Origin: Monosporascus cannonballus
Taxonomy: Eukaryota > Ascomycota > Sordariomycetes > Xylariales
Direction of reading: 5' to 3'
Length of the DNA stretch: 64,000 nucleotides
Assembly: GCA_004154925.1 (NCBI GenBank)
Contig: QJNS01000267.1
Location: 33,720-97,719, forward strand
A model generated the notes under the pieces. It saw only the letters and a program-made list of their open reading frames with translations, made no database searches and was not told the origin of the DNA. Numbering within the stretch: the first letter of the stretch is position 1; every line of letters starts with the position of its first letter. The translations under genes and the position numbers were made by a program. Shown piece after piece: positions 1 to 64,000 of the stretch.

Positions 1-2824
1 TCGTTATTTAATTGATTTAATTTCGCTTTAATAATATTAACAATATGTTATATTTTTTTAATACTCGTTTATTTTTATATCTTATTGCTTTAGGTAATGT
101 AGTATTTATCGTATTTTTATAGCTATATTTGTTGTTATTATCCATTAAATATTAAGATTTTAATTTTTTATTTATTTGCTAATAAGATATAAAACGAACC
201 TTACTTACTTAATCCCACTATTAATCAAAATTCCGCACTGGCGATTTTATAACAATCTTAAAATCATATCGTAATTAACCGTTTAATATTATCCTTTAAT
301 AAAAATCTCGAAGTACTTAATTTCGCATATATTTTTCCGTTATTAAAAACGAATTCTTAATTTTCGGCATTCGTTATTATATAAGATTCCCACTTATATT
401 TCTATAACAATCTAAACTTATTAACTATATCCGGTATAATAAAATTTCCGCCTAAAGTTCCGTAATTTACTATTACGGTATCCCAATATATTCCGATTTA
501 TATACCTAAAGTAATAAAGTTATTAACGTTTTTTATTATCGCGTTTAAAGATTTTTTTAAGAATTCCTTTTAATTCCGCTGGATTTCGTTATTTTGTGGC
601 TTTTTTATAAATAACTCTTTTCTTTTAATTTTTATTCGAATGTATTAAACTTTACTTATATTCTTTTGTTTAATGCGTTACGCTGCTATATCTGTTATTA
701 ATACCGGCGTATTATTCCTTTAAATTATATTAATTATTTTTAATTTTCTTACAATTCTTATTTTTATCAAATAAATTGTTTTTTTATGTTTACGACTATA
801 TCTTATTATACGTCGTCCTAATTATCGTTCCAAAAAATCTTTTATAAATTAACGTATTTCTTTTTTAATGGCTTTTTTTTTCTAAAATTCCGCAGTAAAT
901 ACTAATTGAAAATAAAAATCTGTAATAATTTTCTAGCAGTATTTTTTTACCGTACGCTAAATTAACTCCTTTTTCATTTAATAATTATACCATCTATAAT
1001 AACAAAAAAGGTTTTCTTACCGGCATTACTTTTTTTCGGGCCAGCTTTTTACCTGAGCTAATTGCTGCACATTTCTTAAGGCTATAAATCGAATATATCG
1101 ATATTATTATTTATTATTTTTATTATTTCCGGTACGGTTTAGAAAATCGAATCCCTTATAATATATACGAGTAATTCGTTCGTAAATATATTATTTTCAT
1201 TTTTCGTAATCGGGATATTTTCTTCGTCGACAGTATATGGCGTATATCCTACCGTGTTAATTAGGGATTCCGGGACAAATTTCTTTTGTCCAATTCTGGT
1301 ATTTACGTTATTATTTTTGTAACGCTTCTTATTATGTTCGTAATATTTATTAAGCCAGCTTTTTGGCTTTTTTCATTTTTTGTCGGATTTCTTATCGTAA
1401 TAATCCTTATTAGACCTTTTGCTATAAACTTAATATATACTTAGCTTGGATTATGTTAATAACTTTGTTATTATTTTCTTAATTATTCCTAAATTATTTT
1501 TCCGATATAAAGAGCCAATTATTTTACCGTAACTTTTTAGGCTTCTTATATTAATAAGCCTTATATCCTATCTTATTACAATTAAAGCAGTTAATCTGGC
1601 TTTAATTTTATTTATAGATAACGTCGAATTCCATAAATCCTGGCGCTATTCCATAAGAAATAAAAAATATATTTCGTTTTTTCCCTTAATTAAATTTGTT
1701 TTATTTTAAACGTAAAGCATATTATCTCTTTTTTTCTTATTATTTTTTAAATTCCCGATTATTAATTTTAATTGCTTTTACAATATACCGGTTTAAGGTA
1801 ATAAATTATTTACTCCGAATAATTTTAGTTTTCGTATTATTTTTCAAGCTTTTATAAAATATATCGATAAAGGCGTCGGCTTTATTATCTTCTTATCCCA
1901 TTTTAACCGCAAAATTTTTAAAGGTTACGGCGTACTTAGATATAAATTCTTTTTGTCGAAATTATAAAAATTATTAAGCCGTAAATTATTTTTTATACGA
2001 ATTACCGAAATTATTACGTATTTTATTTTCGAAATTAATATAAAATAAAAAGAATTTATTAATAAAATCGTTTTTATCTGGCTTTTTTATTTTTAAAAAC
2101 TTTTTATAATAAGCTTAAACCAATTAACCCTATTTCTTATTAGGTATATTCTTATTGCTAAAATTATATCCGCTAGGTTATTAAGGTTTAGGAAATAAAA
2201 ATAAATTCGTACCTAAATTAAAAAAGTTTAAGGGTTATCTTTTCTATCGTAAACCTTTAGCTTTTTAGGTTTTATACAGGCGAAAAAAGTTTAGGTAAAT
2301 AACGTAACCCTAAGTTGTCGAATTCTTTTTTCCAGTTCTCGAATTCGAACCTAAAACTATTAAATAAGGGTTTCCTAAATATTTGTCGACATTTTAACAG
2401 TATTAAATATTGCTTAAAATTTAATGGTATTACTGAATAAAAATTTGCAACGTATAACGGCTAAGCGGTTTAATTAATTATTAAATCTTAATCGTACGGG
2501 TTTATATTAACAGGAATATCGTAGGAATTTAAGTAATGGATATAATAACGTATTACGTTTCGCAATACTAAAGGTGCTTTAAGTAACGACATATTATTAC
2601 AAATTAACGTTATTTAAATTATGGAAATAATAAGCGTATATATCCTTTTTTTTGGCTTCATTATTCGTAATTACGCCGTTAGTGGTAATTACGATTATTT
2701 GGGATCACCTTTGATCACTAATAATCACTAGTTTAGCAGTGATCACCATTACGTAACCCGGGAGGTGGCCCGTGTGCTTCCTGCCTGACCGTTTCTTGAG
2801 ACCGGAGCTTGTCGGGTCGTAACA
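1..2824 (-). mobile_element. Truncated RIP-degraded Ty3/gypsy retrotransposon (5' part)
   Basis: This AT-saturated stretch is collinear, at the level of recognisable sequence blocks, with about 28.8-31.65 kb, the 5' half of the complete gypsy copy described below. It ends in the same type of LTR at 2,453-2,824. Read on the minus strand, about 1,545-1,605 encodes a decayed gag zinc knuckle (pattern C-F-N-C-N-K-I-G-Y). The element therefore runs 5' to 3' leftwards and its pol 3' half lies outside the window. Stops occur throughout all frames. The changes are of the C to T / G to A kind expected of RIP, so no protein can be made. The family assignment rests on the better-preserved copy at 24,850-31,648. 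Confidence 0.75.
2453..2824 (-). repeat. LTR of the truncated gypsy copy
   Basis: It starts TATAACGG, the RIP form of TGTGACGG seen at 51,690, and ends GTCGGGTCGTAACA. Homologous LTRs lie at 24,850-25,220, 31,315-31,648, 51,690-~52,009 and 57,724-58,116. The outer part (about 2,690-2,824) is visibly less mutated than the rest and keeps CpA and TpG dinucleotides. It is followed by TGTTA, a candidate 5-bp target duplication whose partner lies outside the window. Confidence 0.8.
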
Positions 2825-4930
2825 TGTTATCCCTTTTTCATAAATACCCGTTTATATTTGTTAATACTTTTTTAGATTATTAATGTATTTCACTGTATAA
2901 TATTTCAAATTCATTATATTTGTGATTCTTGCCAGCATATGTATTTTCCCAATTAACGTAATTACTATGCAGTGTACTATACTCTTTTTTTAATAAGTCA
3001 TTAATCATACCGTATATTATACCGTATTATAATATATTTATATTATCCTTTTATATATCCTGCGACAATGTACAAATTTTTAAGTTAATAACATTTTATT
3101 TTCTAGTTTCATAGTCAATGCTAATTGAATATAAAAGTTCGTAATAACCTCTTTGTAATACTGTTTATAGAATGCTAAATTTAATGTTTTATAAATTAAT
3201 ATTTAGATTAATTATAAGAGTAAAAACCGTTTTAATCGGTGTTGACATTTGATGCTAATTTCATAACTATATTTATTAATTTTATTTTCGCCGATTTAAT
3301 TAAAAAGAAATAAACCTTATTTTATATATTCGTATAATATGTTAATAAATAGATCTTTTTTAATTATTAAATACTAGGTATTTCCATTGATTGAAATAAA
3401 CGGCGTACATTTTATCGTATTGATCTAGAGATCCAAAGTCTCCCTTTTTTTATTTCTTTCTAGCATTTTTTCAATTATTTTTTAAGGTTTCTTACTATTA
3501 TTAAAATAAATTTAAACCAGGTTGTTCTTTTCAAAAACCGTTCGCTTTTTTAATCTAGTTTTTAGTTTAATAAGCTATGTTTGTATTGATCGTAGAGTAT
3601 ATTAATATATTTCTTGTTTTTGTTAAGTAGGTTGTTATTCGGTTTAATAATTTCTTTATTCAGAATAAAGATATAGATATCATGCTGTGGAAATGTCTTA
3701 TAGGTATTTTGGTAATATTCTGTTTCACCAGAATTATAACACCTAATTTGGCTTTCATTTTTAAACTAAATCATTTCGAATTGTAGCGGTTCTAGCGCTG
3801 TATTATGTAAATTGATAAATACGACTCGTTATCTTCTCTAATTTCTCTAGTAACCTTTTTATTCTACGGTAAATTCTTTTTTCTTTGTAAACTTTATATA
3901 ATTTATTCTTAATTTTAATAACTTGAAACATATATTGATTTATTATATATATTCTAAGTAATTTAATAACTGCGTGTATTATCTTTGCTTATATTTTTCT
4001 TGAATATGTATTAAGTTAATTATTACAATTAGGTTTAATGCATCCTACTTCAGCTATATCATATATGAATATAACCGCGTATTTTAAAACTAAATCATTC
4101 TGTTAAATTTACAAGATTTACGGCCCAAAAATATATTTTCTACGAAGAATTTTATAATCTACGTTGAATTCATTTTTGAAGTTAGCATAATTGGAAACAA
4201 TGATTTTAATTATTTTTACGATCGACATTTTCTTTTTCTACGTAATTTCTTGTCACGAGTGTGAATTATTATAAAAAATCTCCTATAAAATTCTATAACG
4301 ACAGAAACTTAATCAAACATTGTATTTAAGTTTTGAAATTTGAAATAAATTTATACCTAAGTTAAAAAGCGATGAATATTGTTTTTTTGATTTTATAAAT
4401 ACACTTTTATAATGTAATATTTTAAAGCCGCTATTTTATATTACGACAATTCTTTCTTAAGTTGTAAATAACTAAGCATAATTTATAAAATCCTTAATTT
4501 TCGCTTATGATTAAAATATTGAAATACTTTCTGCATTACAAATTTAACAATACCATCACATAGAAATTTACAATATAAAACGGTTTTAAGGTTTATTTAA
4601 ATTTTAAATATTAATCTTACCAATTTGTCTTAATAAACATGCTATTAAATTTTAAACAATAAAAATAAATATTGTATATTTTTTAATTTCATAAATATTC
4701 TGAACAATAAATGATATTATAAATTAAATTTATTTAAATGGCGAATTTAACGACTATATTTCTTTATAAATATTTATTCGCTTATTCCTTGTAAGTTAAT
4801 GATTTCGCTTATAGACTTATTTCTAGTAAGTTAGTAATCTATTTCGCATTTTAACTCACTCTGTTTCTTAGTTATAGCCTACCCTGTGATAATATATAGC
4901 GCCCAATATTTTGACATATAAAATCCCAAA
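2825..4930 (-). mobile_element. Older fragment related to the same gypsy family
   Basis: The sequence near 3,111-3,200 resembles 890-970 of the neighbouring gypsy copy in the same orientation. About 4,572-4,930 resembles the family LTR: an AACGGTTTTAAGGTTT-like head, then a CTAGTAAGTTAGTAAT block shared with the LTR at 57,724-58,116. Divergence is greater than between the other copies. A reasonable reading is that the younger copy ending at 2,824 landed in or beside this older one. Boundaries are approximate and no coding frame is recoverable. Confidence 0.4.
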
Positions 4931-7900
4931 TTTACTTATAATATATTAATAAAAATAAAAATTAAAAAGTAATAATATTAAAATACTGATTAGAGCATAA
5001 ATAAACTGTATAAAAAGGTTTCAAAAATGAATTCTTTCTAATATAATCAAACGAATAAAACGAGATAAAGTTTAAAAAGGCTGTAAAAAAGAGAATAGAA
5101 TTCACATTAAAAATAAAATTATTATTAATTTCGAAAATCGAAATAATAAAAGGAAATAAACGTACTGTTAAATGTTTTAGAATGAAAGTAAAAGAAACAA
5201 TACGAGTAAGTTAAAAATCAATTGAAAACTTGCTCTTTTTCTCTAATAAAAAATAAGGAACTATTTATACAGCAATTACACGTTAACACCTTTGTATTTA
5301 TGGGGCGAAAATAATATATAGAATAATTAATGTCTTTTTAATAATACTTATATTTCTTTAGCCTTTACTATAACCTTTTTCTTTTGAGGCTTTTAATTTT
5401 AAAAGACTTTTCCGCAACTGTTTTATTATGTACTATAATTGATGACATATTTTTATTAAAAGATTGTAATTATTTGATAACGAATAAAAATATTTAATAA
5501 TAAATAATGAAATATAGTGGGTCAATCCTTTTTGAAATAAATAATATATTTAGGAAGATTTATAACAAAATAACTAAAGTACTGAAATTTCTCCCGATAG
5601 AAAATCCTTACCGCCTTTGGATATACCGTTTTTAACATATATAAATTCTTTTTTCTTTAATCTTAGCTTTTTCAATTAATATTTATACGTTCGCTAGTAT
5701 ATAATGTATTATTTATTCGTCACCAATGTTTTCTACATTCGTTATATGTCTTTATCTATTTCCTTTATTAATTAATATCAAAGTAAACTTTTATTCGTAT
5801 TTCGTTTTTACTTTGACTTTTTCGGTTTTCGATATAACCTTTTACGAATTTCTTTAAATTGTTTCCGAAATAAGCTTTTTTTAAAAAAAGTAAACGTATA
5901 TTTATAAAATTTCTTTAATAACTTTCCAATTTTTCGTTATCAATTTGCTTTAAGACCGATTGCAAAATTGTGTATTTCGGTTATATTATAATTATAGTTC
6001 GTATACTGGCTTATCGTTACGAAATTAATAAACCCTTCAAAATACCGATAAATAAATTATTTTCCGAAATAATAATATCGTTAGAATAAAAATAAATTTA
6101 CTACGTTATTATTGTTTGAAAATAATATGATCAATTCATAAAAATATGTTCCGAGTTTTTTCTATCCGTTAATATTCGATTTTGCGAAAACTTTTTAAAA
6201 CTTACTTAAATTAAAGTTATAAGCGAAAATAAAATTTAGGCTTTTAAAAAGAATCATACGTTATAAAAAAAGGAATTAATTCTTTCATTTCTTTATAAGT
6301 TTTTCCTAGTATAACTTATAAACCGAAAAAGCTTAAATTAATATTAAATTCAAATTTAATAATAATTTATTAAATATATCAAGAAACTACAAATACTTTT
6401 CGTTATTAGTTCGTAACGAATTGCATAATTAATTTCCTATTAGGTAAATATTAATTGTTTTGTAATCATCGCAGATATTTTCCAAGTCTGTTACTCGAAG
6501 TTTTTACCGGATAATAACATTATCGTTTTAAGTTTATAGGTTATTTCCTTATAGATTTTTTAAGAGGATATTAAATAGGTGAAGAATATCCATGCCATTT
6601 TTATGTACGTATTTAACGATTATTCTGTTATAATTCATAGTAACTTTATGTAAAAAGAAATGTTAAATATATTATTAATATCTTTATATAATATAATGCT
6701 TTAGCAGAAGGATTAATTGGAATATCAATATTAACGATGACATTTAGACCACTCTACGACAAGTAAATAATTTCTATTTCGAAATATCCGACGAAATATA
6801 AATATCTTATTAAAAATGAATATATTTAAAGGTCTGGCGGTATCGCTTCTAGTAAATAATACGTAATAAGTAAGTTTTTTTAATTTACAATTCTTTGAAT
6901 ATCTCGTATTTCTTTCAAAATTCTTTATTTCCTTTAATTCTTTCTACTTTTATGACGTTTTATAGGAGATAATAAATGCCTTTAAGAAGTTATTACGAGG
7001 CGTTTATATATTCAGTTTGAAAAACAAGTTTTCTTATTTTATCAGATATTATTTATTTATTACGATCTTTTCGGTACTCTAAAACTTGTTTTATTTCGTA
7101 ATATTTTTCTTCTCTTCTTAAAGTTATTTTTATTATATGAAACTTTCAATATTTATATATAAAGCGTTACATATTTTGTTACATACAAATAAAGGTCCTA
7201 TTTTATAAATTAATATCGAATTTATAACTTTTTTAATTTAAAAGAATTAAATGTATATATCGAAAAAACTTCTTTTTCAGTATTTATTAATCAATATATT
7301 TAATAAAAACCTTTACTTTTTACTTTTTTTAACTTGTTTTATAAGGCGGCTTTTATTAAAATATTTTATCCGTATTTTATTCTTTATAAATTTAGTTTTA
7401 TAACATTTTTTTCATTGTTATAACTATGTTTAGGTTATTTTAATAAAATCTTGAAATATTTTGTCATAAAATAGATGGTTTCTGGAATTCGTAATATATA
7501 TCCGCAAGATATTTCAGCGATTATCATTTTAATTATAAAATAATAATTGTTATTATATATAAATTATATTGTTAATACATATAACGCTTAGTATACTTAA
7601 TTTAACGTATACAATATTTGTAAGTAATCTTCTTAAAATTAGTTTCAACGTTTCGATTATTTATTTTTTTATTAACAAAAACGCTACATTCAATTTCGGT
7701 TTAATCGTATATAATTCGTAAAATTCTTTTGAAATATTATTAAGCAGTACGTAATTAGCGGTAAAACTTAGATTAATAAAAGAACTCTATTACTTAACAA
7801 TATGATAAAATAACAGTTGAATGAAATTATTATTAATAGATTTTGTTATTATTACCAAATAATAAATAAGTCTTGTTGTTGTAGTTGTTATGATATAAAT

Positions 7901-9332
7901 AACGTTACAATATTTTTCGATATACAGCTTTAAAACGAACGACAAATGCGTAACAGAATTTATATTAATTTCGTTAAATAAGCAATATAAAACCGATATT
8001 AAAAAGGAATTTTTATAAGATTAATAAAAGGCGACTTTAAATTTTTAATTTTCTGTTTTTATATTTTTCTAATAGTTCTTTCGAATTCTTCGTTCATACG
8101 GTTTAGTAAAATCGAAATTTCTTTATTAGAAAAAGATTATATTATTAATTTACGAGCCGTTTACGTAAATCCAAATTTTATCACGTATAAATTACGCTTT
8201 TATATCGTAATTAATTAATATATATATTTAATAACTCATAAACAGCTTCTTATTTTACATCTTTCAAAAGTTTGGTTTCGTAACCTCTACTTAAAATAAA
8301 TTTGTGTTTTTATTATAATTTACAATTAAATATAATATATTAGGTTTTTTGTATTAATAATATCGTTTCGACAATATCGTTTACGTTCTATTACTATAAA
8401 ATGATTAAAACGAATAATTCGTAATATATAATTATAATTTATATATCTTTTATTTTTTAAAATATTTTTAACCGCTTTATTTTCAGGCTTATATATATTT
8501 GCTTTTACCCAAATATTTACGGTTATATTAATAGAGCAATGAATATTTATAATATTAATAGTTAATTAAGATATATTGTTCTTGATAGTTTTTATTATTA
8601 ATTGAATATTATTTTTAAGGCTTTTTAAATATCGTTATTTACTAACAAATTAAACGCTTTTAATATATAATAAATTAGGTTATCTTTTGCTTATAATATT
8701 TATAAATGAATAAATCTTTTCTAATAGTAATTTTGGAAACATAAATATTATCAAATAACAATAAATTTTATAAATTTTTAATAAAATTATCTTAATAATA
8801 CTTTCGAGTATATATATTTCGATAGTAATAAATATCAATAAATTAAGATACTAAAATCATTTTTAAAATAAAAAGTGTTTGGAATATTTTAAACGTTATT
8901 TTTGACGAAAAAAATAATTATATAAAACATTTATCTTTTTCGCGAAATTGATCAGTTAACCGTATAAATAATTTTGATATATATTCACAAAGTATAGAAT
9001 TTTAAAACTGCAGATATATAAAACTTATATTTTTTTATATTCGTATAACACATTTACTTTCTTAGATTTTAGAATCGTTCGCGAATATATATTTTTTATA
9101 TTATTAAACTTTTTTTATATAGTAATATATCGTTATAAAAAAGTATATATAAGCTTTTCATCAAATTCCTTAAAATTAAATAAATACAGGTTTAAAATAT
9201 AATTAAGATATTAAAAAATGGAAACGGTACTATAAAATTTTTTAAAAACATATATTTCGTTTTAAAACTGGTTTTTATTTATCAATTCTTTTAATATATA
9301 TTCTACGGTACGCACCTTTTAAATTTAATTTT
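4931..9332. other. AT-rich RIP-saturated DNA, no recoverable gene
   Basis: About 4.4 kb of sequence dominated by TA, AA and TT steps, with surviving C and G mostly in CpG. All six frames are broken every few dozen codons. It is probably transposon-derived like its surroundings, but I could not assign it to a family. No tRNA, rRNA or intact gene is visible. Confidence 0.5.
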
Positions 9333-9380
9333 GTATAACGTACGAGACAAGCTTGCGGGACAGATAAGCTCGCGGGATAC
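9333..9380 (+). repeat. Left terminal inverted repeat of the pogo-like element
   Basis: Begins GTATAACGTACGAGACAAGC and contains the unmutated core GGGACAGATAAGCTCGC. Its reverse complement is at 11,136-11,183. The mismatches between the two arms over this stretch are almost all transitions, as expected if RIP separated two once identical arms. Confidence 0.85.
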
Positions 9381-11135
9381 CTTTTCCAATATTCCAATTA
9401 CCTAAAATTAATTATTTATTTTTTCACAACTATAATATGGAATAACTTACGAAAGTATTATAAATAAATTTAGCCGTTTAAGCTAAAAACAAGAACCCGA
9501 ACCTTAGTTATAAAAAGCTTAATTCTATTTATAACGTCTCGTATTTAACTATAAAAGCGCGATTTAACGGCAGATACGCCCGAGCCGATATTATCGTCTA
9601 TTTGCGAAAATTAATACCGATCGAAAAAAATCTATTATCGAGAAAATCCTTAACCTAAATGCGCAAACGTTTCCTATCCGATTTTAATACGTTAAAAATA
9701 TGGCAAATTTACTGCTTGCCTAATGCGTTACGATAAGCGTCGAAATTAAATAGGCGTCGAATTTTGTACGACGGCAAAAAAGATCTAGATATGTCTAAAT
9801 CGGAAAATCGATTATTAACGGACCTTATACGAAAATCCAGAAATATTTCGTAAATGGTTCGAACTTGTTCGGGTTATAATCGTAAAATACTGTATCGCAA
9901 AAAAGGATATCTATAACTTCGACGAACCGGATTTTTTAAAAAGACGTTTTATAGTATCGGGCATAGTAATTATAAGTATTGAAAAACGTAAAAATCCTAA
10001 ACAAACGCAATAAGGTAATCGGGAATGGGTTATAGTTTTATAAGTTATTAATTCGCTAAGTTGAGCTTTGTCGTCATTTATTATATTGGCGGGAAAAACC
10101 TATTTTATTTCCTGGTATTGCGATAATTTATTGTCAGCCGACTAGAAAAACAATATTAATCCTTATAGTTAAATAAAAACCGAATTAGGTTTAAAATAGA
10201 TTTAGTATTTTAACAAATATATACGGACGCGAATAAAAAAATGGAAACGTTTATGTATTTTCGACGGCCACGAAAATTACTATTCGATCGAATTCGAAAA
10301 ATATTACGCGAATAACGACATTATTGCTTTTTATATATTTGCGCATTCTTTCCATCGACTTTAACCTTTTAATGTATTTTATTCGCTTTATATCGAAAGT
10401 TTAATACAACGTTACTATATTCATATCGCGAAAAAAGATTTCCTCGCCGATTTTTACAACGCGTTCAAAGCTGTTATAACGTCCGATAATATCAAATCCG
10501 AATTTACAAAAGCTAAATTTGTTCCATTCGATCTTAATAAGGTTTTTTCCGAATTGGACGTTTCTGCGATTATACCTATACCAACGGTCTCGCCGTTTAC
10601 CTCCGCTAATTTTATTTCCCTACCCTGAAAGTCCTTAAAAATATCTATAAACTAACGAAATAACGACGTTACTTGCAAAAACGGATTAGAAATTATCAAA
10701 GTAACTCGTTAACAAAAATAGTAAATTTAGTTACTCCTTTAACGAAAAGTAACTTGTTATTTTTGTACGAAATTACTTTTTTTCGAGAAAAATAGCTCAA
10801 TTACGCGAAACGAACCATATCTTAAATAAATATTGGAAAACGAAGAACAAACATTTTTAAGAAAGAGAAATACTTATTATACAGAAGAGATAAGTTCTTT
10901 TGGCCCAAAAGGAAAAATGTGATGAAAAATACAGCTAATTGTAATTAAAGGTAGTCGTTATAAAAGGGTTAAAACGAAAAAACGAAAATATGGCGTTTGC
11001 GGTAAGCCCGGATATAATGCGTGTACTTATAAAAAAGCTGTACATACGTTTAGCGATAAAGAATCCGATTAATTTGAATTAATTTATTGCATTATAATTG
11101 ATTAATTTGAATTGTTTGTTATAAGGTGCCAAAAA

Positions 11136-11183
11136 GTGTCCTGCGAGCTTATCTGTCCCGCGAACCTGTCTAATACGTTATAC
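11136..11183 (-). repeat. Right terminal inverted repeat of the pogo-like element
   Basis: Reverse complement begins GTATAACGTATTAGACAGG and shares the core GGGACAGATAAGCTCGC with the left arm at 9,333-9,380. These ends stand out as islands of normal base composition against the ruined interior. Confidence 0.85.
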
Positions 11184-14100
11184 GTAAATAATTATTAAGC
11201 AAGATAAAATTTGTTATTATAAAGATGATAATTTATGGCTTTTGCAAATTATCCAATTTAACTTTTTATAACCGATTTAAAAACGCAACATATTTCTAGC
11301 TTCAAGACATATAATATAAAGATTTTAATTAAGTTATTATTATATCGAATATATTCTTTTAGGTAATTTTAAAAAGGTTTTAAAAAATTTAAGTCTTTTT
11401 TTAAAAATAAATATACAGGATTTATAAAAGTCTTTTTCAATCGAATAAATCTATTATATGTTTATATAATAATCAGGGTGGTAATTTAATCATTATCTTT
11501 TTGAAAAGTATATCGAGATAATTTTATAATATATTTTTCGTATTATTTTTCATTTTGTCGGTGTACGTCTTTTATGATATTTATGTAATAATATATATAC
11601 CATAATTATTACGGTTGAAATAAATGTATTATTTCGTATTATTATTGTTAAAGTAACAAGTTTAATATTTTTACGTTTTAATACAGAGCTTTATTTAGAA
11701 AATACATAATTAATAACCGCATTGAACTTTCGAAATCATGGATATATTGTTATATGATTCAGTGTTTTTTATTTTTGAAATAACGATATAAAGCAATTTT
11801 AATTCCGCAATATTAGACGAATATATAATTTAAGTTTATAACGTAATTTATCCGTATGTCGTAATAAAAATGTTTTTAAAAAATGTTTAATTTTAGTCTA
11901 TATTTTAATTAATGTAATTACTCGTTGCTTTAAATATTTTGTGTTATATCGTATTATAATTTGTGTATATATTTATGTTATTATAAAACTATATTTATTA
12001 ATATTTGTTAGGTAATTTTAAAAAAATATATACGTACCGAAAAACGTTTTTTATTGACGCAAATTATATATAAGGTTTACATTAACATTTATTAAAAGTT
12101 TTTTTGCTTAATTCGTTTAGAAATAACCTTTTTTTATTACAACCGAAAAACGTCGTATAGGAGTAATAGCTACATATGGAGGTTTTTAACATAATAACCG
12201 TAAATATATTTTCCAGTTATATCTATTATATTTCAATATTTTTTCAAATTATTGAAATATAGAATAACTCATGTTTTTAACTTTAAAATAGATTTCTTAT
12301 ATTACCTTTAACGGTTGTTTATAGAGTATAATCATATTTGTTATACGATTCGAATTTTGTAACGAATGTAAGATTTGATTTCATTATGAGGTTTTAAAAA
12401 TATATCGGTTTAATTATAATGTAATAAAGTTTTTTAAAATGAAAACTGGAAATAATAATTTTATATTTAAACATCGTTTATAAATTATTTTTAAATTTTA
12501 TATAAAATAGTTACGCGTAAAAAATTATTTACGTAAAAGCTTAGCCCCATAGTAAAACGATATATCGAAAAATCATCTCGCTTTCTTATAAAAATACAAT
12601 AAATATTGATGTATATTATTATTAAAAAATATCGATGATTTTATCCAGTTTTTGATATATTTTATTAAGTTTTATATCGGCAAATACAAATCGTCGTAAC
12701 GTATTTCCGCAACCATTTTTGAAAATTATTTTTCACATTAGCTAATTTATAAAACCAACGTAATGAAAATGTCATATTTTAATTTTCGCGATTTGAGTGT
12801 TTTCAAATAATATCTAATAAACGTCTATAACTAAATTAAATATAACGTACATTAATGGATAACATATTTCGCAAAACTATAACGAAAGCCTTTAATTATC
12901 GAAAATAATATCCAGTTACGTTCTAAAATCCTTTTAATTTAAGCAAGTTTTATCTTAATACTTCACATTAAATAAAGTTTAAACAATTTATTTCCTCTTT
13001 TATTTGTTGTTAAATTTTAATACGTCTGCCGATAAATAATTTAAATCTTTTAGTATTCGAGTTTATCAGGTATATAATACAGAGAAATTATAATTTCCGA
13101 ATCATATATAATAAAGCTATTATTAACTGTTACAAAACTTAACCTCGAAAAAATAAATAAAGAATTTGTTATATCGTCGTTAAAAACGAGTAACTTCATA
13201 TATAATTATTAAGCCTTACTGTTTTACTGCAAACGTTATTATTTTTTTCGTAAAGATCTTCTATAAATATTGATATTTCTTTAAATAACTATTTTCCTAT
13301 TCGTTAAGCTATTACCGAGACCCAAATAAGGTAAACTTAGATTCCAAAGTTTAAGTAAACATAATAATCGAGATAACCGATTTTTCGTCGTTCGGGATTA
13401 TAATGATATTACTTACTTCTTACAGTTTAATCGAAATAAAAAAAAATCAATTTACGAAATATTTTAAAATCAAAATTAAACGAACAATTTGAGTATATTA
13501 AAACTTTATTTAAAATTTGCCTTGGTTTTACTTAAAAAAATAAGCAATTATTAATAAAATATTCACCTCGTAATAAGGTTATAGTTATTGCATAGAAATA
13601 ATTTATAAAATGCTTAGCGTCTTCTTAATAATGCTTGCACTTCTTTAGGCTCTAACAGATAATATATGTAAATATTATTATTTTTAATATAAACCTAAAT
13701 ATTATATATAATTAATTATTTCTAAGCTTATAAACACCTCATATTTGAAGACAAACATATAGTTATTAACTAAAAAAATGATTTAAAAATATATACTATT
13801 ATATCTAAGAACCTTTGATTTTAAATAATGATATATTTATTAAATATTTATATGGTCAATATAGATATAGACGAAAAATCGAAATTAATATTATGGCCGC
13901 ATTACGTCATTACGTTCCCAGAGCAAAAGATCTGCGAAATGATGGCAATCGTAGCAAGTATTCTAATGCTTACAGTAGTATAAGCGCTCGCGTCATCGCT
14001 ACGTTGCTTGGACCGTAACGTATAATATATATAATATTAAATTTTAAATATTTTTCAACATACGAAAGATTAATATATATTTTAATAATTACGATTCAAA

Positions 14101-14700
14101 AGTTTAAACAATTATTAAATTATAATCGCAATGGTTTATATTCAATAAAATATAATAAATATTTCAATAATATACCAGTGTTGTTATATATCATAATATC
14201 AAAAATATTTTAAATAATAAAATTATAATAGACATTAATATTATTTAAATTTCACCCGAATTAATAAACATATTTCCATATTAAGCTATTTTAATAATCG
14301 AATAATATTTTGTTTATGATTTTTAAATTATAATTAAGTTACTCGTATTTAATTATTGGTTGAAAATAGTCCAACCGATTTCGTTCGACAATTTTATATT
14401 ATATAATCTTTTACCAAAAACGGAGATATTTAATATTTTTTCACGATCGTTTTTTTATATATTTAAGCGTTAGACAATGATATGATTTCGTCTTTTCTGA
14501 GATTTTAGTTTGTAAAAATTCTTTTATTTGTTAATTTTTTTAATTACTAAATTGTCTTTTTTCCACCTATTTATTGTATTAAATCATATTTTTAAATGTG
14601 TAAAAACATAAATTTAGCTTCTTTTAAACTTTTATTCTTTTTATTATGTTTCGTATAACTATGTCTTATTATTTCGCTTATATTTGCGTTAACCTTTTTA
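11184..14700. other. AT-rich RIP-saturated DNA, unassigned
   Basis: About 3.5 kb of AT-rich sequence with no frame I can assign to a family. One short patch of ordinary composition (13,890-14,017) interrupts it and is listed separately. It may contain the upstream gag and pol parts of the chromodomain-bearing gypsy relic that follows, but no reverse transcriptase block is readable. Confidence 0.4.
13890..14017. other. Short patch of normal base composition inside AT-rich DNA
   Basis: About 128 bp retaining many CpA and TpG steps (for example CCCAGAGCAAAAGATCTGCG), whereas the flanks are saturated with TpA. It forms the core of a 67-codon plus-strand open frame with no family resemblance that I recognise; the open frame is probably fortuitous. 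It could be a short single-copy stretch or a later insertion. Confidence 0.4.
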
Positions 14701-14729
14701 AAAAATCTTATTAAATTTTTATTACGGGA

Positions 14730-15760
14730 TTTCTTAAAAGCTTAAGTTTAAATAAGTTAAAATATAATATAATCCTGGTGATCGTTAACCGCTTTACGAA
14801 ATTAAAATTATTTATTTTTGCGGTTAAAACCTTAATTATAACCGAATTAACCTAATTATTTTACGACGAATTTAAGTATAAATTCGGTACGTTAACTGGA
14901 ATTATTACCGATAAAAATAAGTTATTAACGAATTTATTTTAAATTGAATTTTACAAAAAGCGAAAAATAAAACGGCAAATATCGACTATTTATTATTCGT
15001 AAAGCAATAAGTAAATGGAACGTATTTATTAAATTTTAAAATATTATTTCCGTAATTACGTTAATAAATATTAAAATAAATAAATAAAGTTATTGTAAAA
15101 TGCGGAATTTATATATAATAATATATAAAATGCGTTTATCGGTCGTTTTTCGTTTAAAACCTTGTATAAATATTATTTAAAAATAATAAAATATTTTTAT
15201 AAAGGTTTAAGAGATAAATATAAGAAAATAAAAAGGGTTTCGAAAAAATGACGGTTATTTATTAAATAATATACGGATATTAAAAAAGAATAATAGCCAC
15301 TTTAAAAAAATATTATAATTAATGTTATATATTTATAAAATTTTAATTAGAATAATAAATAAATTTATCGATTAAAAGTTTTTAATTTAAAAATAAAAAG
15401 TTCGTATTTATTTATATCTGGATTACAATTAAAAAATAAATAAGTTTTTAAGCGTATAAAGTAATTTTTTAACTATATATTTTCAATATCTTTATTAAAA
15501 CCGTAATATAACCGGAAACCGGATAACGTTTAAATAACGTTACCGGATTTAATAAAAAAATAAAGAAAATAAATAATAAAGGATATCGTCCGTTATCGAA
15601 ATAACCGGAGGTAACGTAAATATTTAATTAAATGGGAAAGCTGGCTTATCGAATATAATATATGGGAACCCCGAAAACATTTCGAATATATGCTTAAGAT
15701 ATTATAACGTTATAAGAAAAAAATTAAATACGTATAGAGAAAATAAAACGACTTAAAAAT
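14730..15760 (+). pseudogene. Ty3/gypsy integrase with C-terminal chromodomain, RIP-degraded
   Basis: Plus-strand translation across stops gives the gypsy integrase core in order: a VNRFTKLK block matching the V-D-R-F-T-K motif (about 14,780-14,805), IITDKN (about 14,905-14,925) matching the I-S-D-R-D block, and further blocks equivalent to YHPQTDGQTER and to AEFIYNN (about 14,980-15,130). A chromodomain follows at about 15,573-15,720, with KYLIKWE and YNIWEP blocks. Integrases ending in a chromodomain define the chromovirus clade, in which this domain can steer insertion to heterochromatin. The orientation is opposite to the other gypsy copies here, so this is a different family. Its LTRs were not found. 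Confidence 0.75.
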
Positions 15761-17409
15761 TATACGGTAATAATAACTTAATTAAAAATTGGTTACCTAA
15801 TAATTATAAATATTATAAAAAATAATTCCAAATAAAATTAAAATATTAATATTAAAAAATTATTTAGTTATATAATTACTTTTAAGCTTTTAACGAATAA
15901 TTACCTTATCGTATACCGATCGGAAATTTACAAATAACGTAAAAAAAGTTAAATATTTATTTCGAAAATACAATTTCGTATTTAATTATTAAGTTTTACG
16001 TTAATTAAATTTTAATAAGCGTATTAAAGAAATTAATATAGGAATATCAGAAAATAATTAGAAAATATATAACGGCAAAACGCAGATATATTTGTTAAAT
16101 TTGTTAAGTATAAAATCCGGAAAAAATTTAAAAATGGTTTATTTTTATAAAAAAACAAGGCCTAAATAACCGGAATATAATTTGTTATTAATCGGAAATA
16201 AGGCGTTATCCTTAAAACGTTTAACATATTAAAATTTAATAATAATTTTGTTAAGTAAAACTGTTTTTTAATTAAAGTTATTAATAAGTATTAAAATTTT
16301 ATTAAAGTATTAAAAAATAGGCGGAAAATGTTTATAAGCAGGAAATATAACGGCATAACGGCTTTTAAAAGTTATTTTATTTATAGGGGTACCTTAAAAT
16401 TACATTTAATTGGAGATTAATTACGGAATAATAAGAAAAAAACCGTAATATTTATAAAAAGGATTTAAATTTATAAATTTATAAAACCGCGTTAAAATTG
16501 GACTTTTGCAGTTATAACGGACGATTAAAGGTTAATTTCCGTTATATTAAAAAAACGATATTCCTTAATAATAACCGTATTAAGGGCAAGTTCGGCTTTG
16601 CGAAAAACGTCAAGTCGACGACCGACCGCAACTATATTAAAACGTTTATATTAAATATTCGTAATACGAACTTTTTCGAATTCGTCGATTAACTCCTAGT
16701 TATTGGTGTCGAATGAAAAAATTATCTGGGCGGCATTTTTAAAACCGATTAAAATTTAAACGGAAATTAAATAATAATATTAATAATATTAAAAATAATT
16801 ACTTATTACGCGAAAAGTTTTATAATAACAATTGGTTATAACGTAATTTAAGGCGTTTAAAGCTTAAACGTAAACCGTACGGTAATCAAAATAACGTTAT
16901 ATTACATAAATATAATACGGCTTATTACCGTCCGTAATACAACTGGTATTTATTTTATTATCGGCGTCGAAAGGATAACGCTTAAGGAAATCCCAAGCCT
17001 TTTTAATGTCAAAATATTATTTTTTAGAATTTCTTCCGAAAAAAAGATATAACGAACGGAAATAATATGCAAAATAAACGGAAAAAGCGAAATAAGAATA
17101 AAGAAAAAGGAGAAACCGAACGAAATGCGTATATAAAAGGAATAAAAATATAAATGCGAAAATGAAAAAAAAGGTAAATAAAATAAGGTTAAAAATGGAT
17201 TATAATAAGAAATTAAGCGAAATATAATTAATTACGTAATATAATACGTATTAATTATTACGGTAATTATTTATAATATAATATAACGATAAATTATTAA
17301 TAAGGATACGTAATTAAATTTCCGAAATACGTTATATTAAATTAATAATATTATTATTAAGGATTAATAGCTTAAAAAAAGGAAATAATTATGAAAATAT
17401 AACCCTTAT
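15761..17409. other. AT-rich DNA with one short surviving frame
   Basis: RIP-affected sequence downstream of the chromodomain relic. It contains a 64-codon plus-strand frame (16,498-16,692), rich in Lys, Asn and Arg, with no motif I recognise and probably a transposon remnant. The stop-ridden frame continues in recognisable protein-like composition to about 17.0 kb. No LTR boundary could be placed. Confidence 0.35.
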
Positions 17410-17590
17410 AAAGATAAAGCTAGTAACCGACCAGCTACCGATTAGCCACCGACCCACTTATTAGTATAAATCCACCATCTGGCAGCTAATAAAAAACGCC
17501 AGATGGAAGTAACCTAATACATTCACTTCTTGGAATCCGCTTTACGACTGGTCGGAGATCACTTCACCCAGCTCACAGCTGTCCATTATC
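17410..17590. repeat. Un-RIPped patch with two nested inverted repeats
   Basis: About 180 bp of ordinary composition, rich in CpA, within saturated AT-rich DNA. It contains an inner perfect 9-bp inverted repeat, CCATCTGGC (17,475-17,483) with GCCAGATGG (17,498-17,506) and a 14-base loop. This is enclosed by an outer perfect 8-bp inverted repeat, CCGACCAG (17,427-17,434) with CTGGTCGG (17,548-17,555). No open frame is present. It could be a small non-autonomous insertion or an RNA-forming element; the sequence alone does not decide. Confidence 0.5.
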
Positions 17591-19700
17591 TTACAAAAAG
17601 GTTTAAATTTTCGAAATATTTAATACGTAAGATAATTTATATATTAATCATAATATTTTAAAAATCGTAAAAAGTTTTAATTTCGAGCTTAAAGATTTAA
17701 CGAATAATTAATTAAGGGGTTAGAATTCGGGGATAAAGGAGCTTACGAGCAAAACTGGAATTAATCGTAGATTTTTAACCCCTGAAAATATTCCTAATTC
17801 GGAAAATAAAGTCCAGGAAAACGTTTAAAAGAACAAAGTTCAGTTGTTTGATAAAGCCGAAGTTTAGTTATTTGTTAAAAGTATAAAGCTTACGAAATAT
17901 TGGTAGGCTTACTGTAAGGAAAGTAATACGGAAAAAGCTTTTCGGGAAGTGTATTTAACGGGAATTATATGTGAATTGGCTTATTTGCATATATCTAAAG
18001 TTAGGTTCGGGACTTTAATAGGTAAAAAAAGTCCCGGTAATTAAAAAAGCTTTATTTTCCGTATTTTCATATAGAAAAAAAAGGAAAATAACCGTAAATA
18101 TTTATTCGCAAAAGTAAAAAGTTACGAAAACAAGAAAATCCTAATAATACTAAAAATGGTAGCGTTTATTCGGTAAACGTTACCGTAATTTACGAAAGCA
18201 ACAAAATATATTAAACTTTAAATCAAAATTGAACGAAAATTATTTATTTATTTACGTTATTATAATATCCGGCAAAATAAAAATAGGAAATGCTTTATAC
18301 TTTTTATATTATATTTACGGTAAAAGAATTATAAAAAAACGTTAAAAAGTTAAGCGCAGTATTCGGCATATCTAGAATTTATAAGGATTAGTTAATTAAG
18401 CCGCCTAAGCTATAAAAGGACTTTAATAAGCATTTTTAGGGTAAACATTTAAAAAGGATGCTAAAAAAGATTATGTCGTTTAGAGAACGCGGAATATAAA
18501 AGGAAATATCGATTATATAAGTTAAATTTAAATTAATCCCTTTAAAATAGATTTTTATATATAAGTTCGACAAAAATAATTAGTTAAAACGCTGCAAATT
18601 ACGTATTTGTATATACTCCGATTTTTAAAAAGCCGATTCGCTTATTAATACTTATATTATTACGTTTATAATTAAATTTTTTAAATAGTTATAAATATAA
18701 CTGTTAAATTCGATTTTAAAATTTCTTAGTTCGATATTAAAATAGCTTTTTTAAATATTTTTCTCAAAAAATAAACCAAAGTAATTTGCGTTTTCCCCGA
18801 TACCTTTAAGAAAAACGGAATGTACGTAAAATTCGAACGAACGTTATATAGATTTAGAGATTTATTTTTGTTATAGTATCAGCAGTTTTTTTTTTACCTT
18901 ACGGAAATTAGGGCTTATCGTATCCTTAAAAAAGCCATACCTGTTTTATAATAAGTAACGTACGTTCGTTTTCGTATTTTTTATTAATAATTTGTTATTT
19001 TTTTATTACCGGAAAGATTAACGCCGAATCGATAAATTATTCCTAAAGCTAAAGAGAATATATAATGTTAAAAATTAAGGCGAAACGAACTGGTTCCTAG
19101 GTATTCGAATAATTCGGAATAAATCAAAGAAAAAGATTTTTTAGTTTACGACTTTTATATTAAAAAAGTCGTTATTCGTTTTAAGCTTATAAAAAGCGTT
19201 CAGGTACCGCCAACCCTTTTAAGGATTAAAAAGCTTCTTTCTAATACCGGAATAACGTTTAAGAAATAAATTAAAACTTATTAAAAGTACGTAAGTTTTA
19301 TTCTATATATAATAGCAATAATCCGCCTACACGTAATTTACGTAATTTCCGTGTTATTAAAGTTCTTAATTAATACATTTCATAATTATATTAAAGCGGT
19401 TAATAATGTAATCCGTTATTTTTATTATATATGTTTTCTGGCGATCGTGTACGAGGGTAAAAGTACGAAAGCCCAAGCGGTATTAATTGTAGAAAATATA
19501 TCGTTTGCCGATAATCCCGAAACGCGGCGATTTTCTCAGCGCTATATAATAATTTTTTTGGAGGATTTACTATGTAAAAGGCAGTCCGTTAAATAACGAT
19601 AATAACTTCCATAATAAAACTTAAATCGTTTGTGTTAGAATATACGATTAAAGAAATTATACTTTTTAAATGCTTATTTCGGGAATTAAAGTTAATATTA
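17591..19700 (+). pseudogene. Ty1/copia retrotransposon relic (reverse transcriptase and RNase H)
   Basis: Plus-strand translation shows degraded copia landmarks: an FVFVFFINNLLFF block at about 18,965-19,005, equivalent to the Y/F-V-D-D catalytic box, then NWFLGIRIIR at about 19,085-19,115, the WFLGI motif characteristic of copia reverse transcriptases. The RNase H start follows, with SFADNPETRRFSQ (about 19,501-19,540). One 81-codon open stretch survives (19,351-19,596). The part from 17.6 to 18.7 kb presumably holds gag and integrase but is unreadable. No LTRs were identified, and this copy is distinct from the nested one at 20,682-32,979. Confidence 0.7.
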
Positions 19701-20459
19701 GGTTAAACTTAAAAATCTTTTATAATAATTAATAAGTAATTAAATTCGTAATAAGGAAAAACGAAAAGCTTAATGTTTAATTATGTTACATTAATAAATA
19801 AAATATATGGTTATATGAAAAACAAATCCGTAAATCATTAAACATAATATACTTATTTATAATTTAAATATCTATTAACGGATTAACGAACGTTTTTGTA
19901 AATAATAATTTATATATTATAAATTATTTTTTAAGTTTTAAAACTTATAACAAATATAATCGAAAAAACGTAAAAATAAATAAAACATGTAATGTTTTAT
20001 TAAGCCTAAAATTTCCGGGACGAATTTTCCTTGACTGTTTTTTTAAAAAAAAAACCATTATTATTATTATTATTATATTTATAATAAAAATAAATTGAAA
20101 ATTTACTTAATTATAGCTAATATTTACGTACGTACGGCAGGCGTATTACCGGTAAGTGTCATAATACCGATAAGCGCTATAATAATAAATATACCTATAT
20201 TTTCTTATTTTCTGGGCTTTTTTTAAAAGTATACGAATAGCCGTACGAAAAGGGTTTATTTCTTATAATTCCGGTTAATATTGCCTTTAAAGCATGGTAA
20301 TAAAATATATATATATATATACGGTAAAAGGCTTTATTTCTGAATATTTTATAAAACGTATTACGGCGGCGCGGATAACGGCAGGATTACAATTAGTAAT
20401 TAATAAAAAAAGTACTTTTTAAAAAGTAAGAAAATACGTATACCGGTACGTAAATATAT
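19701..20459. other. AT-rich DNA with simple repeats
   Basis: No gene seen. It contains a run of ATT units near 20,058-20,075 and a TA microsatellite near 20,310-20,330. Confidence 0.5.
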
Positions 20460-20681
20460 TCGGAAACGTAGCGTTAATAACGATTGCCTACGGCAGCGTC
20501 GTAATACGTATTATCGGAACGGCCGGCAAACGCGGAACGTAAGTAACCGAAGTAGGGTTCGGCGCGGCGTGCTTTACGCGTAGGGCGTTAGTAGGGCGGG
20601 CGAACGGGCGTTACGGGGGTTGCGGGCGTAGAAGTAGGCGCGGGCGTAAAAGTAGGCGCGGGCGCGGACGAGGCAGGAACG
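20460..20681. other. CpG-rich, CpA-depleted flank of the copia insertion
   Basis: A GC-rich stretch in which C survives almost only before G or C. By hand I find just two CpA steps in the last ~190 bp against a very large number of CpG, with frequent TpA. It carries an irregular tandem motif GTAGGCGCGGGCGTAAAA (about 20,629-20,665). This is what RIP would leave of a GC-rich sequence once CpA sites are exhausted. The last five bases (20,677-20,681, GAACG) are the copia target duplication; the sequence formerly continued at 32,985. Confidence 0.55.
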
Positions 20682-20844
20682 TGTCAGCTAGCAGGGGGTG
20701 CTCTAGCACCCTATATACGGAAGATTCCCTCTGATCGGAACAAATATGTTCCGGGACTAGATCACCTTAAAATGCAGTACGCGTTTTAAAACACCTGTAA
20801 CTAATTATTAATACATATATAACTAATATCCCTTATATCTAATA
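20682..20844 (+). repeat. Left (5') LTR of the copia element
   Basis: Starts TGTCAGCTAGCAGGGGGTGC and ends TATCTAATA, the RIP form of TATCTGACA. The outer ~85 bp are nearly unmutated and the inner ~73 bp are RIP-mutated; the right LTR shows the reverse. Confidence 0.92.
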
Positions 20845-22245
20845 ATTAAGAGTTTTATTAGTTTAATTAAGGCATATATTAATTAATTAATTATTAATAA
20901 AACGATATAAGCTATATATTAATTGTAATATTCGAAATATATTAATAATAATATTAATACTTACCGTTCCGTTAACATTTTCCGTCTTTTATAAAAAATC
21001 TAAAAATTAAAATCGTTTTAAAACCGAATTTTAATATAAAATGTATACGTTTAATATTTGGAATTATATCGATTTTAAATAAAATTATTAATAACTTATT
21101 AAATTTACAAAACTTAATGTAATTTCTTACATAAAAAAGCGAATTATTTATACGATACAAACTAATATTTTCAGCGGTTTTTCGTTTGTATTTATATTTT
21201 TCAAAAAACTGCTTAAAATATTAATTATACCAGTTACTTAACGAATACCTTTAAAATAATAATCGAAAGCAAATAAATCTATAATTAAAATGTTACGGCG
21301 TATATTTATAAAAATCGAAAATACAATACTTTTTATAAAAACATTAATGATTTTACGAAATAAATTTTAAAATCGGTATTTCCAGCGATTAAAAAACTGA
21401 TTTTTTTGGCTGGAAAAATATTACGAAAGTAATATGCTAGCTTAAGCGTACCCGATAAGGTATATAATAACAGATTCCTAATTAATATTTAACGGCAATA
21501 TCGCAAATAATTAAAATAAATATCGAAATTAATAAAGAAATTAAATAAATAAATCGTAAAATAATAACATATTATAGTCTAAGAATAATAATATAGTATT
21601 CCGGAAACGAAAATACCGATCGTATAAGTTAATAATTTATATATAATACTGGCTCTTATTATTAGGATTTGAAGGATTATTTTCCAAATTATAAAAAAAG
21701 CCGAAATTAATAAAAATATATTTATTTTTTTAAAAATAATGTTAATTTTATTAAAGTATTAAATTATAAAGAACATATTCGAATGGTTAAAAATATTAAG
21801 GTAACGCTTTTAAAATTTTACGAAATATCTGTAAATTTTTTTAATTAGGACGATTTTAATTAGGAAAGTTTTAAAAATATTAACCTTTAATCGCAGAGAG
21901 AAATTTTAAGCCGTAAACCGAAACGAGGTAACCGTAAAGGTTTTTATGCGGACAAAAATAATAATAAGTAAAAGCGTTAAAAATTAAATATATAAGTTAT
22001 CTAATATAAAACATATATAATTAATTATTATATATTATTTAATTATTATTATGCATTCTTTTAAAAAGAATTCCTTAAAAGGTTTCCGTTTTAACGATAA
22101 AATGGTAATATATATTTAAGGACGAATTTCCGCCGATTGACTTTTAATAGAAAAAATCGACTGTTTATCGAAAATTATGGAAAACTTTATTATATAAAAG
22201 ATAACTTAATTTTTTAAAAAGGTATAACAAATATTAATATATTTT

Positions 22246-24849
22246 TTGATTATTAATCAACGTAACGCCATAAATACTTTATTTGATTTTTTAAGGAATT
22301 TAGTTATTTTGGATTTAAGATTTACGATATATATTTTTAATTTAATTTATAAATTCCTAAATTTCAAATTTACTGGATACAATAACGAGATATACCTATG
22401 CAATAGTTTCGTCCTGATTAAGGGGTGCGGAAAAGTTAATATAATTTTTCGAAATTTTAACGGTATAAAAAAGTTCCGCTTATACGATATGGCTTATTAC
22501 AAAAATTTCGAATATAATATGATATTATTCCAGCAGTTTCTAAAAAAAAGGTATTAATAAAATAATAAAGGAATTAATAATTATATTCGAAACAAATATA
22601 ATTAGGTAATTATTACGTTAACAAATAATGTTAATTAACTCGATATTTAAAATATTAATATAATAATGTTTTATGTAGCTTTAATTATTTATAGACGAAA
22701 CGTTAATTTAAGAATAACAAAATTATTACGGACCGGTAATAATACTATATAGCATTTGAAATTAGGCCATTTAAGTCTCGAAATAATCGCTTAGTTATAA
22801 TCCTATACGAAAAGAATTTACCTAAAGGGTTTTATAACAATCGAATGCTAAATATACGAAAAGGCGAAAGTTAAAAACTTAATATGCTGTAAGCCAAAAA
22901 ACAATATCCTAATTAAGATAAAAGATCGTTATCGATTTTATAAACTTTGAAAAAAACCTTAAAGAATATAAATATATTATGTTTACTATCGATAGATATT
23001 TAAGTTTTATTTAGGATATTTATTTTAAGACCCGAAAATAAAATATATTAATTATAACGTTTTAATATTTTTTAGAAATCCTAAAAAATTAAAATAAAGT
23101 CCTTGTATATCTAAATAAATACGATAACGAAATCTTAAAAAAATATTAATTTCGAAATATGTTTAAATTAATTTTTTAATATTAAATTTAAACTTTTAAT
23201 ATTATATACCTAAATTCAGAGTCGGGATATAAAACTTTTAAAAAGTATAATAAAAGAAAAAGTAATTGCAATATAAAATAACATTAAATTATTTTTTTTC
23301 CTAATCGTATATATCCTTAAAGCGGCAATATATTTATATAACCGCGTTTTTAAAAATGCAGTTTTTTGGCAAAGTTTATACGAAATTTATTATATTTACC
23401 TGGCGTATTAAAATAGTGTTATAATATTTGATCGAAAGCTTTTATAAGCCCTTTTACAAATGTGCGGCTATATAACTTACGTTATAATAATTATCGTTAT
23501 AAAGAAAAAATAAAGATTTTAAAAATTAAATCTCAAAATATAAATTAATTATTTTATCGATTACCGATTTACAAATTTTTGCGAGATTTAAAACGCATTA
23601 ATTAATAAGGTTATTATTATTTGAAATATATAATTTAATAAAAAGCTTATTTTTTAAGGTAATATTAAAAATTTAAACGATACCCTTGTATATATTATAG
23701 AAAAAAGGTAATAAAAGTTATTCTGATAAATACATATACCTGATTAAAACGATAATTATTTAATTTATACACAAAAGAAAATATAACGCTAAATAAAATA
23801 CTTTAATTACCGAATAAACAAAAAATATAATTCCCGAAAGATAATAACGTAAATATGTACGGAATAAGGAAAAATAAGCTTGTTCGCAAAATATTAATAA
23901 TCTTTATATAATTATTATATTGAAATTATTTTTATTCCTTGAATTATTACCGTTATTAATTTTTACCTTAATAATTATTACGATTATTACGTTAACGAAA
24001 AAAAAATAGCTTTAGGTTTTTCTTATGGTGTTTAACTTAACAAAATAATAAAAAATAAAAATATTTTATGAATTATAAGTATAAGTTTTCTGTATATTAC
24101 GTATTAAGAAAATATTATTCGAAATAAATACAATATATTGAAAATTGTATTTAATATAAAACGTTTAACCCCTTTTATAAATACGTACGATAATCGGCCG
24201 GTAAATTACGAAAGTTTAAAGAAATTTATTATCCGAAGTACGAGTTATTTTGATCGGAAAAATAATAATACCTTAATATATAAAACAGTATTTAATTTAT
24301 AAAACCGGTTATATAAACGTAATTTATCGTTATTATCGTAAAGTTATAAAAAGCTAAATATATACCAGTTAAGAAAAATATTCGGTAAAGCCGAAAAAGT
24401 TTATTTATAAAACTATAAAAAATGCGATCTTAAAAGGCCGTTAATTAGTTTTTAGCTAAAAGGAAATAAGTTTTAAGGTAAATATAAGTATACGTTTATA
24501 AATTTAATAAGTATAAATTAGTTTTAAAAATATAAAACCCGTTTTATTATACAAAGTAATTAATAGCTTAAAATTATTTGTAACGATATATATATATATT
24601 TATTTTCGCTAAAAATCGTTTTTAACTTTAATCGTTATTACGGTTAATTTCGATATAAAATTTAAGTAATATAATGTTATAAATATCTTTATAAATAGTA
24701 ATTTATCTTATAAAATGTATATAAAAACCCCTTTAAGATATTTATAACGTAATAAGGTTTTTCTGATTAACAAAATATTATATGGATTAAGAGAGGTATT
24801 TTTGTTATAATAAAAGAATTTATTAAAATATTTAAAAATTGGGATTTAA
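22246..24849 (+). pseudogene. copia pol, first part: protease segment, integrase and start of reverse transcriptase
   Basis: A 103-codon open stretch (22,246-22,557) contains the segment around the copia protease, with an IKGCGKVNI block like the family's LKGYG-V-I, followed by a V/M-A-Y-x-x-x-F-x-x-N block. A GAG-pre-integrase block WHLKLGHLSLE... lies near 22,745-22,790, followed by an integrase start with LSIDI (about 22,980-23,000). The reverse transcriptase block LYGLREV is at about 24,778-24,800, and reading stops at ...NWDLI where the gypsy LTR begins. Several stop codons occur; the reading frame resumes at 31,654. It acted formerly in reverse transcription and integration of the element. 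Confidence 0.8.
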
Positions 24850-25220
24850 TATAACGGCTAGGGGGTTTAACCAACTATTAAACCTTAAGTCGACAAGTTT
24901 ATGTTAGCAGAAATATCGTAGGAATCTAAGTAATAAATATAGTAACGTATTACGTTTTATAATACCAAAAGTACTTTAGGTAACGATATCGTATTACAAG
25001 CTAAAGCTATTTAAATTATGGATATAATAAACGTATATATCTTGATTTTTTTTAATCCCATCGAACCCGGCTTTATAAGCTTTACGGTCGATTCTGTCGA
25101 GCTCGGCTTTATGGACTTTGCGGTCGATCTTATCGAACTATTACGTAACTCGACCTACATAACTTAGTTATTTCCTTATTGCGACCGTTTCCCGAGGCCG
25201 CAGCCTGTCAGGTTATAATA
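24850..25220 (-). repeat. 3' LTR of the nested gypsy element (left on the plus strand)
   Basis: Begins TATAACGGCTAGGGGGTTT (originally TGTGACGG) and ends GGTTATAATA (from GGTCATAACA). It is about 371 bp against 334 bp for its partner; the length difference lies in a variable block of CGA/GGCTTTA-type repeats at about 25,065-25,140. Confidence 0.88.
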
Positions 25221-25280
25221 CGATTCTTTTTTTCTATAATTCTCGTCCCGAAAATTTCTTTTCTTTTATAAGTCCTCTTT

Positions 25281-25870
25281 TTGTTATTATGTCGGGTCGT
25301 ATTAAAAAGCCGATTAATCGAAAAAACGAAAAAACGAAAGAATTTGCTTAAATTAATCACTTTTCGAACCCTAGATATGCCTGTATGTTCTTATTATGCT
25401 CGTCGCGAATTACCATCTTATCGTACTTTTTCGTCGGATTTCTCCAGGTACGAAAAGTACATAACGTAAAACCAAGGTTTTTGTAACGTTAACGGTTTTT
25501 TTACTTTTTAGCTTAAAAAGTTCGTTTCTAATTATCTTAAGGTTAAAACGGAACTTAAGAAAGCTAAGAAAAAAACGGAACAGGCTTAGGCCAAAGTTCG
25601 CCATTTTCGAAAATAAAAGAAATTATGGGCCGACGGTATAGTACATATGCTATTTCGGAGGCTTTGATCCCTAAAGGAATTGGATAAATTAAAACGTTAA
25701 GAAAACAGGCCGACATAGGGGCCGCTCAGGCCATATCGGCAAAGGCCGTAATTTCTTTCGACTAGTCCAACCTTGACTTTATCGATTGGTCGTCTACCGA
25801 TTAAGAGACCTTTAACCCTGTTAACCTCGGCGTTGCTGGTAAAAGTTTTTCAACAAACGTTAAGCGCTAA
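25281..25870 (+). pseudogene. Cysteine-rich ORF antisense to gypsy pol, adjacent to its LTR
   Basis: A plus-strand frame, opposite to the element's gag-pol, reads from about 25,281 with a 62-codon open start and then stops of RIP type. It shows a CSYYARRELPSY stretch followed by SSDFSRYEKY: cysteine positions C-x2-C...C...C-x2-C in which most cysteines have become tyrosine (TGC/TGT to TAC/TAT, a G to A change). A Lys/Glu-rich, probably coiled-coil segment follows (KTELKKAKKKTEQ), then an acidic and aromatic tail with WS and NPVNLGVAG. From memory, such accessory frames occur in some fungal gypsy elements. The function is unknown; a small zinc-binding protein is an inference. Confidence 0.55.
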
Positions 25871-26299
25871 TAAGGTTTTTAACAAATTCCTAGGTACTTT
25901 CGGAATCCGGATATTTTTTTTTATTTAATTAGGTATTAGGTAAATTCGTTTTATTTTTGTATATCGAAAAAAAAAACATTTTGCATATTTATTTATTTTT
26001 TACTTTATATCGTTTTATGCCGCATATATTTTAATTATATCTGCTATCAACTTAAATAAAAAACGTAAAAAATTAAGTAAAGTTTAATTTTTAATAAAAG
26101 TTCTAATTAAGAGTTCTTTTCTGAGATTTTCTTGGCGATTTTATATTGACCGATATATTTAAAATCGAATGTTTTATTAAATCTTTTTCTTTAAATATTT
26201 TTCGTAACGAAAAAAAGTATTTCCCCTTTTTCGAAAGTTAATCCTTTTAACGTTTTTTAATTATAATATTTGTTTATTTAATTTCGTACGAATTGTAAT

Positions 26300-28650
26300 C
26301 CCGTTTTTGTTTTTTTAATTTAGTTATCGTAATTGTTTTAACGTAAGGATTATTTTGATATTAATTAAACCGTCGTTACGTACTTCTTTGTAAACTTTTG
26401 AAATAAAACCAAAATTTGGGTTTGTTAATATTATTTTAATATTTTCGTAATAACTAATATTATAAATTAGTTAAGTAATAAATAGCTTTTTAATCTAATT
26501 ATTTTTTTCGTAATTAATATAATATCGAAAATAAATTTTTAAAATGTAGTTCGTTCGTTTTATTTATTTATTTATCTCAGGTTTAAATACGTTAGATAAC
26601 TTATAATTTAAGCCGATCTATGATATTAAGCTTTATCAAAATTTAAATGCAAATATTAATTTTTATATAAAATCAGTGTTATTAATAATTTATATATATT
26701 AAAGATGTATTTAAAGAAAGTATATACCATTTATTCGGCGTTTACGTTCTTATAATAAAGTAAAAAATAGTAAAATTTCGTAAATCGATCAACGATTACG
26801 AAAATGCTATCGTAATATATTTCTATAGCTAATTTTGTAACATAAAAAGTTTGGTATTAAAATCGAATTTAATTAGATATTATGGTTGCTTTGTAATTAA
26901 TAATAACTGTAATTTTCCGTATAGCTTATATCGTCGGGTTTTTGTTCTGGCGCAAATATCGTATTATTATATATTTTTTTATATCGTTAATTTTATTTTA
27001 AAAAAGAATATGTACGTTAAAACCGTTGTAGGGTTTTATGGATCCCTGGATATCCGTATAACTAATATCTATGTATTTTTTGTACTAAACCCTTTTGGTA
27101 TTTTTCTGGAATTTGTATTTTATTTATTTTTTGGTTTTCTAGAAAACTGTTATTATATTACTGGATTTTCTGATATATATCCAAGGGTATTGCCCGAATT
27201 ATCGCAATCTGTTACGGGCGTAAATGTCGTTTTGTAACAATGTCGAAAATTATATAGCTAATTTTGACTAGTTTTTTTTTCGAAGTTTAGTTCTTTGCTT
27301 AAGGTATTTACTTTGCCATTTTTTAAGTTTTTCTTCTAGATAATAACGAAGTCGAAGTTTGCCAATTTCTTTATGTATCTTAATTATCGTTTTATAAGCT
27401 CCTTGGTCGTAGTAAATCGGATAAGGTTTTAATAATCTATATAAACCTTAATTTAGTACAAATTTCTCTTTAGGAAATACCTGAATTTTCGAAATGCCAT
27501 AATAATGGCCATAAATTCCTTATTTGGAATACAGTAATTAAATTCGGTTTTTTTAACTTATATAAGAAAAATATAATAAGGTACAGTTTGCCGTAATTAT
27601 TTCGCTGTCCGATTATTGCGTTTGATATGTAATCCGAAATATCGATTTTTAGCTTAACGGGGCGGTTAGAATCGTACATAATTCATACTGGTTCGTTAAT
27701 AATTGCATCCTTAATATCCTGAAATGCTTTTTTCGTTTTTGGCGTTTATTTGAACTTTTTTATTTTTTTCGTAAGGTTTGTTAGGAATATAATTATTTTG
27801 TTAAAGTTCCGGATAAATTTCCTGTAATAGTTGGCGAATCCAAAAAATACCTGTATTTTCTTAACTGTCGTTAACATTTGCTATTTTGTAATTATAGCGA
27901 TTTTCTTAGAATTTATCTTAATATGTCCTAGGGTAATAATATGTTCTAGATATTTTATTTCTTGCTTGTGGAATTAACTTTTTTTTTATATTAATAAATA
28001 ACTTTGCGTCCTGTAAAGCTTAAAAAGCTTTATAAATATATTTTGCGTATGCTTTTTCTGATTTCGAAAAAATAAAAATGTTATCGAAATAGCAAATAAC
28101 AAAAATATCGAGATATTTTCGTAATATATGGTTTACCATTCGTTAGAAGGTTATTGGTACGTTCGTAAATCCTATTGGCATAACCAAATACTTAAACAGT
28201 CCGTATTTCGTTCTGAAAGCTGTTTTTTATTCGTATCTTTTTTTAATCCTGATAAAATTATATTTATTTTTAAGATCGAATATTATAAACCATTTAATTC
28301 CATAAAGTCGGTTTTTTATTTTTGTAATTAAGGATAATAATATTTTATTTTTAATAATAATATCGTTTAATTATTAATAATTAACTATAAGTCGTAATTT
28401 TTTATTTTCTTTCGGTACGAAAAATATTGGGTATTTTGCTAGCGATTTCGAAAATTAAATCCATCTTTGTTATAGCCGGTTTTCTAGGTGTTCTTTAAGA
28501 GTACGTAATTTATTTTCGTTAAGGTTATATATTGGGTAAAATTTCGGCAAAGATCTTTTTTTGAAAATTATTTTATGGTTTTATTTGTTATATTTTAATA
28601 ATTTCGTATCGAATTCCTTTTCGAAAATTTATTCGTATTTATCGTATTAT
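26300..28650 (-). pseudogene. gypsy pol: reverse transcriptase, RNase H and integrase remnants
   Basis: On the minus strand the reverse transcriptase core reads YGLFKYLVMPIGFTNVP... then RKYLDIFVICYFDN (about 28,050-28,215). YFDN replaces the catalytic Y-x-D-D box, so even the active site is mutated. RNase H follows in a 69-codon open stretch (27,470-27,679) with YDSNRPVKLKIDISDYISNA and GQRNNYGKLY, matching the gypsy RNase H start. The integrase core shows DSIFVIVDRFTKFYYF (about 26,765-26,815). The order RT-RH-IN confirms Ty3/gypsy. Stops interrupt every domain. Confidence 0.85.
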
Positions 28651-30239
28651 AATGGCATATTAATTAAATTTTCTAATCTTTAGGGCTATTGTTATTTTAG
28701 ATCGTTATTTAGTTATCTTAATTTCTCTTTTATAATAATAATAAGATGTCGTATTTTTGGATATCCGTTTTTTTCTTGTATTTTATTTCTTTGTATAATA
28801 AGGTTTTTATCGTATCCTTATACCTGCATTCGTCGTTATTATCGATTAAGTATTAAGATTTTAATTTTTTTGGTTTATTAATAAGAAATAAAATGAACTT
28901 TACTTAGCTAATTTTTCCGTTAATCAAAATTTCGTATTAGCGTATTTATGGTAATCCTAAGATCATATCGTAATTTCCGAATAAAACGATATCGAAATTA
29001 ACTATCTGGTATCGTCCTTAAACAAAAATCCCGAAATAATTAATTTTGCGTATAATTTTTCCGTTATCGTAAGCAAATTCCTAACTTTCGACATTCGTTA
29101 TTATATAGGGTTTTAACTTATATCTCTATAGCAATCTAAACTTATTAACCATATCTGGTATAATGTAATTCCCGCCCAGAGCTCCGTAATCCACCATTGC
29201 GATATATTAATGCGTTTCGATTTATATATCTAAGGTAATAAGGTTATTAACGGCTTTTATCGTTGAGTTTAAACCCTTTCGTAAAAGTTCTTTTTAATTC
29301 CCCCGGGTGTCGTTATTCTGCAGCTTTTTTATAGGCAACCTTTTTTTAACTTTTGTTCGAATTTGTTAAACTTTATCTGTATTTTTTTATTCACCGCGTT
29401 AAACTGCTATATTTATTATTGTTGCCGGCGTATTGTTCCGTTAAACTATATTAGCTATTCTTAATTCTGCTATAATTCCTTTTTATTAAATAAATTGTTT
29501 TCTTATATTTGCGATTATATTCTATTATATGTCGTCCTAACTGTTATTCCAGAGATTTTCTGTAAATTAACGTATTTTTTCTTAATGGCCTTTTTTTATC
29601 AAAATTTATAATAAATACCAATTTAAAATAAAAATCTGTAATAATTTTCTTGCAATGGTTTTTTACTGTGCATTAAATCAACTCCTTTTCCGTTTGGTAA
29701 TTATATTATCCATAATAACAAAAAAGGTTTTCTTGCAGGTATTATTTTCCTTCGGGCCAGTTTTCTATGTCGGCTAACTATTACACTTTCCCGGGTGCTA
29801 TGAATCGAAAATATCGATATTATTATTTATCGTTTTTGTTATTTCTCGTACGGTTTGGGAAATCGAATTTCTTACAATATATGCAGGTAATCCGTTCGTA
29901 AATATGTTACTTCCATTTTTCGTAATTAGGATATTCTCGTCGTCGACAATATATGGCATGCATTTTGCCGTATCGGTCAAGTATTCTAAGACAGATTTTT
30001 TTATCCAATTTTGGTATTTGCATAACCATCCTTATAATGCTTTTTATGGTATTTGCAATGCTTATTAAGCCAGCTTTTTTAGCTTTTCGTATTCTTTGCT
30101 ATACCTTTCGCTATAGGGGACCTGGTATGTACTTAGATTGAATTATATTAATAAACTTATTTTCATTTTTTTAATTGTTTCTAGATTATCCTCCAGATAT
30201 TAGTTTCTAGTTATTTTGTCGTAGTTTTTTAGACGAAGG

Positions 30240-31310
30240 ATATTTGTAAATTTTATGTCCTTTTTTTCCGCAATTGTAATATTCGATCTGGCTCCAGTTT
30301 TTTTTGTGCATAACATTTAGTTCTATGGGCCTTGGTTCCCTATCGTGAAAAGTATTATTGCGTCGAAAAGCTTTGGTATTGGCCGTCTATCGGAGTTTGT
30401 TCTTATTTTTTTCTTTAATATCTTTAATACATTATACGTATTGTCAATCGTCGATCTTAATTATTTTAGCGATATAATCCGATAAATAATCGGGCCGATT
30501 AAGTTTAAAAAGTTTTTTTTGTATTTTTTAAACCGTCGAGAAACTTAGTTATTAATGCTTTTTATTTTTAATTCAATTTAGCGGTTAATTAAATTAATAT
30601 GCTGCCGTAACTAGATGCCGATTTTTTCTGTCGTAATTGCTGGATTTGCATTTTGGCTTTAATTTTTTCGTTTATTATTTCGAAAGTTTTCGTTAATGCT
30701 TATTCGAATTATTCGTAATCGTCGTAAATTCGTATTACTTCCGAGTTTCGTTTTTCGATTAATAAAGTAACGTATTTTCTTATAACGGGCTTAAACTAAA
30801 TAGCCCTATTTCCGGTAAATCGTCCGATTTCAAATCTAATTCGTATAATGGGCGTAATAAGTTAAATAAGAAAATACTTGAAATATATTCGGCATTAAAT
30901 TAAGAACAGTTATAACTTAATTAAGGTTTAATCGAAAAGTTTTGGCTTAAAAGGTTTAAGGATTTTTTTTAATTCTTTAATAAAATTTTACTGGATAATT
31001 TGATTTGTTCAAAAGGGTTTCCCGGTTTCGAAAGCTTTTTTTTTCCTTAAGCTTTTTATAGGCGGCTTAAAAGGATATTATAAAATTATAGTTATCTCTT
31101 TTAAGTTAAATAATACGTTCGTTTATGGTATCCAGGCGTCGAAGGACTTTTTTCCAAAAAAGGCGAAATTACTTTTTTCCTTTTCGGATTCCATTTTAAT
31201 ATCCGAATAATTAAGGACTTGGTAAATAAGCTATTCGGGCTGCTTGTTAATAAACATAACGTTAATCGATATTGCTTAGAATTTAACGGTACTATTAAAT
31301 AAAAGCTTGC
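30240..31310 (-). pseudogene. gypsy gag remnant with mutated CCHC zinc knuckle
   Basis: Minus-strand translation at about 30,246-30,283 gives YYNCGKKGHKIYKY: the C-x2-C-x4-H-x4-C nucleic-acid-binding knuckle with the first and last cysteines changed to tyrosine, again G to A on the coding strand. Upstream to the 5' LTR at 31,315 the capsid region is not readable. A short open stretch farther down (29,798-29,980) belongs to the gag-protease interval. Confidence 0.7.
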
Positions 31311-31314
31311 AACA

Positions 31315-31648
31315 TATAACGGTTAAAAGGTTTAACCAACTATTAAACCTTAAGTTAACGGGTTTATATTAATAGAAATGTCGTAAAAATCTATGTAATA
31401 AATATAGTAACGTATTACGTTTCGTAATATTAAGGATACTTTAAGTAACGATATTATATTACAAGCTGAAATTATTTAAACTATGGAAATAATAAGCGTA
31501 TATATTTTGATTTTTTTAATCCTGTCGAGCCCGGCTCTATGGGCTCTATGGTCGATCCTGTCGAGCCATCACGTGACTCGACCCACATGGCTTAGTCATT
31601 TCCCTGTTGCGACCGTTTTCCGAGGCCGTAGCCTGTCAGGTCATAACA
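31315..31648 (-). repeat. 5' LTR of the nested gypsy element (right on the plus strand)
   Basis: Begins TATAACGGTTAAAAGG and ends GTCAGGTCATAACA. Its outer ~130 bp are the best-preserved LTR tail in the window and keep CACGTGACTCGACCCACATG. The inner head is more mutated than the same positions of the partner LTR at 24,850. Confidence 0.9.
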
Positions 31649-31653
31649 TTTAA

Positions 31654-32700
31654 TTCCGTTTTTTACGAACTTTATTATTTTATTTACTAATGGCTACTTA
31701 TTTTTTTTGTAGATAATATTATTATAATACATCGCAAAAAAGATTAAAATGTCGTAAATTATTTAATATAACAAATATAAAAACCTTATATCTTAATAAA
31801 AAAGATAAGGATTTATAATAGTTTTTCGATATTAAAATAATTAAAAATCAATTTAATAAGAAAATCTAATTATTTTAATCTAATTTTATAAATAAGTTAA
31901 TTAGCCTAATACTTAAAAAAGTTTAAATAATCTTTTAAAGATACTCATAACTACTATTAAGCTATTGCCGAATTCTGATCTAGTTTATCCAGACTTTATT
32001 AATAAATATTGAAAAAAATCGGTTTTATTTTTTCTATAATAATTAATACGTAATTCGATATATTTTTTATAATATCCCAATTGGCTCGATTTAATATGAA
32101 CCTTACTAACGCATGTTATAAAGTTGCCGAACGAATTATATTATATTTAATCGGCATTAAAACTTTAACGTTATAATTTAAGAGTAAAAATTCATTAAAT
32201 GCTTAAAATAATATTTCTTTGCAAATAATATTATAAACCGAAAAAGTTTTAAATTTACGTTATGAAATTATTCGGAAAAATAATAAAATAACGGGCGAAT
32301 AAATAAAATATAATAATTACTTTTAGAATAAATATAAAATTATTTTTTAATGTAAATTATAAATTTTTTTAAAATTTTCGATTACTAAAAAAATTAAAAA
32401 TTACCTTAAATATGAACCAATTAAATATATAATATAATAATTAATAAATTATTCAACTTATTAACGTTAATTTTATTTTATTAATAACGAAATTACGTTA
32501 TATAAATATATATAATTTTTAATTATAATAAATCGTAAAAAAGGATTTAATTAAAATTAATTATATATTTACGGGTAATATATTAATTAACGTTTTAACG
32601 AAAATCTTTTTACGTAAATTTTTTAAGTATTTGAAAAAATAATTAAAATTAATAAATATTACGGAAGCTTTCGATTAATGGAAAAATATTTTATAAAAGA
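31654..32700 (+). pseudogene. copia pol, second part: reverse transcriptase end and RNase H
   Basis: Reading resumes exactly after the duplicated TTTAA: ...NWDLI at 24,849 continues as PFFTNFIILFTNGYLFF. Next come VDNIIIIHRKKD (the second half of the Y/F-V-D-D region), then QLARFNMNLTNACYK and ILYLIGIKTL (about 32,080-32,175). The RNase H signature is ANNIINRKSFK (about 32,225-32,260) and the end KLRYINIYN...TKIFLRKFFKYL runs to about 32,640. This collinearity shows that the two pol halves are one element. Stops are frequent. Confidence 0.85.
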
Positions 32701-32816
32701 TTTTAAAAAAATTAATTAATTAAAAAGATTAAATTATAAAAAAAGAAAATATATAATTATGGCTTTAGGAGTTATAATAATTAATATCGTCAATGGTTTA
32801 AGGTATTAAGAGAGCA

Positions 32817-32979
32817 TGTTAATTAACAAGGGGTGTTTTAATATCCTATGAACGGAAGATTCCCTTTGATCGGAATATATATGTTCCGGGATTAGATTAC
32901 TTTAAAGTGCAGTGCGCGTTCTAGAACACCTGTAACTAGTCATCAATACACACACAACTGATGTCCCTTATATCTGACA
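32817..32979 (+). repeat. Right (3') LTR of the copia element
   Basis: 163 bp, the same length as the left LTR. Its head TGTTAATTAACAAGGGGTG is the RIP product of the left LTR's intact head, while its tail, which includes CAATACACACACAACTG and ends CTGACA, is spared. A purine-rich AAGAGAGCA just upstream is a plausible polypurine tract. It is followed by the target duplication GAACG. Confidence 0.92.
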
Positions 32980-33110
32980 GAACGTCCTATTCGCGCTTGG
33001 CGTCGGCCGCGGCGTTTGCGGCAGCAGCGGCGGTAGCAGCGTCGGCGGCGGCGGCATTTACGCGTGTTACGCGCGTTACGCAAATGCGAACGGCCGTAAT
33101 ACCTTAAGTT
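32980..33110. other. GC-rich right flank of the copia insertion
   Basis: Starts with the GAACG duplication, then a GCN/GGC-rich low-complexity stretch (GCAGCAGCGGCGGTAGCAGC, about 33,019-33,038). It formerly adjoined 20,460-20,681. It keeps several CpA steps and so is less RIP-mutated than the left flank. No gene is evident. Confidence 0.5.
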
Positions 33111-33686
33111 TAAAAAGGAATTTATTATAATTATTATAAATAAACCTAGATAAAGTTATTTAATAATTACATTATTTACGGCATTATTAATATTACTATT
33201 AGTAATAATAATTGCGATTGATAATTAACATATTTAATAATTTATAACGCATTTAACGTACGTTTAAAAATAAAATAAAAATTTATTTTTAATAATAATA
33301 ATAATAATAATTTATACCATATACGTTAATATTACGATTATTTTTTTTAGCATAAGGTATTTGCGAAATTACTATATAAACCGAAAAAAAAAGATTATAA
33401 TACGCGAAAATAACAGAAAAGTAGGCGGGTAAAACACAGATTTTACCATTTTGTTATATGTTACCGCGGCGATAATAAAGGAAAACGAATATAATAATTT
33501 TTTTTCATATACTTAATATACGTATAGCTTATTGTTTTTTATTAATTAAGTTTATTAATTATATTATTTTCGTTTATTATTATAATTATTTAAACATTAC
33601 AGAAATTACGATAAACAGATTTAAGGGAATAATTTCTTTTTATTTGGGAGGTATATTATAAAATAAGGGAATCTGTATTAGTTATC
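33111..33686. other. AT-rich transition to gene island 1
   Basis: AT-rich, with an AAT microsatellite near 33,290-33,310. Composition changes to ordinary genic DNA at about 33,650-33,690. No gene is seen. Confidence 0.5.
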
Positions 33687-34037
33687 ATGCTTTATAGCAT
33701 CCGGAAAAACCTTATTCCGGCTCTCCCACAATATATAGAGAACTTCCTAGCTACCGCTCCTTGGAGCTTAATTCTAGTAAGACAATTATCATTTCCCACA
33801 CTCTATGCAACCTTTTCTCGCGATCAGCCTAACTGTGACAAAGGGACATCCAGCCCTCCTTCAGTTGGCTCGGGTGAAACACAGTCGACAGGGACAGCGG
33901 ATATCACGGTGCCGAGCTTGAGGTCGTCGGGCCGGGGAGATATACAGGAAGGCAGCAGCTCAAAGGATAAGGGCAAGGGGAAAATGGAGGGGATGAGGGA
34001 CAAGTGGAATGGTTTTACGAAAAGGAAGAAAAAATGA
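33687..34037 (+). CDS. Small hypothetical protein (116 aa) or gene remnant
   Basis: A single ATG-started open frame at the very edge of the gene island. The N-terminal half is moderately hydrophobic (residues about 18-42). The C-terminal half is Ser/Gly-rich and ends in a strongly basic Lys-rich tail (KDKGKGKMEG ... FTKRKKK). I recognise no family. A good splice donor-like AAG|GTGAGC lies just after the stop, so this may be the end of a longer gene broken by mutation or an unrelated chance frame. It sits 10 bp before the ankyrin-like remnant, possibly part of the same former gene. Confidence 0.25.
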   Translation: MLYSIRKNLIPALPQYIENFLATAPWSLILVRQLSFPTLYATFSRDQPNCDKGTSSPPSVGSGETQSTGTADITVPSLRSSGRGDIQEGSSSKDKGKGKMEGMRDKWNGFTKRKKK

Positions 34038-34046
34038 AGGTGAGCC

Positions 34047-34482
34047 TTGCATATTAAAGCTTCCTATTCACGAAATCGGCTTCATGAAGCATGCCTAGCG
34101 AGGTCTATACGCGAGGCTGTCCCAACTGCGGCATACCCACACAAACGGGAGGAGGCCTTCTCCCTAGGATATGCAGCTGATACTTGGGATGTGTGGAAGG
34201 CCACAGGACTGTTTCAGAGCAGAACTCGCCCCCTCGCCGCGATTCCTCGGTAACTCCACACCGTTGATAAGGGCAGACATAGCCAGAAAGAAGCTCTTCG
34301 TATTTTGCTCGACCATGGCGCCCCATGCAGGTTTTCACACTTTCCTCGGTTGAATCATATCCCACGTGCGGCGAGACGCAGCCTACACCACCGCATCGTT
34401 CATCCGAAGGGGTCCAAAGTGGAGCCCGCTGATTCTGTGGCAGTTGAGAATATGGAGATCGAGTGGCTAAAGGGATTCTAGT
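34047..34482 (+). pseudogene. Ankyrin-repeat-like remnant with an in-frame stop
   Basis: The plus frame from 34,047 contains NRLHEACLARSIREAV, which resembles the first helix of an ankyrin repeat, and after an in-frame TAA (34,251-34,253) continues with KEALRILLDHGAPC, resembling the second helix (x-x-L-L-L-x-H-G-A-x-x). The frame then stays open to a TAG at 34,480-34,482. TAA is what CAA gives by a RIP-type C to T change. Alternatively GTAACT at the same place could be a donor, but the only acceptor nearby would leave an intron under 40 bp. No convincing start codon is present. Ankyrin proteins bind other proteins; nothing more specific can be said. Confidence 0.35.
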
Positions 34483-35361
34483 TGTTTATTGTACGCTCAC
34501 AGGTGTCCTAAGCGGTGGCTGGGAAGACTCCTCGTTAACAGGGCTGGAGGTTTTGTAAATGCGGAAAGGTAGAGCTGCGCTAGCAGGCTTGAGAATGATG
34601 CCTGACAATAACGTAAAAGCTTGTATATGTAATATTATTGTTACGGTACGTAGGGCCCGCCGTGATCGAAGCAGATTCCCATGTCCACGTTTTAACGTAA
34701 TACGCTTGCGAACGAAGTGGACGAGGGTTATTATGTAGAAAATTTCCCTCCCCTTAGAACCCATTGATCTCGGTAAGGCAACCTAGGAGATGGTTTCCTA
34801 ATTGGGAAGTGGAGGGTCTGCTTCCGAACCCCTTGTGGTTGTACCCATAATTTCCCCAGGATTTCGACAGCACCGACTTCTCCACCGCAGACTCCGTGCC
34901 AGGAATTCCCACATGACCGGACCTGATTTCTCTGCTCCAGAGTGCAGGGTGATTGGTGCGGGTTACGACCTCCCTGGACTTCTTGAAGCCGTCTCTCTCC
35001 AACTCTGGCTATTACGTCAAGGACCTATATAGCCTTATCATACGGTGTGCTGAGGCACGAGAAGCTACCCCAACACGAGGCTTTTCGTCGCACCCGATTC
35101 GGGCGGAAGACAGAAACGCGACTGTCACGGATTCGCCATGTGACTCGGTATTAGATTTGTCCGGCCCTAAGCGGTCGCCGCATTGAAACGGCCCATGTGC
35201 GGATGCGTCTCCAAGACTACATGCATATATAAGGTCAACACTATGTACGGCAAGAGGTTGAGGATTTCCCCTGACGATCTCCTCCCACGAACGTTCAGCT
35301 CCGGGGAAAGATCTACACCACTTCATTGGAGGACACACAGCAACCCCTGTAAACCCCCAAG
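34483..35361 (+). promoter_or_regulatory. Intergenic region and likely promoter of the GH93-like gene
   Basis: Ordinary composition and no credible ORF. The proximal part carries a TATA box (35,226-35,233) about 130 bp before the start codon. Confidence 0.4.
35226..35233 (+). promoter_or_regulatory. TATA box of the GH93-like gene
   Basis: TATATAAG, 129 bp upstream of the ATG at 35,362, in the right orientation and at a distance compatible with a 5' leader of roughly 100 nt. Confidence 0.5.
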
Positions 35362-36665
35362 ATGCAGCTCCTACGAGCCACCATCGCCGGCCTCGCCGGC
35401 CTCTGCACGCTCCACCAAGCCGCCGCGACCCCAACCCCCGTCGAGGTCCGACAGACGGCGACGGTGACGGACCTGACGATCTTCTCGCCGCCGTCGAACG
35501 CCGGGTGGGTGGACCCGCGGGTGCTGTACGCGCGGGCCGTGCACCTGCGGTCCTCGGGCGACCTGCTCGCGACGTGGGAGAACTACTCGCCGGAGCCGCC
35601 GCAGGTGCACTTCCCCATCTACCGGTCCTCGGACGGCGGCGTGTCGTGGCGCGAGATCGGCCGCGTCCGCGATACCGTGAACGACTGGGGCCTGCGCTAC
35701 CAGCCCTTCCTGTACGAGCTGCCGAGCCGCATCGGCCGCTTCCCCGCCGGCACCCTGCTCCTCGCCGGCAACAGCATCCCCACCGACCTCAGCAAGACCA
35801 AGATCGACATCTACGCGAGCACCGACGGCGGCGTCAACTGGTCGTTCGTGAGCAGCGTCGCCAGCGGGGGGGAGGCCCGCCCGAATAACGGCTTGACCCC
35901 GGTTTGGGAACCTTTCTTGATGTGAGTGTTACACGTTCTATCTCGGCCGGCGGCGGCTAGTTTCCTCGCGGTTTCTGCGGAAATCTCGAGTCCGCAATTC
36001 TTGTTGGACTACGAGCTACATAGGGCATTGCGACAGGCTTTCAGGTGCTAACCAGGTTATTCGTCAACAGGGTCTACAACAACCAACTCATCTGCTACTA
36101 CGCGGACCAGCGCGACAAGAGGTTCGGCCAGAAGCTGTCGCACCAGACCACGAGGGACCTGCTGACCTGGAGCAACCCCGTGGACGACGTGAACGACACG
36201 TCGAACTTCCAGGCGCGGCCGGGCATGCCGGTCGTGGCCGCGCTGCCCAACGGCGAGTACATCTTCGTCTACGAGGTGTGCGGCACGGACGGGTGCCGCG
36301 TCCACTACCGGATGACGCGGGACCCGCTGAACGTGCTGTCGGCGCGGGGCCACACCCTCGTGTCGGACAAGGGCCAGCGCCCCGTGAGCTCGCCCTACGT
36401 CGTTTGGTCGAGCGTCGGCGGGCCCGACGGCACCATCGTGGTCAGCAGCGGCCGCGACCAGATCTTCGTCAACCGCAGGCTGGGCGATCCGGCCGCCTGG
36501 ACGGAGCACGAAGTCCCGCAGCCGAGGGCGTACTCGCGCGGCCTCACGCTGTTCAACAACGACGACAATAAGCTGTTGCTCATCGGGGCCGGGTGGCTGC
36601 CGCCGAGCAGCACGAACAGGGTCAGCGTGAGCGTCATTGATTTGAAAGCCACCATCGGGGCATGA
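35362..36665 (+). CDS. Secreted GH93-like exo-alpha-1,5-L-arabinanase (sialidase fold)
   Basis: Two exons, 35,362-35,921 and 36,071-36,665, give 384 aa. The intron (35,922-36,070) has donor GTGAGT, branch CTAAC at 36,048 and acceptor CAACAG. The N-terminus MQLLRATIAGLAGLCTLHQAAA is a signal peptide, so the enzyme is probably exported. The body has Asp-box-like repeats typical of six-bladed propeller sialidases (YRSSDGGVSW, YASTDGGVNW). GH93 enzymes release arabinobiose from plant arabinan. The Glu pair proposed to be catalytic in GH93 maps to E183 (WEPF, next to the splice site) and E255 (FVYEVCG), 72 residues apart, the same spacing I recall for Fusarium Arb93A (E170/E242). A conserved-looking AYSRGL with Tyr341 lies farther on. 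The length fits the family. Other BNR-repeat hydrolases are the main alternative. Confidence 0.85.
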
Positions 36666-37533
36666 TGTATGGTTAGGGACAACCCAGCTGAGGAGAGCAT
36701 TGCCAAGTAATAATTCAATATACTAGCTAACAAAGTCTTGAACCCATGCCGCCCGGATAGTTTTCCCATCCCTCGCACCGTCATAGTATTCGGTTAAACT
36801 CCAGTTAGGATGGTTAAAACTTCCTATCATATCTGATGTCACAACAAGCTAAATTGAGTTGTATGTCAGCACTTTAGCATGTGATCATCCAGATGAAGGC
36901 ATAATATCGTATACAGATTCGTATGAATGCGCCGGGTCGAGCATCCCTACGTCACGGCATAGGATGCTTTGACTTTCGCCTATGGGTACCCCTTTCTGGA
37001 TGCCGCACTCTGTAATTCGCGCCGGGTAGTTTGTAAGACGGGATAAGGGCGTGGAGGAAGTCGGGACGAACAGAGGGCGACACGTAATTTAGCAGAAGCT
37101 GCTGCATATGAAGATAAATTCTAAGCAAGGAGTCTCGGAATACTTCTCCGTGGTTGAACTTAGCACTGCTTCCCGACATCCCATTAGGACCCAACCGTCG
37201 TACGGGCATAGAAGAGCACCCGTTTATGGAACACTTTTAGCCAAGAGCCCTTACGACTTCGAGTCAGCCTGCATATCCATCAAAGGCACATCTATGCTAC
37301 CAGTACTGTAAATTCTGTAATCTATAAGAGACGGCTCCATGCACCGGTCACCTGTAATAGTACGTATAATACGGCAGTCAATTCGTACATGCCTTCGATG
37401 TTATAATCCATCAACACAACATAACTCCTTGAAGGCCCCTGAATATCAAAACCAAACCAATCCCGACAAACCATTCACCGCTTACCCTTCCTCAGGCCCC
37501 TTAACCGGACAACCTACCCCAAACCTATCATAG
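36666..37533. other. Convergent intergenic region
   Basis: Lies between the 3' ends of the GH93-like gene (+) and the oxidoreductase (-). It should contain both terminators. I see no credible gene; the short open frames here have no coding character. Confidence 0.4.
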
Positions 37534-38601
37534 TTACTCCGAGACTTTAACAAGGATCTTGCCCTTCGCGTGCCCCTTCTTCAGCTTCCTGTACGCCTCG
37601 GGCGCGTCCTTATACGCGAACGTCTCGTCTATGACGGCCTTCACCTTGCCCTCCGCCATCCACTCGGCGATGCGCGCGAAATCCTCGTGCTTGTTCTTCG
37701 ACAGCATGCACTGGTATTTGTGTCGGCTGCCGCCGAGGAACGACGGCAGCAGGGCGCGAGACGTTATCGTGCCTATGTCGCCGAGCGTGAAGCCGCCGGC
37801 GACCTGGACGAACTTTCCGCCCGGGGCAAGGAAGTCGTCGGCGGCCTTGTAGAGGTTGTGGGGGGAGCCGACGCTGTCGACGACGAGGGCGAACGTATCC
37901 CCGTCCCTCGCCCGCGCGCGCAGGACCTCGCACACGTCCTGGGTCTTGTAGTCGATGACCTCGTCGGCGCCGAGGCTCCTGCAGAGGTCCGCGTTGGCCG
38001 CCGAGCAGCTGGCCACGACGGAGCAGCCCAGCGCCTTGGCGATCTGGATGCTGAACGTGCCGGTGCCGCCGCTGCCGCCGTTGACGAAGACGCGGTCGCC
38101 CGGCCTCGCGTTCGGCACGATGGACTGGTAGGCCGTGAGGCCCGCGGTGCCGATGGCGGCGGCCTCGTCGAGCCCCACGCCCTCGGGTACCCTGGCCACC
38201 CCAGCGCGCCGCGCGACCAAGTACTCGCCGAGGGCGCCGAAGCGGCCCGAGTCGATGCGCCCGAACACGCGGTCGCCGGGCGCGTACCCCTCGATCCGGG
38301 AGTCGGCGACGGTGCCGGCGAAGTCGAGCGCCGGCGACGCCGGGACCGGGATCACGGCGCGCGCCGCGAGGCCCAGCTCCGAGAGCTTGTAGTCGACCGG
38401 GTTGAGCGCCGCGTAGTGCACCTTCACGAGGACCTCGTCCTTAGCATTGGGAGATGTAGGGAAGGGCGGCTGCGGCGCCGCGTCGCTGAGCGACAGGCTG
38501 TTCTCGAGCCCGTTCTGCACGCTGCTGGAGAGCCAGGCCCGCATGGACTTGGAGCCTCCCTTGTTGGCGGGGGCTGCTTCCTGTTCGCTTCTGAAGCTCA
38601 T
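37534..38601 (-). CDS. Zinc-independent medium-chain dehydrogenase/reductase (quinone oxidoreductase-like)
   Basis: Intronless, 355 aa. The N-terminal GroES-like domain (about residues 55-140) has VHYAALNPVDYKL, followed by the P-x-x-x-x-D-F-A-G-T-V block and GDRVFG. The Rossmann domain carries the dinucleotide loop NGGSGGTG (residues 174-181) and YKTQDV after the second strand. The zinc-ligand cysteines of alcohol dehydrogenases are missing, which places it with NADPH-dependent quinone or enone reductases (Yim1/RTN4IP1-like group). Met20 (SMRAWL) is an equally plausible start, because residues 1-19 are low-complexity. The substrate is unknown. Cytosolic or mitochondrial location cannot be told from the sequence. 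The gene converges on the GH93-like gene. Confidence 0.85.
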   Translation of the reverse strand: MSFRSEQEAAPANKGGSKSMRAWLSSSVQNGLENSLSLSDAAPQPPFPTSPNAKDEVLVKVHYAALNPVDYKLSELGLAARAVIPVPASPALDFAGTVADSRIEGYAPGDRVFGRIDSGRFGALGEYLVARRAGVARVPEGVGLDEAAAIGTAGLTAYQSIVPNARPGDRVFVNGGSGGTGTFSIQIAKALGCSVVASCSAANADLCRSLGADEVIDYKTQDVCEVLRARARDGDTFALVVDSVGSPHNLYKAADDFLAPGGKFVQVAGGFTLGDIGTITSRALLPSFLGGSRHKYQCMLSKNKHEDFARIAEWMAEGKVKAVIDETFAYKDAPEAYRKLKKGHAKGKILVKVSE

Positions 38602-39648
38602 GTCGGTTCGGCGTTATTATGGGTGTCGCCTTTGAAATTGGTTTCTGGTGAGTTGCAGTAATTGGAAACAAATAAATTCTTTTTAGAAGTGGAATGGATG
38701 TCCCGGTCGTATATACGCTTAAGGGCCGCTATTACAATGGGGTTCCGTGGAGTTCCGTGATATCAAATCATATATGTCACGGTGAATTAGCAAGTCTCGG
38801 CCTATCGCCTATTGGTGGGGCGCTTCCAAAAGTACAACAATTAACAGGTTCCACATGTGAACCCTTCTCCATATATCTAGGCAATGTCCTTTACGAGTGT
38901 ACCGATTAAAAATCAGATTGGGGAAGTTCGTTTCGAATCTAATATGGCCATAATTTTACTATAAGCACAGGAATCACCGGCTAGTTCAATGCATAAGCCA
39001 GGATGACAAATACTGGTCAATCAACCCGTAGCGACTTGTTACTTGCTTATGGTTGAGCATTAACTCTCCTTTAAGAACGTAATACCTGTAGCATGTTAAG
39101 CCGAACTATAAGGAAACTAGGTCACTCCAGATTTCTTGTTTATCACAGCTAGCAAAGTGATTTGTACGACGTTACCATTCCTTCAAAAGCTGCCCCGAAG
39201 CTAGATACATACATGCCACGCAATAGAAGCTATGTACTTGCGCCCCGACTCTTCGCCTTGTAGTGTATAGTAAAGCACGCTTGGCTCTCCTCCCTTTCTC
39301 ATACCATCCGACTCCTTGAAGCGAACGTCTAGGGTATCTATCTAGGACTCTGCCTATTGGCAGCTCTCCATATCGGTTCGACGATTGTAAACCACCAGTC
39401 CGAGACGCGCCAAAATGCCACAGAACACTCTTCGCTGTCAAAGGGCTGACTGAATGTGACGGTGATGCTCGCCGTATGACAAGGATAAAAGGATACTAGG
39501 AATGAAGCAGATTTTGTCGGATCGCGATGCTGTGGCCAGGGCGGACCAATTCTAAACCTTTGTATGGAAATAGGACACCCTGGAGCAGACAACCCGCTCT
39601 ATATAAAGTTCTTCAGGAAACAATAAAATTAGTATAAGTCTCCTGCTT
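38602..39648. other. Intergenic region between the oxidoreductase start and the HMG-CoA reductase end
   Basis: About 1 kb of slightly AT-rich, non-coding looking DNA. It must hold the oxidoreductase promoter and the HMG-CoA reductase 3' UTR. No gene or RNA is recognised. Confidence 0.4.
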
Positions 39649-42600
39649 CTACCTCCTGCCCGTGGGGGCCTTCGCCGCTTTTTCTACAGCTGTCGTCATG
39701 GTCAGCCCAACAGGCGTATTGCTGCCACCCACCGCCGGAGTCGCGCTGCGAGTTGGAGGAGCAGAGCGGTTGTGCGCCATGTGAGCCTTAACGAGATGGC
39801 CGGCGGCGAGGGCGCTGGCCAGTGATAATTCTCCGGCAAGGACGGCGCCGGCGACGATGCGGGCGAGGCGTTGGGAGTTCTCACCCGGAGTGGTCGGATG
39901 AGGCCCGCGAACGCCCAGCAGATCGAGCATAGCTCCCTGGGGTTCGAGTATGGTACCGCCGCCGATGGTCCCAACCTCGATGGACGGCATGGATACCGAT
40001 ATTTGGAGAGACCCACGCAGACTGCAAGATAATTAGCAAACACGACAATGGCCATGGTTCTGGCGGCGGCAACTTACTTCTTCATAACGGTGATACAGTT
40101 CGAGCCCTCCACGACCTGGGCGGGGTCCTGGCCGGTGGCGAGGAAGATGGCAGCGACGATATTGGCGGCGTGGGCGTTGAAGCCGCCCATCGCGCCGGCC
40201 ATCGCCGATCCGATCATGTTCTTGGCTATGAAGAGTTCGACAAGGCTGTCAACGTCGCTCTTGAGGACACTCTTCACGACGTCGCCGGGAATGATGGCTT
40301 CCGCCACAACGCTCTTCCCTCTACCGTCGACCCAGTTGATCGCGGCGGCCTTCTTATCCGTGCAGTAGTTGCCAGAGACGGAAATGATGGCCATATCTTC
40401 GAAACCGCCTTCTGTTGCCATGACGTTCAGCGCGTGCTCGACACCCTTAGAGATCATGTTCATGCCCATGGCGTCGCCCGTGGTCGTCTTGAATCGGATG
40501 TAGAGGTAGGTACCGGCCAGGGCCGTCTTCAAGGTCTGCAGGCGCGCGAATCGGGAAGTCGAATCGAAGGCGTTCTTCATCATGGTCTGGCCGGCTTCCG
40601 AGTCGAGCCACAGCTTGGCGGCACCGGCACGCTCCAGGGTATCGAAACTCACACAGGGACCGCGCGTCATACCATCGCCCGTGAGGACAGTTACGGCACC
40701 CCCGCCCGAGTTGATCGCCTTGCAACCTCGGCTGGCGCTGGCGACAAGCACACCCTCCGTCGTGGCCATGGGGATAAAGTAGCTCTGTCCGTCGATAACT
40801 AGAGGCCCGGCGACACCTACCGGCAGCGGCATGTATCCGATAACGTTCTCGCAGCAGGCGCCGAGGACTCGTTCGTAATCATAGCTAAGGTACGGCAGCT
40901 TAGACCGTTCCAGGCGGGCGGTGGTGTCTGCCGTTGCGCGGGTCCTCGAGATGATACTCCGTCTAACCTTGACGGCGCGGGTGCAGTCTTTGAGACTCTT
41001 TTCCAGGGCGTAACCAGGAATCTTGCCTTTCAGGGACAGGGCGATAACTTCCTCATCAGTCAGCTCGTGGATGCGCTTCTCCGCCATCAGCTTTTCCAAT
41101 TCGGCCGGGCTTCTCAGCACGCCAGGGGTCCTAGACGAGCTGGTTACCACTAGAGCCTCGTCGTCCGTTAACGAGGGCGTAGGCGGCATCGTCTCTTCCC
41201 GGATTTTCTCGCTGAGAGGTAATGGCGTCCTGAAGCCGTCATTGAACCGTTCGGCCGCCGCCAAGTCCCTAGGATCGATTTTATGGTCTGGTATACTGGG
41301 GTCCTTGATACCCCAGCGGGCGGCGTTGAAGAGGTAGCCGTTGAGCGCCACGCTCATGACCAAAGCCACGACAATCCACTTAGATAGAACCGGGTCTTCC
41401 AGGCTGGTGAGTACGCTTCCGACGACCCTCCCGCCCATGCCGTAGTCGCCCAGCTGAAGGTAGTAGTCGTCGCCGCCGGAGCCGCCGATTTGGGCGGAAG
41501 GCACCGCGTAGTGGACAGAGGGAAATTCCAGCTCATATTTGATGGGGGTGAGCACGGTAACCACAGTAGGCTGGTTGTGGCTCCGGGCCGTGAAGAGGAT
41601 CTCGTCGAGCCCGTTGGCGGCAACCTTGAATGGGTCAAGGGGCGGGGTGCTAACGACGCCTCCCAGCCCGCCTGCGCGCGCCCACGAGTACATGCTGGCG
41701 AGGGGCTTACCGTCGGTCCTGAAGGGGATGGTGCAGATATTGATGATGTTGATGGCGCAGAAGCCGACGACCATCCAGAACTTAAACCTAGGGACGCTGC
41801 TGCTCTTGGCGTTCTGGCCGAAGAGCCGCTCGGTGGCGAGGTCCTGTCCCGACTGCCTGGGCCAGTCGTTGCTCTTGGCGACGCTCTCCGCGACCCGCTT
41901 GCTGACGCCGTCCGCCTCCAGCACCTTGCGCATCTCCACGTGGCGCTTGATACGGTTGATCTCGAGCTTGAGGCAGAGGATGGCCATGTAGAAGGTGAAG
42001 AGCAGGATGCAGTCGAAGAACAAGATCCAGGCGGCCAGGAAGCAGAACTGCTGCAGGCCGCCCTGGACTCCCGAGGCGGCGCCCGCAACCAGGAACGCGA
42101 TCTCGATGACGTAGTCACGAACGATCTCAAAACCCCTCTCTTTGATGGCGCGCGTTACCGCGTACTGGACGATGCCCTCCGCAGGGCGCTCAGACGACTG
42201 CGTGGCGGCGCTGCCGGATCCGGCTGACTTCTCCTCCGGCCCGCGCTCGAGAGCATGTGATAGGACGGCCTTGGTGATGACGATGTTCTTCTCGAAACCG
42301 ATGGTGACGACGAGGAACGGCAGGCCCTCGGAGAGCAGGATCATGCTGACGGGAACGCCGAGCTTGGTAGTGACGTTGAGGCCGAACATGAAGGCGAAGG
42401 TGGATGAGAGGAGAACGCTGGTGAACAGCCAGATGTTGGAACCCATCTTCTTCATGGACATGTAGAGCGAGACGAATGTCAGGTGCATGGCCAAGTACCC
42501 GAGGACCATGATAGTGATGTCGAGGGTCTCGGCGTTCTTGATCAGGTCCACGAACCCCGTGAAACCGTTGCGAACCCAGCGAAGTAGACTGCTCCTGGTG

Positions 42601-43250
42601 TAACCCCTCGCGACCGTCATGATCCACATCTTATGTTCTTGGTTGCCTAGCTCCGTCACGCGCGTCTCCTGACCAGGGACATCGTTGGGGATCTCCTGGG
42701 CGGCGGCGAGGAATTCGGGGGCTTCGCTGTACTTGACAGCAAAGGCCAGGGCGCTGTCCTGGGAGTAGGCGGCCAAGGGGTTCGACGTCGAGGGCAGATG
42801 GGCGATGGAGAGATTCCGGGGCAGGGGGACAATATGGGGCTGAGGGGCCGTCTGGGGGGCATCTTCGGAGGATTCCGGGAAGACCAGCGTCACCAGGGCC
42901 TGGTGGTCGGCGTCCCTGGGTATCTTGGCGTCGGCATCAATCTCCTGCCACCTCCATTGGGTATCGGGGCTCGCCAGTAAGCTCCGGCTGCCTCCCGTCA
43001 AAGAAGACCAGTCTGCGTTCCTCTCGCTCCTAGTGACATCGAGGATGCTTTCCTTGAAGACGCCAATGTAGGAAGTGCTGGCTAACAAAGCCACGATGCA
43101 TATTGTGTGAATCGGGTGTCGGCAGGCTTTGGTCGAGAAGAATTGTAGAATCGGAGTGATCGCCTTGTTCAACTTCGAAGGCGGAGCTGCCGCGCTAGTC
43201 GGCTGCTCGCCGCGAAAGCGGGAGGGCAGAAAGGAGGAAGCTGTGTTCAT
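39649..43250 (-). CDS. HMG1: HMG-CoA reductase (class I, sterol-sensing)
   Basis: Two exons, 43,250-40,078 and 40,021-39,649, give 1,181 aa. The 56-bp intron (40,022-40,077) has donor GTAAGT, branch GCTAAT and acceptor TTGCAG, and restores [26 protein letters not shown]. The enzyme makes mevalonate from HMG-CoA with two NADPH, the committed step toward sterols and isoprenoids, in the ER membrane. The first membrane helix is at about 46-66 and a multi-helix sterol-sensing region at about 240-430; a linker leads to the catalytic domain from about residue 700. Visible motifs are [20 protein letters not shown] (E832), DAMGMNM, DKK (K966), GQD (D1042), GTIGGG and AHMAHNRS (H1138). E832, K966, D1042 and H1138 match the known catalytic set, and S1144 sits where animal enzymes carry the AMPK-regulated serine. 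The length is normal and nothing is broken. Confidence 0.97.
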
Positions 43251-45600
43251 CGCGAAGGCATTGACGTGGATCCAAGACAGCGATGTTCTCGAACGTCGGC
43301 CTGTTGAGTTGAGTGGTGGGAGGTCCTTCGGCCTTAAGCAACGTCGAGAGTTGTTAAAAGGGCCCTGGGCAATTCAAATTGGTGTTGGTTGACCCAATTA
43401 GTGATATAAAGGCAGAGAGCCGGATCAAAGTCACTAAGGGGAACGGAAGGGGACCTGTGGAAAAGATGTTGGCAAGACCTCTCCCTGTAAATTTAAACAA
43501 GGGAATGAGGTTAGAATTGACGGCCAAGGCCACCAGGAAGAGAAGGGGCGAGACGAGAGTCGAGGGCGGTTGAAGGCGACTGGCCCGGCTGGTCTGGCGA
43601 GAAGGGGTGAGTATGTAAAACTATATAGAATAATAGACGGGATTGGGGGGGATGAGACGGTGAAGGAAAGTTCCAATGGGCCTGAATGGGGAGCGAATAA
43701 TTTCCCATGCTGGAAAATCCCGAATCGGACTGCAGACCCTCCCTGGGCCTTCCATTTTGAGTATGGAACGCCACGACATCCATAGACCATGCATGTTACA
43801 ACCCCCAAGAGATTATTGCAGTAGCGGAATATAAGCCCCCATATATCTGGGATATCCTTTGTTTGATTGGCTAATCTATCAGAGCAAGTCGAGGCCGCGG
43901 CCTGCCAAAATCATCGGATAAGGCACATACAATGATATTATGGGTAAGTCTTATTATTACATTGCCAGGTCGCGGTGTTAAGGCCCTACAGCATCTTACC
44001 GCATATAGCTAACTTTTGTAATTACACAGCCTGTTTTTTTCTGCGAAAAAGCTTGTAAAATATATAAAAACCTTTATATTGATATATCATTTATATTATA
44101 AGGCGTACGGGGTAAGAAGTTGTTTTTTAGTAAATCATTTCAGCGATATACGTGCAATTAGTCCATATAAAAACTATACCTAATTCCTATGGCGTAACTA
44201 TTAGCGCTGTCTACTGCTACTTGGAAATGTAATAAAGCGTCTGCACGGACACCATAGTATGACACCGCCATGCTAACGTCGATAGAGGCCATCACGCAAC
44301 AGAGATCCTACCAATTCTCAACAATGGCCTATTCGCCTTCGGATGAAAAGCTACAGGGCAGATACCAAGCCTATATTATACTTCTTAATACATTATACGT
44401 TAAATACATACGGCAGGCATAAGTTAATCGTATGTTACTGTTAAAGAAACCGGGCCTCGCATAGCGCCAACTGCATAATCCCGAGAGTGTTATAGTAACG
44501 CCATAGTGCATACATGGGCCTGCACCGGCCCCTGGCATTGTAGTGGGTTTAATGGTCTGTGGTACCGGTATGTAACCACGCCAGGCGATTACCATATCCC
44601 CACTGTCCACTCCGGTGCTTCCCGTCACACCTTATCACACCTCTCTATTTTACCAAGGTATGCATGGCCTGTATATATTAGAGGTTCCAGGGTTTGGAAA
44701 GCCCCGAAATCCGTCCTTCCATAGCCCAGGTTGTCGTAGTGCAACAACATGCCAGACTATCATTATGTGTAACCGAACATCTCTATAGCTACATAGCTCT
44801 GGGCTTCTTTTTAGCCCTCAGTCTTTTCAGCCTCTTAGGATTGCGTAAAATGCCCAGTCTCTGTGCATATCCCAAGCAGTGGGGTCTGCAGGTCCGGGTT
44901 TCCGGCCGGGCCTATCAGCCTCCTACTTCAGTATGATGTAAGAGTCCCTTGTGTGGGTGTTGTCACCGGGCTCTTAATCAACTTCGCAGGTGGTTAACAC
45001 GAAAAAAATCAGCGCCGTGACCCAAATTGAGAGAAAGATTTCGTAGGCGATTCTGATACTAAAACACAATATATAAAAAGTTAGAAAAATGGTGTCTACA
45101 TCAAAGAAGTAATTGAAAACAGCCTGGAAGTTCCCATACATGCCCATCCGGTGAGAACAAGGAGTTATTATCCAAGAGTCGCTGGACGGTTACTTGAAGG
45201 TGCGCGAATACTTGCGTCAACCACTTGCCTGGTTAGGTCAGTGAACTGTCCCCGCTATCCTAGAAACGAGTCGTTTGAAATTATCGCCCCGCATTATCTT
45301 CCGAGTCACACTTTTTCGACCTGAAATTCGGCGAGGAAGATATTCTACGCTGGCGAATTTGGTCTGCAGTAAGCAAAGAGTTTCTAAAATGGTGGGATTC
45401 CCAAAGTGACTGAGATAGCCGTAAATGGATAGGTGTGGTCATAGGTGAAAGAAATCTGGCCGGGACTACATAGATATGAGGAGGCATTGCCCGCTAGTTA
45501 TACTAGGTAGCCATGTCAGCTAAGTGTATACGATCTACACATAATGTGTCTTTCGGGGACGCCTCATAAAAAATTAAAATTATTGTCCATGCGACGTAAG
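43251..45600. other. Upstream region of HMG-CoA reductase and downstream region of nicotinamidase
   Basis: About 2.35 kb without a convincing gene. On the minus strand the 500 bp before the HMG-CoA reductase start are pyrimidine-rich, as in many fungal promoters and leaders. An AT-rich patch lies at about 44,030-44,110. Several open frames of 60-120 codons have no coding character. I cannot point to a sterol-response element with confidence. Confidence 0.4.
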
Positions 45601-46393
45601 TTAGGAACTTTGGCCACTGGGGATAATGCTATGCGGTTTCGACAACCTTGAAGCGGTCCCGAGCCTGGAGACTTCCCAATCCTGCATGCTGACAACCTTG
45701 GCACCAGCTTCCTCGATTGCCTTCCGACAGGCGGGCCATGCTGTCGCATCGACCGCTCTGGTTCCCTCTTCGACGACATACGTCCTGAACCCCTCCTTCG
45801 CGGCGTCGGCTGCCGCGAACTTGACGCAGTAATCCCCAGCCAGCCCGACAACGTACACGTCGGTGACCCGGTGCTCTCTCAAGATGGTCGCCAGGCCGCT
45901 ATCGTAAACGCGGGGCGACTTGAAAGGGTCGTAGAAGGGGCTGTACATCTCGACCCGGGAGTCGGTGCCCTTCTCGATGATCTTATCGACCTGCCCGACG
46001 TTCAGCTCCGGAATCAACTCCGCCCCCCGCGTGCCCTGCACGCAGTGCACCGGCCACAGGCGCGACTCCTCAGTCTCGGCCGCGTTGTGCGGGTTGACGA
46101 TCTTGACGAAGTCCGCGTACGGCTGCTTTCCCTCGTGGTTGGCGGCGAACGAGATGTGGTCAGCCGGATGCCAGTCCTTGGTTGCGATCCGAATGACGAA
46201 CGGCTCGGCTAACAATTGATTGGCAACCGGAACGACGTCGCGGCCGTTGGGCACTGCAAGCGAACCATTCTGTTATTGGTTAGCCACGTTTGTCTTTGCC
46301 CATGTATTGTGGGCTCCGGACGACTCCTACAGGGGGGCAAAAATCCTCTTGCAGGTCTACCACCAACAAGGCCGGTCTAAAATTCCCGGGCAT
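45601..46393 (-). CDS. PNC1: Nicotinamidase (isochorismatase-like hydrolase, Pnc1 type)
   Basis: Two exons, 46,393-46,331 and 46,269-45,601, give 243 aa. The 61-bp intron (46,270-46,330; donor GTAGGA, branch GCTAACC, acceptor AACAG) splits the conserved FCPP|NGSLAVPNGRD. It hydrolyses nicotinamide to nicotinate and ammonia, the first step of NAD salvage, and relieves nicotinamide inhibition of sirtuins. The catalytic triad is visible: D13 (VVDLQEDF), K121 (IIEKGTD) and C169 (LAGDYCVK), numbers close to those of yeast Pnc1 (D8, K122, C167). The metal-binding set D53, H55 and H59 lies in KDWHPADH. The first exon codes for only 21 residues and would be missed by single-exon calling. The length is slightly above yeast Pnc1 because of a C-terminal extension. 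Probably cytosolic or peroxisomal. Confidence 0.93.
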
Positions 46394-47083
46394 GGTGACT
46401 AATCGGTTGAGTTAATTAACGATCTTTCCACTCAAGCCACCTCCAAGATGACGGTACGAAGGGCGGCAGTTAAGAAGGGCTATTTCTCAATCGGAAAAAT
46501 GAGGCGTTACGGGAGCTGCATGCCAACGAGATGTTGTGCTCGGATACTGCTTGTTCACCTGCTCACCTTAGGTCAGGAAAATAAGCAAATGAGTGATAAG
46601 AGGCCCTATCTGTGTAACCGAGCATGACTCAACATAACGTAGGGAAGACGCCTTCGCGGGGTGTTCCGCAATACCAAGACTTTTATACTATTTTCGCGAT
46701 GAAATGCAGGAGTATTAGACAAGACCTCGGGAATGGGCGTTGTGGACGAGCATGTACCGGATCTTCATTCTACCGCTCATTCAAATCAATAGTACAGTGC
46801 GAAGTAACAATAATTTCAAAATGTAGGTAGAGATGAGACTAGAACATTAGCTCTAGTGTCGTATACTCTTACACCAACCAACTGTACCTAGTGTACTAGG
46901 CAGATATTACCTCGTAGGTAGTATGCGGTTCCCAGGGCACGTAGTTAGCATTACGGCAATATGGCAATCAGGAACGACATCCACTAGTAAATATCACTCA
47001 TTAAAGCAATACATATCTCATAAATCCCCATACGCCTCCGCCAATCACGGTCAAAAACCGCCATTGCGATGTAGTCCGAACAC
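46394..47083. other. Intergenic region
   Basis: Between the nicotinamidase start and the hydrolase stop. No gene recognised. It presumably includes the nicotinamidase promoter. Confidence 0.4.
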
Positions 47084-48256
47084 TTACCGTGTTCCGAGAG
47101 CCCTCTCACGGATGAAGACCCCGATCTTCGCCGCGACGACCTGGGCGCTGTCCACCCACCCCAGCTTGTCGCCGAGAAGCAGGGTGTCGTGCGGCGCGTC
47201 CGCCTCGTAGTTCACCTCGACGGAGTTGCCCGGCAGCGACCTCATCTCCTCGACCCACGGCGCGATGTCGACCTCGAGCATCTCGGCGGCGCCCACGTTG
47301 ACGAAGATGGGCACCGGCGTCGCGAACGGGTTGCCCAGCGCCCTGATGTACGGGTCGGACGGCGATGCGGTGTCGCCGACGTACGCCGCCGCGCCCCAGC
47401 GCACGAACGACACCGGCAGGAAGTCGCTCCCGTAGTGCGGGTTGTCCGTGACGTAGGTGTCGGATCCCAGCACGGCGCCCGGATCGACCCACGGCGACAC
47501 GAGCACGGCGTTGCGCGGGAGCGGGATGCGCAGTTCCTGCTGGTCGTCCGCTTCGGCGAACGCCGCGAGGTAGCGCAGGAAGGCGATGACGAGGTTGCCG
47601 CCCGCGCTGTCCCCGGAGACCGTGATCTGCTCTGAGGGTATGCCCAGCGCGCGCACGAGGTAAAGGTAGCTCGTCAGGGTGTCCTGTAGCGCGGCGGGGA
47701 AGGGCGTGCGGCCAGGACGGCACGAGAGGCGGTACTGCGGGCAGAACACGGCGGCCGCGCCGCCGGACCGGATGAGCGATGAGCAGAGGAAGTCCATGTC
47801 ATCCGACCGGCCGTCCCCCATGACGAACGCGCCGCCATGGACGTGCAGGACCACGTGCGCGCTGGGGTCCAGCCCGGTAAGGGGGTCTCCCAGCTGCGGC
47901 TTCGGGTACCAGGTCCCGCCGATGGGTTCGGGTAGCATCGCCCCGCCCGACAGCGGGCCCCTGTAGAACTCGCTTCGGGCCGGCTCGATTACTTTAAACG
48001 TGTCCTTTTCCTTGCCCGGCTCGAGAGAGAGTCTCTGGGGGGTTTCCGTCTTACTCCTGACGTCCAATAACACTCGCGCGAGGTGATTGGACAATGTCTG
48101 CAATAGAGTCCAATTGGGATGCGGCCTCGACGACTCCACGAAGACGAAGCCCAGCAGCCAGAACGGGGCGCGAAACACGAAACCCGATAGACGGAAGAGC
48201 TGATACAACGTGCGAAATGGTTGAATAGTCAGTAGTCTACTCTGAGAAGGAGCCAT
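47084..48256 (-). CDS. Alpha/beta hydrolase, HSL (hormone-sensitive lipase-like) family
   Basis: A single exon of 390 aa. The N-terminal ~45 residues are hydrophobic (FRAPFWLLGFVFV), suggesting a membrane anchor or lid. The oxyanion-hole motif HVHGGAFVMG (HGG at 140-142) and the nucleophile GDSAGGN (S217) define the HSL/fold-3 group of esterases and lipases. The acid is probably D330 (EMLEVD) and the histidine H356 (ADAPHDTLLL). The likely substrates are short acyl esters or lactones; the actual one is unknown. The TAA stop overlaps CGGTAAGTG, a good splice donor, so a different C-terminal exon cannot be excluded, but the catalytic domain is complete without it. Its neighbours on the same strand are separated by promoter-sized gaps, so it is probably an independent unit. 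Confidence 0.88.
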   Translation of the reverse strand: MAPSQSRLLTIQPFRTLYQLFRLSGFVFRAPFWLLGFVFVESSRPHPNWTLLQTLSNHLARVLLDVRSKTETPQRLSLEPGKEKDTFKVIEPARSEFYRGPLSGGAMLPEPIGGTWYPKPQLGDPLTGLDPSAHVVLHVHGGAFVMGDGRSDDMDFLCSSLIRSGGAAAVFCPQYRLSCRPGRTPFPAALQDTLTSYLYLVRALGIPSEQITVSGDSAGGNLVIAFLRYLAAFAEADDQQELRIPLPRNAVLVSPWVDPGAVLGSDTYVTDNPHYGSDFLPVSFVRWGAAAYVGDTASPSDPYIRALGNPFATPVPIFVNVGAAEMLEVDIAPWVEEMRSLPGNSVEVNYEADAPHDTLLLGDKLGWVDSAQVVAAKIGVFIRERALGTR

Positions 48257-48939
48257 AGCGATGGATGACCACCCGCTAGTACCTGGTTCGATTGAGACGG
48301 TGCCTTGTTCCAGTCAACGTTCTGGAAATCTCAAAATGGTTGTTCGGTCTTCGGCCCGGATATTGCCACAAGAACTGCACTTGTGCGATCCCCGTGGCTG
48401 CCCAATGACCCAGAATCACCATAAGTAACTCGCAGAGATGCGGGAATGCAAGTGGGATATAGCGGTCAATACTTCGGCGGGGAAGGCTAGCTGCAGCTGG
48501 TGCACAAGTGAAAGTTGGTGTAATGATATAAATTCATCCCAATGCCGATCATCCGGTTAGATCGTGTTCCGCCTGCTTGGGCATACACACTACTGGCTTA
48601 TAAGTTACACTCTGCCTTGATACGATGGCATCACGGCTTTTATCCGATTGGAACGCGGGCTCTGGTTTTGGTAAGCGTCATTCATAAGGGGTTAGTTACT
48701 ACGATACCAACATGGCCAATCCTTGAGGTACCATACAGGACTCCTAAGCACAATTATGCACGGAAGCGGATTGTGGACCTCTGGTTGGCCCACTTCATTC
48801 TCGATCTTTTGACCACCTCCGAGAGCACTGCGTCGGAAGACCGCTTCGAGGTAGCGTCGTCTCCGTCTGCGTGGGTTTCTCCTCCACCTGATCCGGCGCT
48901 GCCGCCCGAATTAGACGACGATGCGTCTCGGCCGGACGA
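48257..48939. other. Intergenic region upstream of the hydrolase gene
   Basis: Likely hydrolase promoter and the 3' flank of the next gene. An open plus-strand frame from 48,542 runs into the complement of the next gene and owes its Ser/Asp-rich end to that gene's acidic tail, so I do not call it. Confidence 0.4.
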
Positions 48940-49932
48940 TCAGTCGCCAGGCCCGTGTAGTTCCCTCGCACTCCACATACCCTCTGGGGGCTCCTCGGGA
49001 TCCAGCGCCGGCTCGACGCAGATAATGTATTCATCCTCGCCCTCGGCGTCCTCGTCTTCTTCGTCGTCGTCAATCTCCCTCGACGGCCGTGCTTGACCAT
49101 CCGACTGCTGGCCGGGATCTGACAGCAACGCCGGCGCTTTGCCCAAAAACATGTTGACGCAGTTCCTGACGGGCTGGTGGTTCGTGACGGCCACGAATAT
49201 CCGGTACCCCTTCCAGTCCCTGACGAAGTGATCTAATTCCCTGCCGCGGAAGGTGACATATCCGCCGGGCTGGTACTCCAACCTGACGCCTAGCTGGGGG
49301 AAGAGCAGGTCGCCTCCTATTGCGCCCCAGTCAACCTTGGTTTTTCCCTTTGAATGTTAGGTGGGCGCGCTCCTGCCTGTGTAGTTACCCATGGGGATAA
49401 GACTGACGAGTCCGTTCTTGATACCATTCTGGCCGTGGTGCCTCCGAGTAAACGAGTTGATCCCAAGCACAAACAGGGTCGCCCAGTTCGGCCGGGACAC
49501 GGCCATCCGTTTTGGCTTTGGAAGGCCCCGGAAGGTTTCGAGGCAGTCCTGGTACTCCTTCAGCGCCAGGTGTCTCATCACGAACCGCGCAACCTCCGAT
49601 GATAACCCCAGGACTCCTACTCTGAAATGGGGGAACACTTCCTCGAGCAACTCGGCCCGTAACCACCGCTCCGTCCACCCCATTATCAGCCTTGTGTCGG
49701 GCGTCAGGTGAATGAACTCGGGATTCGTATGGCCCTGCTGCCCCCACGAGCCATAGTGGACTCTGCAGATCGCTCGTTCCTCGAGCTCCCGAGGGTTTGT
49801 CGCAAGCCCCATGTCGAGCTCCGGGTGTTGGCGTCGTATAAGTTCGTCAGCCACGCGCCTCTGAGTATTTGGTTGTGGGGAGAGGGCGAATCCAGCCCAC
49901 TGCTTCGTCTCGTCGACGACCCTGTCGAGCAT
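48940..49932 (-). CDS. Possible 2OG-Fe(II) oxygenase-like protein of unknown function
   Basis: Proposed exons are 49,932-49,377 and 49,316-48,940, giving 310 aa. Without splicing, a TAA (49,357-49,359) interrupts the frame. A 60-bp GC-AG intron (donor ACAG|GCAGGA, branch CTAAC at 49,356-49,360, acceptor CAATAG) removes it and joins PMGNYTG to GDLLFPQLGVRLEYQPGG. That continuity and the following RGRELDHFV...GYRIF...TNHQPVR resemble the double-stranded beta-helix core of fungal 2OG-Fe(II)/TET-JBP-like oxygenases, where ELDHFV would give the distal iron histidine and R of GYR the co-substrate ligand. The proximal H-x-D motif is not convincing (RRHHGQNG), so activity is doubtful. The C-terminus is an acidic tail of D/E runs. 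The start at MLDRVVDETKQW is the first ATG; an upstream exon is possible. It lies only 60 bp below the next gene's end. Confidence 0.5.
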
Positions 49933-49992
49933 CGTACCCCCAAAGAGACGCTGGAATAGTTTGGATATGGAGCACAAAACTAAACTACCTTC

Positions 49993-50896
49993 TCAATCAA
50001 AAATAACAAACACGTCCATGGCGATGCGCTCGTACACGACAGGATCAGTTGTTTCCGCTGCAGCAGAGTCCCTGTGATATTGATAGAAAGAGTCCTAGCT
50101 GTGGCCCCGGTCTTCTTTGATGATAGTCTCGATTGTAGCCTGCGTGCCAGGCTCCGGAGATCTTGCAGCGCCTCGCAATCGATTTTGGCCCTCACGATCA
50201 TGGTCTAACCAGAATGCTTTGTTAGTTTCGATGCGCATTTGTTTATACCATGTGCCCTTGTTGTCTCCGCCGTTCGGCCGTTCCGGTGTGACGCGATACT
50301 TGGGCATTCTGGGGGCATTCCCATTGTTGATGGCCTCCGCCATCATGAAGTTCTCGACGGACCTCCCCATCTCGGGCTCGATCCGGGCCATTGCCGCCTC
50401 GGTTTCCATCTCAGTAGTCTTGGCGCGCTCGGCATTTGAGTAAGATGCTGCATCGGAGAACGACACGTCTTTCAATACTGCCACTCTCACTGTCATGCCT
50501 TCGTGAGTCAAGTCTACAGCCCTTTCAGTCTGGGTGTCCCTCACAATCATTATGTCATTGTAATGATCAAGAGTGGCGTTCATAACAGAGGCTCTGAGGC
50601 TCAACAGGAATACAGACATCGAAGATGCCCATTCCTCGTCGACGAGGGTGAAGGTGTCTGGATCGAATTTTGGGAATTTCTAGAATGTTAGAGGCGCCCA
50701 TCGTAGCAGTAGACGGTTGAGCGCTTGTTAAACTTACGTGCACCCTGCTCAGAACTTCCAAGTGGGCTACATTCCCCGAGTGCGCCGTCCTGAGCCCGTA
50801 AGGATCTCCGGGAATCTTATAATTGTTTTGGCCATATTGACCAAACGGCACGGCTTGTATACCCTTGGAATTACTTCCATCGTCGCGATCACCCAT
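49993..50896 (-). pseudogene. Unrecognised gene with a premature in-frame TAG
   Basis: Exon A (50,896-50,738) and exon B (from 50,679) are joined by a clean 58-bp intron (50,680-50,737; GTAAGT, branch CTAAC, ATTCTAG). The frame reads ...GDPYGLRTAHSGNVAHLEV...KFPKFDPDTFTLVDEEW... and stops at TAG (50,095-50,097) after 247 codons. The same frame then stays open for 34 more codons, ending ...DPVVYERIAMDVFVIFD at a TGA (49,993-49,995). CAG to TAG is a typical RIP change, so this may be a recently inactivated or shortened gene. A hydrophobic, signal-like frame starts at an ATG at 51,069 but is in another phase; an upstream intron could join it. I recognise no family and assign no function. The AT-rich retrotransposon begins about 0.8 kb upstream. 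Confidence 0.45.
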
Positions 50897-51689
50897 GACG
50901 AAGGCTTGGAAAAGCGGAGGTAAGAGGTGCAAAGAGCAGAAAAGATGTGGCTCTCGGCGAGTAGCCGGAAGGCAAGTGCCGTAATCGCAATCGGTTTGAC
51001 GGCAGATGATACAACGTAAGAAAATAAGACAGTTGTGACTGACAGAGACGCGAGGGTGTCAGGATACATCTCCGTATGTGCCAATACTAGCTGATTTCTT
51101 TAGACGTAAGGGAGGCGTTGCAGGCAGATCGAGGAAACACGTCAGTTTTTCCACTTTACGCCAACCGATCAAGTCCCTTAGGTGTAAACGCAGGTGGTTA
51201 TCCGGACAGTCTCGCGTTTATGTATAAGAAAGCAAACGCCAACTTGATTATTGAGTAATGAACATATACTGCGATTTGACAACGGTTTAATAAAAACCTG
51301 ACCGTCATATTTTAAGATAAGTTTTAAACTTTCAAAGCATCTTTGCTTTTAGATATATCGCATTTGTAACTAAATTAATCTTTACCGTATTATCGTTGCT
51401 TACCTGCCCATCTTCCTCTGTCCCTTTTTTTTTTGGGCAGTTCTAGTTGACTTTAAGCGCTCCAGGAACTTTGCCCATGGCCCGCGAAGGTTGATACGTC
51501 GCCTGCAATGAGGTATATCTATACCCGAAGCATCGTCTTTCCGATAGAATCGATGCCTTCTAGGGCATACCTCAACCTCTTTGGACCTGTTGAAGCACAA
51601 GCCTGTTTCTGGGCTCGGGTTGGAATTGGCTGCCAGGACATACCCCTGGAATGTTTTGCCCTGTATAGTGAGTCTGCATATACCTAGGT
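50897..51689. other. Edge of gene island 1, upstream of the unrecognised gene
   Basis: Contains the possible hydrophobic N-terminal exon (ATG 51,069) and then an increasingly AT-rich stretch (about 51,230-51,400). The last ~300 bp before the gypsy LTR are again of normal composition. The last five bases (51,685-51,689, TAGGT) are the target duplication of the gypsy element. A 104-codon minus-strand frame here has a non-ATG start and no recognisable domain. Confidence 0.4.
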
Positions 51690-52009
51690 TGTGACGGCTA
51701 GGCGGTTTAACCAATTATTGAACCTAAGTCGTACGGATTTATATTGGCAGAAATATCGTGGAATTCTAAACAATGGATACAATAACTAGTCACGTTTTGT
51801 AATACCAAAAATATCATAAGCAACGAAATTATATTTGTTGCAAACTAATATTATTTAAGCTATAAAAATAACAAACGTATATATCCTAATTCGACTTATT
51901 AACTTACTATTAATAAATTCATAATCCGTTTCATAATCTGGCCTAGTTAACTTTCTTAACTATTTTTATTACGACCGTTTTAAAGGTTGTAACTTATCAA
52001 AAGATAATT
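51690..52009 (-). repeat. Left LTR of the inter-island gypsy element
   Basis: Begins TGTGACGGCTAGGCGGTTT, the only copy that keeps the presumed original TGTGACGG terminus. The outer ~100 bp are little mutated; the inner end (about 51,880-52,009) is saturated. The inner boundary is approximate because RIP erased the terminal bases. Confidence 0.82.
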
Positions 52010-55000
52010 CGATTTCTATTTTTTTTAAAAAGTTTTATCTTTAAAACGTCTTTCTTAATAAATTCTCCGCCTTTTTAATCATGTTTAATTATATTTCTAA
52101 ATATCATTTTCGCAAAACTAAATAATATTATATTTTAGCACACTTAATTAAAATAAACAGATTCGAAACTATACTGTATTTTTTAAAAAATCTTTTTTAA
52201 AAGCTTAATTTATTAAATAATAAAAAATATTTTTCGTTATAAAAATATATACATTGCGGTTGGTTATATAATAAAACAAATATTTTCATTTCTATAATTA
52301 ATAATTATATCGCTAAAATTTGGTATTTAAAAGGATTATCTGCTAAAAAAACCTTATTTAATTTTTTTACTCGATTATCCTGTATTTATCCTTAACGACA
52401 ATAATATCAAATATAAAATACTAAATTTATTAACCGCTCTTTCTAATTTTTAAACGAATTTAACACTTTTAAATCTTGCAAAATAATAGTAATTATGAAA
52501 ATTAAATTTTTGGAAAATATAAACGTTATTAATTAGAATTTCGTCGATCTACAAATATCGCTTTTATAAAACGTTAATTTAAACGTAATATTAGGTTTCG
52601 TTATTTTTAATAAAAAATCTTTAGTAAATGTTAAATATTCATAAAGTTTTTTTATAGATTTCTAAATATTTTCGGAATCCGGATAATGTTTTATTTAATT
52701 AAATACTAGATAAATGAATTTCTTTTTTCGTATATTAAGCAGTTTTTTTCATTTCGTACATAATTTCTTCTTCTATTTCTATATTATCTCGCTTCGTATA
52801 AATTTTAATAATATCCGTTATAAATTTAAATGTAGAAATATAAAAAAATATATTTTAATTTCAAATAAAAATCCCAATTAATAATTATTTTTTAAGAATT
52901 TTCTAATAATTTTATACAAATCGATTTATTTAAAATTAAAATGTTTACTGAATGTTGTCGTTTAAATACTTTTTATAGTTAAATAAACCATTCTCTTTTT
53001 TTAAAAAAATTGTTCAGTGTTTTTTAATTATAATAATTATTTAGTTAATTACGTACGAATTTTAATTTTACTTATATTTATGTTAGAAATACTTTAACTA
53101 TTTTAATATAAATATTACTTTAATATTATTAATTTTATAGTATATATTAATATAAATATTTAATAGAAATTTAAAATTTTACGTTTATTCAAATTATCTT
53201 AATATTCTTATTATAATTAATATTGTAAACAAATTAAATAATACATAATTTCGTAACTCAATTATGTTGTTCTTAATTAATACATTATTTTATATATATT
53301 TTAAATGTTTAATATAACTGTGGTATATATTTGTTCAGTTAAAATATAAACGTATTAAATAATTTCTAATTTAAGTCGATTTATATTATAACACTTTCCG
53401 AAATTTTAAATTAAATATAATTTATTTATGGGAAATAATTTCGTTTTATAATCTGCATATATTAAAAACGTTTTTAAAAAGTTATATACTATTTCCTTTA
53501 CATTAATATCTTCTTAATAAAATAAAAAATAAAACAAATTCGTAAATTTATCGAAGATAACAAAAATATGATCGTAACATCTTTCTATTACTGGGTTTTC
53601 GGACAATAAAATTTGGTAATAAAATCTATAATAATTATAGCTTTTCGTAAAACTTATACCGCTATATTTTAATCTTATTATTAAAGTTATATTATCGTCG
53701 TATTTTTTAAAGTATTGCCTTTATTTTTAAGTAATAGTAAATACCTTAAAATCGTTTTAAAGTCTTATAAATATCTAAATATCTATCTATATAACTAATA
53801 TTTATATATATTATATATTAAGTTTATTTCATATTATTTTAATGTTTTGGATTTTTTTTAAATCTGTTATCGGTACATACTTTAACATTTCAATATATAT
53901 TATACAGTATAACCTAGATTATAATATTTTGTCGTAAATATAAATATTTTTAACGTAATATAAAAAATAATAAAATGAATATTAATGAACTTTTTTAAAT
54001 GTAAATACTTATTTAAAATATCCGTTTTACTATTTTTAAACCTTTTTTATAAATAATACCGAAATCGAAATTTGCTATTTTTTAATATATTATAATTATT
54101 ATTCTGTAAATTCTTTAATTGTTATAAAATAAATAAAGTTTTAATAATGTATATAAATTATAATTCTATAAAGATTTTCTTCAAGAAAATATCTAAATTT
54201 TTAGATAACTATAATAATGGCTACAAATTCTTTATCGAGAATAAGATAATTAAATTCGACATTTTTAATTTATCTAACAAAATACGATAAAATATAATTT
54301 ACTTTAATTATTTTATTATCTAATTTTTACACTTAACGCATAATCCGAAATATCGGTTTTTAACTTAATATAACGTATTATATTATACGTAATTAACATC
54401 GGCCTATTAATATTTACATTTTTAATTTTTTAAAAGAAGTTTAATAAAACTAATTAAAGGCATAATAATGTTACTAAATTTTGAATAAACTTTGTATAAT
54501 ATTTAACAAATTGAAAAAAATATTTATATTGCCTTTAATATCGTTAATATTTATTATTTTACAATTGTTACAATCTTTATAAAATCTATTTTAGTATATC
54601 CTGAAATAATAATATATCTTAGGCATTATATCTTTTAATTCTGAAATTAATTCTTTTTTATATTAATTAATAATCTAGCGTTTTATAAAACTTAAAAACC
54701 CTTATAAATCTACTTTATATATACATATTCTATTTCTAAATAAATAAATTATCATCGAAATTAGATATAATAAAAACGTTAAGATATTTTGATACTATAT
54801 AATTTATTATTTGTTAAAAATAATTAATACCTTTGTAAATTGTATTAATATAATTAAATACTTAAATAATTTGTATTTCTTTTGAAAAATTATATCTATT
54901 TTTAAAATTAAATACTATAAACTATTTGAGTTTATAAAATTGGTTTTTTATTTCAGTAATTAAGAGCAATAATATTCGAGTTTTATTAATAATATTATTT

Positions 55001-57723
55001 ATTTATCTGTAATCGATTATAAAATATAATCTACTATTTTTAACAATAAAACAATAAAATATTCTGTAGGTAATTTTAAAATCGAATTTATCTTTTTTAT
55101 AGCCAATTTCTTAAGTATTTTTTAAATACTTATAATTTTTTTTAGTAAGCTTGTAAATAAAGTAAAATTTTATAAATAAATTCTTTTTAAAGTTTATTTT
55201 ATAATTTTATTCGTTATATTTTAATAATTTCGTACTGTATTTTTTAGAAGGTTATTAATATTCGTAATATTACAATAATATATTGATTAAATCTTTTAAT
55301 TTTTAAAGCTATTATTTTAAATAGTTATTTAATCATATAAATCTTATTTTAGTAATAATGATAATACGTCGTATTATTCTTCCGTATTTTTTCACATTTT
55401 GTTTTTTTTAAATTATAAAATATTTAGTATATTTTATGCTTATATTTGTCGTTATTTTCGATTAAGTATTGAAATTCTCTTTTTAAATTTTGCTTATTAA
55501 CAAAATGTAAAACGAATTTTACCTGGCCAATTCTTCTATTAATTGAAGTTGTATATTAATATATTTATAGTTTTCCTTTATATTACATCGTAAGTTTTAA
55601 ATAAAACGATATCGAAATTAACCGTTTAATGTCGTCTTTATATAAAGTTTCGAAATAATATATTTTGCGTTAAACATTTTCGCTATTATAAATAAAATCT
55701 TGATTTTCGTTATTTATAATTACATAAGGTTTTAGCTTATAATTTCGTAATAATTTAAATTTATAAATAATGCTTCTTACAACGTAATTTGTTTATGAAA
55801 TTCCGTAATTTATTATTATAATATACCCATACCTTTTAACTGGTATTTTTAAAATAATAATACTATTAACGATTTTTATTATTACGTTTAAAACCTCTTT
55901 TAGAAATTGTTTTTAATTTCTTTAAATTTCTTTATTTTACATCTTTTTTCTAAATAACTTTTTTAATAACTTTTTATATGTATCGAATTTTATTTGTCTT
56001 TTTTCGTATAATATATTAAGTTGTTATATTTATCGTTTTTGTCGCCGTAGTTGTTTTCGAATTCTATTAGTTTTTTTGATTAATTTGTAGTTTTTTACTT
56101 TATTAAATAAACCCTTTTCTCGTATAGTATATAATATCTTAGTAAACCTTTTATAATTTAAAGTTTGTCTAATTCAATTTTAAATATATTATTAAAATTT
56201 TATTAAGAATTTCTTTTAAGATTTACAACATATATTAAATAAATATAACAATATATAATAGTATTATATTAATATTTTTTTACAGTGTATTAAAGTAATC
56301 TGTTTACGAATTCATAATTATATCAATTATAAAAATAAAAAACGGGTTTTTATACATATTCTTTTTAATTAAGTTTATAAAGTTATTTGCTTATCGATAT
56401 TATTTTATACAGTATTAATTTAAAAATATTATTATTTATTGATTTTATTATTTCCGATTTCATTTAAAAATCGAATACCTTTTTCTATATACGTACAATA
56501 CATCAATAAACCGTTTTTTATTTGTTATATATTAGGTATTTTCGTTTTTCGTAAGATACGGCGTATATCTTTTTATATTAATTCAGGATTCCGAAATAAA
56601 TAACGTTTTTATTTATATTTAGTATTTCTTTAATTATTATTAAGATATATTATTATTTTCTTTACGTTTTCCAGGCCACGTTTTTGGCTTCTTATATTTT
56701 TCGTCGAAATGTTCATTAAACAAATATTATTGTGAACTAAGATTAAATTACGTTAATAAATTTGTTAGTATTTTTTAGTTGGGTTTTAAATTATTTCTTT
56801 AAATATTAATATTTAATTATTTTGCGGCAGTTTTTTAAGTTTTTTGTAAACATTTTAGTAATACTTTATTTTGATAGAATTATAATATTTAATTCGATTT
56901 TTATTTTTGCGTTAAACTGTTTGCAATTTTATGAGTTTTAACGTTATAGTATAGAATTTAAATCATGTATTATATTTTATTTTTCTTAATTAACCGATTG
57001 ATCTCTTTTTATCTTGTTCTTATAAACTATTATTAATTTTATCGGCTTTAATAATATATCGATTTAAAGTTTTAAGTTTTAACAACTTAATAATTGTATT
57101 TTTAATATTAATATTTAATTTTTATAAAATATATTAATCAAGTTATTATCTTTATTATCGATTTACTGTATTTTAGCTATGCAGTTTCGAAAATTAATAA
57201 CATATTTTGAAATAAACCTTTTTTATTATAACGATAAAATCTGCTATATTGCTATCCGTTTTTCGTCGAGATTTTTAAAATTAGCTTTTAACTTTTTTTA
57301 AAAAATTTGTATAATTAAAAAAAAGATCTTAATAACTTTTTCCTAATCAGCTTCGACGCTTTCCAAATAATTCCTTATTATTAGTTCAAATTAGTCCAGT
57401 GTATGTCTCGTAAAAAAGACCGTTATAATAAGAATTTTATTTATAGATTTATTGAAATTTTAAAAATGGAAATTTACTTATTGAAAAATAAAATTTTAAA
57501 TATTTTTTATTTTAAAATAAAGGGTTTTTCGTTCTATATTTTAACACAATAATACGAATTAAAATAATTATTACTTAGTTTATTAATTATTAAATTTAAT
57601 TTTTAAATTTCTGAATTTTGATCTAAAGTTGTATAACTTTAAAAAATACTTAAATATTAATTAATATTTTAATTAAGTATTTTATTTTACATTTAGCGAC
57701 ATTGCTTAATAAAATATATAATA

Positions 57724-58116
57724 TATAACCATTAAACGGTTTAATTAATTATTAAATTTAAAATGCACAAATTAATAATGATAAAAATATCGTAAAATTT
57801 TAAATAATAAATATAATAATTAATTATGCTTTAAAATACTAAAAGTATATTAAATAACGAAATTCTATTTCTTGCAAATTGATATTTTTTAAGTTATATA
57901 AATAATATATATATATATATTTTAATTCGGCTTACTGGTTTACTACTAGTAAGTTAGTAATCCGGCTTACTGGCTTACCACTAGTAAGCTGGTAATCCGG
58001 CTTACTGGCTTATCACCAGTAAGTTGGTGATCCGTTACGTAACCTGGCCCACTTAGTTTCTTTGGCTGTTCCTGTTGCAACCGTTTCTGGAGGCCGTGGC
58101 TTGTCAGAACGTGACA
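57724..58116 (-). repeat. Right LTR of the inter-island gypsy element
   Basis: Begins TATAACCATTAAACGG (saturated head) and ends GTCAGAACGTGACA (spared tail). It is longer than its partner because of a tandem array of a ~40-bp unit at about 57,924-58,033. Confidence 0.88.
57924..58033. repeat. Tandem repeat within the LTR
   Basis: About three copies of a unit beginning CCGGCTTACTGGCTTACCAC and containing the near-palindrome TTACCACTAGTAAG. Successive units show fewer RIP changes toward the outer end: GTTTACTACTAGTAAGTTAG, then GCTTACCACTAGTAAGCTGG, then GCTTATCACCAGTAAGTTGG. Confidence 0.75.
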
Positions 58117-58395
58117 TAGATACCCTTCATTTATGCTCGTCTTTATATAGGCGGTATCAGGCACCAACTTATAATCAACATAATATTCGTGCCCCCAGTC
58201 TCCAGAGAAGCAGGGGATGAATCTTGATGATCCACGCCAGGCAGAGCTGCATAAGAGCTTAGTTTACAATTTGACAACACCGCTGACGTAAACTGAGCAA
58301 CAGTCAAGATCAGTACATTTAGATCTATCTATTTCTATTTAGGGAGCTCTAAAAGCCACCGCCCTCAAGTTCCCACCGCTTATAGCGACGTGAAC
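58117..58395. other. Flank between the gypsy element and the leucyl-tRNA synthetase gene
   Basis: Unique sequence of ordinary composition starting directly at the LTR end; presumably the 3' flank of the synthetase gene. Apart from the target duplication it shows no obvious RIP damage. Confidence 0.45.
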
Positions 58396-61300
58396 CTACG
58401 CCTCCAAGTTCTCGAACAAGAACGAGGGCTGGCCGGGCACCGCCTGGTCGGCGTTCCGGGACTCGATGTCGACCTTGGCGCCAGTGAGGAGGTCGGTGCC
58501 CTGCTTGCCGCCCTCGGTGACGCGCACGACGTCGACGGCGGACAGGCCGGCCGCGCGCTTGAGGCCGGGGAGCATGGCGACGAGAGCCTTGGACTCGTCG
58601 AAGGCGAGCTTGTGCTCGAGCACGGCTTCGGTCGGCTCGCCGTCGCGGAGCCGCTTCTTGAGGCGCTGGATAAAGGGCATGGCCTCCTTGACCTTGCCAC
58701 CGGGGATCTTGGCCACGCGGCCGCTGAGCTCCTTGTCGCTGCACGACTGCGTCTGGGTCGCCGGGTCCCACGTCTCCTTGACCAGTTCGATACACTCGGT
58801 TTGCCACTTGGGGAAGGCGTCGGCCACGAAGATGGTGAGCTTCTTGGGCCTCTTGGGGTCGAAGTTGGTCTGCTTGCCCTTTGCCATCTTCTTGAGCTGC
58901 GCTCCCTCGGCCGACGTGACGCTGGACTGCGTCGCCAGCACGTAGGCGCGGGTGGCGCTGATGCTCGCGTCGGCTGCCGGAACCTCGGGCCACCGTGCTC
59001 GCTGTACCGTCTCGGTTTCGCCTAGTACTTCGCGCCAGATGTACTCCGCCCAATGTGGTGCGATGGGCGTGAGCGAAAGAACTTGCATCCTTATGTATTT
59101 CAGCACCAGGTTCTTGTTCATAGGGATGCCCGCGGCGGCGCAAGATGCTCTATAGATATCCTTCGCATTGGTGAGGTCGTAGAAGCCGGATTTCAGCGCC
59201 GACTTATAATTCGTCTCTTCATAGTGTTGCCTCGTTTCGTTTATGAGCGCGTTGATCTCATTGTCGAACAGGTCATCCTCGAAATCGTTCATATCGGTCC
59301 GGAGCTCCTGGCTCTTCGCCATCTCCTCGCACCACTCCTTTAGGGTGTGCAGTCGAAGACTACAGACGACACCCCGTTAGCCGGTCGGTCGTGGTTGACC
59401 TTCAAGGACGGTACTTACATGGTATTGTCGGCGACATCCTCGACAAAGTTCGAGTCCGAGATGGAGTCTCCGGCGTCGGCCATAGCGATACGCGAGGCAT
59501 CCGCGCCGTATTTCTTGACGACTAAGGCACAATTAGCGATAGCGATAGAGCTCCGCCAAGGGTATGATCTTACCGTCGTCTAGAGTCATGAAGTTGCCGG
59601 TGCTCTTGGACATCTTTTCGCCATTTAACTGAAGATGTCCGTTCGCTCGGACGGACTTGGGCCAGTATTCCCTGGGGAAAAGGGCGATGTGGTTGTAGAG
59701 GAAGAAGGTAAGGTGGTTGGGGATGAGATCCTTTCCGCTGGCTCTCAGGTCAAGGGGGTAGAAGTACTGGAACTCGCGGCGCATCGCCTCGAGAGTCTCC
59801 TTAGGGATTTTAGATTTGGCCAGCACGTCATCGGTGAGCTCGGTCCGGCAGAAGATATAATCCCAGACCTCGTCGATCATCTGTTCTGGCGCGATGTTGG
59901 CAGACCCCTTCTCCCGCCCGAAGAGATCCTTGTGAAGGTAGTGGGCGACCGTGTAGTAGCTCATGTAAATTGTCGAGTCGCTCAAGCTCTCCACCAGGAA
60001 TTCTGGCGCCCACGGAAGCTTCGAGCCCAGCCCGTACGTCCTCGCGCATGCCCATTGCTTAAGCCAGTCAAGCACTCCGAGGAATGCGTTACGGGTGTCG
60101 TTCGACCAGGTATTAAGGCCCTTGCCGTCTTTGTTCTGCACGTACTCAGTGGCGACAGCACGCCACGAGTCTTCCCCGTAGTCGATATAGTACTGCTCCA
60201 TCAAGGCGACGGTGCATTCGTCGCCACTTCTGCTGACGACTCTGCTTTCGGGCTCGGCATACTCAAAGGCGAGGCCGGCGTCGATCAGCTGGGCCCTTAC
60301 TTTAGGCTTTGCATCAGCCACCTTTTCGCCCTTGAAGTCTCCCACGATCATGTGGCCCTGGTAGAACCCCTCCTTATAAGCCAGCTCTTTCGCTTCCTTC
60401 AGCTGCTTAACATCCTTCGGAGAAGCGATCTTCATCTTCTTGACTAACGCCGGAGCCAGGAGGTCAGACGTAGGCGTCTGGATTATGGGGATGACTTCCA
60501 ATTCCGCCCACTCCTTCTGGATGCCGTAATAATCGGCCTTCTTGGCAAGCTCCGTCATCATGGCATAATCGTCAGGGGAGTCCGACGGGACGCAGGTGAC
60601 CACTCCCGTTCCTTTCGTCTCGAGTATAGTGTCCATGGGAAGCACACGAACCCCGCCGTTATGGAAACTCAGAGGAGCGTTTACTAAGCTGCCGATGAGT
60701 TCCGAGCCTTGAATCTCGGCCTTCTTCTTGATGACGCCCTCCTCTGCGAAGATTTCCTGATGGGACATGTTCCTGGCGGCCCTCTCAGTCATGACGTAGA
60801 ATTCCTGGGGGCGCGCTTCATAAATACCGTACGCGATATTGGGCGAAACGAAGCAAGCAGTTTGTCCGTACATGGTCTCCGCGCGCAGGGTCGCGGGGAC
60901 GAGGTACACCTTGGCGTCTGCGGGCAGCTTCCCCTGCAGGGAATTCCGGGCCTTGGAACAGAACTCGAGAACTTGCATCTTAATAGCCACATAGAGCTGC
61001 GGGTTGACCGCTTCTCCTTCGCTCCGGTCGTGGTCCATGCAGGGCTGACCATCCTTGATGCTGTAAATGGTGTGGCGTTTCCCGAACTTGATCTTGCCTA
61101 GCTCCCTCAACCGGATCATCTGCCAGCGGACGAAGGCATCGAAGTACGGGTTAGCATCCGTCGTGACGAACTGTCTCCTCCAGTCTATCCGGCTTCCGAA
61201 GTTTGTAAGATCCAGCTTGCACAGGGGCGGGAAGTACTCCAGCCAATATGCGGCGTCGGCGAAGAGATGGATCTGTCGTGTCGGGATGCCCATGGCTTGC

Positions 61301-61869
61301 ATGATCTGGAACTGGTACTTCATCTTGACCGACTTGGCCGCGGCCTTTCCCTTCTTGGCGCTGAACTTGGTCACGTCTTCCCGTTCCTTCTGGGCGGCGG
61401 GTGCGGGTGCCTCGACCACCGGCTCCACCTCCTCGTTGTACCTCTCGAACTCCTGGCCGAACATCTCGACTTCCTTGGCCAGCTTGTCGGCGCACGCCTT
61501 GATAGGCAGGCCCGTGCAATGGTACCCTTGGGGCCACAGAACGTTAAGGCCCTTCATCCGGGCGAAGCCTGCGTGGAACTCTACTTTGCTGAAGGAGAAG
61601 GCATGGCCCACGTGGAGACGACCGTTCGTGTAGGGGAAGGCGATGGTTCCGTAAAACTTGGGAAACTTCTCTCGCAACTGGTCTGGTGTGATGGAATCGA
61701 GGGGTATCTCGGCCGTCGACGGGGCATCCGCGTTGAACACTCCCTTCTCTTCCCATTCCTGCTGGTATTTCTTCTCAATGGCGATGAGGGCGTCTCGCTT
61801 TTCAGTCCCCTTGAGATCCTTAAGGGCCGAAATCTGGAGCCCATCCATGCTTTTGACTGGATCGGCCAT
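58396..61869 (-). CDS. CDC60: Cytosolic leucyl-tRNA synthetase
   Basis: Three exons, 61,869-59,574, 59,521-59,419 and 59,359-58,396, give 1,120 aa. Intron 1 (59,522-59,573, 52 bp) restores FMTLDDVVKKYGADASR; intron 2 (59,360-59,418, 59 bp, branch CTAAC) restores VADNTILRLHTLKEWC. It charges tRNA-Leu with leucine. It is a class Ia enzyme: the HIGH-type motif HVGH is at 86-89 and KMSKS at 752-756. The CP1 editing domain is visible, with ATLRAETMYG (326-335) and the SPDDYA block (431-436) that carries the universal editing aspartate. The anticodon-binding and C-terminal regions lie in exon 3. The eukaryotic-type length and the absence of a targeting peptide indicate the cytosolic, not the mitochondrial, enzyme. 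The middle exon is only 103 nt. An expected single-copy housekeeping gene and intact; the gypsy element ends 0.28 kb beyond its stop. Confidence 0.97.
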
Positions 61870-63530
61870 GATGATGCTCGCCTGGCCGAGGGTAAGTAGC
61901 TAGCGCTTGGACATCAAACAGTGATCACGCGAGGTGCATTCAAACGCCAAATATAAAGCAAAACCAGAAGCGGCAGCTTGTCTATATGAGTCACGAAGTT
62001 GAGTAATGGTTGTTTCGGCAGCTGCCAGGCGATGTGGCTTAGCAGTTTGTAATTTTCAATGGATGCTCGAAGGTTTGCATAGCGGGGGCGGGGTTGACCG
62101 CGTCTATCTTATCCACCACCCGAACCAACTATCGAGTTTGTGTGGAAGGAGTGAAGCTGACTCATCCCTTTTCATACACACGCCAAGCACGGGATATCTA
62201 GGTACCTACTCTTCATAACGAGATATAGCTCTTTCAAACTCGAAGGTATGGCAAAATGGCCAGTAATGTCAAATTTGCCCTGAATTGCTAAATCAAGACC
62301 ATATCAACTATCAGAGTCACCAGGCGGTTACACTTTCTCGAAGGCGTTTTATACATAGAGACAAGAAAAAGGCACCTCCTTAAGTTTCTGGGTCTACTTT
62401 ATATTCGGCTTTGGTCCAGCATAGACGGGTCCAACAAAATCGCACCCAACCCGGTTGCTTGGCCAATGGCCCGGATCCGGACGGTTGCTTAACTTATATT
62501 CCCCACCTGTAATAGTCACTGCGGATGGCCCGTCTGCGCCTGGTGTTAAAAAGAGATGAAAGCCAGGGAAATATAACCAGCACCCCGACCATTTAAAGGT
62601 CAAAAATGTGTATTGCTCACTCCGTAGCTAGAGAGATTTCGTTAAAAGTAGTCAAGGTTTCTTCATCTCTTGATATCAACTCTGTAGATATAAAAGGTTT
62701 AGTTAAATGGTTCACTTGTACTTATGTTCTTAGCTCATATTCGCTGGTTAGCTTTATTTTATTTTCGAAGGCCTAAGCCATATGCTAGCAGGAGTCTCTT
62801 CTCACATTTATATAAGTGGGTATGTCTTTGCACTTGAACCATACCTGGACCTGTCTACAACGACCATTGGGAATCTGTTATATAAACCAGCTATGTTCAG
62901 GACTTATTGAATATATAAGCGTTTTAACTAGTTTCTTGGGAATGAAAGACCGGTCCTTCTATCATCCATGGAACCAAAGACATCTCAGTGTCACCGCGCT
63001 GGTCGAACTCTTATTCTTTTTTTTTTTTTTGATTTGATTTGATTTGTACTATAGCCTAATTGGTAGCGTCGGCCTGATGTTAAGCAAAACCCTTAGCCAC
63101 ACGGCTAGTATCGAGGTAGCTGAGCAAGTTAGCTTCTTAGTAAGAGGGATCTTGTCCCGGAATCTCGAGAAGAACGCCTTCTGTGGAATGTATTTATTAG
63201 TATACAGTACGATTGTACCTGGCCATGAGACAGCCACGAAATCCCTTGATTCGAAGTACATCATTGGCTTATCGCTTGGGTATATTCAGTAAATATTGGT
63301 GATCCTCAAATCACCCTCTATTGCCCATGGGCTCCCGGGACCAACGTGGAAGGCCATACTGCCCAAGCCCCGTTTACCCATCGTCATAGTCCATCAGTAC
63401 TGACGGGTCGCCGTGTAGGATCAGTCTTCTCCTGGTAAGGCAAGGTCTAGATGTCTCTCGGGTCCAGTTGCAGACGCCTATAACTCCACCTCCTCGAGTA
63501 TTAACGCCATTCGGTCTATCGCGGCTGTCC
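61870..63530. other. Intergenic region between leucyl-tRNA synthetase and SmG
   Basis: About 1.66 kb holding the synthetase promoter (61,870 onward, minus strand) and the SmG 3' flank. No credible ORF. A T14 run (63,017-63,030) is followed by three GATTT units. A stretch at 63,050-63,090 resembles a tRNA D-arm but does not fold into a full cloverleaf. Confidence 0.4.
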
Positions 63531-63955
63531 TCACTTCGCGTCGCCACCAATCCGCTCGAGGGCTTCCAACATGACGACGGAGTTTCCTCGGATGACCTAG
63601 AAATAATCTTGATTAGCTCTACGCCCATCAAAGTCATGGGTTCTTCAGACATACCACCATTCCTAGCCTGACCTTCTCGCCTCCGTCCTTCTCCTCTACG
63701 GCGTCGTCCAGGACGATATTCAAGAACACCTAGGTAGACCTTCAGCACTATCCCCGGAGCAGATACACCGGGCGGGATCGAGGGAAGGCTTACATCGTAG
63801 CCGCGGAGGATGCCGATGACCTTGCGGCTGCCGTTCAATTGGACGAACAATCTCTTGTCGAGGTACTGTTCAGGAGGCGGTGAGCCGAAGTTCGAGAGCG
63901 AAGTCACCCGGAGTAGGCCTCTTACCTTCTTCAGCTCAGGCTGCGCGGGAGCCAT
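63531..63955 (-). CDS. SMX2: Spliceosomal Sm protein G (SNRPG/SMX2)
   Basis: Four short exons, 63,955-63,926, 63,865-63,794, 63,729-63,655 and 63,596-63,531, give 80 aa. All three introns (58-64 bp) are in phase 0 with GTAAG or GTATGT donors and ACAG or CTAG acceptors. SmG is one of seven Sm proteins that form the ring on U1, U2, U4 and U5 snRNAs. The spliced product has the Sm1 motif YLDKRLFVQLNGSRKVIGIL...LNIVLDDAV (residues about 11-45) and the Sm2 motif VIRGNSVVMLEALE (about 60-73). The pair VIRGNS and MLEALER is diagnostic for G rather than other Sm or Lsm proteins, and MAPAQPELKK matches its N-terminus. The exons are so small that unspliced reading gives only a chimeric false frame. Intact. 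Confidence 0.95.
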
Positions 63956-63970
63956 CTTCACGTATTCGAA

Positions 63971-63992
63971 GGGGGGCGGGGGGGGGGGGGGG
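63971..63992. repeat. Poly-G homopolymer
   Basis: Six G, one C, then fifteen G, just upstream of the SmG start (a poly-C tract on its coding strand). It could be a real promoter or leader tract, but length errors are common in such runs. Confidence 0.8.
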
Positions 63993-64000
63993 TAACCGGG

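What the first reader, a model, noticed from the sequence alone, without database searches (positions are those of the whole stretch)
20682..32979. Mirror-image RIP damage in the two copia LTRs: outer halves spared, inner halves saturated
The two 163-bp LTRs were identical at insertion. In my hand alignment of the first ~85 bp, about 15 differences are transitions with the right (inner) copy mutated and only about one has the left copy mutated. From about position 90 to the end, about 14 transitions have the left (inner) copy mutated and none the right. The switch falls between 20,766 and 20,772. RIP therefore acted on the element as a unit and faded over roughly 85-90 bp at each outer edge, where homology to other copies ends. 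The merged outer halves preserve the pre-RIP LTR almost unchanged. I have not seen LTR pairs used as a ruler for the edge reach of RIP.
Basis: partly seen in the sequence, partly recalled or inferred. Interest (0 to 1): 0.8.

Follow-up and report, generated by a model that had tools for sequence, protein, structure and literature searches.

The report
RIP spares the ends of repeats
In this fungal genome the repeat-mutating defence called RIP weakens over roughly the last 120-160 bases of mobile elements, and the two end repeats of each element, identical when it inserted, record that fade as opposite damage patterns.

Summary
Observation confirmed. Polarised with 11 solo LTRs, the window's copia LTR pair has 15 C>T/G>A sites mutated only in the right copy (last at 20,766) and 14 only in the left copy (first at 20,772). 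It is not a one-off: of 39 other copies found by an internal query, 24 gave both LTRs and a matching TSD, and all 24 show it (429 inner-copy: 77 outer-copy mutations); over all 31 scored pairs it is 31 of 31. Non-RIP changes show no asymmetry (39/3861 inner, 45/3861 outer).

A second family, nested in this element, with LTRs of about 370 bp, resolves it. Its 7 TSD-matched pairs are asymmetric in the outer 120 bp at each side (240 inner: 29 outer) and neutral in the central 130 bp (71:66). Fits place the plateau about 120-160 bp from the edge and reject 80 bp and a fixed fraction of the LTR.

Best explanation: RIP acts on the element as a unit and loses efficiency where homology to other copies ends. 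The homology step is inferred. Published Z. tritici data point the other way at coarse scale.

The parts
20677..20681 (.). left target-site duplication of the copia element (GAACG)
   Evidence: sequence; match to right copy
20682..20844 (+). 5' (left) LTR of the copia element, 163 bp; outer part spared, inner part mutated
   Evidence: alignment; polarised sites; per-half CpA counts
20845..24849 (+). copia internal region, left part (with the copia-side TSD copy TTTAA of the nested insertion at 24845-24849)
   Evidence: 36-39 other places in the genome match parts of it; weak Pol_BBD match in 22228-22554, below Pfam cut-off
24850..25220 (+). 5' LTR (371 bp) of the nested second element
   Evidence: sequence; direct repeat; family alignment
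25221..31314 (+). internal region of the nested second element (class not assigned)
   Evidence: searches 32 and 33 each scored 40 of 2873 and 1484 candidates
31315..31648 (+). 3' LTR (334 bp, with an internal deletion) of the nested second element
   Evidence: sequence; alignment
31649..31653 (.). right TSD copy (TTTAA) of the nested element
   Evidence: sequence
31654..32816 (+). copia internal region, right part
   Evidence: 39 other places; RVT_2 matches lie in or next to the same stretch in copies on C588, C205 and C15
32817..32979 (+). 3' (right) LTR of the copia element, 163 bp; inner (left) part mutated, outer part spared
32980..32984 (.). right target-site duplication of the copia element (GAACG)
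   Evidence: sequence

Best explanation
The element inserted with two identical LTRs and was then mutated by RIP (C to T on either strand, CpA favoured) as one unit. The mutation hazard is low at the element's outer ends and rises inward, reaching its plateau about 120-160 bp from the edge, so each LTR is damaged mainly on its inner side and the two copies look like mirror images. Shown: post-insertion origin, RIP-type spectrum, recurrence in two families, a fade measured in base pairs rather than as a fraction of the LTR. [quoted passage not shown]
For: Window: 15 right-only, 14 left-only, one switch. 24 of 24 internally found TSD-matched copia pairs, 429:77; 31 of 31 over all scored pairs, 586:99. 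RIP-type changes 540/1846 inner vs 188/1846 outer; all other changes 39/3861 vs 45/3861. Nested family, 7 TSD-matched pairs, 5'-mutated:3'-mutated = 5:61 (1-60), 11:49 (61-120), 71:66 (121-250), 73:8 (251-310), 57:5 (311-370) (TSDs). Ramp end: unbiased nested set best 140 bp, bootstrap 120-160; full nested set best 160, bootstrap 140-300; copia 120-300, not bounded above. Base-pair scale beats LTR-fraction scale by 36 log units jointly. Genome encodes a DIM-2-like (DNA_methylase + BAH + DUF7893) and a compact 733-aa DNA_methylase protein. N. crassa RIP needs about 155 bp of perfect homology in closely spaced repeats and integrates over hundreds of bp (PMC4858203, introduction read).
Against: Per-half CpA counts are less uniform on the right: inner exceeds outer in 19 of 24 3' LTRs (24 of 24 5' LTRs), because site hotspots sit near positions 125-147. 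The binned fit is not smooth: hazard 0.64 at 31-45 bp, then 0.23 at 46-60 bp in the nested family. In Z. tritici, de novo RIP mutations were reported as most frequent in the most distal windows of LTR elements (PMC10294615 passages). No sparing is seen at the copia/nested-element junction, explicable if the copia was RIPed before the nested insertion, but not support. Flank dependence is inconsistent: outer damage tracks low flank GC at 5' ends (rho -0.45, p 0.006) but not at 3' ends (rho -0.11, p 0.44).
Confidence: 0.8

Rival explanations
1. Chromatin or methylation edge: heterochromatin, or a positioned nucleosome, thins at the junction with flanking DNA, and the deaminating/methylating machinery follows chromatin rather than homology.
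For: The 120-160 bp scale is close to one nucleosome (general knowledge). 5' outer damage correlates with flank base composition.
Against: The nested family sits in AT-rich flanks (GC 0.22-0.32 within 125 bp) yet shows the same edge sparing; the correlation is absent at 3' ends.
Confidence: 0.15
2. Recombination or gene conversion between LTRs or copies made mosaic LTRs, with a crossover near the middle.
For: A single switch point near mid-LTR in the window pair.
Against: TSDs match in 24 of 27 two-LTR copies from the internal query; a conversion tract would carry all substitution classes, but non-RIP changes are symmetric; in ~370-bp LTRs there is a neutral central zone instead of a mid-LTR switch.
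Confidence: 0.02
3. The differences predate insertion.
For: None found.
Against: Reverse transcription makes the two LTRs of a new copy identical (general knowledge). Inner ends of 5' LTRs and inner ends of 3' LTRs carry the damage in independent copies with different flanks.
Confidence: 0.01
4. Ends are repeated less often than the middle because partner copies are truncated, so the ends meet fewer partners.
For: 12 of 39 copia copies lack a recognisable LTR at one or both expected places.
Against: LTR sequence is not rarer: LTR queries gave 488 and 470 first-look candidates, internal queries 369 and 357. The gradient runs within the LTR over about 150 bp.
Confidence: 0.05

Closest known systems
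Repeat-induced point mutation (RIP), Neurospora crassa type
   Same: C>T on both strands with CpA favoured, in dispersed repeats, in a genome with candidate DIM-2-like and compact DNA methyltransferases.
   Different: Here a within-repeat edge profile is resolved from natural LTR pairs. CpT is also frequently hit (0.21-0.22 against 0.25-0.38 for CpA).
Minimum-homology threshold of RIP (about 155 bp trigger, 220 bp substantial, mutation number tracking length from 220 to 520 bp; PMC4858203 introduction)
   Same: Same length scale: the fitted loss of about 48-64 bp per edge (unbiased nested set) gives roughly 95-130 bp lost per repeat with two ends.
   Different: That is an experimental threshold for total homology in closely spaced repeats in another species; this is a positional profile in old natural copies.
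Distribution of de novo RIP along TEs in Zymoseptoria tritici (PMC10294615, passages)
   Same: Asks where in a TE RIP mutations fall; also reports little spill into flanks.
   Different: Reports the opposite: the most distal 5% of TE length held 35% of the de novo mutations within TEs, mainly in LTR elements. Windows averaged 71 bp and left and right LTRs were not polarised against each other in the passages seen.
RIP leakage into flanking DNA in N. crassa (PMC7296669, passages)
   Same: RIP falls across repeat borders: 1.81e-5 per site within duplicates, 1.29e-6 in 400-bp flanks.
   Different: Describes the outside of the border; the present data describe the inside.
crapaud LTR retrotransposon, Podospora anserina (PMC10787394, passages)
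   Same: LTR variation confined to one half of the LTR in a RIP fungus.
   Different: There the variation is in the 5' half of both LTRs (subfamily structure), not mirror-image between the two LTRs.

Membership tests
RIP damage | C>T / G>A transitions dominate | tested here: met
   24 copia pairs: 728 RIP-type changes (540 inner + 188 outer) against 84 of all other kinds
RIP damage | CpA context favoured | tested here: met
   mutated fraction CA 0.384/0.245, CT 0.205/0.223, CC 0.086/0.123, CG 0.038/0.080 (5'/3' LTRs); the preference over CT is weak in 3' LTRs
RIP damage | RID/Masc1-family methyltransferase encoded | tested here: inconclusive
   a 733-aa single-ORF protein with DNA_methylase only (L175) and a DIM-2-like protein (L174); no phylogeny was made
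RIP damage | premeiotic, in the sexual cycle | not testable with these tools
   needs crosses
copia LTR retrotransposon | RVT_2 reverse transcriptase | tested here: met
   RVT_2 matches in or next to family copies on C588 (8.2e-13), C205 (1.2e-7) and C15 (6.3e-4, below cut-off); not found in the window copy itself, which carries many stops
copia LTR retrotransposon | paired LTRs with 5-bp TSD | tested here: met
   window TSD GAACG; 24 of 27 internally found pairs match with at most one mismatch
gypsy (for the nested element) | gypsy-type RT/RNase H in family copies | tested here: inconclusive
   five stop-free pieces gave no relevant Pfam match; a PF17919 search listed 150 of 3547 candidates and none was assigned to this family

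The most novel reading that the evidence does not exclude
RIP has a fixed end-blind zone: a site is mutated at full rate only with about 150 bp of homologous sequence on each side, so every repeat loses the equivalent of roughly 50-65 bp per end. This one length scale would account for both the natural edge fade and the experimental minimum of about 155 bp for triggering RIP, and any LTR family in a RIP fungus could be used to measure it.
Probability: 0.4. Interest if true: 0.75.

Novelty: new variant of a known kind. Interest (0 to 1): 0.6.

Why it matters
How RIP senses homology without recombination is an open question studied with engineered repeats. Natural LTR pairs give an internal control: same site, same element, two distances from the edge. 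They yield a positional response curve from existing assemblies without crosses. If the scale is conserved it constrains the sensing mechanism and the shortest repeat that RIP can see, and predicts which parts of elements stay readable. It also warns that LTR divergence in RIP fungi is not a clock, since most differences are positional RIP damage. The conflict with the Z. tritici report makes it directly testable.

Tried and rejected
Reach from the copia pair alone: rejected, because only the ratio of hazards at d and 164-d is identified; the copia profile has no upper bound.

Solo LTRs as proof that short repeats escape RIP: rejected. The 11 copia solo LTRs have only 8 RIP-type changes in 858 C/G sites, but also only 2 other changes, so they are probably young; they were also picked by similarity. 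In the nested family 10 solo-like LTRs are less mutated than either LTR class in the middle, but they were chosen by similarity to one solo LTR and only 1 of 10 has an exact 5-bp TSD. They were not fitted as observations, though they took part in choosing columns.

Sparing on the flank side of the junction: flank GC falls from about 0.42 to 0.32 away from copia ends, but less so at solo LTRs and not in the nested family; more likely target choice.

Nested junction as a natural new edge: sites within 75 bp, 28 of 48 mutated against 29.6 expected from 17 other copies; within 150 bp, 54 of 94 against 61.1. Uninformative if RIP came first. My third notebook entry misstates these numbers; those given here are.

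Load and strand: best ramp end 160 (low load) and 120 (high load), 160 (C sites) and 120 (G sites), without intervals; not pursued.

First unpaired binning of the nested family was noisy, because 5' and 3' sets came from different elements; replaced by a fit with element load and by true pairs. Of the 7 true pairs, 5 came from an LTR query, 1 from internal queries (C41) and 1 is the window.

Rows dropped: of 39 internally found copia copies, 12 lacked one or both LTRs and 3 had unmatched TSDs; these 3 also show inner over outer (16:2, 28:6, 27:6). Three further pairs came from LTR queries and were kept out of the 24. One search scored 40 of 357 candidates; other searches were capped likewise.
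Full report
What was checked. The copia LTRs at 20,682-20,844 and 32,817-32,979 align end to end inside a shared TSD. The window lies in an 88.8-Mb assembly of 618 contigs. Solo LTRs of the family in the same genome give the pre-RIP state. Against them the window pair has 15 right-only and 14 left-only RIP-type sites with one switch between 20,766 and 20,772.

Is it general? To avoid choosing copies by the pattern itself, copies were taken from an internal query (40 of 357 candidates scored, 39 besides the window) and the expected LTR places were fetched (plus loci). Both LTRs were found in 27 of 39; 24 of 27 have TSDs differing at no more than one base. In all 24, among sites where one LTR is mutated and the other is not, the copy nearer the element's inside is the mutated one more often: 429 against 77. 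With the 3 TSD-unmatched pairs, 3 pairs from LTR queries and the window it is 31 of 31, 586 against 99. By halves, CpA sites in 5' LTRs are mutated 22/192 outer and 208/407 inner; in 3' LTRs 65/192 inner and 82/407 outer. Inner exceeds outer in 24 of 24 5' LTRs but in 19 of 24 3' LTRs, since hotspots near positions 125-147 are hit even at the outer end.

Specificity. RIP-type changes: 540/1846 inner, 188/1846 outer. All other changes: 39/3861 inner, 45/3861 outer, Fisher p 0.58. So alignment error, age and conversion of whole tracts do not make the asymmetry. In 27 pairs with TSDs differing at no more than one base, the TSD copies differ at 3 of 51 G/C sites, all C/T.

At LTR position x the left copy is x from its edge and the right copy 164-x. 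Whichever rising curve describes RIP, the two cross at 82. The switch at 85-91 is therefore forced by symmetry and says nothing of the reach. A longer LTR is needed.

The longer LTR is in the window. The copia is interrupted by a second LTR element at 24,850-31,648 (LTRs 371 and 334 bp, TSD TTTAA), a large family (4518, 2873 and 1484 first-look candidates, 40 scored in each). Seven TSD-matched pairs give 5'-mutated: 3'-mutated counts of 5:61, 11:49, 71:66, 73:8 and 57:5 in positions 1-60, 61-120, 121-250, 251-310 and 311-370. The outer 120 bp at each side are asymmetric and the middle is neutral: a fade in base pairs, with no mid-LTR switch.

Fits. A complementary log-log model with site and element-load terms gave relative hazard 0.15 at 1-10 bp, 0.47, 0.43, 0.64, 0.23, 0.31 and 0.49 in the bins up to 100 bp, 0.74 at 101-125 and 1.13 at 126-160 bp in the nested family; the middle bins are not monotonic, and subfamily polymorphism without an outgroup is the likely cause. 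A linear ramp fits best at 140 bp (20 + 20 internally found LTRs, bootstrap 120-160) and 160 bp (full set, bootstrap 140-300); copia gives 120-300, unbounded above. A ramp end of 80 bp costs 15.5 log units in copia and 31.4 and 72.7 in the nested sets. A common base-pair scale beats a common LTR-fraction scale by 36 log units. The implied loss is 48-64 bp per edge (unbiased nested set).

Mechanism. Shown: RIP-type damage after insertion, weaker towards both outer ends, on a base-pair scale, in two families. Inferred: the end of homology is the cause. N. crassa work reports that about 155 bp of perfect homology can trigger RIP in closely spaced repeats, that 220 bp gives substantial RIP, that mutation number then follows length up to 520 bp, and that homology is integrated over hundreds of base pairs (PMC4858203, introduction read in full; passages). 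A loss of about 50-65 bp at each of two ends would give a threshold near that size; this joins two species and is a hypothesis. A chromatin edge remains possible.

Against and open. Z. tritici de novo mutations were most frequent in the most distal windows of LTR elements (PMC10294615, passages), opposite to the present result; that study used 71-bp mean windows, few mutations and another species. No sparing appears at the copia/nested junction (28 of 48 sites mutated within 75 bp, 29.6 expected). Solo LTRs look young and cannot test the short-repeat prediction.

In print? Ten library searches and passages of six papers showed no use of LTR pairs to measure the edge reach of RIP. The library lacks most subscription journals, including the 2014 study that PMC4858203 builds on, so a published edge profile may well exist.

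Verdict. A real, general and specific edge effect of RIP.

Noticed in passing
window 24850-31648: Nested second LTR element (LTRs 371/334 bp, TSD TTTAA) inside the copia; class not assigned. It became the key comparison.
   Followed up: yes
window 1-33900 and 52000-58000 against 34000-51000: Sharp AT-rich (GC 0.15-0.35) and GC-rich (0.44-0.67) compartments; the GC-rich part encodes an HMG-CoA reductase (40077-43250, -) and other enzymes.
   Followed up: partly
window 58399-61869: Adjacent ORFs resembling parts of a leucyl-tRNA synthetase (tRNA-synt_1, Anticodon_1, RBD_LARS1), probably one gene with an intron or frame break.
   Followed up: no
window 20560-20681: GC-rich, CpA-poor repetitive flank directly left of the copia; copia flanks in general are GC-richer next to the element than 200 bp away (0.42 to 0.32), not so in the nested family: possible target preference.
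   Followed up: partly
L049 (82-245), L070 (93-254): Diverged related LTR family lying directly beside two copia LTRs in opposite orientation.
   Followed up: no
L174 (G000:C592), L175 (G000:C35): DIM-2-like (DNA_methylase, BAH, DUF7893) and compact 733-aa DNA methyltransferase genes, candidate RIP machinery.
   Followed up: partly
G000:C190, C79, C400: LTRs of the nested family in close inverted pairs, one nearly whole and one about 200 bp.
   Followed up: no
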